A stretch of 64,000 nucleotides of DNA from Actinoplanes sp. NBC_00393. Lineage in GTDB: Bacteria > Actinomycetota > Actinomycetes > Mycobacteriales > Micromonosporaceae. Below are positions 1-64,000 of this stretch, piece after piece. How positions within the stretch are numbered: position 1 is the stretch's first letter; every line of letters starts with the position of its first letter. The notes under the pieces are model-generated. The model searched no databases and was not told the origin of the DNA. It worked only from the letters and a program-made list of their open reading frames with translations. The translations under genes and the position numbers were made by a program. The DNA lies in contig NZ_CP107942.1 of the NCBI RefSeq assembly GCF_036053395.1, positions 3,252,501 through 3,316,500 on the forward strand, in the 5' to 3' direction.

Positions 1-761
1 CCGGTGGACGCCTGGAACGCGCGGATGAAGGTGCGCCGGCTCAGGTGCGCGACGCCGGCCAGCCGTTCGACGGTGAGGTCGTCGGCGAGGTGCCGCAGCG
101 CCCATTCCAGCACCCCGGCGATCGGGTCGTCGGCGGAGTGCGGCGGCAGCGGGCGTTCGATGTACTGCGCCTGCCCGCCCTCACGGTGCGGGGCGACCAC
201 CAGGGAGCGGGCCACCCGGTTGGCGGCTGCCGCGCCGAGCCGGCCGCGGACCAGGTGCAGGCAGGCGTCGATCGCCGACGCCGTCCCGGCGGAGGTGAGC
301 ACGTCGCCGTGGTCGATATAGAGCACCGAGGCGTCCAGGTCGACGTCGGGATGCCGGGCGGCGAGCATGTCGACGGCCTGCCAGTGCGTGACCGCCGTAC
401 GCCGTGCCAGCAGGCCCGTGTCCGCGACGGCGACGGCGCCGAGGCACAGCCCGGCCACCGTCGCGCCGCGGCCGTGCGCCGCGGTCAGGGTTCGCCGCAG
501 CGCCGGGCCGGCGGCACGGCCGTCCTCGAACCAGGACGGCACCACGACGATGTCGGCGTCCTCTGCCGCTTCCAGGCCGCGCACCTCGCCGAGCGTGTAG
601 CCCTCCGCGGTGCGGATCGAACCGGCGCGCTCGGCGAACAACACCGTCTGCCAGTCACCCAGGCCCTGCCGGGCGACCTCGTCGAAGACGAGCTGCGGCA
701 CGGACAGGTGGAACATCGTGATGCCGTCGAAGGCGTAGACGGCGATGCGCAGTGTTGGCAC
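1..761 (-). CDS. GlxA family transcriptional regulator (DJ-1/PfpI plus AraC HTH), 3' end cut by window
   Basis: The N-terminal part (about residues 4-165) is a DJ-1/PfpI-type glutamine amidotransferase-like domain, with the nucleophile-elbow motif GLCLGA near residue 102. It is followed from about residue 225 by the start of an AraC-type helix-turn-helix (LTVERLAGVAHLSRRTFIR). The window edge cuts it after about 253 residues, so the second HTH is not visible. The start is GTG at 761; no in-frame ATG lies nearby. The family acts as cytosolic transcription regulators, often of the divergently transcribed enzyme, here a cysteine hydrolase. Such pairs are common in actinobacteria. The effector cannot be read from the sequence. 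Confidence 0.9.
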   Translation of the reverse strand, partial: MPTLRIAVYAFDGITMFHLSVPQLVFDEVARQGLGDWQTVLFAERAGSIRTAEGYTLGEVRGLEAAEDADIVVVPSWFEDGRAAGPALRRTLTAAHGRGATVAGLCLGAVAVADTGLLARRTAVTHWQAVDMLAARHPDVDLDASVLYIDHGDVLTSAGTASAIDACLHLVRGRLGAAAANRVARSLVVAPHREGGQAQYIERPLPPHSADDPIAGVLEWALRHLADDLTVERLAGVAHLSRRTFIRAFQAST

Positions 762-766
762 GATTC

Positions 767-779
767 CATCGTAACGATG
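767..779. promoter_or_regulatory. Palindrome between divergent regulator and hydrolase
   Basis: A perfect 6-bp inverted repeat around a central A (CATCGT-A-ACGATG) sits 6 bp upstream of the GTG start of the GlxA-type regulator. Its position in a divergent intergenic region fits an operator bound by that regulator, but this is inference from position and symmetry. Confidence 0.35.
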
Positions 780-856
780 CACACGTGCCAATGGCCTGGG
801 CGGTGTCCCGGGCACAGACTTGGAGGCGGCCGTTACGAGTTGAAGGAGCAAAGATC

Positions 857-1492
857 ATGACCACGCCCCGGCGCGCACTCATCCTCGTCGACGTGCAGCA
901 GGTGTATTTCGGCGGCCCGCTGGAGATCCAGTACCCGCCGCACGCCGCCTCGCTGCCGCAGATCACCCGCGCCATCGACGCGGCCACCGCGGCGGGTGTT
1001 CCGGTCGTCGCGGTGCAGCACACGATGGGCGACGACGCTCCCCTGTTCAATCCCACCCAGCCCGACTTCCAGCTGCACCCCGAGGTGGAGAGCCGCCGCA
1101 CGCCCGAGTGGAAGTCCGTGGTCAAGCAGTACGGCACGGTGTTCGCCGGCACCGACCTGCTCGCCTGGCTGCGCGAACACGAGATCGACACCATCACCCT
1201 GGTCGGCTACATGACCAACAACTGTGTGCTGGCCTCGGCCGCCGAGGCGGAGACCCACGGGCTGACCGCCGAGGTCCTCTCCGACGCCACCGGCGCGATC
1301 AACGTCGCCAACGACGCCGGCTTCGTCGACGCCAAGACGCTCCACACCACGCTGATGGCGCTGTTCAACTCCAACTTCGCCGCCGTCGCCGACACGGCGA
1401 CCTGGTCGGCTGCGGCCTCCGCCGGGCAGCCGCTGCCCAAGCCCGACCTGGGCGCCTCCGCGGTGACCGGCGCACAGCGGGCCGGGTCATAG
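857..1492 (+). CDS. Isochorismatase-family cysteine hydrolase
   Basis: This 211-residue protein has the catalytic triad of the isochorismatase/nicotinamidase-like family: Asp12 (LILVDVQQ), Lys90 (VVKQYGT) and Cys123 (MTNNCVLA). The family hydrolyses amides or vinyl ethers through a cysteine nucleophile in the cytosol; the substrate is not predictable here. The ATG at 857 has a good ribosome site (AAGGAG) 7 nt upstream. It is divergent from the GlxA-type regulator, which probably controls it, and ends 10 bp before the next gene on the same strand. Confidence 0.9.
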   Translation: MTTPRRALILVDVQQVYFGGPLEIQYPPHAASLPQITRAIDAATAAGVPVVAVQHTMGDDAPLFNPTQPDFQLHPEVESRRTPEWKSVVKQYGTVFAGTDLLAWLREHEIDTITLVGYMTNNCVLASAAEAETHGLTAEVLSDATGAINVANDAGFVDAKTLHTTLMALFNSNFAAVADTATWSAAASAGQPLPKPDLGASAVTGAQRAGS

Positions 1493-1502
1493 TCTGGCGG
1501 TC

Positions 1503-2705
1503 ATGGCCATCGACCTGACCGCCCTGCGGGCGGACTTTCCCGCTCTCGACCACGGCCTCGCGTTCTTCGACGGGCCGGGTGGGACGCAGACTCCCCGCCC
1601 GGTCGCCGAGGCCATCGCCGCGACGCTGACCGCTCCGCTGTCCAACCGCGGGGCGGTCAGCACGTCCGAGCTCAACGCGGAACGCGCGGTCGCGCACTTC
1701 CGGTCCGCCTACGCGGACCTGCTCAACGTGCCTGCCGCCGGTGTGGTGCACGGCCGCAGCGCGACGCAGCTGACGTACGACTTCTCCCGGCACCTGGCCA
1801 AGACCTGGCGGCCGGGCGACGAGATCGTCCTGAGCCGTCTCGATCACGATTGCAACGTGCGCCCCTGGATCCAGGCGGCCGCGCGTGCCGAGGTCACGGT
1901 CCGCTGGATCGAGATCGACAGCAAGAGCACCGAGCTGGACCTTGATTCGTACGCCGAAGCGCTCACTTCCCGCACCCGGCTGGTCGCGGTCACGGCCGCC
2001 TCGAACGTGCTGGGCACCAAGCCACCGGTGCGCCGGATCGCCGATCTGGCGCACGAGTGCGGCGCCCTGGTCTACGTGGACGGCGTGCACTACGCCGCCC
2101 ATGACCTGGTGGACGTGCCGGCGATGGGCGCCGACCTGTTCGTCTGCTCCCCTTACAAGTTCCTCGGCCCGCACTGCGGTGTGCTCGCGGCGGCGCCGGA
2201 ACTTCTGGAGACCATCGAGCCGGACAAGCTGTTGCCGTCGTCCAACGCGGTGCCGGAGCGCTTCGAGTTCGGCACCCTGCCGTACGAGATGCTGGCGGGC
2301 GCGACCGCCGCCGTGGACTACCTGGCGGCGATGGATCCCAGCGCGCGGGGCACCCGCCGGGAGCGGCTCGCGCATTCGCTGGGCTCGCTGCACGAGCACG
2401 AGAAGGCGCTGCGCGCGCGGATGGAGGACGGTCTGCGCGCGCTCGGTGACGCCGTGGTCCTGCATTCGCAGGCCGCCGACCGCACGCCGACGCTGCTGAT
2501 GACCCTGGAGGGCCGCGACGCGCGCGAGGCCCAGCAGCACCTGGCCGCCCGCGACGTGCTGGCCCCGGCCGGGTCGTTCTACGCCTACGAGCCGTTCGCC
2601 GCGCTGCAGCTGACCGACCCGGCGCTGCGGGCCGGCCTGGCGCCCTACAACTCCGCCGGGGACGTGGACCGGTTCCTCGACGGGCTCGCCGCCTTCCTCG
2701 GCTAA
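1503..2705 (+). CDS. Cysteine desulfurase-like aminotransferase class V protein
   Basis: A 400-residue fold-type I PLP enzyme. The Schiff-base lysine is Lys219 in the motif CSPYKFLGPH, preceded by the PLP-binding aspartate in VYVDGVHYAAHD. The length and motifs match the cysteine-desulfurase-like subfamily (SufS/Csd-like) rather than a housekeeping IscS. It starts 10 bp after the isochorismatase-family gene, so the two are probably cotranscribed. Its 3' end overlaps the convergent TetR gene by 4 bp. The true substrate is unknown. Confidence 0.85.
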   Translation: MAIDLTALRADFPALDHGLAFFDGPGGTQTPRPVAEAIAATLTAPLSNRGAVSTSELNAERAVAHFRSAYADLLNVPAAGVVHGRSATQLTYDFSRHLAKTWRPGDEIVLSRLDHDCNVRPWIQAAARAEVTVRWIEIDSKSTELDLDSYAEALTSRTRLVAVTAASNVLGTKPPVRRIADLAHECGALVYVDGVHYAAHDLVDVPAMGADLFVCSPYKFLGPHCGVLAAAPELLETIEPDKLLPSSNAVPERFEFGTLPYEMLAGATAAVDYLAAMDPSARGTRRERLAHSLGSLHEHEKALRARMEDGLRALGDAVVLHSQAADRTPTLLMTLEGRDAREAQQHLAARDVLAPAGSFYAYEPFAALQLTDPALRAGLAPYNSAGDVDRFLDGLAAFLG

Positions 2706-3316
2706 CGGGGCCCGACGAAGCCGCGGAGCACCGCGGTGAGCGCGGCGGTCAGGTCGGCGCGGTTGGCGTCGGTGCCCGGCGGCGGCGCGGTGCGCGCGCC
2801 GGCGCCGGCCAGCCGGTCGAACAGCAGGCCGTCGATGCAGGCGACGAGGTGGCGGCCGGCCTGCTGCGCATCGGGTACGCCGGCGGCCGCGAGCATCGCC
2901 GTCGACTGCGCTCGGGACGCGTCGCCGTACGCCAGAATGGTCCTGATCTCCGGATGGTGGGTCGCCTCCAGCAGGCAGGCGTAGCGCGCGAGGGTGCGGT
3001 TGCGGCCCACGCTCATCCATCCGTCGAGCACGCGGGCGATCGTCGCGGCCATCGCCTCGAGGTCGGTGATCACCGGGACGGGATCGCCGGCGTCGCCGGG
3101 CAGTTGTCCCGCCTGCAGGTCCAGCCGGTCGAGGTCGGCGATGCGGCGCACCACCGCTTCGATCAGCGACTTGCGGGTCCGGAAGTAGGCGGAGGTCGTG
3201 CCCTCCGGCAAGGCAGCGCGACGGTCGACGGCGCGGTGCGTCAGACCGCGCATGCCCTCCTCGGCGAGGACGTCGATCGCGGCGTCGGTCAGCAGGGCGA
3301 ACCGGTCGGCCGGCAT
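2702..3316 (-). CDS. TetR family transcriptional regulator
   Basis: A 204-residue protein with an N-terminal TetR helix-turn-helix (about residues 8-52; motif GLTHRAVDRRAALPEGTTSAYF) and a helical ligand-binding C-terminal half. The ATG at 3316 lies 15 bp from a pair of identical palindromes in the divergent promoter, strongly suggesting autoregulation and control of the FAD monooxygenase at 3378. The ligand is probably a substrate or product of that enzyme (inference). Confidence 0.9.
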   Translation of the reverse strand: MPADRFALLTDAAIDVLAEEGMRGLTHRAVDRRAALPEGTTSAYFRTRKSLIEAVVRRIADLDRLDLQAGQLPGDAGDPVPVITDLEAMAATIARVLDGWMSVGRNRTLARYACLLEATHHPEIRTILAYGDASRAQSTAMLAAAGVPDAQQAGRHLVACIDGLLFDRLAGAGARTAPPPGTDANRADLTAALTAVLRGFVGPR

Positions 3317-3331
3317 GGTGGCATCACCTCT

Positions 3332-3367
3332 TTCTACATCTGTAGTATGGCTTCTACATCTGTAGAA
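3332..3367. promoter_or_regulatory. Double palindromic operator for the TetR regulator
   Basis: Two copies of a 16-bp element lie 20 bp apart. 3352-3367 is TTCTACATCTGTAGAA, with perfect 7-bp arms around TC. 3332-3347 is TTCTACATCTGTAGTA, with one mismatched pair at each of two outer positions. They occupy the space between the divergent TetR and monooxygenase starts; the second copy touches the ribosome site of the monooxygenase. Two-turn spacing on one DNA face suits cooperative binding of two dimers. Confidence 0.75.
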
Positions 3368-3377
3368 GGAGTGAGTG

Positions 3378-4502
3378 ATGGCATCCAGTGCAGTGGTGAT
3401 CGGCGGCGGCATCGGCGGTCTCGGCGCCGCGATCGGGCTGAGCCAGGCCGGCTGGCAGGTGACGGTCCTGGAGCGGGCACCCGAGTTCCGGCCGGTCGGC
3501 GCCGGTGTGGTGCTGCAGGCCAACGGCCTGCGCTGCCTCGACGCGCTCGGCGTCGGCGCGGCCGTGCGCCACGACGGCTGCCCCGACCGGTCCGGCGGCA
3601 CGCGTACCGCGGACGGGCGGTGGCTGGCCCGCGTCGAGGCCGGCCGGCTTGAGGAGACGCTCGGAACCCCGGCGTACGGGATCCACCGCGCCGCCCTGCA
3701 CAACATTCTGCTGGACGCCCTGCCCGGCGACGTGACGGTTCGCACCGGCGCGCAGGTCACGAGCGTCACCGCCGACGGCCAGGTCAACTGGCAGGGACCG
3801 GACGGGCCCGCCCGGCTCGACGCCGACCTGGTGGTCGGCGCGGACGGCATCCGCAGCACCGTACGCAAGCAGTTGTGGCCCGACGCCGCCGACCCGGTGC
3901 ACGTCGGGGTGACCGCGTGGCGCGGCATCGCACCGGAGTGGCCGGACGACCTGGTCGTCGCGATCACCTGGGACCGCGGCGCCGAGTTCGGCATCGTCCC
4001 GCTGCCCGACGGCCGCGTCTACTGGTACGGCTGCGTCAACGCCGCCCCCGGCACCGCGCCGGCGGAGCTCGACCCCCGGTTCGCCAGCTGGCACGACCCG
4101 ATCCCGGCGCTGGTCGCCGCGACACCCACGGTGCTGCGCGACGAGCTCATGTGCCTCGACGAGCCGCTGCCGACCTACGTCAACGGGCGGGTCGTCCTGC
4201 TCGGCGACGCCGCCCACGCCATGACCCCGAACCTGGGCCAGGGCGCCAACCAGGCGCTCGAGGACGCCGTCGTCCTCGCCGCGGTCGCCGCCGATCCGGA
4301 CGGGCTGGCCGCCTACGACCGGCAACGCCGCCCGCGCAGCCAGCAGGTCGCGAAAGCGTCGCGGATGATCGGGCGATTCGGCCAGCAGCTGACGAACCCC
4401 CTCGCTGTGGCGTCGCGCAACACCCTGATCCGGCTGACCCCGCCGCGCCTGGCGCTGCGGTCGATGGCCCGCTACGCCGACTGGCGCCCGGTAGCTCGGT
4501 AA
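3378..4502 (+). CDS. FAD-dependent aromatic-type monooxygenase
   Basis: A 374-residue group A flavin monooxygenase. The Rossmann FAD motif VIGGGIGGLGAA is at residues 7-18, and the second FAD/ribityl motif GDAAHAMTPNLGQG is near residue 275. Such enzymes are NAD(P)H-dependent hydroxylases that act on small aromatic compounds or drugs in the cytosol. ATG 3378 is chosen because GAAGGA lies 7 nt upstream; GTG 3375 directly before it is possible. It is divergent from the TetR gene and shares its operators, so it is probably induced by its substrate. Confidence 0.88.
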   Translation: MASSAVVIGGGIGGLGAAIGLSQAGWQVTVLERAPEFRPVGAGVVLQANGLRCLDALGVGAAVRHDGCPDRSGGTRTADGRWLARVEAGRLEETLGTPAYGIHRAALHNILLDALPGDVTVRTGAQVTSVTADGQVNWQGPDGPARLDADLVVGADGIRSTVRKQLWPDAADPVHVGVTAWRGIAPEWPDDLVVAITWDRGAEFGIVPLPDGRVYWYGCVNAAPGTAPAELDPRFASWHDPIPALVAATPTVLRDELMCLDEPLPTYVNGRVVLLGDAAHAMTPNLGQGANQALEDAVVLAAVAADPDGLAAYDRQRRPRSQQVAKASRMIGRFGQQLTNPLAVASRNTLIRLTPPRLALRSMARYADWRPVAR

Positions 4503-4530
4503 GATCCGGCATCCGCCGGATTGGAGCGCC

Positions 4531-5988
4531 GTGAGACGTACGCTGCCTCTGCTTCTCCTGCTCGCCCTGGTGGTCGGCGGCGGCTGGCTGGCCCTCGGTG
4601 CCGGTCACGACCTGCGCCGCGAGCACGTCACCTCGGCCGGGGTCCCGCTGCAGCAGGTGCATCCGGCGGCGAGCGGGCGTCATCCGGGTGTCGTGGTCGC
4701 GCACGGCTTCTCCGGGTCTGCGAAGCTGATGGCCTCGTTCGGTGACACCCTGGCGGCCCGTGGCTATGTGGTGGTTCTGCTGGATTTCACCGGCCACGGC
4801 GCCAACCCGCGACCGTTGCCGGACGAGGCGGCGGGCACGGCCAGTTCCACCGCGGCTCTGCAGCAGGACCTGGATGTGGCGATGGCGCATCTGCGGTCGC
4901 TGCCGGACGTCGACCCGGCCCGCGTCGCCCTGGTCGGGCATTCGATGGGCGCCGGCGCCGTCACCCGGTATGCGGCCGCTCACCCCGAGGTGACCGCCAC
5001 CGTGGCGATCTCTCTGCCGGACTCGTCGGTCGCCACCGCCGAAGGCCCGGCCCGGCTGCTCACCATGGTGGGCGCTCTGGAGTTCCCCGACTTCCACGCG
5101 GCGGCCACCAGCGCCGCCGGCCAGCGCGGCGACCGCGCGGTGCATGTCGTGCCCGGCACGGAACACATCAGCGTCCTGTATGCGCCGGAGACCCACCGGG
5201 AGACGGTCGCCTGGCTCGACCGGGCGTTCGGCGGGCCGCGCGACGACGCTGCGATGCCGTTCCCCGGGCGGCGCCTGGCCGGCTCGGCGCTGCTGGTGCT
5301 GGCGTTCCTGATCGGCTTCGTTCCCTTGGCGGCCGTGCTGGCCGGCGGTGGCAGCCCGTGGCCGCGTTTCGCACGGCCGTCGTGGGCGGCGACGATCCGG
5401 ATCGCGGCGGTGACGGCAGCGGCGGCGGTCGTCGCGGCGGTGACGGCCCGGTTCCTGCCGACGACCGTGCTGCCGATGGCGATCGCCGGCTACGTCGTCT
5501 GTTATGCGGTGGTCACCGGGGCGCTGCTTCTCGCGTACGCCTCCCGGCAGCCCGCGCCCACGCCCGTGACCAGCCGCCCCCGCCTGCTGCTGGCCGTGCC
5601 CTACGCGGTGGCGTCGATCGCCGTGCCGGTGCATCTGGGGCTGACGCACGCCCAGCCGGTCGGCGACCGCTGGTGGATCCTGCTGATCGTCTGGGCGGCC
5701 TTCGCCCTGCTGGCGTACGCCACCGAACGCGTCACCGGCGGCGTCACGCTGCATCTGCTGCTGGTCGCCGCGATCTTCGTGATCGTCCTGGCGGCTGCCG
5801 CGATCACCGGGCTGACCTTCGGCTTCGTGACGCTGGTGCTGGTCCCGCTGATCGGTCTGCTGCTCTGGCAGGCGGTGTGGAGCGCCGTCCTCAACCGTCT
5901 CGCCGTGGCCCCGTGGCTGATCGCGGCGACCGGTTCCGTCATCGTGGCCTGGCCACTGGCGGTCACACTCCCCCTCGCCGGACACTGA
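4531..5988 (+). CDS. Alpha/beta hydrolase fused to a multi-pass membrane domain
   Basis: A 485-residue protein. After an N-terminal hydrophobic helix (residues 3-22) comes an extracytoplasmic-looking alpha/beta hydrolase domain (about 35-240) with the oxyanion motif VVAHGFSGS and nucleophile Ser138 in GHSMGAG. From about residue 255 to the end there are seven or so hydrophobic helices. The start is GTG 4531. It lies 28 bp after the FAD monooxygenase and may share its transcript. The family is broad (esterase/dienelactone hydrolase-like), so the substrate is unknown; a C-terminal membrane domain of this size is unusual. Confidence 0.8.
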   Translation: MRRTLPLLLLLALVVGGGWLALGAGHDLRREHVTSAGVPLQQVHPAASGRHPGVVVAHGFSGSAKLMASFGDTLAARGYVVVLLDFTGHGANPRPLPDEAAGTASSTAALQQDLDVAMAHLRSLPDVDPARVALVGHSMGAGAVTRYAAAHPEVTATVAISLPDSSVATAEGPARLLTMVGALEFPDFHAAATSAAGQRGDRAVHVVPGTEHISVLYAPETHRETVAWLDRAFGGPRDDAAMPFPGRRLAGSALLVLAFLIGFVPLAAVLAGGGSPWPRFARPSWAATIRIAAVTAAAAVVAAVTARFLPTTVLPMAIAGYVVCYAVVTGALLLAYASRQPAPTPVTSRPRLLLAVPYAVASIAVPVHLGLTHAQPVGDRWWILLIVWAAFALLAYATERVTGGVTLHLLLVAAIFVIVLAAAAITGLTFGFVTLVLVPLIGLLLWQAVWSAVLNRLAVAPWLIAATGSVIVAWPLAVTLPLAGH

Positions 5989-6075
5989 ATGCTGCACGAT
6001 TCTCGGACCCCGGCCGTTTGACCGAGAATGGTCGGCAGGCATTCCGTTGCGGCCGATTGGGGACCTCGCGAGGCA

Positions 6076-6103
6076 TTGACATCGGTGTTATACCGGTTAT
6101 TGG
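6076..6103 (+). promoter_or_regulatory. Possible sigma-70-type promoter for the lectin gene
   Basis: TTGACA at 6076-6081 is followed after 16 bp by TATTGG at 6098-6103, about 40 bp upstream of the lectin start. The spacer contains the short inverted repeat CGGT-GTTAT-ACCG. The -35 is perfect and the -10 is poor. Confidence 0.35.
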
Positions 6104-6141
6104 CTCGCTGGCCTCACCGACGGGGGAAGGATGTGCCGGTC

Positions 6142-6645
6142 ATGCCGAAACGAACGACAAGCGCTGCACTGCTTCTGACAATGATCGCCACCTGCCTGGC
6201 GGTCCTGGCGGCACCTGGCCCCGCGCAGGCGGCCACGGTTTTCGCCCTGAAGAACTACAAGTCGAAGCTTTATCTGCAGCCCGACAGCAATTTCAACAAC
6301 GGCACCCTGATCAAGCAGGAGCGCCCGCAGGCCGGCGGCTTCCAGGAATGGGTGTGGGTGGCGGACGGTGCCTACGACAGCCTGATGTCGAACCTGGGAC
6401 GCAGGAACATCGGCATCGACCGGGGCAGCACGCAACCGTTCCGATTCGCGATCCTCGCCAACCCCAGCCCTGCGTACAACCAGGACTGGAAGGTCACCAA
6501 GCACGGCACCCTCTACGAGTTGAAGAACCGCAACAGCAACCTCTGCCTCGGCATCAACGGAGCGAGCACCGCCCCCGGCGCGGTCGCGATTCAGGCTCCC
6601 TGCGACAACCTGGCGAACCAGCGCTGGGAGATAGTCCCCTGGTAG
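6142..6645 (+). CDS. Secreted ricin-type beta-trefoil lectin-like protein
   Basis: A 167-residue protein with a Sec signal peptide (positively charged MPKR, hydrophobic core, cleavage after AQA near residue 30). The mature part is one beta-trefoil unit, with QxW-like repeats at QEWVW, NQDWKV and NQRWEIV, typical of ricin B-like carbohydrate binding. There is no catalytic domain, so it is probably a stand-alone exported lectin. ATG 6142 is preferred over GTG 6133 because the GGAAGG ribosome site is better spaced. Confidence 0.8.
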   Translation: MPKRTTSAALLLTMIATCLAVLAAPGPAQAATVFALKNYKSKLYLQPDSNFNNGTLIKQERPQAGGFQEWVWVADGAYDSLMSNLGRRNIGIDRGSTQPFRFAILANPSPAYNQDWKVTKHGTLYELKNRNSNLCLGINGASTAPGAVAIQAPCDNLANQRWEIVPW

Positions 6646-6717
6646 AAGACGCTTCACGCGGGCCCGCCTGGCGTCGATGACCGGTAGCGTGGGGGCGGGG
6701 CATTAGAGTCGCCGGGC

Positions 6718-7275
6718 ATGGGACTTCTCACCTTCAGCCTCAACGTCACCCTTGATGGTTGCGTCGACCATCAGGAGGGGATCGCCGACGACGAGACGCA
6801 CGCCTTCTTCACCCGCCTCATGGACGAGGCCGGAGCCATGCTGTGGGGTCGCGTCACCTACGAGCTGATGGAGGACTCCTGGCCGGCCATCGCCCGCGGC
6901 GACCAGGAGGCGCCGCCGGCCTTACGCGAGTGGGCGGGCAAGCTGGAGGCCAAACCCAAGTACGTGGTGTCGTCGACGCGGAAGGACTTCGCGTGGAACA
7001 ACAGCCACCACATCGCCGGGGACCTGCGCGAGGGCGTGCAGAAGCTCAAGGACGCGACCCCGGCCGGGGTCCTGCTCGGCAGCGGCAAGCTCGCGACCGA
7101 GCTCGACCGGCTGGACCTGATCGACGAGTACCGGCTGCTCGTCCATCCCCGGATCGCCGGCCACGGGCCGACGCTGTACCAGGACGGGCTGCCCAGCACG
7201 CGCAAGCTCGAGCTGATCTCGGCGGACCCGCTGCGCAACGGCGCGGTGGCCATGCACTACCGCCGCGCGCGCTGA
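6718..7275 (+). CDS. Dihydrofolate reductase family protein (RibD C-terminal domain)
   Basis: A 185-residue single-domain protein of the RibD_C/DHFR-like family: N-terminal LTFSLNVTLDGCVD, nucleotide-binding GRVTYE and the loop VLLGSGKLATEL followed by LLVHPRIAGHGP. Members reduce pteridine- or pyrimidine-like substrates with NADPH, but the many stand-alone actinobacterial copies have no assigned substrate. It appears monocistronic. Confidence 0.85.
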   Translation: MGLLTFSLNVTLDGCVDHQEGIADDETHAFFTRLMDEAGAMLWGRVTYELMEDSWPAIARGDQEAPPALREWAGKLEAKPKYVVSSTRKDFAWNNSHHIAGDLREGVQKLKDATPAGVLLGSGKLATELDRLDLIDEYRLLVHPRIAGHGPTLYQDGLPSTRKLELISADPLRNGAVAMHYRRAR

Positions 7276-7458
7276 AGCCTGGGCCCCGTTTCCACGACCG
7301 AAGCCGGCGGGCGGATCGATCAGCCGGGACGAGGCAGACTCACCTACGAGAGATGCGCTGCCTCTCGTGGTGCGCGCGCTACGGTTTGCTCATCGAGACG
7401 GCCACACTCGAAGATCCGCAGTGATCAGTCCGGTTCTGAACAGTACGAGGAGACACCG

Positions 7459-7665
7459 ATGACCGACGCTCCTGGCGACGCCGATCCCGCCGCCGACGCC
7501 GAGACGGATTCCGAGGAACAACCGCAGCCCTTCCAGAACCGGGCGGCACGCCGGGCCAAGGGCAAGTCGACCGCCAAGCACACCGAAGGTGCCGCGCCCC
7601 ATCTCCATGGCCGTTCCGGCACGGTGCAAGGCCCGCGCTCCTACGGCAACCGTCGAAGCGGCTGA
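7459..7665 (+). CDS. Small basic/acidic hypothetical protein
   Basis: A 68-residue, probably disordered protein with an acidic N-terminal third and a basic tail (NRAARRAKGKST, then RSYGNRRSG). It has a clear ribosome site (GAGGAGA) 8 nt before ATG 7459. No domain is recognised. The coding case rests on the ribosome site and codon bias. Confidence 0.55.
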   Translation: MTDAPGDADPAADAETDSEEQPQPFQNRAARRAKGKSTAKHTEGAAPHLHGRSGTVQGPRSYGNRRSG

Positions 7666-7725
7666 CCTTCGGCAAACCGCGCCGGCTCCGCTGCCGGGAG
7701 AACAGTCCACCGCGGCGGACCGGCG

Positions 7726-8082
7726 TCAGTCAGGCAGGGCGTGGGCGACCGGGTGGCGCGGCTCGTACAGGCCGAGCTGTCCACCGCCGGGCAGCCTGAT
7801 GCCGGTGAGCAGGCCCCAGCCCTGGTCAGTGGCCGGCCCGGTGAACTCAACCCCGCGCCCGCCGAGCTCGGCCATGGTCGCGGCCAGGTCGTCACACATC
7901 AGGTAGAACTCGTACGTCGGCGTCCCGTCGGTCGGATGCACCGCCAGTTCGCCGGGTGGCGCCTTGAAGATGAGCCAGCCGCCGCCCGCGTCGACATGCG
8001 GGTACCCCAGCACGTTCCGGAAGAAGGCCCGGTCGGCCTCGGCGTCGCGGCTGTACAGAATCACGTGCGCACCGTTGATCAC
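7726..8082 (-). CDS. VOC (glyoxalase/bleomycin-resistance) superfamily protein
   Basis: A 118-residue protein with the paired beta-alpha-beta-beta-beta modules of the vicinal oxygen chelate fold: HVILYSRDAEADRAFFRNVLGY at the start, DLAATMAELGGRGVEF in the second module and GGQLGLYEPRHP at the end. The start is GTG 8082. VOC proteins bind a metal or small molecule; the function of this one is unknown. Confidence 0.85.
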   Translation of the reverse strand: MINGAHVILYSRDAEADRAFFRNVLGYPHVDAGGGWLIFKAPPGELAVHPTDGTPTYEFYLMCDDLAATMAELGGRGVEFTGPATDQGWGLLTGIRLPGGGQLGLYEPRHPVAHALPD

Positions 8083-8298
8083 ACGCCGATCGTAGTCCAG
8101 ACGGACATCACGATCACCGTCGGTGACGGTTCAGCGTCCGCTCGGCTGGTGGGCGGAGGCACAGGTGGGTAGGTCCGGTGAGGCGTTGGCCCGGCGGCAC
8201 TCCGACGGCACGGGCATGGCGTTGCGCGACGATGGTTGCGAAGGCGACCGCCGCGAGGGCGAGCAGTGTGAGCCGAGCTGTGTTTGAGCGTTCAGCCT

Positions 8299-8991
8299 CT
8301 ACGGGCCGGGCCGTCTGCCTCGGCGGCGCTCGCCGATCTCCCAGGCGAGGACGTACTGCCGGATCATGCGGGCCACTTCCTCCGGTGTGCCGAAGGTGAG
8401 GATCAGGTGCTGACCGGGGTCTCCGTGGGGAGCCTCCCGCACCGTGTGGACGATGCCGTTCATCCGGGCCTCGTCGGTACCCAGCCACACGGTGGCCTTT
8501 ACCCGATCCCCAGCGGCCAGTGACAGCGGCTGATCGACCCAGCAGCGCAGACCACTCTCGCTGATGTCCAACAGCACACCTTCGGCCGGCTGCCCGGCCA
8601 TGTCGGCGTCCAGGCGCACCAACGCGCCGGCCCCGCCGCGCACGTACTGCCGCCGGTTGTCGTGCCGTGCAGGCGCCGTAGGCACGAGCGTCCACCGGTA
8701 CGGTGCCTCGTCCGACACCGCGATCAACCTGCACGGCAGCATCACGCGTGTGCGCGGTGGTGCCCAGAAGATTTCGAACTCCTGGCCCGGCTCGAGTACT
8801 GCGGGACCGGAGGTCTCCAGCGGGGCGGCAACGGTGAACGCGTCACCGTCGACGGTCTCCAGTCGCGAGCGGAAGTTCACGCCCTCACCCAGCACCAGAA
8901 AGACGGGCGTGCCCTGCTCCGGCAACTCGACCGCCGCGCTACCGCCGGCCGATCCGGAGACGGACGCAGGACCCGCCGCAACGTTGCTCAT
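8299..8991 (-). CDS. PilZ domain c-di-GMP receptor (YcgR-like)
   Basis: A 230-residue cytosolic protein. The N-terminal half (to about residue 105) resembles the YcgR_2/PilZN flagellar-brake fold. The C-terminal PilZ domain has both c-di-GMP motifs: RRQYVR near residue 113 and D-I-S-E-S-G near residue 142. This combination usually transmits c-di-GMP level to motility or surface behaviour. It stands alone on the minus strand, upstream of two small plus-strand genes including a GAF protein. Confidence 0.88.
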   Translation of the reverse strand: MSNVAAGPASVSGSAGGSAAVELPEQGTPVFLVLGEGVNFRSRLETVDGDAFTVAAPLETSGPAVLEPGQEFEIFWAPPRTRVMLPCRLIAVSDEAPYRWTLVPTAPARHDNRRQYVRGGAGALVRLDADMAGQPAEGVLLDISESGLRCWVDQPLSLAAGDRVKATVWLGTDEARMNGIVHTVREAPHGDPGQHLILTFGTPEEVARMIRQYVLAWEIGERRRGRRPGP

Positions 8992-9275
8992 CAGTACCTC
9001 CGTGGCTGCCCTTCACGGCAGGATCAGACACCTACCCCATCGGCACGTCTCGGGCGATCGTGAGCCGCCGCGATCACACTCGATGCGGATCCGCGTCGCC
9101 GCCCACCTCGGCTGGGGCCGGTACATCGTGGGCCGGGTGGTGGCGGGATCTGCACAGACCGGCGTGCACAGCCGTCATCCCGTCTGTTGCGGCACGGTGA
9201 CTCAGGTACAACCCGCCACGACCGACCAGTCTTTTGGAAGGTCGCCACCAGGACCCGTGCCGACGAAAGGCAGCG

Positions 9276-9578
9276 ATGAGCGAGAACGCCGCCGGGACCG
9301 ATGTACCGGTCGCCACGAAGACGCCGTCTTATCAGCTGGAGCGGCCGACGTTGGCGACCGCTCGAGCCGCTCTGCGGTCCTTCTACGGGCCGCATACGGA
9401 TGACGTCTGGCGCACGCTGATCTTCAGCGCGGGGCTGAGCGGCGACGAGACCGACCCGGCATCGTTGCGCCGGCTGCTCGCCGCCATGCAGGGGGCGGCG
9501 CCGCTGATCCAGTTATGTGGCCGGGGCCTCGCGATCCGCTTGGCGGCCCACGAGCGTCTCGCAAGTCCGCAGCACTGA
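9276..9578 (+). CDS. Hypothetical protein, 100 residues
   Basis: A 100-residue, mostly helical protein starting MSENAAGTDVP, with a good ribosome site (GAAAGG) 5 nt before ATG 9276. No motif is recognised. It ends 12 bp before the GAF-domain gene, so the two are probably one transcript and may act together in sensing (inference). Confidence 0.65.
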   Translation: MSENAAGTDVPVATKTPSYQLERPTLATARAALRSFYGPHTDDVWRTLIFSAGLSGDETDPASLRRLLAAMQGAAPLIQLCGRGLAIRLAAHERLASPQH

Positions 9579-9590
9579 ACGGGGGACCGC

Positions 9591-10115
9591 ATGAACAGCG
9601 GGGAAGAAACCGAGAGCCGGGACGCGGATCGCTTGGCGGTCATGGCCGGCATCGACCTGGACAACGTCGAGCTCCGCGGCCGGCTGGATGCTATCACTGC
9701 ACGAACTGCCGCACGGCTCGGCCAGCCGGTCAGCCTTGTGAGCATGGTGCTGGACACCGCACAGTTCTTTCCGGGGTCGCACGGCCTGGACGGTTGGTTG
9801 GCGGACCTGCACGGTACACCGGCCGAGTGGTCGTTCTGCGCCACCGCCGTACGGACGGGAACGGCCTATGTCGTCCCAGACGCCACGTCGGACGAGCACC
9901 AGGCGAGCAACCCGCTGGTGACCGTCGACGGGGTACGCAGCTACGCCGGCGTCCCCATCGTGGTCGATGGGCAGATTCTGGGCGCCCACTGTGTGCTGGG
10001 CTTTCAGGAGCAAACGTTCAGCGAGGCGGATCTGGCCGAGTTGCGCCGCAGCGCGCAAGAGATCGGGGCCGTCCTCGAGGCATACCGCTTGGCGCCATGG
10101 CCGACTGCTCCCTAG
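9591..10115 (+). CDS. Stand-alone GAF domain protein
   Basis: A 174-residue protein made almost entirely of one GAF domain: LGQPVSLVSMVLDTAQFF, the central WSFCATAVRTGTAYVVPDA, then YAGVPIVVDGQILGAHCVLG. GAF domains bind small ligands or cyclic nucleotides, or sense redox; this type with a WSFC segment is common in actinobacterial signal proteins. No output domain is attached, so it probably works through a partner. ATG 9591 follows the GGGGGA ribosome site. Confidence 0.8.
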   Translation: MNSGEETESRDADRLAVMAGIDLDNVELRGRLDAITARTAARLGQPVSLVSMVLDTAQFFPGSHGLDGWLADLHGTPAEWSFCATAVRTGTAYVVPDATSDEHQASNPLVTVDGVRSYAGVPIVVDGQILGAHCVLGFQEQTFSEADLAELRRSAQEIGAVLEAYRLAPWPTAP

Positions 10116-10218
10116 GAGAAGCTGTGCCGACGAGTCGTCGAGCCAGGCACCGCAGCGTCGGCCCGACCGGCCACGGCCCGCCAAAGCCGACGAGGCACGA
10201 ACAGCAAGCCAAGGCAGG

Positions 10219-11106
10219 TCACGTATCGCAGCGGCCGGCCTGGTCGAGCAGTTCCTGCAGCATCAGGCCGCGGCGCACGTCCAGCGCATGCGGCACGCCG
10301 GATCGCACGGCGGCGGCGAACTCGGCGCGCAGCACCGGCCAGCACGCGCCGTGGTCGACCGTGCCGAAGTCGAGGGCCAGCGTGCCGGCCGGACCGAACA
10401 GCTCGATCCCGGCCCGCGACGACGGCAGCCCCACCGCGCCGGACAGCGACATCTGGCTGACCGCTCCGCCGCGGTGCCGGCAGGTCAGTTCGATCCAGCG
10501 GCGGCTGTCGCCGGCCGCACGCACCTGCTCGATCGGCCCGAGGGCGGCGTCGGCGAGGTCCAGCAGGTGCGGGCCGAGGTCGTAGAGGGCGCCCAGGGTG
10601 AGGCGCCAGCCGGTGGCCATCGCGCCGCCCAGGAAGGCGCCGTGCAGGTAGTGGGTCCGGGCGCCGGCCGCGGCGAAGCCGGCAGCCTCGGCCAGGAATT
10701 CCCGGGTACGGGGGTGGTAGCGCTTGGTCAGCACGAGCTGGGTGACCACGCCGTGTTCGGCGACGGTGTCGGCGAGCCTCCGCGCCGCGCCGAGGTCGAG
10801 CCCGATCGGCTTCTCCAGCAGCAGGGCCTTGCCGGCCCGGGCAGCGAGGGGCGCGAGGTTGGCCTGCACATCCGGCGGCACGGCGAAGGCGACCGCTTCG
10901 CAGCGATCGAGCAGTTCGGGGTACGAGCGAGCAGCATGGGCGCCGAGCCGGCCGGCCAACTGTGCGGCGGCGTCGGCACGGCGCGCCCAGACGGCGGTGA
11001 GCCGGGTCTGCGGGCCGGCGGCGAGCACCGGTGCGTGCATGGTGGCCGCCCACGGTCCGGCGCCGACCAGCCCGACCGCGACCGCCTCCGATTCCATACC
11101 GGACAT
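10219..11106 (-). CDS. Gfo/Idh/MocA family oxidoreductase
   Basis: A 295-residue NAD(P)-dependent sugar or cyclitol dehydrogenase-like protein: Rossmann motif GLVGAGPWAATMHAPVL at the N-terminus, the family EKPI motif (LLLEKPIGLDLGAARRL) near residue 100 and a C-terminal alpha/beta substrate domain. It lies 34 bp downstream of the ROK regulator on the same strand, which suggests an operon tied to the divergent carbohydrate operon. It would oxidise, epimerise or otherwise process the sugar handled there; the substrate is not visible. Confidence 0.87.
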   Translation of the reverse strand: MSGMESEAVAVGLVGAGPWAATMHAPVLAAGPQTRLTAVWARRADAAAQLAGRLGAHAARSYPELLDRCEAVAFAVPPDVQANLAPLAARAGKALLLEKPIGLDLGAARRLADTVAEHGVVTQLVLTKRYHPRTREFLAEAAGFAAAGARTHYLHGAFLGGAMATGWRLTLGALYDLGPHLLDLADAALGPIEQVRAAGDSRRWIELTCRHRGGAVSQMSLSGAVGLPSSRAGIELFGPAGTLALDFGTVDHGACWPVLRAEFAAAVRSGVPHALDVRRGLMLQELLDQAGRCDT

Positions 11107-11140
11107 AGTGCACGAAAGGCCGGCCTGAGAGGGCGAAAGC

Positions 11141-12316
11141 TCAGCAGGTCACCGGTACCAGCCGGGCGAGTTCGGCGTCCACGGCGGCCGGCGCATACAC
11201 CTGATCGACGACCATCGCGTACCCACCGACCACCGCGGACTGCGCGCCCAGCAGGCTCGCGCTGACGTTCAGGTGGCGCGTCGAGCGCGGCAGCGCACTC
11301 TGGTACAGCACCTCGCGGACCCCGGTGACGAAGTGGATGTCGGCGAGGTCGCCGGCGATGACCAGGACCGCGGGGTTCACCATGCAGACCACCGTGGACA
11401 GCACCTCGCCGACCAGCTTGCCCGCGGTACGCGCCAGGTGCACCGCCTCGGCATGCCCCGACCGGATCCGCTGGACGAGCTCAGCTCCCGAGGAGGTCGG
11501 CGTGCCCGAGGCAGTGAGCCGCTGCGCCAGCGCCAAACCACTGGCCACCGCCGCCAGGCAGCCGTAGAGCCCGCACTCGCACCGGGCCTCACGATGCTCG
11601 TACAGCCGGATATGGCCGATGTCGCCGGCCCCGCCGTCGATGCCGCGATAGACCTGCCCGTCGATGACCACGCCCGCACTGATCCCGGTCGCCACTTTCA
11701 CCAGGACCAGCGCCGGACAGTCCGGGTAGTGGACCGACTGCTCCCCCAGCGCCATCAGGTTGGCGTCGTTGTCCACGTAGACCGGTCGATGCCAGGTCCG
11801 GCGCAACCGTTCGGCGATCGGGTAGCCGTCCCAGCCCGGCATGATCGGCGGCTGGGTGACCATGCCGTGCTCGAACTCGACCGGGCCGGGCACGCCGACG
11901 CCGATGCCGCGGACCTGGTCGGCGTCCCACCCGGTGCGGGCCAGCACCCGGCGGAACGCGCCGTCGATCCAGCCCAGCACCGCCTCCGGCCCGGTACCTA
12001 TCTTGATCGGTTCGTGTTCCTCGGCCAGGGGCCGCCCGGCGAGGTCCACGACCGCGGCCCGGGCGTGGTTGCCGCCCAGGTCGGCCACCAGCACGACGCC
12101 GTGCCCGGTGTCGAACTCCAGCAGTTCGGCCGGCCGGCCACCGGTCGAGCCCTCGACCCCGCCGGCGCGCAGGTAGCCGGCCGCCCGCAGCACGTCGATG
12201 CGCTGCGTCATGGTCGAGCGGGACAGGCCGGTGTAGCTCTGCAGCTCGCCGCGGGTACGGGCGCGCCCGGTGCGCACCAGCCACAGCAAGTGCCCTGCCG
12301 AGTTCTGGTTCAGCAC
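11141..12316 (-). CDS. ROK family transcriptional regulator
   Basis: A 391-residue protein: winged helix-turn-helix at residues 10-70, then a ROK sugar-kinase fold with ATP-like motif DLGGNHARAAVVD, catalytic-type Asp in DNDANLMALGE and the zinc cluster CECGLYGC. The usual Glu after that cluster is Ala here. The start is GTG 12316; an in-frame TGA two codons upstream rules out a longer form. ROK repressors release DNA on binding a sugar. It is divergent from the four-gene carbohydrate operon and very likely controls it and itself. Confidence 0.88.
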   Translation of the reverse strand: MLNQNSAGHLLWLVRTGRARTRGELQSYTGLSRSTMTQRIDVLRAAGYLRAGGVEGSTGGRPAELLEFDTGHGVVLVADLGGNHARAAVVDLAGRPLAEEHEPIKIGTGPEAVLGWIDGAFRRVLARTGWDADQVRGIGVGVPGPVEFEHGMVTQPPIMPGWDGYPIAERLRRTWHRPVYVDNDANLMALGEQSVHYPDCPALVLVKVATGISAGVVIDGQVYRGIDGGAGDIGHIRLYEHREARCECGLYGCLAAVASGLALAQRLTASGTPTSSGAELVQRIRSGHAEAVHLARTAGKLVGEVLSTVVCMVNPAVLVIAGDLADIHFVTGVREVLYQSALPRSTRHLNVSASLLGAQSAVVGGYAMVVDQVYAPAAVDAELARLVPVTC

Positions 12317-12451
12317 CCGCCGTCAGCCGTTCGATCCGCAGCGACATCCATGCTGCGTAGCCTAAGCAGCGGCGATGCGCCGGGGGACGCAGCCGCGCGG
12401 TCACGACCACGTCCAAAACATGGGATCGCCACCGGCTTCACCCTCAGGTGC

Positions 12452-12536
12452 GGCACTAATGCCCGACCGCCGGACATAAGTCGGCCGGTTGGTCGCCGTA
12501 ACTTCTCGCGTTTTGGCCCGCGGGTGCCGCTAATGC
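12452..12536. promoter_or_regulatory. Repeated CTAATGC elements in the ROK/dehydrogenase intergenic region
   Basis: GGCACTAATGCC (12452-12463, 4-bp arms around CTAA) and TGCCGCTAATGC (12525-12536) share the core CTAATGC, 73 bp apart, in the 234-bp divergent intergenic region. They are candidate binding sites for the ROK regulator. The evidence is only repetition and place. Confidence 0.3.
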
Positions 12537-12550
12537 GATGAAATGTCTGA

Positions 12551-13597
12551 GTGTCCCTGACAGTGCAGATCACGTCACCGCACCACGTCGAGGTGATCGA
12601 CCAGCCGGCCCCGGAGCTGCGTCCCGGGCAGGTGCGTGTGCGTACCAGCTTCTCCGGCATCTCGGCCGGCACCGAACTGACCGCCTATCGCGGCTCCAAC
12701 CCGTACCTGAACAGGTCCTGGGATCCCGACCAGCGGCTGTTCGTCGACGACACCACCGGCGTCGGCTACCCGCTGGCCGGGCTCGGCTACTCCGAGGTCG
12801 GCCAGGTCGTCGAGGTCGCCCCGGACGTCGCCGACGACCCCAACCTGCCGCCGGTCGGCGCGCAGGTGTGGGGCATCTGGGGCCACCGCAGCGAGGCCGT
12901 GCTGCCCGCCGAGAAGCTGCGCGGGTGCATGGTCCCGGCCGGGCTCGCCCCGATCGCGGCGACCTTCGCCCGGGTCGGCGCGGTCGCGCTCAACGCGGTC
13001 CTGGCCGCCGACGTGCACCTCGGCGAAACCGTCGCCGTGTTCGGGCAGGGCGTGCTGGGACTGCTCACCACCCGGCTCGTGCGGCTCAACGGCGGCACGG
13101 TCGTCGCGGTCGACGCGGTGCCCGGCCGCCTGGAGAAGGCCTTGGAGTACGGCGCGGACATCGTCCTGGACGCCCGCGACGGCACCGTCGCCACGCAGAT
13201 CCGCAAGTTCACCGACGGTCGCGGCGCCGACGTGGCGATCGAGATCAGCGGCTCGTACCCGGCCTTGCACGAGGCGATCCGCTCGGTGGCGGTCAACGGC
13301 CGGGTGGTGGCGTCCGGCTTCTATCAGGGCGACGGGATGGGACTGCGCCTCGGCGACGAGTTCCACCACAACCGGGTCGGCCTGATCTGCTCGCAGATCG
13401 GCGGAGTGCCACCCGCCGTCGCCGGACGCTGGGACCAGATCCGGCTCAACCAGACGTTCCTGCGGCTCGCCACCGACCAGCAGATCGATCCCGCCGGGCT
13501 CATCACCCACGTCATTCCGGTGCGCGAGGCGGCGGCCGCGTACGACATGCTCGACCGCAGTCCCCACGAAGCTCTCCAGGTGGTGTTGACATTCTGA
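12551..13597 (+). CDS. Medium-chain dehydrogenase/reductase (zinc-less alcohol dehydrogenase-like)
   Basis: A 348-residue MDR protein: N-terminal GroES-like fold (SFSGISAGTELTAYRG) and a Rossmann domain with VAVFGQGVLGLL and VVAVDAVPGRLEKA. The catalytic-zinc cysteine and the four structural-zinc cysteines are absent, as in the bi-domain oxidoreductases of sugar and natural-product clusters. The start is GTG 12551, with a weak ribosome site. Its stop overlaps the next start by 1 bp (TGATG), making it the first gene of a tightly coupled operon facing the ROK regulator. Confidence 0.85.
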   Translation: MSLTVQITSPHHVEVIDQPAPELRPGQVRVRTSFSGISAGTELTAYRGSNPYLNRSWDPDQRLFVDDTTGVGYPLAGLGYSEVGQVVEVAPDVADDPNLPPVGAQVWGIWGHRSEAVLPAEKLRGCMVPAGLAPIAATFARVGAVALNAVLAADVHLGETVAVFGQGVLGLLTTRLVRLNGGTVVAVDAVPGRLEKALEYGADIVLDARDGTVATQIRKFTDGRGADVAIEISGSYPALHEAIRSVAVNGRVVASGFYQGDGMGLRLGDEFHHNRVGLICSQIGGVPPAVAGRWDQIRLNQTFLRLATDQQIDPAGLITHVIPVREAAAAYDMLDRSPHEALQVVLTF

Positions 13598-14415
13598 TGA
13601 TCAAGATTTCGTGTCAGGAGCAGATGCTGCCCGGGCAGACGTTGCAGGAGAAGTTCGCGTTCGCCCGCGACGCCGGCTATGACGGCATCGAGCTGCGTGC
13701 CCGCGGTGATTTCGCGTTCCGGGAGCGGCTGCCGGAGCTGCGCCGGGCGGCGGGCGACGGTGTGGTGATGCCGTCGGTGTGCGTCGACATGTCGCATTTC
13801 TTCGGCGCCTTCGATCCGGAGTTGCGCCGCGACGCCATCGCCCAGCTCAAGTCGCAGCTGACGGTGATGGCCGAGGTGGGCGGGCCGGGCGCGGTGGTCT
13901 GCACGCCGGCGTCGTGGGGGATGTTCTCGCGGCGGCTGCCGCCGTTCGAGCCGCCGCGCAGCGAGCAGGAGGACCGGGCGGTGCTGCTGGACGGCCTCGC
14001 CGAGCTGGGTGAGCACGCCGAGCGCGAAGGCGCGATTCTCGCGCTGGAGCCGCTGAACCGGTACGAGGACCACATGGTGAACCGGCTGGAGCAGGCGGTC
14101 GAGCTGATCGATGCGGTGGGACTGCCGTCGGTGCGGGTGCTGGCCGACACTTACCACATGAACATCGAGGAGGATGAGCCCACGTCGGCGCTGGTCCGGG
14201 CCGCCGCGCACCTGGGTCATGTGCAGGTCAGCGACTCCAACCGGTTGCAGCCCGGGGCGGGGCACCTGGACTGGTCGGCGCTGCTGGGCACCCTCGACGC
14301 GGTCGGTTACCGGGGGTGGCTGGCGCTGGAGTGCCGGCTGCGGGGCGAACCAGCAACCGCTGTCGCCGGGGTTCCCGGCTTTCTGCGCCGCCACGACGTC
14401 AGTGTGCTGGTGTGA
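13597..14415 (+). CDS. Sugar phosphate isomerase/epimerase (AP endonuclease 2-type TIM barrel)
   Basis: A 272-residue xylose-isomerase-like TIM barrel. Metal-site motifs are visible: ALEPLNRYEDHM (Glu), LADTYHMNIEE (Asp/His), HVQVSDSNRLQPG (His, Asp) and GWLALECRL (Glu near the end). Such enzymes isomerise or epimerise ketoses or dehydrate keto-sugars and cyclitols. It overlaps the dehydrogenase gene by 1 bp and the next glycosidase by 4 bp (GTGA). Confidence 0.87.
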   Translation: MIKISCQEQMLPGQTLQEKFAFARDAGYDGIELRARGDFAFRERLPELRRAAGDGVVMPSVCVDMSHFFGAFDPELRRDAIAQLKSQLTVMAEVGGPGAVVCTPASWGMFSRRLPPFEPPRSEQEDRAVLLDGLAELGEHAEREGAILALEPLNRYEDHMVNRLEQAVELIDAVGLPSVRVLADTYHMNIEEDEPTSALVRAAAHLGHVQVSDSNRLQPGAGHLDWSALLGTLDAVGYRGWLALECRLRGEPATAVAGVPGFLRRHDVSVLV

Positions 14416-15692
14416 ACGCCGGCCTGGACCGGGCCGCGCGGCGGGTCCTGATCGCGAACTGGCGGCGGCACGCCACGGTGCCGGCCGCCCGGCTGTACCC
14501 GCATCAGTGGAGCTGGGACTCGGCGTTCATCGCCATCGGGCTGCGGCACCTGTCCCCCGCCCGCGCCCAGCGCGAGCTGGAGTCACTGTTCGGGGCGCAG
14601 TGGCGTGACGGACGCGTACCCCACATCGTTTTTGATCCGCACGTGCCGGCTGACGCCTACTTTCCGGGCCCGTCCTTCTGGCGCTCGGGGTCGGTGCCGC
14701 AGGCGCCGGGGGTGCCGACCTCCGGCATCATGCAGCCGCCGGCGCACGCCCTGGCGGCCTGGCTGACCTACCGGGCCGACCCGGCGGCGGCCCGCGACCG
14801 CGGCTTTCTGCCGCGCCTCTATCCGCGGCTGGTGGCCTGGCACCGCTACCTGGCCACCCGGCGGGATCTGACCGGCAGCGGGCTGATGTGCGTCGTGCAT
14901 CCGTGGGAGTCCGGGATGGACAACAGCCCAGCCTGGGACGTGCCGCTGTCGCGCATCGAGCCGGTGCCGGCCGGCGAGTTCACCCGCCGCGACCTCAACC
15001 ATGCGGCGGCCGCGGACCGGCCGACCGACACCGATTACGGCCGATATGTACGTCTGGCGCGCGACTACCGCGACGCCGGTTACGCCGATTCGCTGGCGGG
15101 GCACGCCTTCGCGGTGGAGGACCCGCTGTGCAACGCGCTGCTGGCCGCCGGCGAGCACGCGCTCGCGGCGATGGCCACCGAACTCGGCAAGGACCCCGAC
15201 CCGCACCTTGCGGCCGCGGCCCGGCTCACCGAGGCCATGGCCGCCACCCTGTACGACCCGTCGGCCGGCATCTTCTTCCCGCGCGACGCGCACACCGGCT
15301 CGCACCTGCGGTCGTATTCGATCGGCGGTCTGCTGCCGCTGGTGGTGCCGGGTTTGCCGGTCGCCACCGAACTGGTCAAGACGGCGCTGGGCGACCGGTT
15401 CCGGCTCGGCGAGGCGAGCCCGCTGCCGTCGTACGACCTGACCGCCGCCGACCACGACCCCGGCCGTTACTGGCGCGGGCCCGGGTGGGTCAACACCAGC
15501 TGGCTGTTCTGGCACGGCCTGCGGCTGCACGGTGAGCCGTCGCTCGCCGACGACCTGCGGGACCGCCTGCTCGAGCGGGTGCGCGACGCCGGTTTCCGGG
15601 AGTACTTCGATCCGCTGACCGGCGCCGGGCACGGCACCGACGAGTTCAGCTGGACGGCGGCGCTGGTCCTCGACCTGCTGCGGACCCCGTGA
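14412..15692 (+). CDS. Glycoside hydrolase, MGH1/GH63-like six-hairpin enzyme
   Basis: A 426-residue (alpha/alpha)6-barrel glycosidase resembling mannosylglycerate hydrolase and GH63/GH37 families: opening YPHQWSWDSAFIAIGL, middle VHPWESGMDNSPAWD and late GRYWRGPGWVNTSWL. The acidic residues in WSWDS, WESGMDNS and DEFSWT are candidate catalytic groups. There is no signal peptide, so it acts in the cytosol on a sugar that must be imported elsewhere. The start is GTG 14412, overlapping the isomerase stop. Substrate unknown. Confidence 0.82.
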   Translation: MNAGLDRAARRVLIANWRRHATVPAARLYPHQWSWDSAFIAIGLRHLSPARAQRELESLFGAQWRDGRVPHIVFDPHVPADAYFPGPSFWRSGSVPQAPGVPTSGIMQPPAHALAAWLTYRADPAAARDRGFLPRLYPRLVAWHRYLATRRDLTGSGLMCVVHPWESGMDNSPAWDVPLSRIEPVPAGEFTRRDLNHAAAADRPTDTDYGRYVRLARDYRDAGYADSLAGHAFAVEDPLCNALLAAGEHALAAMATELGKDPDPHLAAAARLTEAMAATLYDPSAGIFFPRDAHTGSHLRSYSIGGLLPLVVPGLPVATELVKTALGDRFRLGEASPLPSYDLTAADHDPGRYWRGPGWVNTSWLFWHGLRLHGEPSLADDLRDRLLERVRDAGFREYFDPLTGAGHGTDEFSWTAALVLDLLRTP

Positions 15693-17491
15693 GCGGCCGC
15701 ACGGTCGTCGCCGGCACCACCTGCCTGCTCGTCGGCGACGACGCGGATCTCACCGGTTTCTTCGTCGACGACTGCCGTCACCTGTCCCGGTTGGAGCTGC
15801 GCGTGCCGGGGCCGGCGCTGCGGGTGCTGCGCAGTGACCCCGAGTCGACGGTGTACGTGCCGGACAGCGGCCGGCACGCCGACCCGCCGTGGGCGATGGT
15901 CCGGCGCCGCGAGGTGCGGCCCGGCCGGCTGGTCGAGTCGCTGGAGCTGACCAGCTTCGTGGCCGGGCCGCAGACCGTCGAGGTGGGCTACGCGGTGGCG
16001 GCGGACTTCGCCGACCAGTTCGAGCTGCGCTCGGCGGGCAGCTTCGACAAGTCCGACGCGGTCCGTGGTGCCGAGGTGAACGCGGGCCGGGTGCTCTACT
16101 CGTACACCCGGCGGGGTTTCTCCCGCGCAAACACCCTCGAGGCGGCGCCGGCCGCCGAGCTCAGCCCCGACGGCGTCCGCTGGTCGGTGATCCTGCCGCC
16201 GCAGCAGTCGGTGACGTTGCAGGTCACGGTGTCGGTGTCGCCGGCAGCCGCCGAGGCGGCCGTTGGCGGCAGCATGCCCACGGTGGCCCGCGACGACCTG
16301 GCCCGATGCGTACGCCAGGGGCTCGCTGACCTCGATGCGCTGTGCATGCCGGCGCCGGGCGTGCCCGGGGCGATCGTGCCGGCCGCCGGCGCGCCCTGGT
16401 TCCTCACCGTCTTCGGCCGCGACAGCCTGCTGACCTCGCTGTTCGCGCTGCAGCACCGGCCGGAACTGGCCGCCGGCACGCTGCAGGTGCTGGCCGCCAC
16501 CCAGGGCCGGGTCACCGACGAGTCCCGGGTGGAGGAACCCGGCAAGATCATCCACGAGACGCGGCGGGGTGAGCTCGCGATCTCCGGCGAGGTGCCGTAC
16601 GCCCGCTACTACGGCTCGGTCGACGCGACCCCGCTGTTCCTCATGCTGCTCGACGTCTACCACCAGGTGACCGGCGACGACCGGCTGGCGCGGCAGCTGG
16701 AGCCGGCGGCGCGGGCCGCGGCCGGCTGGATGCTCGGCCCGGGCGGTCTCACCGGCGGCTATCTGCGCTACCGCACCGACCTGCCGGGCCTGGTGCATCA
16801 CTGCTGGAAGGACTCGGCCGACTCGATGGTGTTCCGCGACGGCACGCCGGCCGCCGGGCCGATCGCGGTCGCTGAGGCTCAGGGGTACGCGTACCGCGCG
16901 CTTGTCGGCACCGCCCGGCTCGCCACCGCGGTGTGGTCCGACCCGGCCTGGTCCGCGAGGCTCACCGCCACCGCGGCCGAGCTGCGCGACCGGTTCGCCG
17001 CCGACTTCCGCCTGCCCGACGGGTTCGTCGCGCTCGCCCTCGACGCGAACGGCTCCGCCCTCGACGCGCCGGCCTCCAACGCCGGGCACGTGCTGTGGTG
17101 CGGGCTGCTCGACGGCGACTGGGCGGACACAGTGGCGTCGCGGCTCGCCGGCGACGAGTTCTTCTCCGGCTGGGGTGTGCGGACCTTGGCGGCCGGGCAG
17201 GTCCCGTACCACCCGCTGTCCTACCACCGGGGCGGCGTGTGGCCGCACGACACGGCGATCACGGTGGCCGGCCTGGCCGCCGCCGGGCACTCCGACGAGG
17301 CGGCGCGGATCGCCGACGGCCTGATCGCCGCAGCGTCCTACACGGGCGGCCGGCTGCCCGAGCTGATGACCGGCCTGGCCCGCGAACCGGGACACGGCCC
17401 GGTACCGTACCCGCATTCCTGCTCGCCGCAGGCGTGGGCCGCCGCTGCTCCCCTGCTGCTGCTCCAGGCCAGAATCGGAGGCTGGGCCTGA
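15689..17491 (+). CDS. Amylo-alpha-1,6-glucosidase-type glycogen-debranching-like enzyme
   Basis: A 600-residue protein: N-terminal beta domain of the GDE N-terminal type (to about residue 210) and a C-terminal (alpha/alpha)6 catalytic domain with GAPWFLTVFGRDSLLTS and later SYHRGGVWPHDTAITV. No signal peptide. The start is GTG 15689, overlapping the previous stop by 4 bp. In this operon a role in trimming a glucoside-type substrate is more likely than true glycogen debranching, which normally sits with glgX/treZ (inference). Confidence 0.83.
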   Translation: MSGRTVVAGTTCLLVGDDADLTGFFVDDCRHLSRLELRVPGPALRVLRSDPESTVYVPDSGRHADPPWAMVRRREVRPGRLVESLELTSFVAGPQTVEVGYAVAADFADQFELRSAGSFDKSDAVRGAEVNAGRVLYSYTRRGFSRANTLEAAPAAELSPDGVRWSVILPPQQSVTLQVTVSVSPAAAEAAVGGSMPTVARDDLARCVRQGLADLDALCMPAPGVPGAIVPAAGAPWFLTVFGRDSLLTSLFALQHRPELAAGTLQVLAATQGRVTDESRVEEPGKIIHETRRGELAISGEVPYARYYGSVDATPLFLMLLDVYHQVTGDDRLARQLEPAARAAAGWMLGPGGLTGGYLRYRTDLPGLVHHCWKDSADSMVFRDGTPAAGPIAVAEAQGYAYRALVGTARLATAVWSDPAWSARLTATAAELRDRFAADFRLPDGFVALALDANGSALDAPASNAGHVLWCGLLDGDWADTVASRLAGDEFFSGWGVRTLAAGQVPYHPLSYHRGGVWPHDTAITVAGLAAAGHSDEAARIADGLIAAASYTGGRLPELMTGLAREPGHGPVPYPHSCSPQAWAAAAPLLLLQARIGGWA

Positions 17492-17512
17492 GCAGCATGT
17501 GAAGGAGCGGCC

Positions 17513-18220
17513 ATGGTGATGCATCCGGGTGAGCCACACGACGCCGGCGTCGCCGGACGGCTGAACTGGCTGCGCGCCGGCGTGCTCGGCGCCAACGACG
17601 GCATCCTGTCGACGGCGGGCCTGGTCGTCGGCGTGGCCGGCGCGACCACCTCGACCGGCGCCATCCTCACCGCCGGGGTGGCCGGTCTGGTCGCCGGCGC
17701 GGTGTCGATGGCGCTGGGCGAATACGTGTCGGTCAGCAGCCAGCGCGACGCCGAACGGGCCCTGCTGGCGAAGGAACGCCGGGAACTGGCCGAGTTCCCC
17801 GAGCAGGAGCTGGCCGAACTCGTCGAGCTGTACGAGGAGAAAGGACTCAGCACGGCGACCGCCCGGCAGGTGGCCCTGGAGCTGACCGCCAAGGACGCGT
17901 TCGCCGCGCACGCCGACGTCGAGCTGCACCTCGACCCGGACGAGCTGACCAACCCGTGGCAGGCCGCCGCAGCGTCCGCGGTCGCGTTCACCGCGGGTTC
18001 GCTGCTGCCGTTGACGGCGATCCTGCTGCCGCCGCCGCCGGTGCGGGTCGCGGTCGCGTTCGCCGTGGTCATCGCCGCGCTCACCGGCACCGGGTATCTG
18101 AGCGCCCGGCTCGGCGGCGCCCGGCCGGGCCGGGCCGTGCTACGCCTCGTCCTCGGCGGTACGGCGGGCCTGGCGGTCACCTACGGCATCGGCGCGCTGG
18201 TCGGCACCGCCGTCGGCTGA
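17513..18220 (+). CDS. VIT1/CCC1 family transporter
   Basis: A 235-residue membrane protein of the vacuolar iron transporter family: first membrane segment WLRAGVLGANDGILSTAG, second AGLVAGAVSMALGEYVSVSS, a charged cytosolic metal-binding region (residues 75-135) and three C-terminal helices. Family members export or sequester Fe2+ or Mn2+. A good AAGGAG site precedes ATG 17513. It is convergent with the HxlR gene, with which it overlaps at the 3' end. Confidence 0.85.
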   Translation: MVMHPGEPHDAGVAGRLNWLRAGVLGANDGILSTAGLVVGVAGATTSTGAILTAGVAGLVAGAVSMALGEYVSVSSQRDAERALLAKERRELAEFPEQELAELVELYEEKGLSTATARQVALELTAKDAFAAHADVELHLDPDELTNPWQAAAASAVAFTAGSLLPLTAILLPPPPVRVAVAFAVVIAALTGTGYLSARLGGARPGRAVLRLVLGGTAGLAVTYGIGALVGTAVG

Positions 18221-18655
18221 CGGCTGCAGGGTCAGCTGCCCGGTTGCGAGCGCGTCACCGCAGGCCGTGCAGTGCACCTCGGCCACGAACTCGTGCCCGC
18301 AGGTGTGGTCGAAGCGCACCGGATCGGTGCCGTCTCTGAGGTGCTCGTGTCCCCACCGCTTCAGGGTGAGCAGCACCGGGGCCAGCGCCCGCCCGGCGTC
18401 GGTGAGGCGGTACTCGTATCGCGGTGGCCGCCGGCTGTACTCCTCGCGGGCGATCACACCGTGCTCGACCAGCTTGCGCAGCCGGGCGGTCAGGATGTCG
18501 CGGGGCGCGCCGGTGTTGCGGGCGATCTCGGTGAACCGCCGCTGCGCGTAGAACAGCTCCCGCACCGCCAGCAGGCTCCAGCGGTCGCCGACGACCTCGA
18601 GGGCGTCGGCGATCGTGCAGTCCCTGGGGCTCTTGTCGGCGGGTGCTGTCGGCAT
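18140..18655 (-). CDS. HxlR family winged-helix regulator
   Basis: About 171 residues from ATG 18655. The HxlR domain starts at CTIADALEVVGDRWSLLAVREL and runs to LLTLKRWGHEH. A C-terminal extension contains the zinc-ribbon-like pattern CGHEFVAEVHCTACGD. ATG 18724 would give 23 more residues but would fill the promoter space shared with the divergent SGNH hydrolase, so the shorter form is preferred. The last 27 codons overlap the convergent VIT gene by 81 bp, unusual for this compact genome. Confidence 0.8.
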   Translation of the reverse strand: MPTAPADKSPRDCTIADALEVVGDRWSLLAVRELFYAQRRFTEIARNTGAPRDILTARLRKLVEHGVIAREEYSRRPPRYEYRLTDAGRALAPVLLTLKRWGHEHLRDGTDPVRFDHTCGHEFVAEVHCTACGDALATGQLTLQPSADGGADQRADAVGDRQARRTAEDEA

Positions 18656-18739
18656 CCTCGAATTCTCACCCGAGTGGGTTGTGATTTCAAACCGACTCCT
18701 GGTTTGATTTTCCAACTCACTCATCGCTTGGAGGCGGGG

Positions 18740-19399
18740 ATGACCCAACTGCTGACCGAAACCACGGATCCCGACGTCCTGGCGCCGGCGCAGGCCGCGA
18801 GGATCCTCGCCGGCGCCCCCTGGCGACGATTCGGCGTCTTCGGGGACAGCCTGTCCCTCGGCGTCGGCGACACCACGCCGGGCTACGACGGTCTGGGCTG
18901 GCCGGCGCGGGTCGAGCGGGCACTGCGGCGCGTCCACCCCGACCTGGCCTATCTCAACACCGCGAGGATCGGCGCGACCACCGTGCAGGCACTGCAGGAA
19001 CAGGCGCAGCGGATCAACGAATTCGGCCCCGATCTGCTGCACCTCAACAGCGGCGCCAACGACATCATGCGGCGCACGCCCGACTGGGGCCGGATCGAGG
19101 ACGACCTGCGAGCGATGTACGAGTGGGCGAGCTCAACCGGCGCCCACCTGAGCGTCTTCACCCTCGGTCGCGCGTTCGTGATCCCGGCCCTGCCTGACTT
19201 CGGCGAACGCGTCGCCCGCCTCAACGCCATCACCCGCACACTCGCGGCGGAGTACGGCGCGGTCGTCGCCGACTGCTGGGACCATCCGCTGAACGATCGG
19301 CCCGACCTGCTCAGCGCGGACCGAATCCACTTCGCCACCACCGGGCAGGCGGTCATCGCCAGCCTGCTGATCGAAGCGCTGGGAGAACGCCTGCGCTGA
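18740..19399 (+). CDS. SGNH/GDSL-type hydrolase
   Basis: A 219-residue esterase-like protein with all SGNH blocks: FGDSLSLG (Ser), the block II glycine in RIGATTV, SGANDI (Asn) and DRIHFATTG (Asp-x-x-His). There is no signal peptide, so it is probably cytosolic; such proteins deacylate small substrates. ATG 18740 has GGAGGCGGG upstream. It is divergent from the HxlR regulator, a likely controller. Confidence 0.85.
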   Translation: MTQLLTETTDPDVLAPAQAARILAGAPWRRFGVFGDSLSLGVGDTTPGYDGLGWPARVERALRRVHPDLAYLNTARIGATTVQALQEQAQRINEFGPDLLHLNSGANDIMRRTPDWGRIEDDLRAMYEWASSTGAHLSVFTLGRAFVIPALPDFGERVARLNAITRTLAAEYGAVVADCWDHPLNDRPDLLSADRIHFATTGQAVIASLLIEALGERLR

Positions 19400-19404
19400 G
19401 ACGG

Positions 19405-19436
19405 TTGCATCCGGTACCCAGGTACAGGCTTACCGT
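19405..19436 (+). promoter_or_regulatory. MerR-type promoter with 20-bp spacer and operator dyad
   Basis: TTGCAT (19405-19410) and TACCGT (19431-19436) are separated by 20 bp, the over-long spacing typical of promoters activated by MerR proteins through DNA untwisting. Inside the spacer lies the dyad CCGGTACC-CA-GGTACAGG (19411-19428; 7 of 8 positions symmetric). It precedes the four-gene operon whose third gene is a canonical MerR. Confidence 0.7.
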
Positions 19437-19479
19437 CGAACGGACGGCGCCGACGGCGCCCGAATCCGAGGAGGCCGGC

Positions 19480-19809
19480 ATGTCATTCGTGGTTCCGGAC
19501 GCGTGCACGCTGCCGACGGCCGAGCAGCCGTTACGGCTCGCCGAGTTCGACGCCTTGTTCGCCACCGCGGTGCGCGGCATCGACCTGGTGGACGCCACCC
19601 ACGCGCGGCTGCGGCTGTCCGGCCCGGCCGGACTGGCGGCCACCGTGCGGGACCTGACCGCACGCGAGACCGACTGCTGCTCGTTCTTCACGTTCACCAT
19701 CACCGAGGAACCGGATGGCGTGGTGGTGCTGGGCATCGAGGTTCCCGCGGCCTACGCCGACGTGCTCGACGCCCTGATCCGGCGGGCGGGCACGGTGTCC
19801 GCATCATGA
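19480..19809 (+). CDS. Cysteine-pair hypothetical protein of the MerR-type operon
   Basis: A 109-residue cytosolic protein, first gene of the operon behind the MerR-type promoter. Its mark is a vicinal cysteine pair in RETDCCSFFTFTI plus one Cys near the N-terminus (PDACTLP). Vicinal cysteines and the operon suggest soft-metal binding (inference). I do not recognise the family. The stop overlaps the next ATG by 4 bp. Confidence 0.75.
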   Translation: MSFVVPDACTLPTAEQPLRLAEFDALFATAVRGIDLVDATHARLRLSGPAGLAATVRDLTARETDCCSFFTFTITEEPDGVVVLGIEVPAAYADVLDALIRRAGTVSAS

Positions 19810-20201
19810 GCGGGCTGTTGACGCTGTCCGAACTGGCCGATCGATCGGGCGTGTCCGTGCCGCGGCTGCAGCGCTTCGCCGAGGCGGACCTGCTGGCGCC
19901 GGCCCGGCAGGACGGTGATCGGTACGGCTACCCGCCGGCCGAAGCGGGCGCGGCACGGGTTCTGGCCGGCGCCGAGGATCTCGGCATCGATCCGCTCGTC
20001 ACGTTCGGCGCGGGCTGGCGTGACGACGACTGCGCCGGAGCCCGGCTGCAGGCGGTGGCAGCCGCCCTGACGGGCGCGGCGCACGAGGGCCTCTGCGGGC
20101 AGGACTGCGGTTGTGCCACCGCGCTGTCGGGCGACGCCGTGGGCACCCTGACCGCGGTCGTCGGGCTCGGCGCCCGCTTCCCCACCGAGCAGGCGCCGTG
20201 A
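19806..20201 (+). CDS. MerR-like protein with short cysteine-rich C-terminus
   Basis: A 131-residue protein. The N-terminal half resembles a MerR helix-turn-helix (LTLSELADRSGVSVPRLQRF, then YGYPPAEAGAARVL), but the second half lacks the dimerisation helix of MerR and ends in a short segment with Cys in DDDCAGA and GLCGQDCGCA. It may be a metal-binding co-regulator or a degenerate MerR. It overlaps both neighbours by 4 bp (ATGA and GTGA), so expression is tightly coupled to the true MerR that follows. Confidence 0.7.
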   Translation: MSGLLTLSELADRSGVSVPRLQRFAEADLLAPARQDGDRYGYPPAEAGAARVLAGAEDLGIDPLVTFGAGWRDDDCAGARLQAVAAALTGAAHEGLCGQDCGCATALSGDAVGTLTAVVGLGARFPTEQAP

Positions 20202-20635
20202 GCGGCGGGCTGCGCACCGGCGAGGTCGCCGAGCAGGCCGGCGTCAACATTCAGACGCTGCGCTACTACGAGCGGCGCGGGCTGCTGGCCGAACCGCACC
20301 GCTCGCTCGGCGGGCACCGCCTCTATCCGCCCGACACCGTCGCCCTGCTCCAGGTGATCAAGGCGGCGCAGCGGCTCGGGTTCACCCTCGACGAGGTCGC
20401 TGAACTGCTCGACGCCGGCCGGCGCCGGCATCCCGGTGCGGACCTGCGGCAACGCGCGATCGACAAGATCGGCGAGATCGACCGGAGGATCGCCGACCTG
20501 ACGACGATCCGGGCCACGCTCGCCGAAGTCGTCGAGGCCCGCTGCGACAGCCTCACCAACTGCACGTGCTCCGACTGCCCGATCCCGTACCTGACAATCG
20601 GCTCCGCCGACCGAGCTGCCGGAGAGAACGAATGA
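20198..20635 (+). CDS. MerR family metal-responsive regulator
   Basis: A 145-residue canonical MerR: HTH LRTGEVAEQAGVNIQTLRYYERRGLL, wing GGHRLYPPDTVALL, dimerisation helix about 80-118 and a C-terminal metal loop with Cys in EARCDSLTNCTCSDCPIPY. The loop aligns with the Hg(II)-binding region of MerR, but the dimer-helix Cys (Cys82 in Tn501 MerR) appears to be replaced in RRRHPG, and extra loop cysteines are present. Metal specificity may therefore differ from classical Hg sensing. The start is GTG 20198. It probably acts on the dyad at 19411. Confidence 0.88.
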   Translation: MSGGLRTGEVAEQAGVNIQTLRYYERRGLLAEPHRSLGGHRLYPPDTVALLQVIKAAQRLGFTLDEVAELLDAGRRRHPGADLRQRAIDKIGEIDRRIADLTTIRATLAEVVEARCDSLTNCTCSDCPIPYLTIGSADRAAGENE

Positions 20636-20943
20636 GCCAGTCCATCCGTACGCCCGTGGTGGCGCACGATGACGAACACCGCGACCGCCACCAGCACGCC
20701 GACAACAGCCCACCGCGACGCAGCCGGATCGCCGGCGGGCTCGCCGCCCTGGCCTGCGCGGCGTGCTGCGCCTTGCCGTTGCTCATCGCCGCCGGCGTGC
20801 TAACCGGGGCCGGCGCCGCGCTGCTGGAGAAGACGCTGCTCGCCGTCGCCGCCGGCCTCACCGCCCTGGCACTCGGGATGTGGTGGCTGCACCGGCACCG
20901 CAGCGCCCGGCGTGCCGCGGCGGGCTGTGGTTGCGGCTGTTGA
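20632..20943 (+). CDS. Small MerT-like membrane protein with Cys- and His-rich ends
   Basis: A 103-residue protein with two predicted membrane helices. The first contains the vicinal pair in ACAACCALPLLIAAG, like the CC-x-x-P of mercury transporters. The N-terminus is His-rich (AHDDEHRDRHQHADN) and the C-terminus ends AAGCGCGC. This looks like a soft-metal transporter or scavenger at the membrane. No mercuric reductase or P-type ATPase accompanies it. It is the last gene of the coupled operon. Confidence 0.78.
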   Translation: MSQSIRTPVVAHDDEHRDRHQHADNSPPRRSRIAGGLAALACAACCALPLLIAAGVLTGAGAALLEKTLLAVAAGLTALALGMWWLHRHRSARRAAAGCGCGC

Positions 20944-20953
20944 ACCTGGCCTA

Positions 20954-23900
20954 TCACCTCCGCACGCCCCGCATCGCCGCCCCGGTGAGCACACTGGCGA
21001 AACCGGCGGCGATCATCCAGAGCGTCGCCGAACCGGTGACCGGCAGCTTCTCCTTGCTGGTGTCCTCCGCGACGGTCAGGTCCAGCCGCAGCGCCCGGAA
21101 GTTGCCGAACTTGTCGACACCGGCCGCGACGAACGAGTGTTTGCCGAGGCTGAGACCGTCCGGCACCTGGATCTCCGTCTCGAAGGCGCCGTTGGCGTCG
21201 GTCGTGACGGTGCCCAGAACGCGCGGCTCCGAGTAGACCGCGAGGGTCACCTCGGAGAACGGCGCATAGCCGCTACCGGACATCGTCAACGTCCCGCCCG
21301 GCTCCGCCGAGGTGATCGGGCCGTCCGGGGTGATCAGCGGTTCGTTGGTCTCCGGCGGCGCGGTGGGCACGGTCAACTCGGTCGGCACGACGGCATTCGA
21401 GGACGGCGAGGCCGCAGACTCGCCGGCGGCCGAGAGGGCCACCACATTGAATCGGTACGCGGTGCCGGCCGCACCACCCACCACACAACTCGTGGCGCCG
21501 GTGGTGGAACAGCTCGCCCCGCCGGGTGAGGCCGTAGCCCGGTAGCCGGTGATCGTCGCGCCGTTGTCGGCGGGCGGGTTCCACGACACGGTGATCGACG
21601 CGAGGCCGGCGGTGGCCGAAACCCCGGTGGGCGCGAGCGGCGCCACCAGATCCGGCGTCGGAGACTCGGACGGGCTCGTTGTCGGTGCCGTCGTCGGCGC
21701 CGGCGAGGTGACCGTCGGCGCGGTGGTCGGCGGTGTCGTGGGCGGTGTGCTCGTCGGCGGTGCGGTGGTCTTCGACGGAGCCGCAGACGTAGGCGCTGCT
21801 GACGTGGGCGCCGCAGTGGTGGGCGGCACAGTCGTCGGCACCGTCGTGGGTGCCGCGGTCGTCGGCGGCAGGGTCGTGGGTGCCGCAGTCGTCGGCGGCA
21901 CGGTCGTCGGCGGCGCGGTCGTCGGTGCAGCCGAGGTAGGCGGCGCTGCGGTCGGCGAAGCCGACTCTGACGGCTCCGGGGTCGGAGGTGTCGTCTCGGG
22001 TGTGGCCGTCGGCGTCACCAGCACGGTGGAGTGTGGCCCCGCATCGACGCTGTTGACCGCACGAACCCAAACCTCCAGCTCTTCGTCGTTCACCAGGCCG
22101 GTCAGCGTGGCCCCCAGCTTGTCGGAGTCCTCAATCGGCGTGAACTCGATGACGTCCCACCGTGCGCCGCCGTTGGTACTCACCTCATACCTCAGGTTGC
22201 CGGGGTCGCCGCCGTCGCCTCCCGGCATCAGGTACAGCAGCGCCGACGTGTTGCCGGCCACGGCCCCGAACGTGTCCAGCGGCTGCGGTGGTTCCAGGAG
22301 GGAGACCGGAAACTCCATACTCTCCGGCATGGGCTCCCCGGCTTCGTCGACGGCGCGCAGCCGCAGCCGGTACACGGCAGGCCGCAGACCGACCAGAATG
22401 CCGCGGACCAGGCCGTCCAGCGGATCATCGCCGAAGCTGAGGTCCTGCCACTCCTCGCCGTTGAGCTGCACCTGGTAGCTGCTGGCACCGGCGACCTCGG
22501 TGAAGCTGAGGGTGATCTCGCGGTAGCCCATTCGCATCCACACAACCGTCGGTCGATCCGCGGGAACATCCGTCGGGACGACCATGCCGAACGTGTAGAC
22601 CCCGGCGCCCGTGTCGTTCGTCGCCCGCACCCGAATCCAGGTCGGCTTGTAGTTGGTCAGACCTTCGACCGTCGCCGTCAGCATGACGACGCCCGCGTTG
22701 GCGGCTTCCGCGCCCTCACTCGCTTCCGGTTCCGGTTCTGCCTCCACTGACGGTTCCGGCCCCGCTTCCGCAGACGGCTCCGGTTCTGCCTCCGCTGACG
22801 GCTCCGGCTCTGCCTCGGCAGACGGTTCCGGCTCCGTTTCCGCTGACGGTTCCGGTTCTGCCTCCGCTGACGGCTCCGGCTCTACCTCGGCAGACGGTTC
22901 CGGCTCCGCTTCCGCCGACGGCTCCGGCTCCGCTTCCGCAGACGGCTCCGGCTCTGCCTCCGCTGACGGCTCCGGCTCTGGGCCCGGGCCTGGCTCCGGT
23001 CCCGGGTTCATCTCCACGACGGTGAGGGGCTGCCACACGCCGCCGGTGCTCACCTCGTAGCCGGAGATCTCCGAGTCGCCGGCATCCTCGGGCGTGAGAA
23101 ACATCAGCGCCGCCGACCCATTATCCGGCCGCACACCGAGCGGGCCGGGAGAACCAGGCAGGTCCGCGTCCGCCGTGACGATCCTGCTGGCGGCAACACC
23201 GGGGACGAAGTCCTGTCCGTCGTACTCCTCGGTGGTGGCGCGCACGAACACCTCCGTGGGCGTGTCGTTCTCCAATCCCCCGACCACCACCTCGACCTCG
23301 CCGGAGTCCAGCTTCACCCCGGGAACATTCAGCCAGGTCACGCCGTCGGACGAGACCTCCCAGCCGCTGACAGTGGCGCCGTTGTTGTCGCCCGGGGTGA
23401 ACGCGAGCGTGGCGGCTCCGTTTCCCGGTACCGCCTGGAGCCCGGTCGGCGCGTCCGGCGGCGCGTACGGATGGACCGAAAAGGACATCTCGCTGGCGGC
23501 GGAGCGGCCGGAGCGGTCCGGCGCTTCGGTGTTCGTCGCGTGCACGTAGAAGGCGTAGTTCGTGCCGTTCTCCAGCCCCGCGATCTCACAACTGGTCTGG
23601 GCCGTCTCACAGGTCAACCCGTCGGCCGGGTCGAAGTTGTTGCCGTTCTCCAGGAACGTGCTGACGATGTAGCTGGTCACGGGCGCGCCACCGTTGTCGT
23701 CGGCCGCCTCCCAGCTGACGGTCACCTTCCCGTCGCCGGGCACGGCGTCGACCCCGGTCGGCGCTTTGGGCAAGGCCCGAAACACCAGGGAGGTGATCGG
23801 CCCGCCGAAGTAGAGCTCCTCGGGCCCCAACTCACCGTCGATCACGGGAGAGGCGCTACCGTCGTCCATCGCCACGAAGAGTTCGCCGCTCTCGGCCAGC

Positions 23901-24625
23901 GCCAGCGACACCGGAATGCTGCCGGAGGCCTCGATGACCTGCTCCGGGTCCTCATCGGCACTCACGGAGAAGACCTTGCGGGTGTCGTTGTCCGCGACGT
24001 ACAGAACGCCTGCACGGTCGACCGCGAGATCGTTCGCCACCACATCCTCCATCACCGGCGTCGACCCGTCGGGGTCATACCGGTAGACGGTTCGGGTGGT
24101 CCGGTCCGCGAAGTAGACGTCAGCGCCGTTGCGGCTGACGGCGATTGAGACCGGGGCAAGGCCCGGCGTGGCCAGTGGGTGCTCCGCCCCCGCTTCCGTA
24201 CGCTTCACGATCTTGTGCTCGGCGGCGGAGGCCGCGTAGAGGGCCTCGCCGTCGTCCACCGCGATGTCGTCGACACTCAGCGGACCGAGGAGGAGATCGT
24301 CGCCGACAGTCATGTCGTGGTTGATCTCCAAGACGCCCTGGTCGTCACCCAGCGTCGCGGCGACGTAAACCGAACCGTTCCGGGTCACGGCGACCGACTT
24401 CGGCGCGGTGACGGAAAGTTCGTCGATCATCCAGCCGGGACGGAAACGGACGACCCGGTCGCCCACGACCAAATACGCTGCCATGTCGCCGTCCGAGACG
24501 CTCGGCGTGTCGGCCGAGACCGAGACCGTGGCCGTGGCCGTGGCCGCTGTCACCAGCCCCGTCAGGCAAGTGACGAGCAGGACGAGCAGCACGGCACAAT
24601 CGCGCCGCGGAATTGTTCTGACCAT
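20954..24625 (-). CDS. LPXTG-anchored surface protein with beta-propeller, FN3 modules and stalk repeats
   Basis: About 1223 residues. Order: signal peptide (RRDCAVLLVLLVTCLTGLVTA); an NHL-like propeller (about 45-290; repeats such as VAVTRNGSVYVAA, LAVDRAGVLYVAD); fibronectin type III modules; a Pro-Glu repeat stalk of ten 8-residue units; two further FN3-like modules; a Thr/Pro/Ala stalk; another FN3; a beta domain; then LPVTG, a hydrophobic helix and RGVRR, a class E/F-like sortase signal. It is thus displayed on the cell wall, probably in adhesion or matrix contact (inference). ATG 24625 is favoured by GTGGGGA upstream; GTG 24640 is possible. Confidence 0.85.
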   Translation of the reverse strand: MVRTIPRRDCAVLLVLLVTCLTGLVTAATATATVSVSADTPSVSDGDMAAYLVVGDRVVRFRPGWMIDELSVTAPKSVAVTRNGSVYVAATLGDDQGVLEINHDMTVGDDLLLGPLSVDDIAVDDGEALYAASAAEHKIVKRTEAGAEHPLATPGLAPVSIAVSRNGADVYFADRTTRTVYRYDPDGSTPVMEDVVANDLAVDRAGVLYVADNDTRKVFSVSADEDPEQVIEASGSIPVSLALAESGELFVAMDDGSASPVIDGELGPEELYFGGPITSLVFRALPKAPTGVDAVPGDGKVTVSWEAADDNGGAPVTSYIVSTFLENGNNFDPADGLTCETAQTSCEIAGLENGTNYAFYVHATNTEAPDRSGRSAASEMSFSVHPYAPPDAPTGLQAVPGNGAATLAFTPGDNNGATVSGWEVSSDGVTWLNVPGVKLDSGEVEVVVGGLENDTPTEVFVRATTEEYDGQDFVPGVAASRIVTADADLPGSPGPLGVRPDNGSAALMFLTPEDAGDSEISGYEVSTGGVWQPLTVVEMNPGPEPGPGPEPEPSAEAEPEPSAEAEPEPSAEAEPEPSAEVEPEPSAEAEPEPSAETEPEPSAEAEPEPSAEAEPEPSAEAGPEPSVEAEPEPEASEGAEAANAGVVMLTATVEGLTNYKPTWIRVRATNDTGAGVYTFGMVVPTDVPADRPTVVWMRMGYREITLSFTEVAGASSYQVQLNGEEWQDLSFGDDPLDGLVRGILVGLRPAVYRLRLRAVDEAGEPMPESMEFPVSLLEPPQPLDTFGAVAGNTSALLYLMPGGDGGDPGNLRYEVSTNGGARWDVIEFTPIEDSDKLGATLTGLVNDEELEVWVRAVNSVDAGPHSTVLVTPTATPETTPPTPEPSESASPTAAPPTSAAPTTAPPTTVPPTTAAPTTLPPTTAAPTTVPTTVPPTTAAPTSAAPTSAAPSKTTAPPTSTPPTTPPTTAPTVTSPAPTTAPTTSPSESPTPDLVAPLAPTGVSATAGLASITVSWNPPADNGATITGYRATASPGGASCSTTGATSCVVGGAAGTAYRFNVVALSAAGESAASPSSNAVVPTELTVPTAPPETNEPLITPDGPITSAEPGGTLTMSGSGYAPFSEVTLAVYSEPRVLGTVTTDANGAFETEIQVPDGLSLGKHSFVAAGVDKFGNFRALRLDLTVAEDTSKEKLPVTGSATLWMIAAGFASVLTGAAMRGVRR
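22737..22980 (-). repeat. Tandem 24-bp coding repeats (PEPSAEAE units)
   Basis: Ten tandem 24-bp units encode Pro-Glu-Pro-Ser-Ala-Glu-x-Glu, with single changes (V, T, G) in some units. They form the acidic stalk of the surface protein. Near-identical nucleotide copies imply recent slippage or recombination, so length probably varies between strains. Confidence 0.85.
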
Positions 24626-24640
24626 TTCCGCATTCCCCAC

Positions 24641-25062
24641 CGTGAATGTCGGCTCCGAAGCCGCGCTAGGTCACGTTATTGCGGCGCAAAGCGGCAACGG
24701 CGGCAAATGGCGAAAAGTGGAATGGCCGCAAGGGGCATCCTGGTTCCGAAAGTTTCGGCCAGTCCGACGGCGAAGATCGTCGATGAAGGCGCTCTAAGCC
24801 CAGAAAGCAAGGCCTGAGCTGCAACTAGCACATCCGGTTGTTCCGTGGACACATCGAAAGTTGTTGACAACGCCCGCCGCGCTGGTCGACAGTAGGGCAT
24901 CGACGACAGCGAGCCTCCACCGGCAGTCGTCGACCCCCGCCCCACCGCCCGTCCCCAAGCAATTCGGTATGACGCCGGCCGCGGATGGCGCCACCAGCCA
25001 CCCGGGTGCCGGCGCGTACCGCGCTGCCTGGTTCCCCGCCAGGCGTCACCAGGAGGTAACGC
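24641..25062. other. Intergenic region between surface protein and deacetylase
   Basis: A 420-bp divergent intergenic region with no convincing gene. It should hold both promoters. A perfect TTGACA at 24864-24869 on the plus strand lacks a clear -10 at normal spacing. The segment is less GC-biased in its first 200 bp than its surroundings. Confidence 0.5.
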
Positions 25063-26073
25063 ATGCACGACGCTCCGAGCCGCGCGAGAAACCGCCTGAA
25101 AATGCTCGCCGGCGCTACGGCCACCATCGCCATGGCCGCCGGCGCAACGGCGCTGGCCGTCACCGCCCACGCCGACGTCAACCGGGCGGTGGCCGCGGCC
25201 GCCAACTGTTCGGCCGGCTACGTCGCCCTGACTTTCGACGACGGGCCGAACACCGGCACCACCAACCAGCTCATCAGCACGCTGCGTTCGGCGGGTGCGA
25301 CCGCCACCGTCTTCCCGACCGGGCAGAACGCTTCGAACAACGCTTCGCTCATGCAGGCGTACAAGAATGCCGGTCTGCAGATCGGTAACCACAGCTGGGA
25401 CCATCCGCATCTGATCACGATGAGCCAGAGCCAGATCCAGTCCCAGTTGTCGCGCACCCAGCAGGCGATCCAGCAGACGGCCGGCGTGACGCCGACCGTG
25501 TTCCGCCCGCCGTACGGTGAGACCAACGCGACGCTCAAGTCGGTCGCGTCCTCACTCGGGCTGCGCGAGGTCATCTGGGACGTCGACTCCCAGGATTGGA
25601 ACAACGCCGGCGCCAGCCAGATCCGCCAGGCCGCCACCCGTCTGACGAACGGCCAGCTCATGCTCATGCACGACTGGCCGGCCGCGACGATCCAGGCACT
25701 GCCGGGCATCCTGCAGGACCTGCAGGCCCGCAACCTGTGCACCGGGCACATCTCGTCCAGCACCGGCCGGGCCGTCGCCCCGGCCGGAAGCAACCCGGGC
25801 GGCGGCACCGGCAGCTGCAGCGTCTCGGTCACCCGCGGCACCGACTGGCCCGACCGGTTCAACGTGAACCTCGCGGTCGGCGGCAGCAACACCTGGGTTG
25901 TACGGATCGCGCTGGCCGGCGGCCAGAGCCTGCAGAACAGCTGGAACGCCTCGGTCACCGGCACCTCCGGCACCGTGACGGCGCGCCCCAACGGGGCGGG
26001 CAACAACTTCGGGATCACCGTCTACAAGAACGGCAACACCAGCACACCCACCGCCAGCTGCGCCTTGAGCTGA
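25063..26073 (+). CDS. Secreted CE4 polysaccharide deacetylase with C-terminal CBM2
   Basis: A 336-residue exported enzyme: signal peptide ending AHA near residue 37; NodB/CE4 domain (about 45-235) with motif 1 TFDDGPN (Asp59/Asp60), motif 2 HSWDHPH (His110, His114) and motif 3 RPPYGE; Gly-rich linker; CBM2-like module from about residue 253 (CSVSVTRGTDWPDRFNVNL). It deacetylates chitin, xylan or peptidoglycan outside the cell, the CBM2 anchoring it to cellulose or chitin. An AGGAGG site precedes ATG 25063. A strong hairpin follows. Confidence 0.92.
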   Translation: MHDAPSRARNRLKMLAGATATIAMAAGATALAVTAHADVNRAVAAAANCSAGYVALTFDDGPNTGTTNQLISTLRSAGATATVFPTGQNASNNASLMQAYKNAGLQIGNHSWDHPHLITMSQSQIQSQLSRTQQAIQQTAGVTPTVFRPPYGETNATLKSVASSLGLREVIWDVDSQDWNNAGASQIRQAATRLTNGQLMLMHDWPAATIQALPGILQDLQARNLCTGHISSSTGRAVAPAGSNPGGGTGSCSVSVTRGTDWPDRFNVNLAVGGSNTWVVRIALAGGQSLQNSWNASVTGTSGTVTARPNGAGNNFGITVYKNGNTSTPTASCALS

Positions 26074-26080
26074 CCCGCGC

Positions 26081-26117
26081 GCAGGGGACCGGCGGCTGCA
26101 CACCGCCGGTCCCCTGC
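26081..26117 (+). terminator. Hairpin terminator after the deacetylase
   Basis: A perfect 15-bp stem (GCAGGGGACCGGCGG paired with its complement) with a 7-nt loop, starting 8 bp after the stop codon. There is no U-tract, as is usual in high-GC actinobacteria. Confidence 0.75.
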
Positions 26118-26149
26118 CATACAAACCAGGACGCAGGGAAGGCGGGCCC

Positions 26150-26575
26150 GTGCTGACGGAGATCGCGGACGGGGTGCTGGTCCACCAGAGCGAGTTCATC
26201 CAGAGCAACGCCGTCATCGTGCAGGGCAGCGCCCGGGGGTGCTGCTGATCGACCCGGGCGTGCAGGACCACGAGATGGCCTGCCTCGCGGACGATCTGTC
26301 GTCGTCCGGCCGTACCGTGGCGGCGGGTTTCTCCACGCACCCGGACTGGGATCATCTGCTCTGGCATCCGCGCTTCGGCGCGGCCGCTCGTTACGGCACG
26401 GCCCGCTGCGAGGCGGCTGTCCGGGCTCAGCTGGCCGAGCCGGGCCTGGTTCCGACCGGCATCGCCGACCAGGTTCCCTCGATCTGCTCGGCCTGATCAT
26501 CGCCCTGCCCGCCGGGACCGCCGAGATCCCTGGGACGGCCCGCGAGTCCGGATCATCGAGCACCGAGCGCCGGCG
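26150..26575 (+). pseudogene. Decayed MBL-fold metallohydrolase
   Basis: From GTG 26150 the frame reads LTEIADGVLVHQSEF and then hits TGA after a G-run near 26233. The following frame continues VLLIDPGVQDHEM and then the MBL-like motif THPDWDHLLWHPRFG (a variant of HxHxDH) until a stop at 26496. Further family-like sequence (LDLLGLIIALPAG, then WDGPRVRIIEHRA) continues in two other frames to about 26575, running into the ArsR gene. At least three frame changes are needed, so this is a dead gene rather than one sequencing error. Confidence 0.7.
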
Positions 26576-26903
26576 CACCGGCACTTTCCAGGATGGTGGG
26601 CAGCAGGCCGGGGAACCGGCGTTCCACCTCGGCGAGCCGCAGTTCGCAGCGGCGGAAGCGGCCCTGCTGGCTCACTCGCACGAGGCCGCCACGAGTCAGG
26701 ATCTTCAGGTGGTGCGAGAGTGTCTGGCCGGTCACCGGCACCTCGATGGGGCCGTGGATGACGCCGCCTCGGTCGGCGAGCTGCCGGATGACGTCGAGCC
26801 GCACCGGGTCGCCGAGAGCATCCAGCATGGTGTCCAGGTACACGTCGTCGAGATGGGGATGTTCCCAGCCGCGGGGGCGCCTTCGCCGTACGCCGTCGAT
26901 CAT
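26553..26903 (-). CDS. ArsR-type winged-helix regulator
   Basis: A 116-residue protein with the ArsR fold: MLDALGDPVRLDVIRQLAD, recognition helix GQTLSHHLKILTRGGLV and wing VSQQGRFRRCELRL. No metal-binding cysteine motif is apparent, so it probably senses something else. ATG 26903 follows AAGGTGGGG. It overlaps the remains of the convergent MBL pseudogene, possibly its former target gene. Confidence 0.85.
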   Translation of the reverse strand: MIDGVRRRRPRGWEHPHLDDVYLDTMLDALGDPVRLDVIRQLADRGGVIHGPIEVPVTGQTLSHHLKILTRGGLVRVSQQGRFRRCELRLAEVERRFPGLLPTILESAGAPALGAR

Positions 26904-26994
26904 CAGCGCCCCACCTTCCCGACGGTTACTGCCTCTGTTCAAAGAGTCGCTGGATCGACTGCGATAGTTCCCGCGGAGTCTGACCGCTTCGGCG

Positions 26995-27600
26995 TCAGCC
27001 GACTGCCGCACGCCGGCCCGGTGCCGCGTCCCGCAGAGCGGTGATCAGATCGTCGCGGGCCCGCGCGACCCGGGACCGGACCGTGCCGATCGGGCACTGC
27101 GTCAGCTCCGCGACCTCGGCGTAGGACAGGCCGACGATCTGGGTGAGCACGAACGCGTCGCGGCGCTCGGCTGCCAGGCCCTCGATCAGGCCGGCGAGCG
27201 CGTGGTGCTCTTCGAACCGGGGCTGATACCACGGTGGGGTTTCCTCGATGCTGACCAGCAAGTCCATCGGGCCCGCCACGCGGGGCCGCCGGGCCGCGTG
27301 GCGCAGATGGTCGATCGCGGCGTGGCGGGCGATGGCGAACAGCCAGGTGCGTACCGAGGACCGTCCGGCGAAGCGGGGCAACGCGCCGACGGCACGCAGG
27401 TATGTCTCCTGAGCCACATCCTCGACGTCGGCAGGCGGCACGAACGAGGAGAGGAATCGCATGAGGTCGCGCTGGGTGGCGCGGACGAATGCGGTGAGGG
27501 CTTCGCTGTTGCCGTCGACGGCGTCGCGTACCAGTGCGGCCAGCGCATCGCCGCTCCAGTCCGGGTTCGAGCCGGTGACGCCCGGCTCGGGCGCGCTCAC
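26995..27600 (-). CDS. ECF RNA polymerase sigma factor (first of a paralogous pair)
   Basis: About 201 residues from GTG 27600 (GTG 27609 possible). Region 2 reads DLMRFLSSFVPPADVEDVAQETYLRAV with SSVRTWLFAIARH; region 4 reads LSYAEVAELTQCPIGTVRSRVARARD. It is clearly related to the sigma factor at 32195 (same PxFAGRSSVRTWLFAIAR core). It lies 92 bp downstream of copC on the same strand, at the end of the copper operon. No anti-sigma factor is next to it, so control may be transcriptional or through an extension not seen. Confidence 0.87.
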   Translation of the reverse strand: MSAPEPGVTGSNPDWSGDALAALVRDAVDGNSEALTAFVRATQRDLMRFLSSFVPPADVEDVAQETYLRAVGALPRFAGRSSVRTWLFAIARHAAIDHLRHAARRPRVAGPMDLLVSIEETPPWYQPRFEEHHALAGLIEGLAAERRDAFVLTQIVGLSYAEVAELTQCPIGTVRSRVARARDDLITALRDAAPGRRAAVG

Positions 27601-27692
27601 CGCGGCCACCGCACCGCTGCCGACGCGCAGCCCATGCGCCCTCCCCTTTGTTGTTCTGTCTCCCTGTGGTCGTTTGCGGCGGCCGGCCGTGA

Positions 27693-28226
27693 TCAGCTTC
27701 CGGCTGCGGCGCGCCGCCGTCCGGACACGTACAGCAGCGCGGTCACCGCGACGAGGAGCGCCCCGGTCGCACCGAGCCCCGCCAGCACACCGGCCGGGAC
27801 GCCGCCCGTGGCCTCGTCCGCGTCGGGCGCGGCGGCAACCGCCGATGCAGACGCGGCAGGCAGGTCCGGGTCGGCGACGGTGTACGGGTAGGAGCCCTGG
27901 ACGGTGTGCCCGTCGACCGACACCACCCGGTAGGCGACGGTGAACGTCCCGTTGGCCGGCGGTCCGGTGAGAGTCACCCGGCCACGGACGTCGTCCACCA
28001 CCACGTCCGACGCCGGCAGCCGCTGTTGCGCCGCATCGCTGACGACGATGGTCGTGAAGTCGGGGTTGAGCCGCTCGTTGAACTCCAGCGTCACGACGCT
28101 CGGCGCCTCGGCCAGTGTGGCGTCCCGGGTGGGGACCGAGGCGACGAGCTGGGCGTGTGCCCAGGCCGAGGTGCTGGGCGCGAGCACGGCCAGCACCGCG
28201 GCGAGGGCGAGCAGGAGCCGTCTCAT
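27693..28226 (-). CDS. CopC-domain copper-binding protein, membrane-anchored
   Basis: A 177-residue protein: signal peptide cleaved at AWA|H, so the mature chain starts with His; CopC beta-barrel (about 24-120) with the second copper His in SVDGHTVQGSY; Ala-rich linker; C-terminal helix and RRR anchor (GVLAGLGATGALLVAVTALLY). It binds Cu(II) outside the membrane and probably passes it to CopD- or CtaG-type proteins encoded upstream. Its ATG overlaps the DyP stop by 4 bp. Confidence 0.9.
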   Translation of the reverse strand: MRRLLLALAAVLAVLAPSTSAWAHAQLVASVPTRDATLAEAPSVVTLEFNERLNPDFTTIVVSDAAQQRLPASDVVVDDVRGRVTLTGPPANGTFTVAYRVVSVDGHTVQGSYPYTVADPDLPAASASAVAAAPDADEATGGVPAGVLAGLGATGALLVAVTALLYVSGRRRAAAGS

Positions 28227-29410
28227 GCCAGCACGTGTTCGCCGATCCAGCCACCCTCGGCGCAGCCGGGCGGGATCGCGAACACGGCCGAGCCGATCGG
28301 GGTGATCCATTCGTTGAGCAGGTCCTTGTCGGCGAGGCGCTGCTGGATGGGCACGTACTGTTCGACGATGTCGCGCTGGTAGGCCGCGAAGATCAGCCCG
28401 GTGTCCGTGGTCCCGGCCTCGTCCGGCACGCCGTCGTAGTTGTACGGCCGGCGCAGGATCTTCAGCTTCGGGTCTTCGATGCGGGCCCGGGTGACGTGCG
28501 AGAAGTCCGGCATCTTCGGCAGGCCGAACTCGTCGAGCGCGGCGAAGTCGGGCTTGTCGTGTTCCAGGGTGCCGCTCAGCGGAGCGCCGGATTCCAGGCG
28601 CCGGCCGACAGCGTTCTCCTTGTCGGTCACCGACAGTTTGTCCCAGGTCTCCATCTCGGCGCGGACCCGGCGTACCACCAGTGTGGTGGAGCCGTCCGGG
28701 TTCCACACCGCCGGATCGATCTCGGCGCCGCGGGGGTTCGCCGTGCCGTCGAGTTGTCCCATGACGTTGCGCTGGGTGTGCTCGGGCGCGTGGACACCGG
28801 GGCTGCGCCGGAAGCCCTGCTGCACCCAGCGGACCGCCGCGAACGGCCGGGCGTCCTTGATCAGCATCCGCTGGGCGTGCGCGACGGTCAGCGGGTCGTC
28901 GGCGCAGATCTGCAGCAGCAGATCACCACCCGACCAGCGGTCCTGCAACCGGTCGATCTTGAATTTGGGCAGGTCCGCGACCGGGGACTTCAGCCCGGCC
29001 GCCCGGTAGAGACCCGGGCCGAACCCGAAGGTGACCGTCAGCCGGGCCGGCAGCACCGCCAGCGGCGCGTCGGTGTCCCCGAGCGCGGGGACACCGCGGG
29101 TGAGGCGGGCGGCGTCGTCGGAGAGCAACCGCAGCAGCCGCCGCAGCGCCTCGCGGTCGGTGCCCGCCGCCAGCGTGAGAGCCACGAACGACGCGTGTGC
29201 CGGTGGATCCTCCGCCACCCCGGCCTGACGTGGGCCGTGGAAGGCGACCGTCGCCGTACCGATCTGCGCGGCCGGGACGGCCGTCGCCGGAACCGGCGCC
29301 TGGCCCCCGCCGGCCGCGACGACACCGGCTCCGGCGATCGCGCCGACGCCGGCAACCGCACCCCCGGTGAGCAGGCGGCGCCTGCTCACCGGGGAAGGCC
29401 GGGTCGTCAC
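28223..29410 (-). CDS. Tat-exported DyP-type heme peroxidase
   Basis: A 395-residue dye-decolorizing peroxidase with a twin-arginine signal (SRRRLLTGGAVAG) and the DyP motif GQLDGTANP (GxxDG). The family uses heme and peroxide, with the motif Asp as distal base. In Streptomyces lividans a DyP (DtpA) is encoded among copper-trafficking genes and needed for maturation of a copper oxidase. The placement here between PCuAC and CopC, with 4-bp overlaps on both sides, suggests an equal role. Confidence 0.9.
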   Translation of the reverse strand: MTTRPSPVSRRRLLTGGAVAGVGAIAGAGVVAAGGGQAPVPATAVPAAQIGTATVAFHGPRQAGVAEDPPAHASFVALTLAAGTDREALRRLLRLLSDDAARLTRGVPALGDTDAPLAVLPARLTVTFGFGPGLYRAAGLKSPVADLPKFKIDRLQDRWSGGDLLLQICADDPLTVAHAQRMLIKDARPFAAVRWVQQGFRRSPGVHAPEHTQRNVMGQLDGTANPRGAEIDPAVWNPDGSTTLVVRRVRAEMETWDKLSVTDKENAVGRRLESGAPLSGTLEHDKPDFAALDEFGLPKMPDFSHVTRARIEDPKLKILRRPYNYDGVPDEAGTTDTGLIFAAYQRDIVEQYVPIQQRLADKDLLNEWITPIGSAVFAIPPGCAEGGWIGEHVLA

Positions 29411-29982
29411 GGCGCGCTGCTTCCCATCGGCATCGACATGCCCGGGTCGTAGCTCTCCTCCGCGCCGGCGAACGGCTTGGCGACCGCGGTGAACGGCACC
29501 GACGTACCGTCGGCGAGCTTGAGCGTGAACGACACCTCCGCGCCGGCCTCGATCGCCTGGGCCGGCTTCATCAGCATCAGGTGGTCACCGCCGGGAGCCA
29601 GTTCGTGGCTGCTGTTGGCCTTGACGACGAAGCCGCCCTTCTTCGGCTGCATGACCATCTTGCCGCCGTCCATCGTCATCTCGTGCAACTCCATCGGCGA
29701 GGCCGGCGACTCCGCCGCGGTGATGGTGATGTCCGCGGCGGTGTCGTTGACCAGCACACCGAACGCCGCCGTCATCACACCCGCTTCGGACGCCTTCACC
29801 CACGGGTCTTTGATGGTCAACGTGGTAGCCGTGCCGGCCGTCGGTGCCGGGCTGGGCCCCGTTCCAGTGGCTGACTCGTCGCTGTCACCACAACCGGCAA
29901 GGCCGAGAGTGCCCAGCGCGCCGACCAGTACGGCCGCCGTGAGAATGTTCCGGCGGGAGCCGCGGAAGAACCTGGTTCGCAT
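29407..29982 (-). CDS. PCu(A)C copper chaperone lipoprotein
   Basis: A 191-residue lipoprotein (lipobox LAGC, Cys31). The copper site pattern H-(x)n-M-(x)n-H-x-M is visible in MELHEMTMDGGKMVMQ and GGDHLMLMKPA, and a Met-rich tail (GMSMPMG) may add Cu(I) ligands. PCuAC carries Cu(I) outside the membrane to the CuA centre of cytochrome oxidase. It overlaps the DyP start by 4 bp and follows the CopD-CtaG gene by 30 bp. Confidence 0.92.
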   Translation of the reverse strand: MRTRFFRGSRRNILTAAVLVGALGTLGLAGCGDSDESATGTGPSPAPTAGTATTLTIKDPWVKASEAGVMTAAFGVLVNDTAADITITAAESPASPMELHEMTMDGGKMVMQPKKGGFVVKANSSHELAPGGDHLMLMKPAQAIEAGAEVSFTLKLADGTSVPFTAVAKPFAGAEESYDPGMSMPMGSSAP

Positions 29983-30012
29983 GATGTCCGTTCCTCGAAG
30001 GGGGTCTGCAAT

Positions 30013-32058
30013 TCATTGGTCCGGTCCCGGGGCCGGGAAGTTCCCGGCGGCCTCGGACTTTCTCGCGTCGCGTGCCGCCGCAGCCGCGTCGCGTGCCGCT
30101 GCAGCCGCGAGGAAGGCGTTGTACCGGTCGAGCTCGTCCTCGGTCCCGGTGCTCTGCGCCCGGTCCGCGGCCCGGTCCAGGCGGGCCTGTTCCCGCTCGT
30201 CGGAACGAATCCACTGCCGTACCAGCAGCAGCATCACCACGAGAGCGGGCAGCTCGCCGAACGCCCAGGCGAGGCTCGCGCCCAGGCGCTGGTCGTCGAG
30301 CAGCGGACCGGCCCAGGCGGGACGCACCGCGAGGTACCAATCGGCGGCGATGACCGTCGTGGACTGCAGCAGGACGAAACCGAAGAAGGCGTGCGCCACC
30401 ATCGCCAGGAAGTGAACGATGGTCAGCAGCGCCGGATGGATGCGGCGGCGTCCCGGATCGGTGCCGATCAGCACCCAGAACAACAGATAGCCGGCGAGCA
30501 CGAAGTGGACCAGCATCGCCAGGTGCCCGAGGTGGTAACGCATCAGGGTGCCGAGCAGGCCTCCCATGTAGAGCCCGTACAGGCTTGTCACGTAGATGCC
30601 GAGCGCCACCAAGGGGTGACTGAGGAAACGCAGAAATCCGCTGTGCAGAATCAGCAGCAGCCATTCGCGGGCCCCGCGAACCTGCGGGTCCGCGGGGCGC
30701 CGCAGGGCCCGCAGGGCGAGAGTGACGGGCGCCCCACCGACCAGCAGGATCGGCACCGCCATCGACAGCACCATGTGCTGCATCATGTGCGCGCTGAACA
30801 GCACCGCCGAGTACCGGGCGACGCCGAGGCCGGTGATGGCGGCCAGCAGCAGCATCCCGGCCGTCCAGGATGCCGTGCGGCTCACCGGCCAGACGTGCCC
30901 GGCGCGGCGCAGCCGGCGCACCCCGGCCAGGTACGCCAGGACACCGGCGACGACCACGGTCAGGAAGAACATGTCCGGCAGCGGATCACCGAGCATCCGC
31001 GTCGCGGTGGGCACGCCGGGCGGGTCGAATCCGAGCAGTTCCACCAGCGGATCCGGTTCCACGGCAGTCGCCGGGGTGGGGCTGCGCGACAGCCCGGCCG
31101 CCAGACCCACGGCCGCGCCGAGAACGACCAGCTCACCCGCGGCCAGGCGGAGGAAGGCCCTCGGCGCGCCGGAACGCAGGGCGGGCAGGGTCCGGACACG
31201 GTGCACCGCGCCGATCAGGCCGACGGCGAGCAAGGCGAGAACCTTGAGCAGCACCAGTACGCCGTACCGGGTGGTCCACAGGGCGGGCCAGTCGCCGAGC
31301 CGCACTGCCGCGTTGACAGTGCCGCTGACCGCGGTCGCCAGGAAACAGGTCAGCGCCAGACTGCTGTAGCGGGCCGCGGTGTCGGCGAAGCGGCGGTGCC
31401 GGCGTACCAGCATCAGGCCCGCCAGTCCGCCGACCCAGAGCGAGGCTGCCAGCACGTGCAGAGCCAGGCTGGTCACCGCCAACTGGTGATCGCCGGCACT
31501 GGCCGCGTGCCCGGTGAACGCCGGTGGCAGCAGGCAGAGCATCGCCAGCAGCGCGGTGCAGGCGGCCAGCCCGCGCGACACGCCGCCGCGGGACAGGATC
31601 GCCACGGCGAGGGCCGACCCGCTCTGCAGCAGCAGCGCCTGTCCCTGCGAGATCGACAGCGCGAAGCTGACAACCGCCTGCCGATTCAGCTCCGTCACCG
31701 GCATACCGAGCACGTCGGACACGGTCAGCACGATGGCGGCGGCCGAGAGCAGGGCCCACGTCAGGGCCGCCCACGTCACCCGGCGCAGCAACTGCCATCC
31801 GTGCGCGGCCACGCTGGGGCCGTCCCCGGGCAGCAGGAACGCCGCGGTGGTGGTGAGGCCGACGGTCAGCACGCCGCAGAGGTTCGCCAGCATCGAGATG
31901 ACCGGGAGCAGCCATTCGGTCACCGGGCCCGGGCTCGGGATGCCCGGGAGCACGGTGTCCTCCACCGCGTTCCCGAACCACAACGCCGCGGCCAGGGCCA
32001 GCACGGCCGCCCCTGCCGCTGCCAGAGCCACGGATGGTGTTCTCAGCGCACTTCGCAC
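30013..32058 (-). CDS. CopD-CtaG fusion membrane protein
   Basis: A 681-residue polytopic membrane protein. The first half (about 1-330) is CopD-like, with many helices and His in the segment SAGDHQLAVTSLALHVLAASLWVGG. The second half (about 345-650) is CtaG/caa3 assembly-like, with the signature HMMQHMVLSMAVPILLVGGAPV. It probably moves copper across or along the membrane to cytochrome oxidase. The start is GTG 32058. It leads the operon CopD-CtaG, PCuAC, DyP, CopC. Confidence 0.88.
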   Translation of the reverse strand: MRSALRTPSVALAAAGAAVLALAAALWFGNAVEDTVLPGIPSPGPVTEWLLPVISMLANLCGVLTVGLTTTAAFLLPGDGPSVAAHGWQLLRRVTWAALTWALLSAAAIVLTVSDVLGMPVTELNRQAVVSFALSISQGQALLLQSGSALAVAILSRGGVSRGLAACTALLAMLCLLPPAFTGHAASAGDHQLAVTSLALHVLAASLWVGGLAGLMLVRRHRRFADTAARYSSLALTCFLATAVSGTVNAAVRLGDWPALWTTRYGVLVLLKVLALLAVGLIGAVHRVRTLPALRSGAPRAFLRLAAGELVVLGAAVGLAAGLSRSPTPATAVEPDPLVELLGFDPPGVPTATRMLGDPLPDMFFLTVVVAGVLAYLAGVRRLRRAGHVWPVSRTASWTAGMLLLAAITGLGVARYSAVLFSAHMMQHMVLSMAVPILLVGGAPVTLALRALRRPADPQVRGAREWLLLILHSGFLRFLSHPLVALGIYVTSLYGLYMGGLLGTLMRYHLGHLAMLVHFVLAGYLLFWVLIGTDPGRRRIHPALLTIVHFLAMVAHAFFGFVLLQSTTVIAADWYLAVRPAWAGPLLDDQRLGASLAWAFGELPALVVMLLLVRQWIRSDEREQARLDRAADRAQSTGTEDELDRYNAFLAAAAARDAAAAARDARKSEAAGNFPAPGPDQ

Positions 32059-32194
32059 GGCCCATCAGTCGGCCCGCGACTCCGGAAAGTTCCCATCCCG
32101 ATGATCTTCGGGGATGTCACCCGGCGCGTGGTTGAACTGTGCCCGGCCACCGGCCGTACGAGGGTGCGAAGCGTGTCGGGAGAGGATGCACCGG
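32059..32194. promoter_or_regulatory. Divergent control region of the copper island with GAAAGTTC motif
   Basis: 136 bp separate the CopD-CtaG start from the second sigma gene. GGAAAGTTCC at 32083-32092 resembles an ECF -35 element and is echoed by GCGAAAGTTC at 32828-32837. The two motifs lie 110 and 112 bp before the sigma and YcnI starts. A shared sigma-dependent promoter element is inferred; the -10 elements are not clear. Confidence 0.35.
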
Positions 32195-32755
32195 ATGGCC
32201 GAGCAAGATCTGACCGCGCTGGCGTTCGCCGCCGGGCGCGGTGACCGGGAAGCGGCCGCCGACCTGATCCGGGCGACCCAGTTCGAGGTGAACCGCTTCC
32301 TGCGGTCGCTGGCGAGCGGCACGGACGTGGACGATCTGACCCAGGAGACGTACCTGCGGGCGCTGGGCGCGCTGCCGTCCTTCGCCGGCCGCTCGTCGGT
32401 ACGCACCTGGCTGTTCGCAATCGCGCGGCGGGTCGCCGCCGACCACGTCCGCCATCTCACCCGGCGCCCGCGGCTCGCCGCCGTGACCGACTGGGTTTCC
32501 AGCGCGGACAGCGCCGACCCGCACAGTCACCCGCGGTTCGAGGAGCAGCACGCTCTCACCGACCTGCTCGCCGCCCTGTCCGACGAGCGGCGCGAGGCGT
32601 TCGTCGCCACGCAGGTGCTCGGCCTGTCCTACAGCGAGGCGGCCGAGGTCTGCGACTGCCCGGTCGGCACCATCCGCTCGCGTGTGGCCCGGGCCCGTGA
32701 AGACCTCGTCGCCGCTCTGGCCGGCCGGCAAGGGCAGGACCAGCAGACGGCCTGA
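32195..32755 (+). CDS. ECF RNA polymerase sigma factor (second of a paralogous pair)
   Basis: A 186-residue ECF sigma with region 2 (VNRFLRSLASGTDVDDLTQETYLRAL, SSVRTWLFAIARRV) and region 4 (LSYSEAAEVCDCPVGTIRSRVARARE). The DCP motif in region 4 carries two Cys (EVCDCPVG) where the paralogue has TQCP, which could be redox- or metal-sensitive (inference). ATG 32195 is chosen for its spacing from GGGAGAGG. It is followed by the YcnI and CopCD genes after 186 bp. No anti-sigma gene adjoins. Confidence 0.9.
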   Translation: MAEQDLTALAFAAGRGDREAAADLIRATQFEVNRFLRSLASGTDVDDLTQETYLRALGALPSFAGRSSVRTWLFAIARRVAADHVRHLTRRPRLAAVTDWVSSADSADPHSHPRFEEQHALTDLLAALSDERREAFVATQVLGLSYSEAAEVCDCPVGTIRSRVARAREDLVAALAGRQGQDQQTA

Positions 32756-32941
32756 CATCGGCCGGCATCCGCGAAAGAGCCGCCGGCCAGCGTCGGCCGA
32801 CCCACCAGACGTGTGGCACAAAGTCGGCGAAAGTTCACGGGAACTATTCACGCACAGGCATCGACTCATGGGGCGAGACCGGACCGGGCGCTGTCACGCA
32901 TCCGTCCGGCCCACTGCCATCTATGGAGGGATGTCAATCCG

Positions 32942-33661
32942 ATGAACAGTGTTTCGCGCCGTACGGTCCAGCTCGGGGCGGCCGGTCTGGTCGCCACCGG
33001 CCTGCTGCTGATGACCGCTGCGCCCGCCGCGGCGCACGTCACCGTCTCCCCCACGGTGACCGCGGCCGGCGCCTACACCGTCCTGACGGTGTCGGTGCCG
33101 CACGGTTGCGACGGCGCGGGCACCACCAAGGTGGCCATCAAGGTGCCGGAGGAGATCGTCGCGGTGACGCCGACGGTGAACACCAACTGGACGGTCGAGA
33201 AGGTCATGGCGGATCTGAACCCGCCGGTCAAGGACAGCCACGGCAACGAGGTCACCCAGCGGGTGTCCGAGGTGGTCTACACCGCGAAGGCGCCGCTGCC
33301 CGACGGCATGCGCGACAAGTTCGAGCTGTCGCTGAAGCTGCCGGACACCCCGGGCAAGACGCTGGTCTTCCCGGCCGTGCAGACGTGTGAGAAGGGCGAG
33401 ACCGCCTGGGTGCAGGTGCCCGCCGCCGGGCAGAACGCCGACGAGCTCGAGCACCCGGCGCCCGGTTTCAAGGTCACCGAGGCGGAGAAGGAGGGCGCCG
33501 AGGCCGCCCCGGCCGTGCAGCAGGTGGCCGCCACCAGCGACACCGGCAACGAAGGCGACGGCGGCACCAGCGTGGTGAGCTGGATCGCGCTGGCGGCGGG
33601 CATCCTCGGTCTGGTGCTCGGCGGCTTGGCGCTGCTGCGTTCCCGCCGTCCCGCCGCCTGA
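32942..33661 (+). CDS. YcnI/DUF1775 copper-binding protein, first copy
   Basis: A 239-residue exported protein: signal peptide cleaved at AAA|H giving an N-terminal His (HVTVSPTV), YcnI beta domain with the conserved Trp in NTNWTVEKV, a Cys pair bracketing the sheet (HGCDGAG, VQTCEKGE), linker, and C-terminal membrane helix before RSRRPAA. YcnI binds Cu(II) through a mono-histidine brace. It is 1 bp from the CopC-CopD fusion gene, like ycnI-ycnJ of Bacillus. Confidence 0.9.
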   Translation: MNSVSRRTVQLGAAGLVATGLLLMTAAPAAAHVTVSPTVTAAGAYTVLTVSVPHGCDGAGTTKVAIKVPEEIVAVTPTVNTNWTVEKVMADLNPPVKDSHGNEVTQRVSEVVYTAKAPLPDGMRDKFELSLKLPDTPGKTLVFPAVQTCEKGETAWVQVPAAGQNADELEHPAPGFKVTEAEKEGAEAAPAVQQVAATSDTGNEGDGGTSVVSWIALAAGILGLVLGGLALLRSRRPAA

Positions 33662-33662
33662 G

Positions 33663-35363
33663 ATGCCGGTGACGGCTCTGTTGCTCCCGGTCCGGCCCAC
33701 CCGGCTGGCGGGCCTGGCCGGCGCCCTGCTCTGCGGCATCGTGCTCGCGCTCGGGCCGGCCACCCCGGCCCGGGCACACGCGGCGCTGGTCGGCACCGAC
33801 CCGGCCGACGGGGCGGTGCTGCCCGATGCCCCGGCCGAGGTCACGCTGACCTTCAACGAACCGGTCCAGCTGCGGCCGAACGGGGTACGGCTGCTCGACG
33901 CCGACGGTGTCGAGCAGCCGGCCGAGGCGCGGACGGTTGACACCCGGGTGGTCCTCACCCTGCCACCGGGGCTGGGTGACGGCAGTTATGTGGTGGCCTG
34001 GCGGGTGATCTCGGCCGACAGCCATCCGATCGCCGGCGGGCTCACCTTCGCGATCGGCGCTGCGAGCACCGGCACCGGCACCGTCGGGGCCACCGCGGTC
34101 ACCGAACCGAGCGCCGGGTTACGTCTGGCCCGTCAAGCCGGTGAGGCCCTCGGCTACCTCGGTGTGCTCGGCGCAGCGGGTCTGGCCGCCTTCGCGTCGC
34201 TGCTGCTGGCCGGCGGGACCGGCCGGGCGCGGCGCCGCATCTACCGGGTGCTGCGCTGGACGGTGCCGTCGACGATCGCCGTACTGGTGTTGTCGTTGCC
34301 CGTCGTCGTCGCCTGGCAGGACGGCGCCGACCTGGGTGCGCTGATCGATGCGGCGACCTGGCGGACCGCCCTGACGACCGACACCGCGCTCGCCGCGCTG
34401 CTCGCCGCCGCCGGGCTGATCGTGGCGTTGGTCGCCGCCCGTGCCACGAGGTCAGACAGTCCACCCGGCTTCGTCCCGGTCGTGGGTCTTGCGGGCACCG
34501 CGCTCGCGGTGGGCTCGTTGGCGCTGACCGGGCACACCCGTACGTTCGGCCCGTCCTGGCTGGTGCTCTCCGCCGACCTGCTGCACGTGGCCAACGCCGC
34601 GCTGTGGCTGGGTGGGCTGGCCGGCCTGACGGTGCTGCTGCTCCCGTCCTCGCAGGCCACCACCGAGGGCGCCGGGCGTACGGTGACCGCGTTCTCCCGT
34701 CTCGCCGCCTGGCTGGTCGCCGCGCTCGGCCTGACCGGTGTGCTGCTCGGCTGGCGCATCATCGGCTCCTGGTCAGCCCTGTTCGGTACGGCCTACGGCG
34801 TCGCGCTGCTGGTCAAAGTCGGCATCGTCGCGGTGATCGTCGGCATCGCCGGGTGGAACCGTTACCGCCTGCTGCCCCGCCTCGCCGCGACAGACGGCGC
34901 CGGCCCGGCGTGGCCCGCCCTGCGGCACACCGTCCGCGCCGAGGCGGGGCTGCTCGTCGCCGTCCTGGCCACCACCGGCGTCCTGGTCACGCAGAGTCCG
35001 GTCGAGGACAGCACGCCGTCGGTACCCGCCGACCGACCGGCGAGCGTCGAACTCGCCGCGCCGCTCGGCACCCACCAGGCAGCCGTCGTCCTCACCCCCG
35101 GCGCGGTCGGCATCAACTCGCTGGAACTGAGCATCGTCGACGGCGACCGGCAACCGGTCGATCCGCTGGACCCGCCGCAACTGCGGTTCACCCTGCCCGA
35201 CCGCGGCATCGGCCCATTGGAACGGCCCGCCTCGCGCACCGGACCCGGCCGTTACGAGGCCGTCGCCGAATTTCCCCTGCCCGGCCGATGGATCATCGAG
35301 GTGAACGTGCGGACGTCGAAGTACGAGAACCCGATCGCGCAGATCCCGGTGGAGATCCGATGA
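33663..35363 (+). CDS. CopC-CopD fusion (YcnJ-type copper import protein)
   Basis: A 566-residue protein: signal peptide cleaved at ARA|H; CopC domain (about 38-135, with HAALVGTDPADGAV and ISADSHPIAGG); CopD domain with eight or so helices (about 160-440; TWRTALTTDTALA, LLHVANAALWLGGLAG); C-terminal extracytoplasmic beta domain (about 460-566). YcnJ-type fusions import copper. It overlaps the second YcnI gene by 4 bp. Confidence 0.92.
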   Translation: MPVTALLLPVRPTRLAGLAGALLCGIVLALGPATPARAHAALVGTDPADGAVLPDAPAEVTLTFNEPVQLRPNGVRLLDADGVEQPAEARTVDTRVVLTLPPGLGDGSYVVAWRVISADSHPIAGGLTFAIGAASTGTGTVGATAVTEPSAGLRLARQAGEALGYLGVLGAAGLAAFASLLLAGGTGRARRRIYRVLRWTVPSTIAVLVLSLPVVVAWQDGADLGALIDAATWRTALTTDTALAALLAAAGLIVALVAARATRSDSPPGFVPVVGLAGTALAVGSLALTGHTRTFGPSWLVLSADLLHVANAALWLGGLAGLTVLLLPSSQATTEGAGRTVTAFSRLAAWLVAALGLTGVLLGWRIIGSWSALFGTAYGVALLVKVGIVAVIVGIAGWNRYRLLPRLAATDGAGPAWPALRHTVRAEAGLLVAVLATTGVLVTQSPVEDSTPSVPADRPASVELAAPLGTHQAAVVLTPGAVGINSLELSIVDGDRQPVDPLDPPQLRFTLPDRGIGPLERPASRTGPGRYEAVAEFPLPGRWIIEVNVRTSKYENPIAQIPVEIR

Positions 35364-36016
35364 GGCGCCCGGCCCTTGGCCTGCTCGCGGTGGCGATGTC
35401 CGCGGCGCTGCTGTTGCTCACCGGCTCCCCCGCCGCCGCGCACGTCCTGCTCGCCGAGGCCCAGCCCAACGGTGACGGCAGCACCGCGCTGACCTTCACC
35501 TTCGATCACGGCTGCGGCGAGTCACCCACCACCGAACTGATCGTCACGCTGCCGCCCGGCGCGGCCGAGCCCAGCGCAACCCGTCAGCCGGACGGGTGGC
35601 GGGCCGTCGTCGCCCCTGACCGGGTGACCTGGACCGGACCCGCCCTGAACGCCGGCGCCGAGGCGGCGTTCACGCTGACGACCCGCCTGACCGGCAGCGT
35701 CGGCCAGACCCTGCGTTTCCCGACCCTGCAGCACTGCGCCAACGGCGAAGCCTATCGGTGGATCGACACCGAGTCCGACGCCGAGCATCCGGCGCCGAGT
35801 CTGATCGCCACCCGGGCCGTCCTGGCGTCGGCGGCAGCCTCCCCGCAGGCCGCCGCGGGCACGGCACCGAGCACCGGTGGTGGCACCAGTCTGCCGCAGG
35901 CACTCGGCGCGCTCGCCGTGTTCGTCGTTGCGGTGAGCGCCGTCGCCGCTGCCCTGGGCCGCCGTGCCAGACACCCGGCATCACCGCCCGTGGACCAGCC
36001 CGCCGCCCCCAGCTGA
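35360..36016 (+). CDS. YcnI/DUF1775 copper-binding protein, second diverged copy
   Basis: A 218-residue protein: signal peptide cleaved at AAA|H (mature HVLLAEAQ), YcnI-like domain with Cys in DHGCGESP and LQHCANGE, Ala-rich linker and C-terminal membrane helix with RRARH. It is diverged from the first copy, so copper affinity or partner may differ. Last gene of the operon, ended by a short hairpin. Confidence 0.87.
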   Translation: MRRPALGLLAVAMSAALLLLTGSPAAAHVLLAEAQPNGDGSTALTFTFDHGCGESPTTELIVTLPPGAAEPSATRQPDGWRAVVAPDRVTWTGPALNAGAEAAFTLTTRLTGSVGQTLRFPTLQHCANGEAYRWIDTESDAEHPAPSLIATRAVLASAAASPQAAAGTAPSTGGGTSLPQALGALAVFVVAVSAVAAALGRRARHPASPPVDQPAAPS

Positions 36017-36033
36017 ACGGTCCGGTCAGTTCC

Positions 36034-36051
36034 GCGACCCGTCCGGGTCGC
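36034..36051 (+). terminator. Short hairpin after the second YcnI gene
   Basis: GCGACCC-GTCC-GGGTCGC: perfect 7-bp stem with a 4-nt loop, 17 bp after the stop codon, without U-tract. Confidence 0.5.
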
Positions 36052-36106
36052 CGCGCGTCGCCGTACCGATCCTGCTTGAACGCCGCAGGCGCAGTAACGT
36101 TCCTCT

Positions 36107-36538
36107 ATGACTGACACCGCGCGTCCACCCTTCCACCTGGCCATCCCGGTGCATGACATCGGCGCGGCCCGCCGCTTCTACGGCGAGGTCCTGGGTTTCG
36201 GCCAGGGCCGTTCGGCCGAACGCTGGACCGACTGGAACGTCGACGGGCATCAGGTGGTCACGCATCAGGTCGACAACCACGTCAATGCGGTGGCCGGCAC
36301 CAATCCGGTGGACGGGCACGACGTGCCGGTCCCTCATTTCGGTCTGGTGCTCAGCGTCGAGCGGTTCCAGCAGCTCGCGCAGCGGCTCACCGACGCCGGC
36401 ACCGACTTCGTGATCGAGCCGTACGTGCGCTTCGAGGGCCAGCCCGGCGAGCAGTGGACGATGTTCTTCCTCGACCCGTCGGGCAACGCGCTGGAGTTCA
36501 AGGCGTTCCGCGACCTCGAGCAGTTGTTCGCGGTCTGA
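36107..36538 (+). CDS. VOC (glyoxalase-like) superfamily protein
   Basis: A 143-residue VOC protein: FHLAIPVHDIGAARRFYGEVLGF with His as first metal ligand, VPHFGLVLS in the second module and FFLDPSGNALEFKAF carrying the final Glu ligand. The ligand set suits a metal-dependent lyase or dioxygenase-like enzyme of unknown substrate. It has its own start after the copper operon terminator. Confidence 0.87.
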   Translation: MTDTARPPFHLAIPVHDIGAARRFYGEVLGFGQGRSAERWTDWNVDGHQVVTHQVDNHVNAVAGTNPVDGHDVPVPHFGLVLSVERFQQLAQRLTDAGTDFVIEPYVRFEGQPGEQWTMFFLDPSGNALEFKAFRDLEQLFAV

Positions 36539-36550
36539 TCCGCGTGGGCG

Positions 36551-36781
36551 CTATTTCTGTTCGCCGACAGTTTCCGGGCGTGCCGATGCCACCACGAACG
36601 GCGTTCCCTGTTGACAAGTCGTGACCAGATCCGGAACGATCCGGCCGGTCACGGTGAGGTGCGCGCCGGCGCGGATCACCTCCCGGTCACCGCCGACGAG
36701 CAGGTATCCCTCGAGCAGTAGGCATCGATGTTCCACGCCGGCCGTGACAATTCCGGTCAGAGTGCGCAGATCTGCCGTCAT
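36551..36781 (-). CDS. Small conserved-looking beta-rich protein
   Basis: A 76-residue protein (MTADLRTLTGIVTAG, then LLEGYLLVGG and LVTTCQQGTPFVV). The alternating hydrophobic pattern suggests a small OB-like beta barrel. ATG 36781. Function unknown. Confidence 0.6.
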   Translation of the reverse strand: MTADLRTLTGIVTAGVEHRCLLLEGYLLVGGDREVIRAGAHLTVTGRIVPDLVTTCQQGTPFVVASARPETVGEQK

Positions 36782-36888
36782 GAATCCATCATCCCTCCGT
36801 TAGGACCGGCGCGATATCTTCCGCCGGGTCGATGTATCTCAATATGATCCGGGTCAATGTGACATCTGTTCGTACCCGGAGGACGCCT

Positions 36889-39873
36889 GTGTCATCGAAA
36901 CGATCCGCCCGGATCGCCTTGGCCGTCGCGATGTCGGCCGCTCTGGCGGCCACGGGCGCCGGCGTAGCGCGAGGGGCGCCGACCTCGGATTCGAGTCTTT
37001 ACATCGTGCAACTGGCGGCGCCACCCGTCGCCGGCTATACCGGTGGGGTCTCGGGCATTCCCGCGACCAGGCCGGATGCCGGCGAGAAGATCGACCTGGC
37101 CAGCAGCGCCGCGAAGGCGTACCGGGCTCATCTGAAGTCCGAGCGTCAGCGGACGCAGCGGCTCGCCGGGGTGTCGGCGGGCGAGACCCTCTACGAGTAC
37201 GACGTCGCGTTCAGCGGGTATGCGGCCCGCATGTCCGCCACCGAGGCCGACGTGCTGCGGCGCAGCCCCGGCGTGCTGGCGGTGTCGAAGAACACCGTCC
37301 ACAAGGCCGACACGATCTCCACCCCGGAGATGCTCGGGCTGACCGGGCGCAGCGGGGTGTGGCAGCGCCAGTTCGGTGGCGCCTCGAAGGCCGGTCTGGG
37401 TGTGATCGTCGGCGTGATCGACACCGGCATCTGGCCGGAGAACCCGGCGTTCGCCGCCCTGCCGGGCCCGCGCCCGGATCAGCGGATCATCGACGCGAAG
37501 TGGCGCGGCACCTGCCAGACCGGCGAGGAGAGCGACCCGGCCCGCAACATCACGTGCAACAACAAGCTGATCGGCGCCCGCTACTTCACCGAGGGTTCGC
37601 TCGACGAGACGAACCCCAACGAGTTCCGGTCGCCGCGTGACTTCAACGGCCACGGCTCGCACACCGCGGGTACGGCTGTCGGTAACCATGACGTCGACGC
37701 GGTCATCGACGGCCGTGTGGCCGGTGACGCGTCGGGCATGGCGCCGGCCGCCCGGCTCGCCGTCTACAAGGCGCTGTGGGATCAGGGCGGTGGCGGCAGC
37801 GGCACGACCGTCGACCTGGTCGCGGCGATCAACGCGGCGGTGGCCGACGGCGTCGACGTGATCAACTACTCGATCTCCGGTTCCACGTCGTCGTTCGTCG
37901 ACCCGGTCGAGCTGGCCTTCCTGAACGCCGCCAACGCGGGTGTGTTCGTCGCCGCGTCCGCCGGTAACAGCGGGCCGGCCGCGGGCACGGTCGCGCACAA
38001 CTCGCCGTGGGTCACCACGGTGGCGGCCAGCACCCATGACCGCGGCTACGAGAAGTCGGTGACGCTGGGCAACGGCACCTCGTACGAGGGCTTCGGTCAG
38101 GGTGCCGCTGTTCCGTCGTCGCCGCTGATCGACTCGGTGCAGGCCGGTGTCGCCGGGGCGCCGGCTGCCGAGGTGCAACTGTGCTACTCGAACGGGCGAC
38201 TCGACCCGGCCAAGGTGACCGGCAAGATCGTGCTGTGCCTGCGGGGCGGCAACTCGCGGACGGACAAGAGCCTGGCGGTCAAGCAGGCCGGGGGCGTCGG
38301 GATGGTCCTCTACAACAACCCCGACAACTCGGTCAACGCCGACTACCACTTCGTGCCGACCGTGCACGTCAACAGCGCTGCGGGTCTGGCGATCAAGGCG
38401 TACGCGGCCACCGCGGGCGCCACCGCTGCCCTGTCGGCGAGCACCGAGGTCAAGCTGCGGGCGCCGGAGATGGCCGCCTTCTCGTCGCGCGGGTCGGCGA
38501 TCGCCGGCAACGGTGACCTGCTCAAGCCCGACATCACCGCGCCGGGTGTCGACGTGGTGGCGCCGGTCGCGCCGCCCGGCAACAACGGCCGGCTCTGGGA
38601 CGCGTACTCGGGCACCTCGATGTCGAGCCCGCACATCGCCGGCCTGGCCGCGCTGATGGTCAGCGAGAACCCGAACTGGTCGCCGATCTGGATCAAGTCG
38701 GCGATGATGACCACCGCCGGTCAGACCGACAACACCGGCGGGCTGATCCAGCGCAACGGCACGGCGGCGACGCCGCTGGACTACGGCTCGGGGCATGTGC
38801 GCCCCGGTCCCGCCTACCGGCCGGGCCTGGTCTACGACTCGGCCTACCCCGACTGGATCCGGTTCGCGTGCGGCAGCGGCGCCACCGGGACGGCCTGCGA
38901 CCAGTACGGCAAGATCGACCCGACGGACCTGAACTACCCGTCGATCGCGGTCGGTGACCTGGCTGGTAAGCAGACCACCACCCGCACGGTGAAGAACGTC
39001 AGCAAGCTGCCCGGCATCTACGAGGCGAAGATCCAGGCGCCGGCCGGTACGACGGTGACGGTCTCGCCGAAGCGGTTCGTGATCCTGCCCGGCAAGTCGG
39101 CGTCGTTCAAGGTGACGGTCACCCGCACCGACGCGGCGATCGGCCAGTGGACCTTCGGTGCGCTCACCTGGGTCAACCGGGCCGACCCGAAGAAGCTCGT
39201 CTCGTCGGACGTGCGCAGCCCGATCGCGATCCGGCCGGTGGCCATCGCTGCTCCGGTCGAGGTGGCCGGGACCGGTGTCAGCGGCTCGGCGCCGCTGAGC
39301 GTCACCCCGGGTTACACCGGCACGCTGACCGCCACCCCGGCCGGGCTGGTCCCGTCCACCGTGGACCGGCTGCATCTGGTCGGTTCGGAGCCCGACTTCG
39401 ACACCGGTGCTCCGGCCGCCGGCCCGGCCGTCGGCAAGGTCACGGTGACCGTGCCGGCCGGCACCCGGCTGGCCCGGGCGGCGACGTTCGACGCCGACCA
39501 CCCGGCGGGCACCGACCTCGACCTGTTCGCCTACCGGGCCGGCACCAACACCCTGGTGGCGTCGAGTGCGGGGTCGACGGCCGAGGAGCGGGTCACGTTG
39601 CCGGCCGGCTCGTTCGACGTTTATGTGGTCCAGTTCGCCACCCCGCCCGGGGTCAGCGAGCTGGACGTCAGCCACCACTCGTGGATCGTCGGTGACACCG
39701 CGCAGGGCAACCTGACGGCCACCCCGGCCTCGCAGGCGGTCACCCGCGGCGAGCCGGTCACGGTGACGGCGGCGTGGACCGGCCTGACCGCGGGCAGCCG
39801 CTACCTGGGTGTGGTCGGCTACGGCGACGGCACCGCCCGGATCGGCCAGACGGTCGTGTCCGTGGTCGGCTGA
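36889..39873 (+). CDS. Secreted S8 subtilisin-like protease with PA domain
   Basis: A 994-residue exported protease: signal peptide (SARIALAVAMSAALAA), inhibitor I9 propeptide (about 35-140), S8 catalytic domain with Asp178 (GVIDTGIWP), His255 (GHGSHTAG) and Ser577 (GTSMSSPH), a PA domain inserted at about 395-510, an FN3-like domain (about 690-800) and a C-terminal beta region. This is the cucumisin/vacuolar subtilase layout. GTG 36889 lies 6 nt after CGGAGGA. It is monocistronic, with a strong terminator. Confidence 0.93.
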   Translation: MSSKRSARIALAVAMSAALAATGAGVARGAPTSDSSLYIVQLAAPPVAGYTGGVSGIPATRPDAGEKIDLASSAAKAYRAHLKSERQRTQRLAGVSAGETLYEYDVAFSGYAARMSATEADVLRRSPGVLAVSKNTVHKADTISTPEMLGLTGRSGVWQRQFGGASKAGLGVIVGVIDTGIWPENPAFAALPGPRPDQRIIDAKWRGTCQTGEESDPARNITCNNKLIGARYFTEGSLDETNPNEFRSPRDFNGHGSHTAGTAVGNHDVDAVIDGRVAGDASGMAPAARLAVYKALWDQGGGGSGTTVDLVAAINAAVADGVDVINYSISGSTSSFVDPVELAFLNAANAGVFVAASAGNSGPAAGTVAHNSPWVTTVAASTHDRGYEKSVTLGNGTSYEGFGQGAAVPSSPLIDSVQAGVAGAPAAEVQLCYSNGRLDPAKVTGKIVLCLRGGNSRTDKSLAVKQAGGVGMVLYNNPDNSVNADYHFVPTVHVNSAAGLAIKAYAATAGATAALSASTEVKLRAPEMAAFSSRGSAIAGNGDLLKPDITAPGVDVVAPVAPPGNNGRLWDAYSGTSMSSPHIAGLAALMVSENPNWSPIWIKSAMMTTAGQTDNTGGLIQRNGTAATPLDYGSGHVRPGPAYRPGLVYDSAYPDWIRFACGSGATGTACDQYGKIDPTDLNYPSIAVGDLAGKQTTTRTVKNVSKLPGIYEAKIQAPAGTTVTVSPKRFVILPGKSASFKVTVTRTDAAIGQWTFGALTWVNRADPKKLVSSDVRSPIAIRPVAIAAPVEVAGTGVSGSAPLSVTPGYTGTLTATPAGLVPSTVDRLHLVGSEPDFDTGAPAAGPAVGKVTVTVPAGTRLARAATFDADHPAGTDLDLFAYRAGTNTLVASSAGSTAEERVTLPAGSFDVYVVQFATPPGVSELDVSHHSWIVGDTAQGNLTATPASQAVTRGEPVTVTAAWTGLTAGSRYLGVVGYGDGTARIGQTVVSVVG

Positions 39874-39936
39874 GGTTTGACGGGGGCACTGCGGCTGGTG
39901 GTGTCCCCGTCACCGAACTCGAAGATCAGACGAACT

Positions 39937-39971
39937 CCCCCGGTTTCGGCCTGCCGAACGCCGGGGGTTTT
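39937..39971 (+). terminator. Intrinsic terminator after the subtilase
   Basis: CCCCCGG (39937-39943) pairs with CCGGGGG (39961-39967), the inner arms TTTCGG/CCGAAC extend the stem, and TTTT follows at 39968-39971. It lies 64 bp after the protease stop. Confidence 0.8.
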
Positions 39972-40024
39972 CGCGTGCCTCATGCGTACCGTGCAGGGGT
40001 TGCGTGGCCTGGGAGGGCCAAGCG

Positions 40025-40038
40025 TTAGGCTCGCCTAA
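40025..40038 (+). promoter_or_regulatory. DtxR/IdeR-type iron box
   Basis: TTAGGCTCGCCTAA is a 6-bp-arm palindrome matching 13 of 14 positions of the right part of actinobacterial iron boxes (TTAGGTTAGGCTCACCTAA type); the outer left TTAGG is not conserved. It lies 26 bp before the start of the ABC exporter pair, so iron-loaded DtxR-type repressor should shut it off. Confidence 0.7.
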
Positions 40039-40063
40039 CTTGATCTTTCCCTGGAGGCCTCCG

Positions 40064-41761
40064 TTGTCCCGCAAGGCGAGTCCCGGCACCGCGATCCTGC
40101 GCAGGGCGGTCGCCCGCAACGGCAAGCGGCTGTGGACCGGGACCGCGCTGGCCGGCGTGTACCAGGGTTGCGCGGCGCTGGTCCCGATCCTGATCGGCGT
40201 GATCGTCGACCGGGCCGTCGGCACCGGCGACGTGCTCGCGCTGCTGATTTGGATCACGGTGCTCGCGCTGGTCTATCTGGTGCTGGTGGTGACCTACCGG
40301 TTCGGCGCGCGGCAGCTGCAGCGGGCCATCGCCGAGGAGGGCCATCTGCTGCGGGTGGAGCTCGCCGCGAAGATCCTGCATCCGCGGGGGCTGCGCACCG
40401 ACCGGGCCGCCGGTGACCTGCTCACCGTGTCGACGTCGGATGCCGACCTGACGTCCTACCTGCTCGACCACATCCCGCGGATCACCAGCGCCCTGGTGGC
40501 GGTCACGGTCAGCGCGGTCACGCTGCTGGTGATCTCGGCGCCGCTCGGGCTGGCCGTGCTGATCGCGACCCCGCTCGTGCTGGCCGTGCTGAACCTCACC
40601 GCGCCGGTGATCGCCCGGCGGGTCCGTGACCAGCAGGACCAGGCGGGCCGGGCGACCTCGCTGGCCACCGACCTGGTCACCGGTCTGCGCCCGCTGCGCG
40701 GCATCGGCGCCCAGGACGCCGCGGCCGAACGCTACCGGGTGGTCAGCCGGCAGTCCCTGGACGCCACGCTGCGGGCCTCGCGCACCCAGAACGCGTACCT
40801 GAGCGCGTCCACGACGCTGAGCACGCTGCTGGCCGGCGGCATCGCGATCGCGGCGGGCTGGTCGGCGCTGACCGGGCGGATCACGGTCGGCCAGTTCATC
40901 ACGGTGATCGGCTCCGCCCAGTTCCTCATCGAGCCGTTCGGCGTGCTCGCGGTCGTACCCAGCTGGACTGCCGCGGCGCGGGCCGCAGCCGACCGGGTCG
41001 CCTCCGTCACCCAGGCCGGGCTGATCCTGCCGGACGGCGCCGCGGCGCCGTCCGGCACCCGCTGCGAGCTGCACCTCACCGATGTCACGCACGGCCCCCT
41101 TTCCGGTCTGGATTTGCGGGTACGCCCGGGCGAGTTCGTCGGCGTCGTGGCGCACCGGCCGGTGGACGCCGAGGCGCTGGTCCGGTTGCTGGCGGTGCCC
41201 GACGGCTACGACGGCGACATCCTGCTCGGCGGTGAACGCCTGGACGCCGTCGACCGCAGCCGGGCCCGCCGCCTGCTGCACGTCGAACCGCACCAGACGG
41301 ACCTGTTCACCGGCACCCTGGCCTCCAACATCGGCATCCACGGCGAGGCCGGCGACCAGCTGGCCGCAGCCCTGCGCGCCGCGGCCGCCGACGAGGTGGC
41401 GCGCCTGCACCCGGAAGGCCTCGACGCGCCGGTCACCGAACGCGGCACCAACCTGTCCGGCGGCCAGCGCCAGCGCGTCGCGCTGGCCCGCGCGCTGCTG
41501 GCCCGGCCACCGCTGCTCGTCCTGCACGACCCGACGACCGCCGTGGACGCGGTCACCGAGAACGCCATCGCCGACGGCATCCGCGCGCTGCGCCACGGCC
41601 CGGACACCGGATTCGGCACCGTCGTGATCACCAGCAGCCCGGCGCTGCTCGCCGCCGCCGACCGGGTCGTGGTCATCGGCGACGGCACGGTCACCGCCGA
41701 GGGCACCCACGCCCAGCTCGCCGCCGACGACGACACCTACCGCCGGACGGTGCTGCGATGA
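40064..41761 (+). CDS. ABC exporter half, subunit with degenerate ATP site
   Basis: A 565-residue type IV (ABCB-like) half-transporter: six-helix membrane domain to about residue 310, then an NBD with intact signature NLSGGQRQR (about 463). The Walker A lacks the GxGK lysine (VAHRPVDAEAL, about 361), Walker B ends HDP instead of DE, and the H-loop His is Ser (ITSSPAL). It therefore can only complement the partner's site. The start is TTG 40064, with TGGAGG 6 nt before. The stop overlaps the next ATG by 4 bp. Likely a siderophore or heme-related transporter because of the iron box. Confidence 0.88.
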   Translation: MSRKASPGTAILRRAVARNGKRLWTGTALAGVYQGCAALVPILIGVIVDRAVGTGDVLALLIWITVLALVYLVLVVTYRFGARQLQRAIAEEGHLLRVELAAKILHPRGLRTDRAAGDLLTVSTSDADLTSYLLDHIPRITSALVAVTVSAVTLLVISAPLGLAVLIATPLVLAVLNLTAPVIARRVRDQQDQAGRATSLATDLVTGLRPLRGIGAQDAAAERYRVVSRQSLDATLRASRTQNAYLSASTTLSTLLAGGIAIAAGWSALTGRITVGQFITVIGSAQFLIEPFGVLAVVPSWTAAARAAADRVASVTQAGLILPDGAAAPSGTRCELHLTDVTHGPLSGLDLRVRPGEFVGVVAHRPVDAEALVRLLAVPDGYDGDILLGGERLDAVDRSRARRLLHVEPHQTDLFTGTLASNIGIHGEAGDQLAAALRAAAADEVARLHPEGLDAPVTERGTNLSGGQRQRVALARALLARPPLLVLHDPTTAVDAVTENAIADGIRALRHGPDTGFGTVVITSSPALLAAADRVVVIGDGTVTAEGTHAQLAADDDTYRRTVLR

Positions 41762-43497
41762 CGGGTCAGACCCTGCCGGTGGCCGGCACCCGGGAGAGCC
41801 GGGTCTGGCTGGGCGCCGAACTGCGCGCCCGCAAGGCCGCCACCGCGCTCGCCCTGGCTGCGGGGCTGCTCGCCGCCGGCACCGCGATCGTTCCGGCGTA
41901 CGCGCTCGGGCTGCTCGTCGACCGGGTCCGTTCCGGCGGTGACACCGCCGCGATCATCCCGGTCGCGGTGATCATCGTGGTGGCCGCGCTGGCCGGTGGC
42001 CCCGCGACCGGCCTGGCCGGGCACCTGACCCGTGGGCTGGGCTCGCGCATCCTGGCCGACCTGCGCGAACGCACCGTGGACACGGCGCTGCGGCTGCCCG
42101 CGCAGGTGCTCGACCGGGTCGGCCGCGGCGACCTGCTGTCGCGGGTCAGCGCGGACATCACCGCCATCGACAAGGCCGTCTCCGACGTACTGCCCAGCAT
42201 GATCTCGGCGCTGCTGCTGGCCGTCATCAGCCTCGCCGCGATCGTCGGCATCGACTGGCGGCTCGGCCTGGCCGGCGCGGTCGCCGTCCCGCTGTACGTG
42301 CTCGGCCTGCGCTGGTACCTGCCGCGCGCCGCCCCGTCCTACGCGGCCGAGCGCGTCGCCATCGCCGAACGGTCCCAGCAGTTCGTCGAGAGCATGCAGG
42401 GCATCCGTACGGTGCACACGTACCACCTGGAGGACCGGCACCTCGACGGCATCACCGCGGCGTCCACCCGCGCCCGCGACATCTCGGTGAACGTGTTCGC
42501 CCTCTACACCCGGTTCGTGGGGCGCATCAACCGGGCCGAGCTGGCCGGGCTCGGCGCGGTGCTGGTGCTCGGGTTCCTGCTGGTCCGCCAGGGCGCCGTC
42601 AGCATCGGTGAGGTGTCGGCGACCGCGCTGCTGGTGCACCGCCTGTTCGGCCCGATCATCCTGCTGATGGTCACCTTCGACAAAGCCCAGGACGCCGGCG
42701 CGAGTCTGGCCCGCCTGGTCGGCGTACTCGGCATGGACGTCGAACGCCGCGTTGGCGGCGCCTCGCCGCCGGGCCGGGACCTGGTCCTCGACGGCGTCGC
42801 CTTCAGCTATGACGGGGTCACGCCGGTGCTGCACGACGTCTCGCTGCGCATCGAGGCCGGGGAGCTGGTCGCGCTGGTCGGCTCGACCGGCGCCGGCAAG
42901 ACCACCGCGGCGTCGCTGGCGGCCGGCCTCCTGCGGCCCGGCAGGGGCGAGGCGACGCTGGGCGGTGTGCCCGTCGCTGATCTGCCCGCGCACACGATCG
43001 CGATCGTCAGCCAGGAGACGCATGTGTTCGCCGGTCCGCTCAGCGAGGACCTGCGCCTGGCCCGCCCGGGAGCGTCGCACGACGAGCTGTGCACGGCGCT
43101 GGCCCGGGTGGGAGCCCTGGGCTGGGCACAGGATCTCCCCGACGGCCTGGACACGGTGATCGGCGACGGCGGCTACCCGCTGACCGCGGCGCGGGCGCAG
43201 CAGCTGGCGCTGGCCCGGGTGGTTCTGATGGACCCGCCGGTCGTGGTGCTGGACGAAGCGACCGCCGAAGCCGGCAGCGCGGGCGCCCGCGATCTGGAGC
43301 AGGCAGCCGCGGCGGCGCTGGCCGGGCGTACGGCGCTGGTGGTGGCCCACCGGCTCACCCAGGCGAAGGCCGCCGACCGGATCATCGTCATGGAAGACGG
43401 CAAGATCGCCGAAAGTGGCCCGCACGCCGAGCTGGTCGTGGCGGGCGGCCGCTACGCCCAGCTGTGGGCGGCCTGGTCGGCGCGCGTCAATCCTTGA
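41758..43497 (+). CDS. ABC exporter half, catalytic partner subunit
   Basis: A 579-residue half-transporter with a membrane domain (1-325) and an NBD having intact Walker A (STGAGKTT, about 374), Q-loop (SQETHVF), Walker B with catalytic Glu (VVVLDEAT) and H-loop (VAHRLTQ), but a corrupted signature (LTAARAQQ for LSGGQ, about 474). It thus supplies the Walker motifs of the single working site, complementing the upstream subunit. Iron-regulated with it. Its 3' end overlaps the convergent ppk2 gene by 11 bp. Confidence 0.9.
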   Translation: MTGQTLPVAGTRESRVWLGAELRARKAATALALAAGLLAAGTAIVPAYALGLLVDRVRSGGDTAAIIPVAVIIVVAALAGGPATGLAGHLTRGLGSRILADLRERTVDTALRLPAQVLDRVGRGDLLSRVSADITAIDKAVSDVLPSMISALLLAVISLAAIVGIDWRLGLAGAVAVPLYVLGLRWYLPRAAPSYAAERVAIAERSQQFVESMQGIRTVHTYHLEDRHLDGITAASTRARDISVNVFALYTRFVGRINRAELAGLGAVLVLGFLLVRQGAVSIGEVSATALLVHRLFGPIILLMVTFDKAQDAGASLARLVGVLGMDVERRVGGASPPGRDLVLDGVAFSYDGVTPVLHDVSLRIEAGELVALVGSTGAGKTTAASLAAGLLRPGRGEATLGGVPVADLPAHTIAIVSQETHVFAGPLSEDLRLARPGASHDELCTALARVGALGWAQDLPDGLDTVIGDGGYPLTAARAQQLALARVVLMDPPVVVLDEATAEAGSAGARDLEQAAAAALAGRTALVVAHRLTQAKAADRIIVMEDGKIAESGPHAELVVAGGRYAQLWAAWSARVNP

Positions 43498-44386
43498 TCG
43501 AGTCGCGGCCGCGCTGGACGAGCAGGGAATCCGCCGGATAGACCACCGAGGTGTCCTTGTCGTCGTAGTCGAACTGATTCAGGAAGAACCGCATCGCGTT
43601 GAGCCGGGCCCGCTTCTTGTCGTTGCTCTTGATCGACGTCCACGGGGCGTAATCGGTGTCGGTGTGCTCGATCATCGCCTCCTTCGCGGTGGTGTAGTCG
43701 TCCCAGCGGTCCAGCGACTCGATGTCCATGGGCGAGAGTTTCCAGCGGCGCACCGGGTCGATCTGCCGGATCGCGAACCGGGTGCGCTGCTCGGACTGGG
43801 CGACCGAGAACCACAGCTTGGTCAGCGAGAAGCCGCTGTCCACCAGCATCTTCTCGAACATCGGCGCCTGGTTGAGGAAGATCTCGTAGTCGGGATCGGA
43901 GACGAAGCCCATCACCCGCTCCACGCCGGCCCGGTTGTACCACGACCGGTCGAACAGCACGATCTCACCGGCCGTGGGGAGCTGCGCGACGTAGCGGTGG
44001 AAGTACCACTGCCCGAGCTCGGTCTCCGTCGGCTTGGTCAGGGCGACCACCCGGGCGGCCCGCGGGTTGAGGTGCTCCATGAACCGTTTGATGGTGCCGC
44101 CCTTACCTGCGGCGTCGCGGCCCTCGAACAGGATGACGTGCTTTGTCCCGGTCTCCTGGACGCAGTTCTGGAACTTCAGCAGCTCGATCTGCAGCTGATA
44201 CTTCTCGTGCTCGTAGACGTCGCGGTCGAGCCGCGCGTCGTACGGGTAGTCCTCGCGCCAGGTCTCGACCGGATTGCCGCCGGGATCGATCAGATCGGGA
44301 TCCGACAGGTGCGGGTCGTGCCGCACTCTGTAGCCGTCGCGCAGCAGCTGCTCGAGGTACTCCCGAAAGTTCTGCCGTATCACCAC
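43487..44386 (-). CDS. ppk2: Polyphosphate kinase 2
   Basis: A 299-residue PPK2: Walker A GRDAAGKGG (about residue 92), lid region, Walker B FDRSWYNRAGVERVMGF, and the C-terminal DKKRARLNAMRFFL segment of class I enzymes. It transfers phosphate between polyphosphate and nucleotides in the cytosol. The start is GTG 44386 (GTG 44383 possible). Apparently monocistronic. Confidence 0.93.
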   Translation of the reverse strand: MVIRQNFREYLEQLLRDGYRVRHDPHLSDPDLIDPGGNPVETWREDYPYDARLDRDVYEHEKYQLQIELLKFQNCVQETGTKHVILFEGRDAAGKGGTIKRFMEHLNPRAARVVALTKPTETELGQWYFHRYVAQLPTAGEIVLFDRSWYNRAGVERVMGFVSDPDYEIFLNQAPMFEKMLVDSGFSLTKLWFSVAQSEQRTRFAIRQIDPVRRWKLSPMDIESLDRWDDYTTAKEAMIEHTDTDYAPWTSIKSNDKKRARLNAMRFFLNQFDYDDKDTSVVYPADSLLVQRGRDSIKD

Positions 44387-44605
44387 CCCTCGAGTATCGA
44401 TCCCCGCGCCGCAGTTTGTCGCGGGCGACCTCGCTGTCGCCGGAAGCCGTTCGACCCTCGACGAACTCTGCGCCGCCGCCCTCGCCGAAGGCCTGCGCTC
44501 ACAGCTGGCGATGCTCAGCGGGGGGCGTCTCGGGACGTGACGGAACAAGGTCAGAAGACCACGGAGCAGTAGAACCGGCCGCCCCCCGCTGCGGGAAAGA
44601 CCTCG

Positions 44606-45835
44606 TCAACGGATGAAGTCGATCTCCGGGTAACGCGGGTCCGAGACGGCGAGCAGGCGACCGCCCCGGCATCGCAGGTGCTGGTCGAAGAAGGCGCGCA
44701 GGTAGGTGCGCTGGATCCCGATGGATCGTTGTGGGTCGAGGGTGCCGACCAGCTCCGCCAGCTGTTGCGGGGTGAGCCCGATCTCGGTGGCGGCCTGAGG
44801 GTAGAGGGCGACGCCGTCGTTGAACGACCCGTGGACCGAGTCGCGCAGTCTCAGCTGGCGTTTCCAGCCGCGGTGGGCGGCCCAGAACGTGTTCCAGGTG
44901 GGATCTTCGGCGCCGGGGCCGTGGTCGCTGCTGACCAGCAAGAACGGCCGGGCCGAACCGCCGACCGCGGCGGGGCCGACGAAGGTGCCGTCCAGGTTGA
45001 CGCCGGCCTTGAGGCGGGGGTCGTCGTGCATCACGGCGGCGGCGGTGCTGCCGCCGAGGGAATGGCCGAACATGCCGATGCGGTGCAAGTCGAGCGCGCC
45101 GCGCAGACCGTCCGGCAGCCGGCGGCGTCCGGCGTCCGGATTGCGGCCGGCGTCGAGGGCGGCCAGCTGGTCGAGGACGAACCGGGTGTCGGCGGCACGG
45201 ACGGCGGCGGCCTGGACGACGACCTCGTCGGTGAGGTCCGGCGGAAGAGCGGCGACCTCGACCCGCCCGCCGGGGAACTCGACCTCGGAGGCGTCATGGG
45301 TGTGATCGATGGTCACGACGATGTATCCGTGGGCGGCCAGATCCTCGACGAGGACGGTGCCGGTGCCGCGGTCGCCGCCGAGGCCCGGCGAGTACAGCAG
45401 GACCGGGTGACCGCCGGTCCTGCGCAGGACCGGCGCCCCGGTCCGGCCGTGCGTACGGGTGTTCAGGATCCGGTCGGCGGGCAGGCCGAAGGTCTCGGAG
45501 AAGTGAGGCACCGCGCCGGGTGACAGCCACGGCTGCGGCAGGTGGCCGCGAAGGTCCCGGGCCGGGTACCAGATCTGGATCATGATCTCCCGGGCCGGGC
45601 GGCCCGGCACCCACGGATCGGTGCGGGTCGTATCACGCAGGTGAAGGGCGACGGTGCCGAGCGCGGCGGGGCCGGTCGGCGCGGGTAGGAGGTATCCCCC
45701 GGCGGGCCGGGAACGGGCAGCGGGTCCGGGACCGGAGGCCAGGGCGGCGGGCGCGGCGGCGGTCAGGCCGATACCGGAGGCCAGGGCGGCGGTGAGCAGC
45801 GTACGGCGGCGCAGTGGCCGTACGGCAGCAGTCAT
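44606..45835 (-). CDS. Exported alpha/beta hydrolase (PAF-acetylhydrolase/lipase-like)
   Basis: A 409-residue protein with a Tat-like signal (RPLRRRTLLTAALASGIG) and a hydrolase domain: HPVLLYSPGLGGDRG oxyanion region, nucleophile Ser in FGHSLGGSTAAA, acidic residue in VNLDGTF and His in DSVHGSFND. The layout matches platelet-activating-factor acetylhydrolase-like lipases. Start ATG 45835; ATG 45862 or 45868 would lengthen the signal. It is divergent from the sensor kinase gene. Confidence 0.85.
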   Translation of the reverse strand: MTAAVRPLRRRTLLTAALASGIGLTAAAPAALASGPGPAARSRPAGGYLLPAPTGPAALGTVALHLRDTTRTDPWVPGRPAREIMIQIWYPARDLRGHLPQPWLSPGAVPHFSETFGLPADRILNTRTHGRTGAPVLRRTGGHPVLLYSPGLGGDRGTGTVLVEDLAAHGYIVVTIDHTHDASEVEFPGGRVEVAALPPDLTDEVVVQAAAVRAADTRFVLDQLAALDAGRNPDAGRRRLPDGLRGALDLHRIGMFGHSLGGSTAAAVMHDDPRLKAGVNLDGTFVGPAAVGGSARPFLLVSSDHGPGAEDPTWNTFWAAHRGWKRQLRLRDSVHGSFNDGVALYPQAATEIGLTPQQLAELVGTLDPQRSIGIQRTYLRAFFDQHLRCRGGRLLAVSDPRYPEIDFIR

Positions 45836-45994
45836 GTTCGTGATCGTGGCCGGTTTCAGCATGCCCATCACGCTGCCGGAAGCGGAACGAGTTGTCGGTG
45901 GGGCGGGCAGCCGGTCCGGGGTGGGGTTTTCCGCACCCGGCGACGGGCGGGTAGCCCTGTCGCCGCGGCAGCGGACGGTGTTTACCTTGATCAC

Positions 45995-47119
45995 ATGACA
46001 GCGGCGGAAGCGATGAACTCCTGGACGGTGCCGGCCGGCGCGGCCCGCACCTGGCGGGTCGCCGTCCACACGCTCGTGGGCCTGCCACTCGGAGTGCTCG
46101 GTTTCGCGCTGACCGGCGTCCTGCCGATCGGCGCCGTTTACTGCGCGGGCTGGAGCCTGCTGTACGCCAACCCCGGCGACTGGCCGACCACTGTCGGGTT
46201 CGTGCTGCTCGCCGTGGTCGCGCCGTGGCTGGCGCTGGTGGCCGCGCGGAGCCTGACCATGGTGCAGCGGCGGCGGTTCCGGGTGCTGCTCGGCGCCGAC
46301 ATCCCACCGCCGGCCCGGCCGGCCCGCGGGCGGCAGATCGCCTATCACCTGCTGGCGTTGTTCACCGGCGTGGCGTTCGCCGTGCTGGTGGTGGTGGCGC
46401 CCTGGACGGCCGCCCGGGTGGCCCGTGCCGACACGGCTCTGGCGCGCGCCCTGCTCGGCCCCGGCCGCCGTGCGGAGCTGTCGATGCGGGTGGAGTCGCT
46501 GGCCCGGAGCCGGGCCGACGTCGTGGCTGCGACCGACGCCGAACGCCGCCGGATCGAACGCGACCTGCACGACGGCGCGCAGCAGCGGCTGGTGTCGCTC
46601 GCGATGAACCTGGGCATGGCCCGCGCCAACCTCGCCGGGACCTCCGGACCGGCGATGCGGGCGATCGAGGACGCCCACGAGGAGGCCGTTCAGGCTCTCG
46701 CCGAGATGCGCGAGTTCGTCCGGGGGCTGCATCCCGCCGTGCTCGACGACCGCGGGCTGGACGCGGCCCTGTCCGGTGTCGCCGCCCGCGCACCGCTGCC
46801 GGTCCGGCTGCGCGTCGACGTGCCGGCGCGGTGCTCGCCGGTGGTGGAGGCGATCGCCTACTTCGTCGTCTCCGAGGCGCTCACCAACGTCAGCAAGCAT
46901 GCCGGCGCCACCCACGCCGAGGTGATCGTCGAACGCGCCGCCGGCCGGCTGCGGGTCGTCGTCACCGACGACGGCCGGGGTGGTGCGACCACCGGCGGCG
47001 ACGGCACCGGGCTGCTCGGGCTGGCCCGGCGTGCCGCCGCCGTCGACGGGACGTTCGCGCTGCACAGCCCGGCCGGCGGGCCGACGACGATCACCGTGGA
47101 GCTGCCGTGCGGATCGTGA
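45995..47119 (+). CDS. NarL-type sensor histidine kinase
   Basis: A 374-residue kinase: four membrane helices in pairs (about 25-90 and 110-145), HisKA_3 domain with phospho-acceptor His192 in RIERDLHDGAQQRL, and HATPase domain with EALTNVSKHAGATHA (N box), DDGRGG (G1) and GTGLLGLARR (G2). No large sensor domain, so it senses within the membrane, as do many envelope-stress kinases. It overlaps its response regulator by 13 bp. Confidence 0.92.
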   Translation: MTAAEAMNSWTVPAGAARTWRVAVHTLVGLPLGVLGFALTGVLPIGAVYCAGWSLLYANPGDWPTTVGFVLLAVVAPWLALVAARSLTMVQRRRFRVLLGADIPPPARPARGRQIAYHLLALFTGVAFAVLVVVAPWTAARVARADTALARALLGPGRRAELSMRVESLARSRADVVAATDAERRRIERDLHDGAQQRLVSLAMNLGMARANLAGTSGPAMRAIEDAHEEAVQALAEMREFVRGLHPAVLDDRGLDAALSGVAARAPLPVRLRVDVPARCSPVVEAIAYFVVSEALTNVSKHAGATHAEVIVERAAGRLRVVVTDDGRGGATTGGDGTGLLGLARRAAAVDGTFALHSPAGGPTTITVELPCGS

Positions 47120-47748
47120 TCGCCGAGGATTCGGTGCTGCTGCGGGCCGGCCTGACCAAACTGCTCACCGACGGCGGTTTCGACGTCGTCGAGGCTGTCG
47201 CCGACGCCGGCGAGCTGCTCCGTGCGGTGGGTGTGCACCGGCCCGATGTGGCGCTCGTCGACGTGCGGATGCCACCGTCGCACACCGACGAGGGCATCCG
47301 GGCCGCCCTCGTCATCCATCACGAGTTCCCGGCCGTCGCCGTCGTCGTCCTGTCCCAGTTCGTCGAGGAGCGGTACGCCACCGACCTGCTGTCCGTCCGG
47401 ACCAGTGGCGTCGGCTACCTGCTGAAGGATCGGGTGGCGCACGTGCCCGACTTCCTGGCCGCTGTGCGCCGGGTCGCCGCCGGCGGCACCGCGCTCGACC
47501 CGGAGGTGGTCGCCCAACTGCTCGTGCGGCATCGGGCCAACCCGCTGGAACGGCTCACCCCACGGGAGTCGGACGTGCTGCGACTGATGGCCGAGGGCCG
47601 TTCCAACAACGGCATCGCCGGCGAGCTGAAGATCAGTCACAGCGCGGTGGAGAAGTACATCGGCAACATCTTCACCAAACTGGATCTTCCGCCTACCGAC
47701 TCCGACCACCGCCGGGTCCTCGCCGTCCTCCGGTATCTGCGCTTTTGA
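47107..47748 (+). CDS. NarL/LuxR-type response regulator
   Basis: A 213-residue regulator: receiver domain with acidic pair (IAEDSV), phospho-acceptor Asp52 (LVDVRMPP), Ser (VVLSQF) and Lys (LLKDRV), then a LuxR HTH (LTPRESDVLRLMAEG, SHSAVEKYIGNIFTKL). GTG 47107 lies inside the kinase gene, giving translational coupling. Targets unknown; the exported lipase divergent from the kinase and the small secreted protein downstream are candidates. Confidence 0.93.
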   Translation: MRIVIAEDSVLLRAGLTKLLTDGGFDVVEAVADAGELLRAVGVHRPDVALVDVRMPPSHTDEGIRAALVIHHEFPAVAVVVLSQFVEERYATDLLSVRTSGVGYLLKDRVAHVPDFLAAVRRVAAGGTALDPEVVAQLLVRHRANPLERLTPRESDVLRLMAEGRSNNGIAGELKISHSAVEKYIGNIFTKLDLPPTDSDHRRVLAVLRYLRF

Positions 47749-47809
47749 GGTGACCGCTCAGCTCCCATGGCATCCTATGTAGACACCCGTCGGGAGTGGG
47801 GGTACGTCT

Positions 47810-48211
47810 ATGGTCCGCAGGTTCCTGGCCCAGGCCATCACTGTGATCGTTGTCGTTGCGACCGGGCTTGTCGCTTCCGCCGAGGCGGCACTTGCCTTCA
47901 GGCGACAGGTCACCTGCAACGGCGTCTACGCCCGGACGATCACCTACATCGCCGACAACGGCAAACCTCTGGGAGAGGTGCAGTGGAGCTGGTTCGCTTC
48001 GGCGCCGCACAGCCTCTACATCCGCGACTTCAACCTGTATGACGGTGCGGATGTCAGCGCTCGTGTCGATGCCGTCGAGGGCGGGGTGATCCAATACGAC
48101 TGGGACATCCTGGTGGATCCGGACCCGTACCTCATCTACTACCCGGTCCGGAAGTTCCGGGCCGTGTGGAACGGCTATGCGTCGGACTGGTACCCGGCGA
48201 ACAGCTGTTGA
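47810..48211 (+). CDS. Small secreted hypothetical protein
   Basis: A 133-residue protein with a signal peptide (RRFLAQAITVIVVVATGLVASAEAALA) and a mature part of about 105 residues, aromatic-rich and beta-like (VQWSWFASAPHSLYIRDF), with two Cys (VTCNG and the terminal SC) that may bond. Family not recognised. Lies 61 bp after the response regulator. Confidence 0.7.
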   Translation: MVRRFLAQAITVIVVVATGLVASAEAALAFRRQVTCNGVYARTITYIADNGKPLGEVQWSWFASAPHSLYIRDFNLYDGADVSARVDAVEGGVIQYDWDILVDPDPYLIYYPVRKFRAVWNGYASDWYPANSC

Positions 48212-48251
48212 CCGTTCACCCGCCGTCCTCGGGTCGCGCGGTGCCGGCGCC

Positions 48252-48776
48252 TCAACGGGCGTAAAGCACGCACGGCTCGCCCGCGACGGTGTAGGCGGCC
48301 TGCCGTGTCCAGCCGGTCGACTCATAGAGCCTGACCGCGGCCGCGTCGGGGTGGGCGACGAGCCAGGCCCGGGGGTGGCCGGCGACATAGCGGGTGAGCA
48401 GCTTGCGGCCGAGCCCCTGTCCGCGGTGGGCGGGCGCGACCATCAGTTCGGCGACGACGACAGCGGGAGCGACCAGGAGCGCGGCGACCTGCGGGGTGAC
48501 GGCGTCGCGCAGGGCGCGGTCGAACTCGTTGTCCGCGGGCAGCAGGGCCGGGGCCGGCCAGCCGTAGACGGCTCCGGCGAGTTCGCCCTCGCGGTAGGCC
48601 ACGACGCCGTACGCTGCCGGGTTCGTGGTCTGCCCGGCCAGCCGTTGCGGATAGCCGGCGATCTGCTCGGGTGTCTCGTTCCAGGGCGGGCCGGAGAAGC
48701 ACTGCTGGTAGACCGGGAGAAGCTGGTCCTGCAGGCTGCGCAGGCGCCCGGCCGTGACCGCCGTGATGGCGTACAT
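48252..48776 (-). CDS. GNAT family acetyltransferase
   Basis: A 174-residue GNAT protein: beta4 VAELMVAPAHRGQGLGRKLL holds the acetyl-CoA pyrophosphate loop (HRGQGLG), followed by AVRLYESTGWTRQ. The substrate is unknown. Its ATG overlaps the preceding small gene by 1 bp, so it is the third gene of the superoxide dismutase operon. Confidence 0.88.
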   Translation of the reverse strand: MYAITAVTAGRLRSLQDQLLPVYQQCFSGPPWNETPEQIAGYPQRLAGQTTNPAAYGVVAYREGELAGAVYGWPAPALLPADNEFDRALRDAVTPQVAALLVAPAVVVAELMVAPAHRGQGLGRKLLTRYVAGHPRAWLVAHPDAAAVRLYESTGWTRQAAYTVAGEPCVLYAR

Positions 48777-49024
48777 CAGCCGGCCTCGGCAATGAGCAGG
48801 GTGAGTTCCTGGACCAGCTCGTCCATACTCTGCCCGGTCTGGGACCGGACGAGGCTGAGCGCCAGTTCGGCGAGCAGGCAGAAGCCTCGGGTACGCATGG
48901 CTTCGTCGCCGATGGAGGCGAGCAGTTCCTCGGCGCCGGCGAAGTCACCGCGGTGTTTGGCCGCGATGACTCCCGCCGCCTGTTGCGCCGCGAGGAATGC
49001 CGGCCCGGGGCCGGCGTCGGTCAC
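48776..49024 (-). CDS. Small helical protein between SOD and GNAT genes
   Basis: An 82-residue, strongly helical protein ([26 protein letters not shown] ... shape; Cys in [10 protein letters not shown]). Start GTG 49024 overlaps the SOD stop by 4 bp (GTGA) and its stop overlaps the GNAT start by 1 bp. No family recognised. The coupling implies a function with SOD expression or metallation (inference). Confidence 0.7.
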
Positions 49025-49650
49025 GGGGCGATGATGATCGGGTTGCCGGCGGCGCGGGCCGCGTCGAACCGCTTGGTCACGTCGGCCCAGTTGACCAGGT
49101 TCCACAGCCGGTCGACGTAGTCCGGGCGCACGTTCTTGTACTGCAGGTAGTACGCGTGCTCCCAGGCGTCGAAGACCAGGATCGGCGTGGAGCCCTGCCC
49201 GACGTTGCCGTGGTGGTCGTAGACCTGCTCCACGATCAGCCGCTGCGACAGCGGCTCCCAGGCCAGCACGCCCCAGCCGGAGCCCTGCACGCCCTTGGTC
49301 GCCGTGGACAGCTGCCCGGCGAACGCCTCGAACGAGCCGAAATGCTCGGTGATCGCCGCTTCGAGTTCGCCGTCGGGACGGTCGGCGCTGCTGCCCGGGC
49401 GCAGGTTGTTCCAGAAGATCGAGTGCAGCACGTGCCCGGACAGGTTGAACGCCAGGGTCTTCTCCAGCCCGACCAGCGTGCTGTAGTCGCCCTTGTCGCG
49501 CGCCTCGGCCAGCTGGTCGAGGGTGTCGTTGCTGCCCTTGACGTATGCCGCGTGGTGCTTGCTGTGGTGCAGCTCCAGGATCTGCCCCGACATCGCGGGC
49601 TCGAGCGCGCCGTAGTCGTAGGGCATGTCGGGAAGCGTGTAAACGGCCAT
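49021..49650 (-). CDS. sodF: Fe/Mn-type superoxide dismutase (SodF-like)
   Basis: A 209-residue SOD with metal ligands in [18 protein letters not shown], and [12 protein letters not shown] (Asp and His). The sequence closely resembles the Fe-SOD SodF of Streptomyces, including QGSGWGVLA and [16 protein letters not shown]. It detoxifies superoxide in the cytosol. ATG 49650. A Nur-like palindrome overlaps its likely promoter about 50 bp upstream, so nickel sufficiency should repress it. Confidence 0.92.
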
Positions 49651-49699
49651 CGGGACCTTCCGGTGATCAATTGACTTCTGCCTCGCCCAGTATGGACTA

Positions 49700-49716
49700 T
49701 TGCAAGTATCTGGCAA
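49700..49716 (-). promoter_or_regulatory. Nur-like box upstream of sodF
   Basis: TTGCAA-GTATC-TGGCAA, a 17-bp palindrome close to the Streptomyces Nur consensus TTGCAA-N5-TTGCAA (one changed base). On the minus strand it overlaps a possible promoter (TTGCCA, 16 bp, CATACT). It lies 49 bp from the sodF ATG. Confidence 0.65.
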
Positions 49717-50027
49717 CTACGAAATGCTGGCTATAAGGGTGGGGGTGTTGCTTGGCCGTGACCATCCGCCCCGGGCGGCGCGTGCGCCGTCGTCGACGAT
49801 GAAGGGCGTTCCGGCCCGCGATGATCCACGCCGCCGGAGCGCCCTTCACGCCTGGCATCCGCGTCGGCGGCCCGGCATCTCCAGCGGACTTTCAGCCGGC
49901 CTCGACCATCCACCGCAGCGCCTCGGCCGAACCCGAAGCACGGCAGCTGTTTCGGAGAGGACGTCGATGTCTGCACAAGCGAGGCACCACGCGAACGAGA
50001 TCATCAGCGTGCGGATGATCACGCTTA
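49717..50027. other. Intergenic stretch between the two Nur-like boxes
   Basis: About 310 bp without a convincing gene. Short open frames exist but lack ribosome sites and codon bias consistent with their neighbours. It separates the sodF and nickel-importer promoters. Confidence 0.5.
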
Positions 50028-50044
50028 TTGCCAGGAGTTGGCAG
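50028..50044 (+). promoter_or_regulatory. Nur-like box upstream of the nickel-type importer
   Basis: TTGCCA-GGAGT-TGGCAG, a 17-bp palindrome with the same TTGC..N5..GGCA frame as the sodF box, 48 bp before the importer start. It matches the Nur consensus less well than the first box, but shares the TGGCA right arm with it. Confidence 0.55.
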
Positions 50045-50092
50045 TTAGTAAAGGCTGGCATCAATGCCCGACGCCCCCAAGGTGAGCCATCC

Positions 50093-51682
50093 ATGCTGCC
50101 CAGAAAACGTCCTGCCGCCCTACTTGCCGCCGCCACCCTGATCGCTGCCACGCTGACGGCCTGCTCCGATCCGGACAGCAGCAGCGGCACCGGTGCCGCC
50201 CAGAACACCCTCGTGGTCGCCACCTCCGGCGAACCGGACACGCTGAACCCGGTGCTCGGCTACGGCGCCGACGGCTCCGCGCTGATGTTCGACGGCCTCG
50301 TCGCCCGCGACGCGCAGAACAGGCTGGTTCCGGCCCTGGCCGAGCAACTGCCGACGGTGGACGGCACCACCGTCACCGCCAAACTGCGCAGCGGCGTCAC
50401 CTTCCACGACGGCAGCCCGCTCACCGCCGAGGACGTCGTCTTCACCTACCGCTCCGTGCTCGACCCCAAGGTGGACTCCACGATCCGCTCCGACCTGGAC
50501 ATGCTCGACAAGGTCGAGGCGAGCGACCCGTCCACGGTCAAGTTCACCCTCAAGTACGCCTACGCGCCGTTCCTGCAACGGCTGAACCTCGGCATCGTCC
50601 CGGCGAAGGCGTTGCAGGGTCAGGACGTCAACAAGGCCGGCTTCAACCGCAAGCCGATCGGCACCGGGCCGTACAAGGTGGCGTCCTGGACGCCGGGTGA
50701 CCGGATGGTGCTGACCGCGAACGACACCTACTGGGGCGGCAAACCGGCCAACGACTCGGTCGTGGTCGCCTTCGTCCCGGACGACAACGTGCGCGCTCAG
50801 CGGGCCCGGGCCGGCGAGTTCGACGCGGTCGAGCTCGCACCGAAGCTGACCGGGGGCTTCACCGGCGTCGCCGGGTTCACCGTGCACAAGGTGCCGACCG
50901 CCGACTACCGCGGCGTGATGCTGCCGATGAAGGACCCGGTCACCGGTGACCCGGCGATCCGGCGGGCGCTGAACGTGGCCGTCGACCGCACGGCCATGGT
51001 CGCCGGCGTGCTCGGTGGGGCCGGCGAGCCCGCGTTCGGGCCGGTCCCGCCGACCTCCGAGTTCGCCGAGGCGTCGATCGCCGGGTCCGGCACGGCTGAC
51101 ACCGCCGCGGCGGCGAAGCTGCTCGACGAGGCCGGCTGGACGGCCGGCGCCGACGGGATCCGGGCCAAGGGCGCTCAGCGCGCGGAGTTGACGCTGATGT
51201 ACCCGGCCGCCGACAGCCTGCGCAAGGAACTCGCCCTCGCGGTCACCTCGGATGCCAAGAAGGCCGGGATCGAGATCAAGCCGGAGGGCCTGACCTGGGA
51301 CGCGATCACGCCGCGGATGAAGTCCGACGCGCTGATCATGGGCTGGGGCACGCCGTTCGACCCGGACTTCGTCTCCTACAAGCTGTTCGGCTCCCAGTTC
51401 GCCGAGCAGGGCTTCTTCAACCCGGGCTCCTACTCCTCGCCGGTCGTCGACAAGGCACTGCAGGACGGCCGCAGCCAGACCGACCCGGCCCAGCGCAAGG
51501 CCGCGTACGCCACCTTCCAGAAGCAACTCGCCGCCGACGCGCCCTGGGTGTTCCTCACCTATCTGCAGCACACCTACGTGATCCGCGACAACATCACCGG
51601 GGTCAGCCCGCGCGTCGAGGCGCACGAGCACGGCGTGGCCGGCGGCATCTGGTGGAACCTGCACACCTGGTCCAAGAATTGA
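50093..51682 (+). CDS. ABC importer substrate-binding lipoprotein (NikA/peptide-type)
   Basis: A 529-residue lipoprotein (LTAC, Cys24) of SBP family 5, with TLVVATSGEPDTLNPVLGYG, the TFHDGSPLTAEDVVFTY family signature and ADAPWVFLTYLQHTYV near the end. Family members bind nickel chelates, peptides or heme. The Nur-like box and sodF next to it favour nickel. AAGGTGAG precedes ATG 50093. First gene of a five-gene operon. Confidence 0.85.
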   Translation: MLPRKRPAALLAAATLIAATLTACSDPDSSSGTGAAQNTLVVATSGEPDTLNPVLGYGADGSALMFDGLVARDAQNRLVPALAEQLPTVDGTTVTAKLRSGVTFHDGSPLTAEDVVFTYRSVLDPKVDSTIRSDLDMLDKVEASDPSTVKFTLKYAYAPFLQRLNLGIVPAKALQGQDVNKAGFNRKPIGTGPYKVASWTPGDRMVLTANDTYWGGKPANDSVVVAFVPDDNVRAQRARAGEFDAVELAPKLTGGFTGVAGFTVHKVPTADYRGVMLPMKDPVTGDPAIRRALNVAVDRTAMVAGVLGGAGEPAFGPVPPTSEFAEASIAGSGTADTAAAAKLLDEAGWTAGADGIRAKGAQRAELTLMYPAADSLRKELALAVTSDAKKAGIEIKPEGLTWDAITPRMKSDALIMGWGTPFDPDFVSYKLFGSQFAEQGFFNPGSYSSPVVDKALQDGRSQTDPAQRKAAYATFQKQLAADAPWVFLTYLQHTYVIRDNITGVSPRVEAHEHGVAGGIWWNLHTWSKN

Positions 51683-51687
51683 TCACC

Positions 51688-52644
51688 GTGATCCGGCGGC
51701 GGCTCGCCGTCGCCGTACCGGTGCTGTTCGCCACCACGATCGGCATGTTCCTGCTCGGTGCGGCATCCCCGATGGACCCGGCCATGCAGTACGCCGGAGC
51801 CGCCGCGTTCACCGCCACCCCGGAGAACCTGGCGCAGATCCGCGCCAACTGGGGTGTCGACGACCCGCTGCCGGTGCAGTACTTCCGTTGGCTGTCCAAC
51901 CTCGTGCAGGGAGATCTGGGCTGGTCCACCTCCCGGCACGAGCCGGTCGCCGCGGTGATCGGCGCCCGGGCCGGCTGGACGCTGCTGCTGATCGGGATCA
52001 CCCTCGCGGTGGTCCTGATCGGCAGCCTCGTGCTGGGCACCATCGCCGCCTACCGGCGCGGCGGCCTGTTCGACCGGGCGTTGCGGGCGGCGGCGTACGC
52101 GGTCGAGTCGATGCCGGTCTTCTGGCTGGCCCTCGCGGCGATCGCCGTGTTCGCCCTGGCGCTGGGCTGGTTCCCGGCCGGTGGGCTGACTGATGTCACC
52201 GCCACGTCCACCTCGTTCACCGACGTGGCGCACCACCTCGTGCTCCCGGTGACCGTCCTGGCGATCTCGCAGGCGCCGTGGTTCCTGCTGTTCGTGCGTG
52301 ACTCGGTCGCCGAGAGCCTGCGTGACGACCACGTGCTCGCCGCCTGGGCCCGGGGCCTGCGCGGCCGTACCGTCCTGTTCGGCCACGCCCTGCGCACCGC
52401 GCTGCTGCCGTTCCTCACCCTGATCGGCACCCACCTGCCGGAGATCGTCGGCGGGTCGGTGCTGGTGGAGACCGTCTTCTCGCTGCCCGGACTGGGTGGG
52501 GTCACCGTGCAGGCCGCGCTCGGCAGCGACTTCCCGCTGCTGGCCGCGATCACGTTGATCACCACCGCGGTGGTGCTGCTGGCGAACCTGGCCACCGACC
52601 TGGCCTACACGGCCGCCGATCCCCGGGTGCGTATCGATGGCTGA
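51688..52644 (+). CDS. ABC importer permease (NikB-type)
   Basis: A 318-residue inner-membrane permease with N-terminal helix VAVPVLFATTIGMFLLG and five core helices. The EAA-like loop reads VLAAWARGLRGRTVLFGHALRTALLPF and the end GGSVLVETVFSLPGLGGVT is typical of the DppB/NikB family. GTG 51688 is used; TTG 51679 overlapping the previous stop (TTGA) is equally possible. Overlaps the next gene by 8 bp. Confidence 0.88.
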   Translation: MIRRRLAVAVPVLFATTIGMFLLGAASPMDPAMQYAGAAAFTATPENLAQIRANWGVDDPLPVQYFRWLSNLVQGDLGWSTSRHEPVAAVIGARAGWTLLLIGITLAVVLIGSLVLGTIAAYRRGGLFDRALRAAAYAVESMPVFWLALAAIAVFALALGWFPAGGLTDVTATSTSFTDVAHHLVLPVTVLAISQAPWFLLFVRDSVAESLRDDHVLAAWARGLRGRTVLFGHALRTALLPFLTLIGTHLPEIVGGSVLVETVFSLPGLGGVTVQAALGSDFPLLAAITLITTAVVLLANLATDLAYTAADPRVRIDG

Positions 52645-53485
52645 CCTCGCCCTGCCCCGCCCCCGCCGACTGCCGGTCCCGCAACTGTCGGCGGTCGTCC
52701 TCGTCGTCGCGCTGGGCGCCACCGTGCTCGTGCCCCTGCTGTGGCCTTTGGATCAGAGCGCCGTGGCGCTCGACAACATCGCGCAGCCGCCGTCGCCCGC
52801 CCATCCCGGCGGCACCGACGACCTGGGCCGCGACGTGCTGCACCGCAGCATCTACGGCCTGCGCGTCTCGCTGCTGGTCGGCATCGTCGCCGCCCTGGCC
52901 GCCTCCGTGCTCGGCGGCATCGTCGGCGGCCTCGCCGGCCTGCTCGGCGGCTGGACCGACCGGGTGCTCATGCGCGTCGTCGACACCCTCGCCGCGCTGC
53001 CGCACCTGCTGCTCGGCATTTTCATCGTGGCGATGCTGCGCCCCAGCCTCGGCGCGGTGATCCTGTCCATCGGGCTCACCCACTGGCTGTCCACCGCCCG
53101 CATCGTCCGCTCGGAACTGCTGACGCTGCGGACCCGCCCGTTCATCGACGCCGCGATCTCCGGCGGTGCAAGCCGCCGCCGCGTGCTCACCCGGCATCTG
53201 CTGCCGCACGTGGTGCCGAAGATCGCGCTGGCCACCACGTTGATGATCCCGCACGCGGTCTGGCACGAGACGTCGCTGTCGTTCCTCGGACTCGGCCTGC
53301 CGCCGCACCTCGCCTCCCTCGGCAACATGATCAACGACGGGCAGCGGTCCCTGCTGACCGGCGCCTGGTGGGCCAGCATCGTTCCCGGCCTGCTGATCAT
53401 CGTGGTCACCCTGGCCATCGCGGCGCTTGCCGGCCGCTGGCGCGACCGCCTCGATCCCCGAGTCCGAGCGGAGCTCAACCTATGA
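52637..53485 (+). CDS. ABC importer permease (NikC-type)
   Basis: A 282-residue DppC/NikC-type permease: HPGGTDDLGRDVLHRSIYG entrance motif, EAA loop FIDAAISGGASRRRVLTRHLLPH and the family motif WHETSLSFLGLGLPP. It pairs with the NikB-type subunit. Its stop overlaps the ATPase start by 4 bp. Confidence 0.9.
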   Translation: MADLALPRPRRLPVPQLSAVVLVVALGATVLVPLLWPLDQSAVALDNIAQPPSPAHPGGTDDLGRDVLHRSIYGLRVSLLVGIVAALAASVLGGIVGGLAGLLGGWTDRVLMRVVDTLAALPHLLLGIFIVAMLRPSLGAVILSIGLTHWLSTARIVRSELLTLRTRPFIDAAISGGASRRRVLTRHLLPHVVPKIALATTLMIPHAVWHETSLSFLGLGLPPHLASLGNMINDGQRSLLTGAWWASIVPGLLIIVVTLAIAALAGRWRDRLDPRVRAELNL

Positions 53486-54405
53486 CCGAAACCCTGCTGC
53501 GCACCGAAGGGCTCAGCGTGCGTTTCCGCTTGCGCGATGCGGTGGTTCAGGCGGTGACAGCGCTCGATCTGACCGTACGCCGGGGCGAGCTGCTCGCCGT
53601 GGTCGGCGAATCCGGCTGCGGCAAGTCGGTGCTCGCCCACGCGCTGCTCGGCCTGCTGCCCGCCAACGCCGTGGTCACGGGCCACGCCACCTTCGACGGC
53701 ACCGACCTGCTGCATTGCGGCGAGAAGCAACTCGCCCGCAGCATCCGCGGCCGGCGCCTCGGCCTGATCCCGCAGAGCCCCGCCACCGCGCTCACCGCCG
53801 TGCGCACCGGCCGCAAACTGCTCACCGAGACGCTGCGCACCCACGGCCGCGACCCGCACCTCGCCGACCAGGTCGCCGCTGACGCTGGTCTGCAGGCGGC
53901 TGACCTCGACCGCTACCCGTTCCAGCTGTCCGGCGGCATGTCGCAGCGCCTGGTGACCGCCCTCGCCCTCGCCCCTGATCCGGCCCTGCTGATCGCCGAC
54001 GAGCCGACGACCGGGCTGGACCGGCCGTTGGTCGACCACACCCTCGACCTGCTGCGCCGCCGCTGCGACGACGGCGGCGCGGTCCTGCTGATCACCCACG
54101 ACCTGGCCGCGGCCGAACGCGTCGCCGACACCGTCGCCGTCATGTACGCCAGCCGCGTCGTCGAGCACCGGGCGGCTTCCGAGGTGTTCACGGCACCGGC
54201 TCACCCGTACACCTCCGCGCTGTTGCAAGCCCTCCCCCAGCGGGAGTTCCTGCCCATCCCCGGCCACCCACCGATGCTGACCGCGCTCCCGCAGGGATGC
54301 GCGTTCGCCGCGCGCTGCCCGCGCGCCAGCGACGCGTGCGCGACCCAACCGGTCGGACCGGTCGCCTGCCACCACCCGCTGCTGCCCTCGGAGGTGCCGG
54401 CATGA
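53482..54405 (+). CDS. ABC importer ATPase (NikD-type)
   Basis: A 307-residue ATPase: Walker A GESGCGKS, signature LSGGMSQRL, Walker B LLIADEPTTGLD, His-loop ITHDLAA, and the OppD/F C-terminal cysteine region (GCAFAARCPRASDAC). Overlaps the next ATPase gene by 4 bp. Confidence 0.92.
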   Translation: MTETLLRTEGLSVRFRLRDAVVQAVTALDLTVRRGELLAVVGESGCGKSVLAHALLGLLPANAVVTGHATFDGTDLLHCGEKQLARSIRGRRLGLIPQSPATALTAVRTGRKLLTETLRTHGRDPHLADQVAADAGLQAADLDRYPFQLSGGMSQRLVTALALAPDPALLIADEPTTGLDRPLVDHTLDLLRRRCDDGGAVLLITHDLAAAERVADTVAVMYASRVVEHRAASEVFTAPAHPYTSALLQALPQREFLPIPGHPPMLTALPQGCAFAARCPRASDACATQPVGPVACHHPLLPSEVPA

Positions 54406-55067
54406 CCCTCGCCGCCTGCGGCGTCTCGGCCGGCTACCGCGGCCGCCGCGTGCTCGACGACGTCTCCCTGTCCGTCGCGCCCGGCGAGACCGTCGGTCTT
54501 CGCGGCCCCTCCGGCTGCGGAAAATCCACACTGGTACGGGTCCTCGCGCTGCTGCACGCCCCCACCGGCGGACACATCGACCTCGACGGGCAACGCGTCG
54601 ACGGCGCCCGGCATCGGGTTCCCGCGCAGACCCGTACCCGCATCGGGCTGCTGTTCCAAAGCCCCCGCGCGGCCAGCGACCCCCGGCTGAGCCTGGCCGA
54701 CCTGATCGCCGAACCGATGCGCGCCACCCGGGCACCCCGCGACCAGGTCCAGTCGCGGGTCGCCGAACTCGCCGAACGCGTCGGGCTCACCCCCGACCTG
54801 CTCACCCGGCGCCCCCACGCGGTCAGCGACGGCCAGCTGCAACGCGCCTGCCTGGCCAGGGCGCTGATACACCGGCCCCGGTACCTGCTGTGCGACGAGG
54901 CGACCACCATGCTGGACGCCTCCACCCAGGCACACGTGGCCGCCGTCATCAGACAGGAGCAGCAGGACAACGACACGGGAGTGCTGGTGGTCAGCCACGA
55001 CCCGGCACTGCTGACCCGCTGGGCCGACCGGATCACCGACATGCCGGGCCCGGCGCAAGCAGCCTGA
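54402..55067 (+). CDS. ABC importer ATPase (NikE-type)
   Basis: A 221-residue ATPase: Walker A GPSGCGKST, signature VSDGQLQRAC (variant), Walker B YLLCDEATTMLD and His-loop VVSHDPALL. It lacks the C-terminal cysteine extension of its partner, as NikE does. The two ATPases together drive the importer. Followed by a cobalamin riboswitch. Confidence 0.9.
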   Translation: MTLAACGVSAGYRGRRVLDDVSLSVAPGETVGLRGPSGCGKSTLVRVLALLHAPTGGHIDLDGQRVDGARHRVPAQTRTRIGLLFQSPRAASDPRLSLADLIAEPMRATRAPRDQVQSRVAELAERVGLTPDLLTRRPHAVSDGQLQRACLARALIHRPRYLLCDEATTMLDASTQAHVAAVIRQEQQDNDTGVLVVSHDPALLTRWADRITDMPGPAQAA

Positions 55068-55129
55068 GCTCTCCCCGCGCCCAGCGTCTGTTGTGCCGGC
55101 TCTCAGGCAACACTAAGTTGAGGGAGCCA

Positions 55130-55265
55130 ACTGCGGCGACGCGAGGGAAACCGGTGAGAGACCGGTGCGGTCGCGCCACTGTGACCGGCCCGTGTGAACG
55201 GGCCGGGAGTCAGGAAGCTCGCCCGCCGCAGCCCCACGAGCGGGACGCGTCATCCCGTAGGAGGT
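55130..55265 (+). promoter_or_regulatory. Cobalamin riboswitch upstream of cbtBA
   Basis: The conserved core is present in order: GAGGGAAACCGGTGAGAGACC, then GCGCCACTGTGACC, then GGGAGTCAGGAAGCTC, closed by GCGGCG/CGCCGC as P1. The hairpin CGGGACGCGTCATCCCG follows and its 3' side abuts the ribosome site AGGAGG (55259-55264), so B12 binding probably masks translation of cbtB. This form is typical of riboswitches before cobalt transporter genes. Confidence 0.9.
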
Positions 55266-55275
55266 TTGATCTCGC

Positions 55276-55479
55276 ATGTCCGACGTTCAGCCGGTTCACC
55301 CCACCGGCGCCCCCGCGATCTCCGGCCGGTTGCTCGGCACGGCGGTCGCGGTCGTCGTGGTGATGTTGCTGCTGGCCTATCTGGTCGCCTTCGACCAGGG
55401 CGCCATCTCGCAGAGCGGCGAGTACCTGCACGAGCTCATGCACGACGGCCGTCACCTGCTGGGTGTGCCGTGCCACTGA
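55276..55479 (+). CDS. cbtB: Cobalt transporter subunit CbtB
   Basis: A 67-residue single-pass protein: N-terminal tail, membrane helix LLGTAVAVVVVMLLLAYLVA and the His-rich C-terminus YLHELMHDGRHLLGVPCH that defines CbtB and probably binds cobalt. ATG 55276 is 11 nt after AGGAGG. Overlaps cbtA by 10 bp. Confidence 0.93.
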   Translation: MSDVQPVHPTGAPAISGRLLGTAVAVVVVMLLLAYLVAFDQGAISQSGEYLHELMHDGRHLLGVPCH

Positions 55480-56237
55480 CCGACTCCCCCAGCCGCGGTT
55501 TCGGTGCCCTGCTGATCCGTGGCCTGCTCGCCGGGCTGATCGCCGGCCTGCTGGCCGGCGGCTTCGCCTTCGTCTTCGGTGAGCCGCACATCGACGCCGC
55601 CATCGCCATCGAGGAGGCCGCCGCCGACGCCTCCGGCGACGCCGGTCATCACGAGGAGCCGGTCGTCAGCCGGGACGGGCAGAAAGCCGGTCTGGTGCTG
55701 GCCACCACGCTGTTCGGTCTGGCCATGGGCGGGATCTTCGCCACCGGGTACGCGTTGCTGCGCCGCCGGTTGCACACCGGCAGCGACAGCCGGGCCGCGC
55801 TGCAGCTGGCCGGCGCGGCGCTGCTCGGTGCCGTGGTGGTGCCGTTCCTGAAGTATCCGCCGAATCCGCCGGCGGTCGGTGATCCGGCCACCATCAACCA
55901 GCGCACCTGGAGTTATCTGGCGGCGCTGGTGCTCGGCCTGATCGCGGTCTGGGCCGCGGTGCTGGCCGCCCGCACCCAGCGCGTGGAATGGCGGCGAGCG
56001 GTCGGCGCCGTGGTCGGCTTCCTGGTGGTGGTCGCGGTGGCGTACCTGCTGCTGCCGACCATCGAGGAGGTTCCGGAGACGTTCCCGGCGACGTTGCTGT
56101 GGGACTTCCGGGTGACTTCGCTGGGCGTGCAGACGGTGCTGTGGACGGTGCTGGGCATCGCGTTCGCCGCGCTGGTCGCACCGCGCGCCACCCCGGCCCA
56201 GCCGGCGGCCCAGGTCGAGGAGACCGCCGCAGCGTAA
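55470..56237 (+). CDS. cbtA: Cobalt transporter subunit CbtA
   Basis: A 255-residue membrane protein with about six helices: LLIRGLLAGLIAGLLAGGFAFVFGEPHID at the start, the acidic-His loop GDAGHHEEPVVSRDGQKAG and LGAVVVPFLKYPPNPPAVGDP. These are CbtA family marks. GTG 55470 lies inside cbtB, giving translational coupling, so the riboswitch controls both. Confidence 0.92.
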   Translation: MPLTDSPSRGFGALLIRGLLAGLIAGLLAGGFAFVFGEPHIDAAIAIEEAAADASGDAGHHEEPVVSRDGQKAGLVLATTLFGLAMGGIFATGYALLRRRLHTGSDSRAALQLAGAALLGAVVVPFLKYPPNPPAVGDPATINQRTWSYLAALVLGLIAVWAAVLAARTQRVEWRRAVGAVVGFLVVVAVAYLLLPTIEEVPETFPATLLWDFRVTSLGVQTVLWTVLGIAFAALVAPRATPAQPAAQVEETAAA

Positions 56238-56242
56238 GAACG

Positions 56243-56280
56243 GCCAAGCGCCCCGGAAGCATGCTTCCGGGGCGCTTGGC
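56243..56280. terminator. Perfect 38-bp palindrome shared by convergent cbtA and nrdB
   Basis: Each arm is 19 bp (GCCAAGCGCCCCGGAAGCA), with no mismatch, followed by TTTT on the plus side. It fills the 47-bp gap between the convergent genes and can end transcription from both directions. Confidence 0.85.
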
Positions 56281-56284
56281 TTTT

Positions 56285-57280
56285 CTAGAAGTCGTCGTCG
56301 AAGCTCACGGTTCCGGAGACCCCGACCTGGTACGCCGAGACGCGCCGCTCGAAGAAGTTGGACAGCTCCTGGACGTCCTGCAGCTCCATGAACGCGAACG
56401 GGTTCTTGCTGCCGTAGACCGGCTCGATGCCGAGCGCGGCGAGCCGCCGGTCGGCGACGTGCTGCAGGTATTCCCGCATGTCACCGAGCGACATCCCGGA
56501 GACGCCCTGTTCGAGCAGATCGGCGGCGAACTGCACCTCGCACTCGACGGCCTCGGCGAGCATGTCGCGGACCTGCTGCTCCATGTCGGCGTCGAACAGG
56601 TCCGGCTCTTCGGCGCGGACCTGGTCGACCACGTCGAAAGCGAAGGCCATGTGCATGCTCTCGTCGCGGAACACCCAGTTGGTGCCGGACGCCAGGCCTT
56701 GCAGCACGCCGCGGGAGCGCAGGAAGTAGACGTAGGCGAAAGCGCCGTAGAAGAACAGGCCCTCGATGCAGGCGGCGAAGCAGATCACGTTGAGCAGGAA
56801 TGCCCGCCGGTCCTCCTTCGTCTTCAACTCGCGCAGCTCGAAGACCGAGTCGATCCACTTGAAGCAGAACTCGGCCTTGCGGGCGATCGACGGGATGTTC
56901 TCCACCGCCGCGAACGCCTCGAACCGCTCCTGCTCGTCCGGCACGTAGGTGTCGAGCAGGTTCAGATAGAACTGGACGTGCACGGCCTCCTCGAACAGCT
57001 GCCGCGACAGGTAGAGCCGGCCCTCCGGGGAGTTGACGTGCTGGTACAGGTTGAGGACCAGGTTGTTCGCCACGATGGTGTCACCGGTGGCGAAGAACGC
57101 GACCAACCGCGACACCAGGTGTTTCTCGGCGTCCGAGAGGCGGGCCAGGTCGGCGAGGTCGCCGTGCAGGTCGACCTCCTCGACGGTCCAGGTGTTCTTG
57201 ATGGCGTCCTTGAACCGGTCGAAGAAGTGCGGGTACTTCATCGGCCGCAGGGTCAGGTCCATTCCGGGGTCCAACAGCAT
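56285..57280 (-). CDS. nrdB: Class Ia ribonucleotide reductase beta subunit
   Basis: A 331-residue R2 protein: diiron ligands in FEEAVHVQFY and FRDESMHMAF. The radical Tyr is conserved at +4 from the ligand His (EEAVHVQFY), so this is a tyrosyl-radical rather than class Ic protein. It makes the radical for NrdA. ATG 57280 overlaps the nrdA stop by 1 bp (TAATG). Confidence 0.95.
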   Translation of the reverse strand: MLLDPGMDLTLRPMKYPHFFDRFKDAIKNTWTVEEVDLHGDLADLARLSDAEKHLVSRLVAFFATGDTIVANNLVLNLYQHVNSPEGRLYLSRQLFEEAVHVQFYLNLLDTYVPDEQERFEAFAAVENIPSIARKAEFCFKWIDSVFELRELKTKEDRRAFLLNVICFAACIEGLFFYGAFAYVYFLRSRGVLQGLASGTNWVFRDESMHMAFAFDVVDQVRAEEPDLFDADMEQQVRDMLAEAVECEVQFAADLLEQGVSGMSLGDMREYLQHVADRRLAALGIEPVYGSKNPFAFMELQDVQELSNFFERRVSAYQVGVSGTVSFDDDF

Positions 57281-59682
57281 TACTGGCACGCCTCACACGA
57301 TTCGGGGTTTTCCAGGGAGCAGAGTTCGGCCTCGGTCAGCGCCGGGATCAGCGACACCGGTGCGACCTGCACCGGAGCTGCCACCGGGGCGGTGACCGCG
57401 ACGGTGGCCTGCTGAATGCGCGTCGCGGGGCGCGACCGCAGGTAATAGCTGGTCTTGAGACCGGCCTTCCACGCGTAGAGGTACATCGAGGACAGCTTGT
57501 TGATCGTCGGCGCGGCCAGGAACAGGTTCAGCGACTGCGACTGATCGATGTACGGGGCACGCGCCGCCGCGAGTTCGATGAGCGCCTTCTGCGGCAGTTC
57601 CCACGCGGTCCGGAACAGCTCGCGCACGTCGGCGGGGATTTCGGTGATGCCCTGCACCGAGCCCTCGGCCCGCTTGATCGCCTCACGGATCGGGGCGGTC
57701 CACAGGCCGCGAGCCTTCAGCTCGCGTACCAGATAGGTGTTGATCTGAAGGAACTCACCCGACATGGTCTCGCGCTTGAACAGGTTGCTGACCTGCGGCT
57801 CGATGCATTCGTAGCAGCCGGCGATCGACGCGATCGTCGCCGTGGGCGCGATCGCGATCAGCAGCGAGTTCCGCAGCCCGTGCGCGGCGATCTTCTCCTT
57901 CACTGTGGCCCAGCGCTCGGTCTGCGAGACCGTGGCGCCCCACAGGTCCGGGTGCAGGTCACCCCGGGCGGCCCGGGTCTCCGGGTAGGCCGGGTGCGGC
58001 CCGAACTGCTGGGCGAGAGCGACCGACGACTCCAGGGCGGTCAGGAAGATCTCCTCCTGCACCCGGGTCGACAGTTCGCGGGCGGCGTCCGAGTCGAACG
58101 GCAGGCCCAGCGTGAAGAACGCGTCCTGCAGACCCATCAGGCCCAGCCCGACCGGCCGCCACCGCGGGTTCGACGCGGCAGCCTGCTGTGACGGGTAGTA
58201 GTTGATGTCGATGACCCGGTCCAGGTAGACCACCGCGGTCCGGACGGTCTCGCGCAGCTTCTCCCAGTTCACGCCTTCGGCGGTGGTGTGCGCGCCCAGG
58301 TTGATCGAGCCGAGGTTGCAGACCGCGGTCTCGGCGTCCGAGTTGACCTCGAGGATCTCGGTGCACAGGTTCGACAGGTGGATCGTGTTACCGGGAGAAC
58401 CGGTCTGGTTCGACAGGGCGTTGGAGCGGTCCTTGAAGGTCATCCAGCCGTTGCCGGTCTGCGCCAGCGTGCGCATCATCCGCCCGTACAGATCCCGGGC
58501 TTTGACGGTCTTGACGGCCTTCTTCTCGGCCGCCCGGTATGCCTCGGTGAATTCCTCACCGAACAGGTCGGGAAGCTCCGGGGCGTCGGACGGGTCGATC
58601 AGCGACCAGTCGGCGTCCGCCTCGACGCGGCGCATGAACTCGTCCGGGATCCAGTTCGCCAGGTTCAGGTTGTGGGTGCGCCGCGACTCCTCGCCGGTGT
58701 TGTCGCGCAGCTCCAGGAACTCCTCGACGTCCGGGTGCCACGGCTCCAGGTAGACGCAGGCCGCGCCCTTGCGCCGGCCACCCTGGTTGACCGCGGCGAC
58801 ACCGGCGTCGAGGGTCTTGAGGAACGGGACGATGCCGTTGGACTTGCCGTTCGTGCCGCGGATGAGCGCGCCCCGGCCCCGGACCCGGGTCCAGGAGATG
58901 CCGATACCGCCGGAGAACTTCGACAGTTTCGCAACCTGGTGGTACCGCTCGTAGATCGAGTCCAGTTCGTCGCGCGGCGAGTCGACCAGGAAACACGACG
59001 ACATCTGGGTGTGCCGGGTCCCGGAGTTGAACAGCGTCGGCGAGCTGGGCAGGTACGCCAGCGAGGACATCAGCCGGTAGAAGCCGATCGCTTCGCGGGC
59101 GTCCTTCGACAGGCCGCAGGCCACCCGCAGCAGCCAGTACTGCGGGGTCTCCACGACGACGCGCTCCTGCGGGTGGCGCAGCAGGTAGCGGTCGGCGACG
59201 GTCCGCAGGCCGAAGTACTCGAACCGCAGGTCACCGGCCGCGTCGATGGCGTCGTCGAGCTTGCGGGCGTTGCGGGCCACGAACGCCGCGGTCTCGTCGC
59301 CGATCAGACCGAGACCATGGGCGTAGCGGATCGACTGGCTGAAGCTCGCCACCTGCTGGCCGCGAACCTCCTTGTCGACGTACGCGGCCAGCAGCCGGGC
59401 GGCGAGCTTGGAGTACTGCGGCTCCTCACCGATCAGCTCGGCGGCCGTCTGGATCGACAATTTGTCCAGCTCAGCGGTGGTCGCTCCGTCGTAGAGCCCA
59501 CTGATCGTCTTGGTCGCGACCCGCAGCGGATCCACCTCGTCGAGGTCCGCGACCCACAACTCGACCGCCTTGACGATCTTGTTGACGTCGACCGGTTCCA
59601 GGTCACCGTTGCGTTTGCGGACCTGCATCACGTGCCGGCGCTGCTCCGGCACCACTGCACTGGTTTCCGCCGTGGTCGTCAT
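57280..59682 (-). CDS. nrdA: Class Ia ribonucleotide reductase alpha subunit
   Basis: An 800-residue R1 protein: N-terminal ATP cone (about 19-110), redox Cys pair in MSSCFLV and AVCNLGSINL, thiyl Cys in NLCTEI, radical-transfer tyrosines in KTSYYLRS and C-terminal reducing pair CEAC. It reduces ribonucleotides to deoxyribonucleotides aerobically without B12. Transcribed from a promoter with a B12 riboswitch in its 140-nt-distant leader, as in Streptomyces nrdABS. Confidence 0.96.
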   Translation of the reverse strand: MTTTAETSAVVPEQRRHVMQVRKRNGDLEPVDVNKIVKAVELWVADLDEVDPLRVATKTISGLYDGATTAELDKLSIQTAAELIGEEPQYSKLAARLLAAYVDKEVRGQQVASFSQSIRYAHGLGLIGDETAAFVARNARKLDDAIDAAGDLRFEYFGLRTVADRYLLRHPQERVVVETPQYWLLRVACGLSKDAREAIGFYRLMSSLAYLPSSPTLFNSGTRHTQMSSCFLVDSPRDELDSIYERYHQVAKLSKFSGGIGISWTRVRGRGALIRGTNGKSNGIVPFLKTLDAGVAAVNQGGRRKGAACVYLEPWHPDVEEFLELRDNTGEESRRTHNLNLANWIPDEFMRRVEADADWSLIDPSDAPELPDLFGEEFTEAYRAAEKKAVKTVKARDLYGRMMRTLAQTGNGWMTFKDRSNALSNQTGSPGNTIHLSNLCTEILEVNSDAETAVCNLGSINLGAHTTAEGVNWEKLRETVRTAVVYLDRVIDINYYPSQQAAASNPRWRPVGLGLMGLQDAFFTLGLPFDSDAARELSTRVQEEIFLTALESSVALAQQFGPHPAYPETRAARGDLHPDLWGATVSQTERWATVKEKIAAHGLRNSLLIAIAPTATIASIAGCYECIEPQVSNLFKRETMSGEFLQINTYLVRELKARGLWTAPIREAIKRAEGSVQGITEIPADVRELFRTAWELPQKALIELAAARAPYIDQSQSLNLFLAAPTINKLSSMYLYAWKAGLKTSYYLRSRPATRIQQATVAVTAPVAAPVQVAPVSLIPALTEAELCSLENPESCEACQ

Positions 59683-59821
59683 ATGCCCCCTCCTTCATGC
59701 CCTCTCGACAGGTCGTCGGGCACGCAGGAGGACGCCACCGGGACCACGGCAGGCGCCCGGTTCGATGGCGTCGGCCGTCCCACGCGACCTTCGACCGCCG
59801 TGCGCCCCCTCGGCACACGGC

Positions 59822-60003
59822 GCGCTGGCAGGTCTTCGGACTCGTGGGCGGCCTACTCGCTCCTACTGGCCGTCGCTTCCCAGGCCGGAGCCCAGTGCTT
59901 CATGACGGCGGTCGTTCCCACTCACCGCTGCGGGGCAGTCCCGGTATCACACCGGGTTCCCTGTTGCCTCGGCCGGGCCCTTGAAAGGCTCGGCCGAACC
60001 AGC
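59822..60003 (-). promoter_or_regulatory. Cobalamin riboswitch upstream of nrdAB
   Basis: On the minus strand the order is AACAGGGAACCCGGTGTGAT, CTGCCCCGCAGCGGTGAG, GAAGCACTGG, CCTGGGAAGCGACGG, AGTAGG and CACGAGTCCGAAGACCTGCC: the full B12-box layout with the L5-L13 elements. B12 is expected to shut off this class Ia enzyme in favour of a class II (NrdJ) enzyme encoded elsewhere. Confidence 0.93.
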
Positions 60004-60010
60004 TGCGGGC

Positions 60011-60057
60011 ACACCATATATGGGCGGCCGCCGAAAGTCCTACCCCACATGGTGTGT
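60011..60057 (-). promoter_or_regulatory. Pair of NrdR-like boxes
   Basis: ACACCATATATGGGCG (60011-60026) and ACCCCACATGGTGTGT (60042-60057) match the NrdR consensus ACACTATATATAGTGT at 11 and 10 of 16 positions. Their starts are 31 bp apart, three helical turns, the usual geometry of NrdR box pairs. They lie just upstream of the riboswitch, at the expected nrdAB promoter. Confidence 0.55.
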
Positions 60058-60079
60058 CGAGCGTGTCATCCCGCCGAGA

Positions 60080-60316
60080 TCAATCGGATTGTCCGGCGGG
60101 TGCCCGGATGACCGACAGCGCCAGCGGCGCGGGCATCTCGGCGATCCCGGGACCGCCGGCACGCACCCAGGCAGCGATGTCGGTGACGATCACATCGTCC
60201 AGGACCAGCCCGAACCACACCGGCCGGGCACCCTGGCGGCGGGCTGCCGGCGTCGGATGCACGACCACGACGTTCGATGGGTGCGTTTCTTCCTGAGTGA
60301 GCTGCGCGACGCGCAT
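60080..60316 (-). CDS. Possible small protein upstream of nrdAB
   Basis: A 78-residue frame from ATG 60316 (MRVAQLTQEETHP, then VWFGLVLDDVIVTDIAAWV) with G/C-rich third positions but no clear ribosome site. No domain recognised. It could be a fragment left by the nearby insertion scar. Confidence 0.35.
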   Translation of the reverse strand: MRVAQLTQEETHPSNVVVVHPTPAARRQGARPVWFGLVLDDVIVTDIAAWVRAGGPGIAEMPAPLALSVIRAPAGQSD

Positions 60317-60391
60317 CGATGTCCGCCCGTTGTGGCCTTCGCTGACCGGTTGGTATGGGTTGGTTGACCGGTTCCCGGTGGAGGTGGGCGG

Positions 60392-61000
60392 GTGGATGGT
60401 GATCAGATCGTGCGGTTGCTGGCCGAGCGGGAGGCGGCGGCTCGGGCCGAGTGGCTGCGGCTGGAGCAGGAGGCCGCGCAGATCACGGGGTTGATCGAGG
60501 AATGCCGGCGGGAGATCGAACGCCTCGCGATCACGCGGGAGGTGTTGTCCGGGCTGGTCACCGTGCCGGAGGAGCCGGTGCCGGCAGTGCCGGGCCGGGA
60601 TCCGGTCGGGGACTTCGGGGAGCAGTTGCTGGTGGTGCTGGCCGACGCGGCGCGGCCGATGCGGTGCCGGGAGGTGGTGGCCGTGCTGGGTGAGGATCCG
60701 TCGGTGGCCCGGCATGGTGAGCGGGTCCGGCACCGGTTGAAGAAGCTGGCGGCAGCGGGCCTCGTGCGCGAAGTAGAGCCGGGACTGTTCGCCCGGTCGG
60801 AGGATTCCGGCTCCTCGCCCGGGGTGACCCGGCCGGAGTGGCGCCGACGAGGTGGTGGTCTTCCTGGATGGCCTGGGTTTGTCGAAGAACCGGCTGACCC
60901 GAGGAAGACCCGATGGCACCATATCCCTGTCCCGAGCCCGGCGACGCCGCTTATGCCGCGTCCGTGCCTTATTCGACGCATTGATCACCCGGCTGAGTGA
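60392..61000 (+). CDS. Coiled-coil plus winged-helix protein beside an IS remnant
   Basis: From GTG 60392 (GGAGG 7 nt upstream): an N-terminal coiled coil (about 5-50; AEREAAARAEWLRLEQEAAQI), Pro-rich linker, and a winged-helix-like domain (about 70-130; MRCREVVAVLGEDPS, RVRHRLKKLAAAGLVREVEPGLFA). After about residue 140 the frame runs on through low-complexity sequence overlapping the transposase remnant, so the native end was probably lost. The family seems frequent in actinobacteria near transposases, from memory; function unknown. Confidence 0.6.
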   Translation: MDGDQIVRLLAEREAAARAEWLRLEQEAAQITGLIEECRREIERLAITREVLSGLVTVPEEPVPAVPGRDPVGDFGEQLLVVLADAARPMRCREVVAVLGEDPSVARHGERVRHRLKKLAAAGLVREVEPGLFARSEDSGSSPGVTRPEWRRRGGGLPGWPGFVEEPADPRKTRWHHIPVPSPATPLMPRPCLIRRIDHPAE

Positions 61001-61310
61001 CCCACGGATGACCGACCGGCCGGAACACGCCGTGGAGGAGTTCATCGCCGGCTGCGGCCGTGACGTGCTGCGCCAGGCGTTGCAGGATCACCTCGACGCC
61101 CGCGCCGCCGCGGAACGGCGGCTGCCGGAGGTGACCGGCGCCGACCAGGTGCCACGGCGGCGGGCCGAGCCGGGGCATACCCGGCTGCTGTCGACCACGC
61201 TCGGCCGGGTGGAGGTCACCCGGATCGCCTACCGCCATCCGGGAGTGTCCAATCTGCACCCGGCCGACGCCCGGCTCGCCCTGCCCGAGGGCCGGTACTC
61301 GTTCCCGACG
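60880..61310 (+). mobile_element. Truncated ISKra4-family transposase
   Basis: One frame encodes the N-terminal part of an ISKra4-type transposase: FIAGCGRDVLRQALQDHLDAR, EVTGADQVPRRRAEPGHTRLL, VTRIAYRHPGVSNLHPADARL and ALPEGRYSF. After this the family similarity stops and the frame ends at 61352. The catalytic part is missing, so the element is dead. No terminal repeats were found. Confidence 0.7.
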
Positions 61311-61352
61311 TCATGCCCGCCGGCGCGACCGAACGCGCTGATCGAGTGGTAG

Positions 61353-62055
61353 TGGACTGCCGTGCGCCCCTGAGGGGACGGAAAGCAGTCGATCGCACCG
61401 GCGTTGCGGTCCGGTCAGCGGCGGCGCTGCCGGTAGCGGCACCGGCTGACGGGTGCGCCCGGCGCAGGGCTGCCGGATGGGCGCGGGTGCGAGAGATCCA
61501 GTCCCGGTCCGCGACTGGGTGAAGGCGGGGTAGCGCCGCCCGCACGACGGTGAACGTGGCACCCGCCGTTGGTCGTCACCGGAACGGCAGGCCACCAGCA
61601 GGCCGCGGGCGGCAACCACGGCTCGGTCGAGGGAGTCGTCGACGGCACGGACCAGCACCGTCACTGCGCGGCGGTCCGGGCCCGGGACCCGCGAACGCCG
61701 CCGTTACCGCCGCGACACGCAGCCTGCCCCATAGGTCGTCCGCGTCGCCGGTTCCTCCCCGTGCTCTCTGGGCTCAGATCAGGGGATCGTGCACTTCAGA
61801 TCGCTTTCAAGCCGGGGGTCAACATCCACGCCATCGGCCCGACCAGCGAGCGGGCCGATGTAGCACTGAGCGTCTTCTGGATACCGGATGGACGAACTCT
61901 GCGTGAGCTGGCCTTGCCCTGAGTGGGCGTCTCGTCGCGCACCGAGGTGTGCGCCCTGGTCCGCCGGCCCTGAAGATCTTTCTTGCTTTCGGATGTCACT
62001 TGACGACCGGCTCGTGAGTCGTACCGGTAACAGCTGACGGGCAGGAGCTGCGTTT
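61353..62055. other. Decayed or non-coding stretch
   Basis: About 700 bp without a convincing gene. Short frames on both strands show some G/C3 bias (for example minus-strand VTVLVRAVDDSLDRAVVAARG around 61600-61660) but no starts or domains. It is best read as debris between the IS remnant and the heparinase-like gene. Confidence 0.5.
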
Positions 62056-62148
62056 GTGGACCCGGAACCGAATCTACGTGACGTGTATGCCGCCTCGCCC
62101 GCCTGGCTCTACGGCATGAGCGGCGGGCTGGCCGTCGGCAAGCGGTGA
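62056..62148 (+). CDS. Possible 30-residue fragment gene
   Basis: GTG 62056 follows AGGAG by 8 nt and reads DPEPNLRDVYAASPAWLYG then GGLAVGKR to a TGA. It looks like a cut N-terminus rather than a whole protein. Confidence 0.25.
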   Translation: MDPEPNLRDVYAASPAWLYGMSGGLAVGKR

Positions 62149-62236
62149 ACTCACGGGTGACCGCCCGTTCGCGTCTCGCTTGTGGACGGCCTTAGTACCA
62201 ATGCGGTGCTCAGTCTCACCATGGGGGAAGAACGGA

Positions 62237-63856
62237 ATGCGCGGTGTTGCACAGGGACTCGTCCTCGGCCTACTGATCATGTTGGCTGTCACCGAGGTCG
62301 CCTCGTCCCGGCGGTCGCTGAAACAGGGGCCGTTACCTGTGATCAGGTCGCTTCCCACAGACCCGGTCGATGATCCCGACGTGAAACGGCTCTGCCGCGG
62401 TCCGGCGCCGGATCCGGTCCCGGACGGTCAACCGATCGTCGTCGACATGCCGCCGGGCCCGCCGTTCGCGGTCGGGAAGATCAAGAAGCGGTCCTGGCGC
62501 CGACCGCCGGCGGCCGACCCGACCTGGCAGATGAGATACCAGAGCCTGATGTGGATGCCGCCGCTGGCTCTGCGGGCGGCCCGCGACGGCCAGCTGGGCT
62601 CGCTCACCACCCTGGTTCAGCAGGCGGTGCAGTTCCACCTGCACAATCCGGACCCGATGCGGCGCAAGAACGGCTGGGACGAGGGAACCGCGGTACGCCG
62701 CCTGCAGGTGGAGAATTGCCTCTACGCGCTCACCCGATCCCCCTCGCTACTGGCCGGCATGACCGCCGACGTCCGGGTACTGACCGACAATCGGTACTAC
62801 GGTCCGCCGCACCGGCCGGTACACAACCACGGCCTGATGGCGAACCTCGCGATGATCTCCGCAGGCGAGCTCGTCGGCCGGCCCGACTGGACCCGGACCG
62901 CGGTCGACCGGATCCTGGCGGAGGCGCCGCTCGCCTTCTCCGCACAGGGCGTCGCGCACGAGCAGTCGTCCTACTACCAGCGCATCAACGCGCACATGTG
63001 GGAGAGCGCGGCACAGGCGCTGGAGTCACTCGACAGGTACGCCGAGGAGGCCATCCAGATCCGCGCCATGGTACGCAAGGCGCACCGGGTCTTCCGTCAC
63101 ATGACCGAACCGGACGGCGACATCGTCCTGGTCGGCGACTCCGAACTGCGGGCCGGCACGCCGGGCCGGGCGACGGACGATCCCGTGCTGCGCGACGACG
63201 AGACCGGCTGGATCATCGGCCGCAGCAGCTGGACCGACCCGGACGCCACGTACTACACCGTCCGGTACGGCCCGCGACGCCGCGCGCACGGACAGGAGAA
63301 CCGCGCCGGCGGGGTGACCTGGACGGCGCTGGGCGTCAGAGTCATCGTCGGCACCGGCCGCTACAGCTACAACACGCGCGATGAGAAGGCCCGCTACCGG
63401 CTCACGCCGGAAAGCCAGAACGTTGCCGCACCGGCCGGCGCCACCGTCGCCGCCGGGTCCACGAGCACGGTCACCAGCGACTTCGAGGGCCCTCGCCACC
63501 GGATCCGGGTCAACGACACGGTGTACGGCATGCCGCACCAGCGCGCCATCACGGTCTCACCGCGCCAGGCGCGCATGACGGTCGCCGACTCGTTCACCGG
63601 CGCGCCGGCCTGGTCCCAGCACTGGCACCTCGACCCGGGCTGGATACGCATCTCCGGAACCCTGAATTTCCGGCACCCGTCCGGCCGGCACCTGACGGTC
63701 CGCACCACCGGTCGGGTCTCCGAGGTCCGGCACGGCGACCGGAACAGCCCATACGGCTGGATCTTTCCCCGGGCCGGGCATCAGGTGGCCGCCTACCAGC
63801 TCAAGATCGACGCGGTCACCGGCGGCCCGGTCAGGACCACCTTCCAGCTCTCCTGA
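62237..63856 (+). CDS. Heparinase II/III-like secreted or membrane-anchored protein
   Basis: A 539-residue protein: N-terminal signal or anchor helix (VAQGLVLGLLIMLAVTEVA), (alpha/alpha) toroid (about 95-300; ENCLYALTRSPSLL, VHNHGLMANLAMI, FSAQGVAHEQSSYYQRINAHMW with the Asn/His/Tyr-type residues of the family) and a C-terminal heparinase II/III beta sandwich (about 330-539; YTVRYGPRRRAHGQENRAG, VGTGRYSYNTRDEKARY). It probably cleaves an acidic polysaccharide outside the cell. ATG 62237 follows GGGGGAAG. Confidence 0.8.
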   Translation: MRGVAQGLVLGLLIMLAVTEVASSRRSLKQGPLPVIRSLPTDPVDDPDVKRLCRGPAPDPVPDGQPIVVDMPPGPPFAVGKIKKRSWRRPPAADPTWQMRYQSLMWMPPLALRAARDGQLGSLTTLVQQAVQFHLHNPDPMRRKNGWDEGTAVRRLQVENCLYALTRSPSLLAGMTADVRVLTDNRYYGPPHRPVHNHGLMANLAMISAGELVGRPDWTRTAVDRILAEAPLAFSAQGVAHEQSSYYQRINAHMWESAAQALESLDRYAEEAIQIRAMVRKAHRVFRHMTEPDGDIVLVGDSELRAGTPGRATDDPVLRDDETGWIIGRSSWTDPDATYYTVRYGPRRRAHGQENRAGGVTWTALGVRVIVGTGRYSYNTRDEKARYRLTPESQNVAAPAGATVAAGSTSTVTSDFEGPRHRIRVNDTVYGMPHQRAITVSPRQARMTVADSFTGAPAWSQHWHLDPGWIRISGTLNFRHPSGRHLTVRTTGRVSEVRHGDRNSPYGWIFPRAGHQVAAYQLKIDAVTGGPVRTTFQLS

Positions 63857-64000
63857 CCATCGCCGCATCACCAGGCGGTCGCCCGTTGGAATTGCGCGCG
63901 ATGTCGCGCCGGCACCGTAAGGCGTCGACTTTTGTCGCGAGTGGCCGATAGACAACGATGTGGGGCCGCCGGTCACGGATTGCGGCGGCTGGTCCGGTCG

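Follow-up and report, generated by a model that had tools for sequence, protein, structure and literature searches.

A probable nickel, cobalt and B12 shortage hub under two sensors in the genome of Actinoplanes sp. NBC_00393

Why should a superoxide dismutase, a Nik-type importer, a predicted cobalt transporter and a class I ribonucleotide reductase, each with control elements of its own, adjoin one another in an actinomycete chromosome? The question is raised by a 64-kb window (the whole stretch of DNA analysed, 64,000 nucleotides) of Actinoplanes sp. NBC_00393, whose genome is a single 11.43-Mb contig. An initial annotation had described four elements side by side, and Pfam, Rfam and pattern scans located all four at the places given. 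The stretch is probably a hub for nickel, cobalt and B12 shortage that answers to two sensors; it is not one operon, but consists of neighboring units under separate control. Its features, in window coordinates, are as follows.

48252..48776, minus strand: GNAT acetyltransferase gene (PF00583, E 3e-10), downstream of sodF and the 82-aa ORF
48776..49024, minus strand: 82-aa ORF; its start overlaps the sodF stop and its other end meets the GNAT gene
49021..49650, minus strand: sodF, Fe/Mn-family superoxide dismutase (PF02777, E 3e-34; PF00081, E 4e-29; PDB relatives 8bhx and 1ids)
49700..49716, unstranded: Nur-type box of sodF, TTGCAAGTATCTGGCAA, exact match to the pattern
50028..50044, unstranded: Nur-type box of nik, TTGCCAGGAGTTGGCAG, 1 mismatch
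50093..51682, plus strand: nikA, solute-binding protein, 529 aa (PF00496, SBP_bac_5)
51688..52644, plus strand: nikB, permease (PF00528, BPD_transp_1)
52637..53485, plus strand: nikC, permease (PF00528, BPD_transp_1)
53482..54405, plus strand: nikD, ATPase (PF00005, ABC_tran)
54402..55067, plus strand: nikE, ATPase (PF00005, ABC_tran)
55091..55119, plus strand: probable cbtBA promoter (TTGTGC, 17 nt, TAAGTT), by eye from the leader alignment
55146..55218, plus strand: short B12 riboswitch aptamer of cbtBA (Rfam RF00174, 37.1 bits)
55276..55479, plus strand: cbtB (PF09489, E 8e-13)
55470..56237, plus strand: cbtA, predicted cobalt transporter (PF09490, E 4e-76)
56243..56280, unstranded: perfect GC-rich inverted repeat, by eye, where the convergent genes cbtA and nrdB end; probably a terminator in both directions
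56285..57280, minus strand: nrdB, class I ribonucleotide reductase small chain (PF00268, E 1e-80)
57280..59682, minus strand: nrdA, class I ribonucleotide reductase large chain (PF02867, PF00317, PF03477)
59810..60018, minus strand: long B12 riboswitch aptamer of nrdAB (Rfam RF00174, 96.5 bits)
60100..64000, continuing past the window end to about 65.6 kb on the same scale, unstranded: presumed insert, left edge approximate

From one intergenic region sodF runs leftward and nikABCDE rightward, and cbtBA follows, convergent with nrdAB. The five nik genes have the NikABCDE architecture, namely an SBP family 5 protein, two permeases and two ATPases in a row; the start of nikA is corrected here to about 50093. 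The identity of SodF as a superoxide dismutase stands, but the label "Fe-type" does not, since the sequence says only Fe/Mn family. The 82-aa ORF matched no Pfam family, and a relative of it lies directly 3′ of sodF in 12 of 15 sodF copies (own included); in locus L139 a relative adjoins a separate SodF piece, and none was found in L141 and L058 among the sodF loci examined. Full-length GNAT relatives also lie about 5 kb or less from sodF in L115, L118 and L138.

The island had been described as ending at 60057; on the window scale it extends, beyond the presumed insert, to about 73.3 kb. Three ORFs scanned in the inserted-looking stretch gave no Pfam match, and the stretch abuts a 5′-truncated 4HBT thioesterase gene just before metE. 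In two congeners (G041 and G043), metE and nrdAB are divergent with close, facing riboswitches, like the arrangement here minus this stretch, and an insert of 5 to 6 kb is therefore presumed; both congeners carry a methylmalonyl-CoA mutase block beside metE/nrdAB (the small subunit in G041 matches TIGR00642 at 474.8 bits, below the cut-off, and the block in G043 was recognized by eye). Three further units lie past the window, each with a B12 riboswitch or a riboswitch-like leader in front: metE (PF01717, PF08267), a MerR gene and a second transporter of the Nik type. The second transporter, nik2ABC, comprises a Nik-type binding protein and two permeases, with no ATPase gene after them, and the MerR gene adjoins metE about 13 kb past the end given in the initial annotation.

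Upstream regions were compared in 52 stretches drawn from the own genome and its congeners, 12 further stretches, 13 own stretches and 80 named loci around nrdA. Identity floors were 80% for SodF, 65% for NikA, 60% for CbtB, NrdA and MerR, and 75% for MetE; rows without full upstream DNA (2 of 100 nrdA and 1 of 12 cbtB) were dropped, and at least four genomes were counted twice (G007/L099, G022/L048, G056/L035, and G225/L034). The palindrome is called Nur-type from what we take to be the Nur-box consensus of S. coelicolor, and it was sought with at most one mismatch within 400 nt upstream of a gene (700 nt for controls). It occurs twice in the window, both times between sodF and nikA, against a mean of 0.07 in shuffled sequences; genome-wide, the exact pattern is present at two places, of which the sodF box is one. 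On the minus strand, a promoter-like site (49716-49689) has the TTGCCA half of the sodF box as its first hexamer. Across the own genome and the relatives examined, the box precedes all nik operons (11 of 11, 5 of them exact, with the neighboring sodF box of the window not being counted) and all sodF copies (15 of 15, 10 of them exact), compared with 1 of 98 nrdA, 0 of 20 metE and 0 of 11 cbtB as controls. Because the pattern was shaped on the boxes first seen in this window, these counts are partly circular; the controls were scanned with that same pattern. The single nrdA match is, by position, the sodF box of Micromonospora sp. MP36, in which sodF and nrdAB are divergent neighbors.

These boxes also bear on what NikABCDE carries. 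It is unlikely, although SBP family 5 is broad and the NCBIfam nickel-transporter models all stayed below their cut-offs for the nik genes, that the importer takes up not nickel but another substrate, such as a peptide or a cobalt-containing metal chelate, and that the nickel arm consists of sodF alone, because all 11 orthologous operons examined carry Nur-type boxes and nickel-binding proteins occur among the solved relatives of NikA (the best PDB sequence is 8efz_A, E 2e-102, then 4oet; the nickel-binding YpYntA, 4ofl, is among the others). The boxes and the relatives thus point to NikABCDE as a putative nickel importer.

The initial annotation had proposed looking for sodN, nur and nrdJ elsewhere in the genome, and all three are present. 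SodN matches TIGR02753 (158.8 bits), and a Nur-like box with 2 mismatches starts 97 nt before its gene; nrdJ matches NF005122 (1621 bits) and has nrdR upstream; metH is also present (PF02965, 342 bits). Two of the five FUR-family genes were compared with solved structures. The gene at 7819738 finds 3eyy, which we take to be S. coelicolor Nur, at E 4.8e-46 (next best 2.9e-22) and is the nur orthologue, and the gene at 7693780 finds 3eyy only at 8e-10.

In Streptomyces coelicolor, nik is under Nur control. The Nur-type palindromes at sodF and nik, together with sodN and a nur orthologue, resemble the S. coelicolor Nur regulon (PMC3919588), and the inverse use of Fe and Ni superoxide dismutases described there would be expected here as well. 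The present locus differs in that sodF and nik are divergent neighbors and an overlapping ORF comes right after sodF. The s-SodF RNA route of S. coelicolor was not seen either: between the 623 nt from the sodF stop onward and the 229 nt around the sodN start, the longest perfect complementarity is 9 nt, no longer than in shuffled sequences (mean 9.1, largest 14).

The second set of control elements consists of B12 riboswitches. Aptamers above the Rfam RF00174 gathering score (31.5) lie upstream, on the same strand, of cbtBA, nrdAB, metE and the MerR gene; they are four of the eight sites found by a genome-wide RF00174 search (3307646, 3312310, 3318613, and 3325558, the last two falling past the window end). 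A ninth, short site (L017:9288-9373) precedes nik2ABC and scores 39.4 bits (E 6.3e-6) with RF01482, for which the cut-off is 50; it looks like an AdoCbl riboswitch and, being under the cut-off, is not a filed member of that family. Five of these nine known or probable B12 riboswitches fall within 18.2 kb; among 200,000 random placements, none was as dense. The other four lie beside a cbtBA remnant at 2.92 Mb (in which roughly the last 100 residues of cbtA are all that is left), a cobaltochelatase-type gene (TIGR02442, below the cut-off), cobN (TIGR02257, above the cut-off) and a transporter binding-protein gene (TIGR04281, below the cut-off).

In the own genome and its relatives, the riboswitch pattern stands before 83 of 98 nrdA (20 of 20 genus rows and 63 of 78 named loci), 18 of 20 metE and 9 of 11 cbtB, and the pattern-positive loci that were scanned also match Rfam. 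It is absent before 15 of the 98 nrdA, before metE of L120 (directly 3′ of nrdAB) and of L152 (with no Rfam riboswitch match either), and before cbtB of L067 and L153. Eleven aligned cbtBA leaders, two of them from the own genome, share by eye a −35/−10-like pair, the aptamer, a hairpin and a ribosome site; a consensus scan did not report the promoter hexamers. Because the −35/−10-like pair lies before the aptamer in these 11 leaders, read-through from nik is unlikely to be the sole source of cbtBA mRNA.

A 2006 study by Borovok reportedly placed nrdABS of Streptomyces under B12 riboswitch control. The RF00174 aptamer before nrdAB and the nrdJ elsewhere agree with that arrangement, whereas here nrdAB sits with metE, cbtBA, nik2 and merR, each with its own riboswitch or riboswitch-like leader. 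Likewise, cbtBA behind a B12 riboswitch resembles predicted cobalt transporters such as CbtAB (PMC2667541), but here nik2, with no ATPase seen beside it and an AdoCbl-type leader, belongs to the same hub.

From these elements we infer binding by Nur and B12, the direction of control and the metal specificity of the hub. With ample nickel, Nur with nickel, encoded elsewhere in the genome, would repress sodF and nikABCDE; as nickel falls, the importer and a nickel-free superoxide dismutase would be turned on while NiSOD loses its metal. Similarly, coenzyme B12 bound to the leader RNAs would shut cbtBA, nrdAB, metE, nik2ABC and merR, and a fall in B12 would bring on cobalt import and let the B12-free ribonucleotide reductase and methionine synthase replace NrdJ and MetH. 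SodF would thus be the nickel-independent backup of SodN, and NrdAB the B12-independent backup of NrdJ. This extends the reading of the initial annotation, in which nickel selects the superoxide dismutase, B12 selects the reductase and uptake of each metal rises in shortage; conserved control elements and the analogous work on Streptomyces favor that logic, but the conserved gene order predicted along with it was not found.

Linkage was examined in 60 genomes of the genus, the own genome included and many of them drafts, with genes within 35 kb taken as linked; 6 partial CbtA of 66 rows were left out. CbtA is present in 59 of them, NrdB in 47, MetE in 16, SodF in 13 and NikA in 10. In none of the 59 sampled congeners, many of them drafts, do sodF, nik, cbtA and nrdB all lie within 35 kb, so that a conserved sodF-nik-cbt-nrd order is rejected; pairs cluster instead in other orders. 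The pair sodF-nikA is linked in 5 of 5 genomes with both genes (0.05 expected), nrdB-metE in 10 of 16 (0.13), sodF-metE in 5 of 10 (0.07) and metE-nikA in 4 of 5 (0.04), expectations that assume a 10-Mb genome and ignore contig breaks; without the own genome the counts are 4 of 4, 9 of 15, 4 of 9 and 3 of 4. NrdB-NikA (5 of 9) and NrdB-SodF (4 of 12) are also linked, CbtA-SodF (2 of 13), CbtA-MetE (3 of 16) and CbtA-NikA (2 of 10) less so, and CbtA-NrdB rarely (3 of 47). The expectation is below 0.4 for each of the ten pairs, and the own genome is among the linked cases in all ten; in view of the label changes on the MetE tree described below, these counts are not independent of descent. In addition, sodF and metE co-occur, with metE in 10 of 13 genomes with sodF vs. 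6 of 47 without it (Fisher 2e-5).

Could the neighborhood be mere chance, accessory genes that happen to be side by side in this strain so that ordinary circuits coincide? The absence of the four units together from every sampled congener would fit, as would the second nik copy that stands apart at 11.39 Mb with a NikA 95% identical. Yet several pairs cluster above random placement even without the own genome, more than half of the B12 riboswitches crowd into 18 kb, and other clusters occur in six congeners (G005, G037, G003, G055, G006, and G225) and, outside the genus, in Micromonospora sp. MP36, where sodF adjoins nrdAB; chance is thus a very unlikely explanation. Pairs that come together in different orders are what would be expected if genes that are of use in one kind of soil were gained, lost and moved together.

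A weightier competitor, although a somewhat doubtful one, is a single ancestral metal-sparing island that was eroded and shuffled in each lineage, the present clusters being its relics and not repeated gatherings. G005, G037 and G003 share blocks of sodF, UreG-like, TsaD, peptide deformylase (Def), FUR-family, FecBCD, metE and nrdAB genes, as such an island would leave, and the own genome retains the truncated 4HBT gene beside metE. The neighborhood in these three congeners further includes FUR-family genes, TsaD, peptide deformylase, a GTPase of the CobW/HypB/UreG family (UreG by eye) and a transporter of FecBCD type accompanied by a methyltransferase; Pfam gave the assignments for the G003 copies and for a single FUR gene of G037, and the others were made by similarity or by eye. 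Relatives of AlaS group in G003, G005, G006 and G040, and relatives of NicO in G003, G006 and G037 (Pfam on the G003 copy in each case). None of these extra families, AlaS and NicO included, grouped with a gene of the own island at 45% identity. Nur-type palindromes precede the FecBCD operon in G037 and G003 (1 mismatch in the latter) and the NicO gene in G037.

The MetE tree bears on the same point from both sides. On this tree of 18 rows, built without MetE of L040 and L078, the label "linked to nrdAB" requires only 4 changes (shuffled mean 5.3; 79 of 500 shuffles as low), as an ancestral island would predict, but at least 2 of the changes are forced, and the own genome with its nearest MetE relatives (G055, G026, G029, and G016, these four unlinked) stands apart from the seven-row linked clade. 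A single origin is thus not shown by the tree, nor are several origins firmly shown. Against a common island there is also the distribution of CbtA: among the 60 genomes, a CbtA close to metE or nrdB occurs only in the own genome and G055, and in G006 and G022 a distant homologue has that position.

The MerR gene at the edge of the hub adds a further element. Its product has a MerR HTH and aligns with CarH over most of its length (3whp and 5c8d; 5c8d at E 5e-6), and it scores 26.1 bits with the NCBIfam CarH model, for which the cut-off is 400. Relatives were taken as the best 120 of 980 matches, and ligand residues were compared in the best 60. No precomputed B12-binding domain is found in the hub protein or in the 23 relatives nearest to it (at least 54% identity), whereas 35 of the next 36 carry at least one; in the alignment of 60, the histidine columns of the EH and GxxH-like motifs hold no histidine in 24 of 24 members of this clade and histidine in 36 of 36 others. 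Two of the 24 have a histidine one column before the EH column, and a few have one 2–3 columns before the GxxH-like column. In CarH, E141, H142 and H177 bind AdoCbl (PMC11796333). With the EH/GxxH residues absent and the NCBIfam score below the cut-off, the hub MerR is taken as CarH-derived and not as a true CarH, which the ligand residues rule out.

An Rfam B12 riboswitch precedes the MerR gene in 6 of the 7 clade genomes with upstream DNA (G000, G005, G006, G026, G037, and G225) and was not found by Rfam in the seventh, G014; a regular expression saw it before 3 of 8 MerR rows, and the 6 of 7 is the Rfam count. A MerR copy in G215 is broken, has 137 nt of upstream DNA and falls outside the seven genomes. 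No B12 riboswitch was found beside 15 more distant MerR relatives (46–50% identity), in a survey that scanned 20 of the 30 loci L167-L196 and scored at most 11 candidates per genome. The MerR gene is divergent from a 4HBT gene in G005 and, with a small ORF between, in G006 and G225. Among six intact 4HBT copies scanned, five have a riboswitch of their own (G005, G006, G037, G225, and Micromonospora tulbaghiae L045). The remaining copy, that of M. costi L039, is without one but lies 3′ of nrdB in the same orientation, so that the nrdAB riboswitch precedes it. The own-genome copy is without its first 48 residues, and that of G044 is broken.

The loss of the ligand histidines, together with the riboswitch upstream, suggests that the sensing of B12 may have passed from the protein to its mRNA. 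In that case MerR would be produced only in B12 shortage and would pass the signal on to promoters that have no riboswitch. The 4HBT protein, an acyl-CoA thioesterase, could ease the build-up of methylmalonyl- or propionyl-CoA when methylmalonyl-CoA mutase, the third B12 enzyme, fails. A B12 link to propionyl-CoA fits a Streptomyces griseus methylmalonate-semialdehyde dehydrogenase gene with a potential cobalamin riboswitch and genes for the conversion of valine to propanoyl-CoA downstream (PMC8914203). It is tempting to combine these points, and it seems plausible, if a little short of an even prospect, that B12 sensing by MerR passed from protein to RNA and that MerR belongs with the thioesterase, sodF and nik to one nickel/cobalt/B12 island. 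Such an island would be one answer to shortage of nickel, cobalt and B12 for superoxide dismutase, ribonucleotide reductase, methionine synthase and the mutase.

Compared with the CarH/LitR photoreceptors, the hub MerR aligns over most of its length and has relatives that keep Pfam B12 domains, but its clade lacks the EH/GxxH-like histidines (24 of 24) and a riboswitch lies before the gene. Class II, IV and V LitR are relatives thought not to bind B12, and the part of the source available (PMC9758184) mentions no riboswitch for them, in which the hub MerR differs. Among the best matches in the open-licence literature, titles and abstract openings mention neither a sodF-nik-cbt-nrd cluster nor a riboswitch-controlled LitR/CarH relative. 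Each circuit is known singly, and the hub is a new combination of them; the MerR at its edge is possibly a new regulator variant.

Studies of nickel and of cobalt shortage have usually taken one gene at a time. A compact hub in which two independent sensors would act on several outputs, together with the kindred clusters of differing order in relatives, offers a natural test of why genes that are related in function but controlled separately adjoin one another. Two additions to the B12 response can also be predicted from the hub, a thioesterase and an importer that lacks its own ATPase, and the MerR, if the proposed shift is true, would allow a direct test of how one signal passes between a protein sensor and an RNA sensor.

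Members of the island, which runs from sodF, nikABCDE, cbtBA and nrdAB to metE, nik2ABC and merR, and genes connected with it lie at the following positions (G000:C1, the organism's own contig; L017, a stretch of it running past the window end; other L numbers, further stretches analysed):

G000:C1:11383923-11388906 (L147), second nikABCDE copy, roughly 44 kb short of the contig's end
G000:C1:2919386-2920105 (L020, L157, L158), remnant cbtBA with its riboswitch
L017:9288-12610, Nik-type binding protein and two permeases behind an AdoCbl-type leader
L017:12600-13760 (G000:C1:3324600-3325760), CarH/LitR-derived MerR gene, past the window
L017:6076-6411, own 4HBT thioesterase gene, truncated
L207:9562-10288, L113:9881-10519, L115:1651-2409 and L117:14822-15670 (congeners), 4HBT thioesterase gene with its own B12 riboswitch upstream
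L045:7192-8018 (Micromonospora tulbaghiae), the same arrangement
L039:13561-14046 (M. costi), 4HBT thioesterase gene downstream of nrdAB

The second nikABCDE copy encodes a NikA 95% and a NikC 100% identical to those of the island, and carries a Nur-type box of its own. The Nik-type transporter beyond the window, relatives of which are present in Actinoplanes and Pseudonocardia, was seen with no ATPase gene at its locus, and it may borrow NikDE. The remnant cbtA lacks approximately 147 N-terminal residues, and the island copy may have replaced the remnant cbtBA.

The MerR gene is preceded by a B12 riboswitch, its product is devoid of the B12-ligand histidines, and the clade of CarH/LitR-derived MerR comprises at least 24 proteins. 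The 4HBT thioesterase gene is broken in G044. A siderophore-interacting protein gene follows the island, with an iron-box-like repeat discerned by eye upstream (L017, ~15440); in G029, metE, AraC and this gene likewise adjoin. CopC/YcnI/YcnJ-like genes resembling a copper set were noted by eye at 27693-35363 of the window, and a set of similar appearance lies near metE-merR in G225 (L207).

Besides the sodF box, the exact Nur pattern occurs in the genome only at G000:C1:10676664-10676680 (L165), directly before a gene whose product, at least 200 aa long, has a signal-like N-terminus and ends in a tail rich in proline and threonine. A Nur-like palindrome with two mismatches (L024:3495-3511) begins 97 nt upstream of sodN, which could thereby be under direct control. 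In G016 (L139, 4613-5088 and 8671-9267), a nearly whole sodF and a separate SodF piece, the latter adjoined by an ORF of the 82-aa type, lie 3.6 kb apart. In stretches from three relatives (L112, L115 and L118), FecBCD, UreG-like, TsaD, Def and FUR-family genes lie close to sodF and form a putative metal-sparing island; in L115 and L118, Nur-type boxes precede its FecBCD operon.
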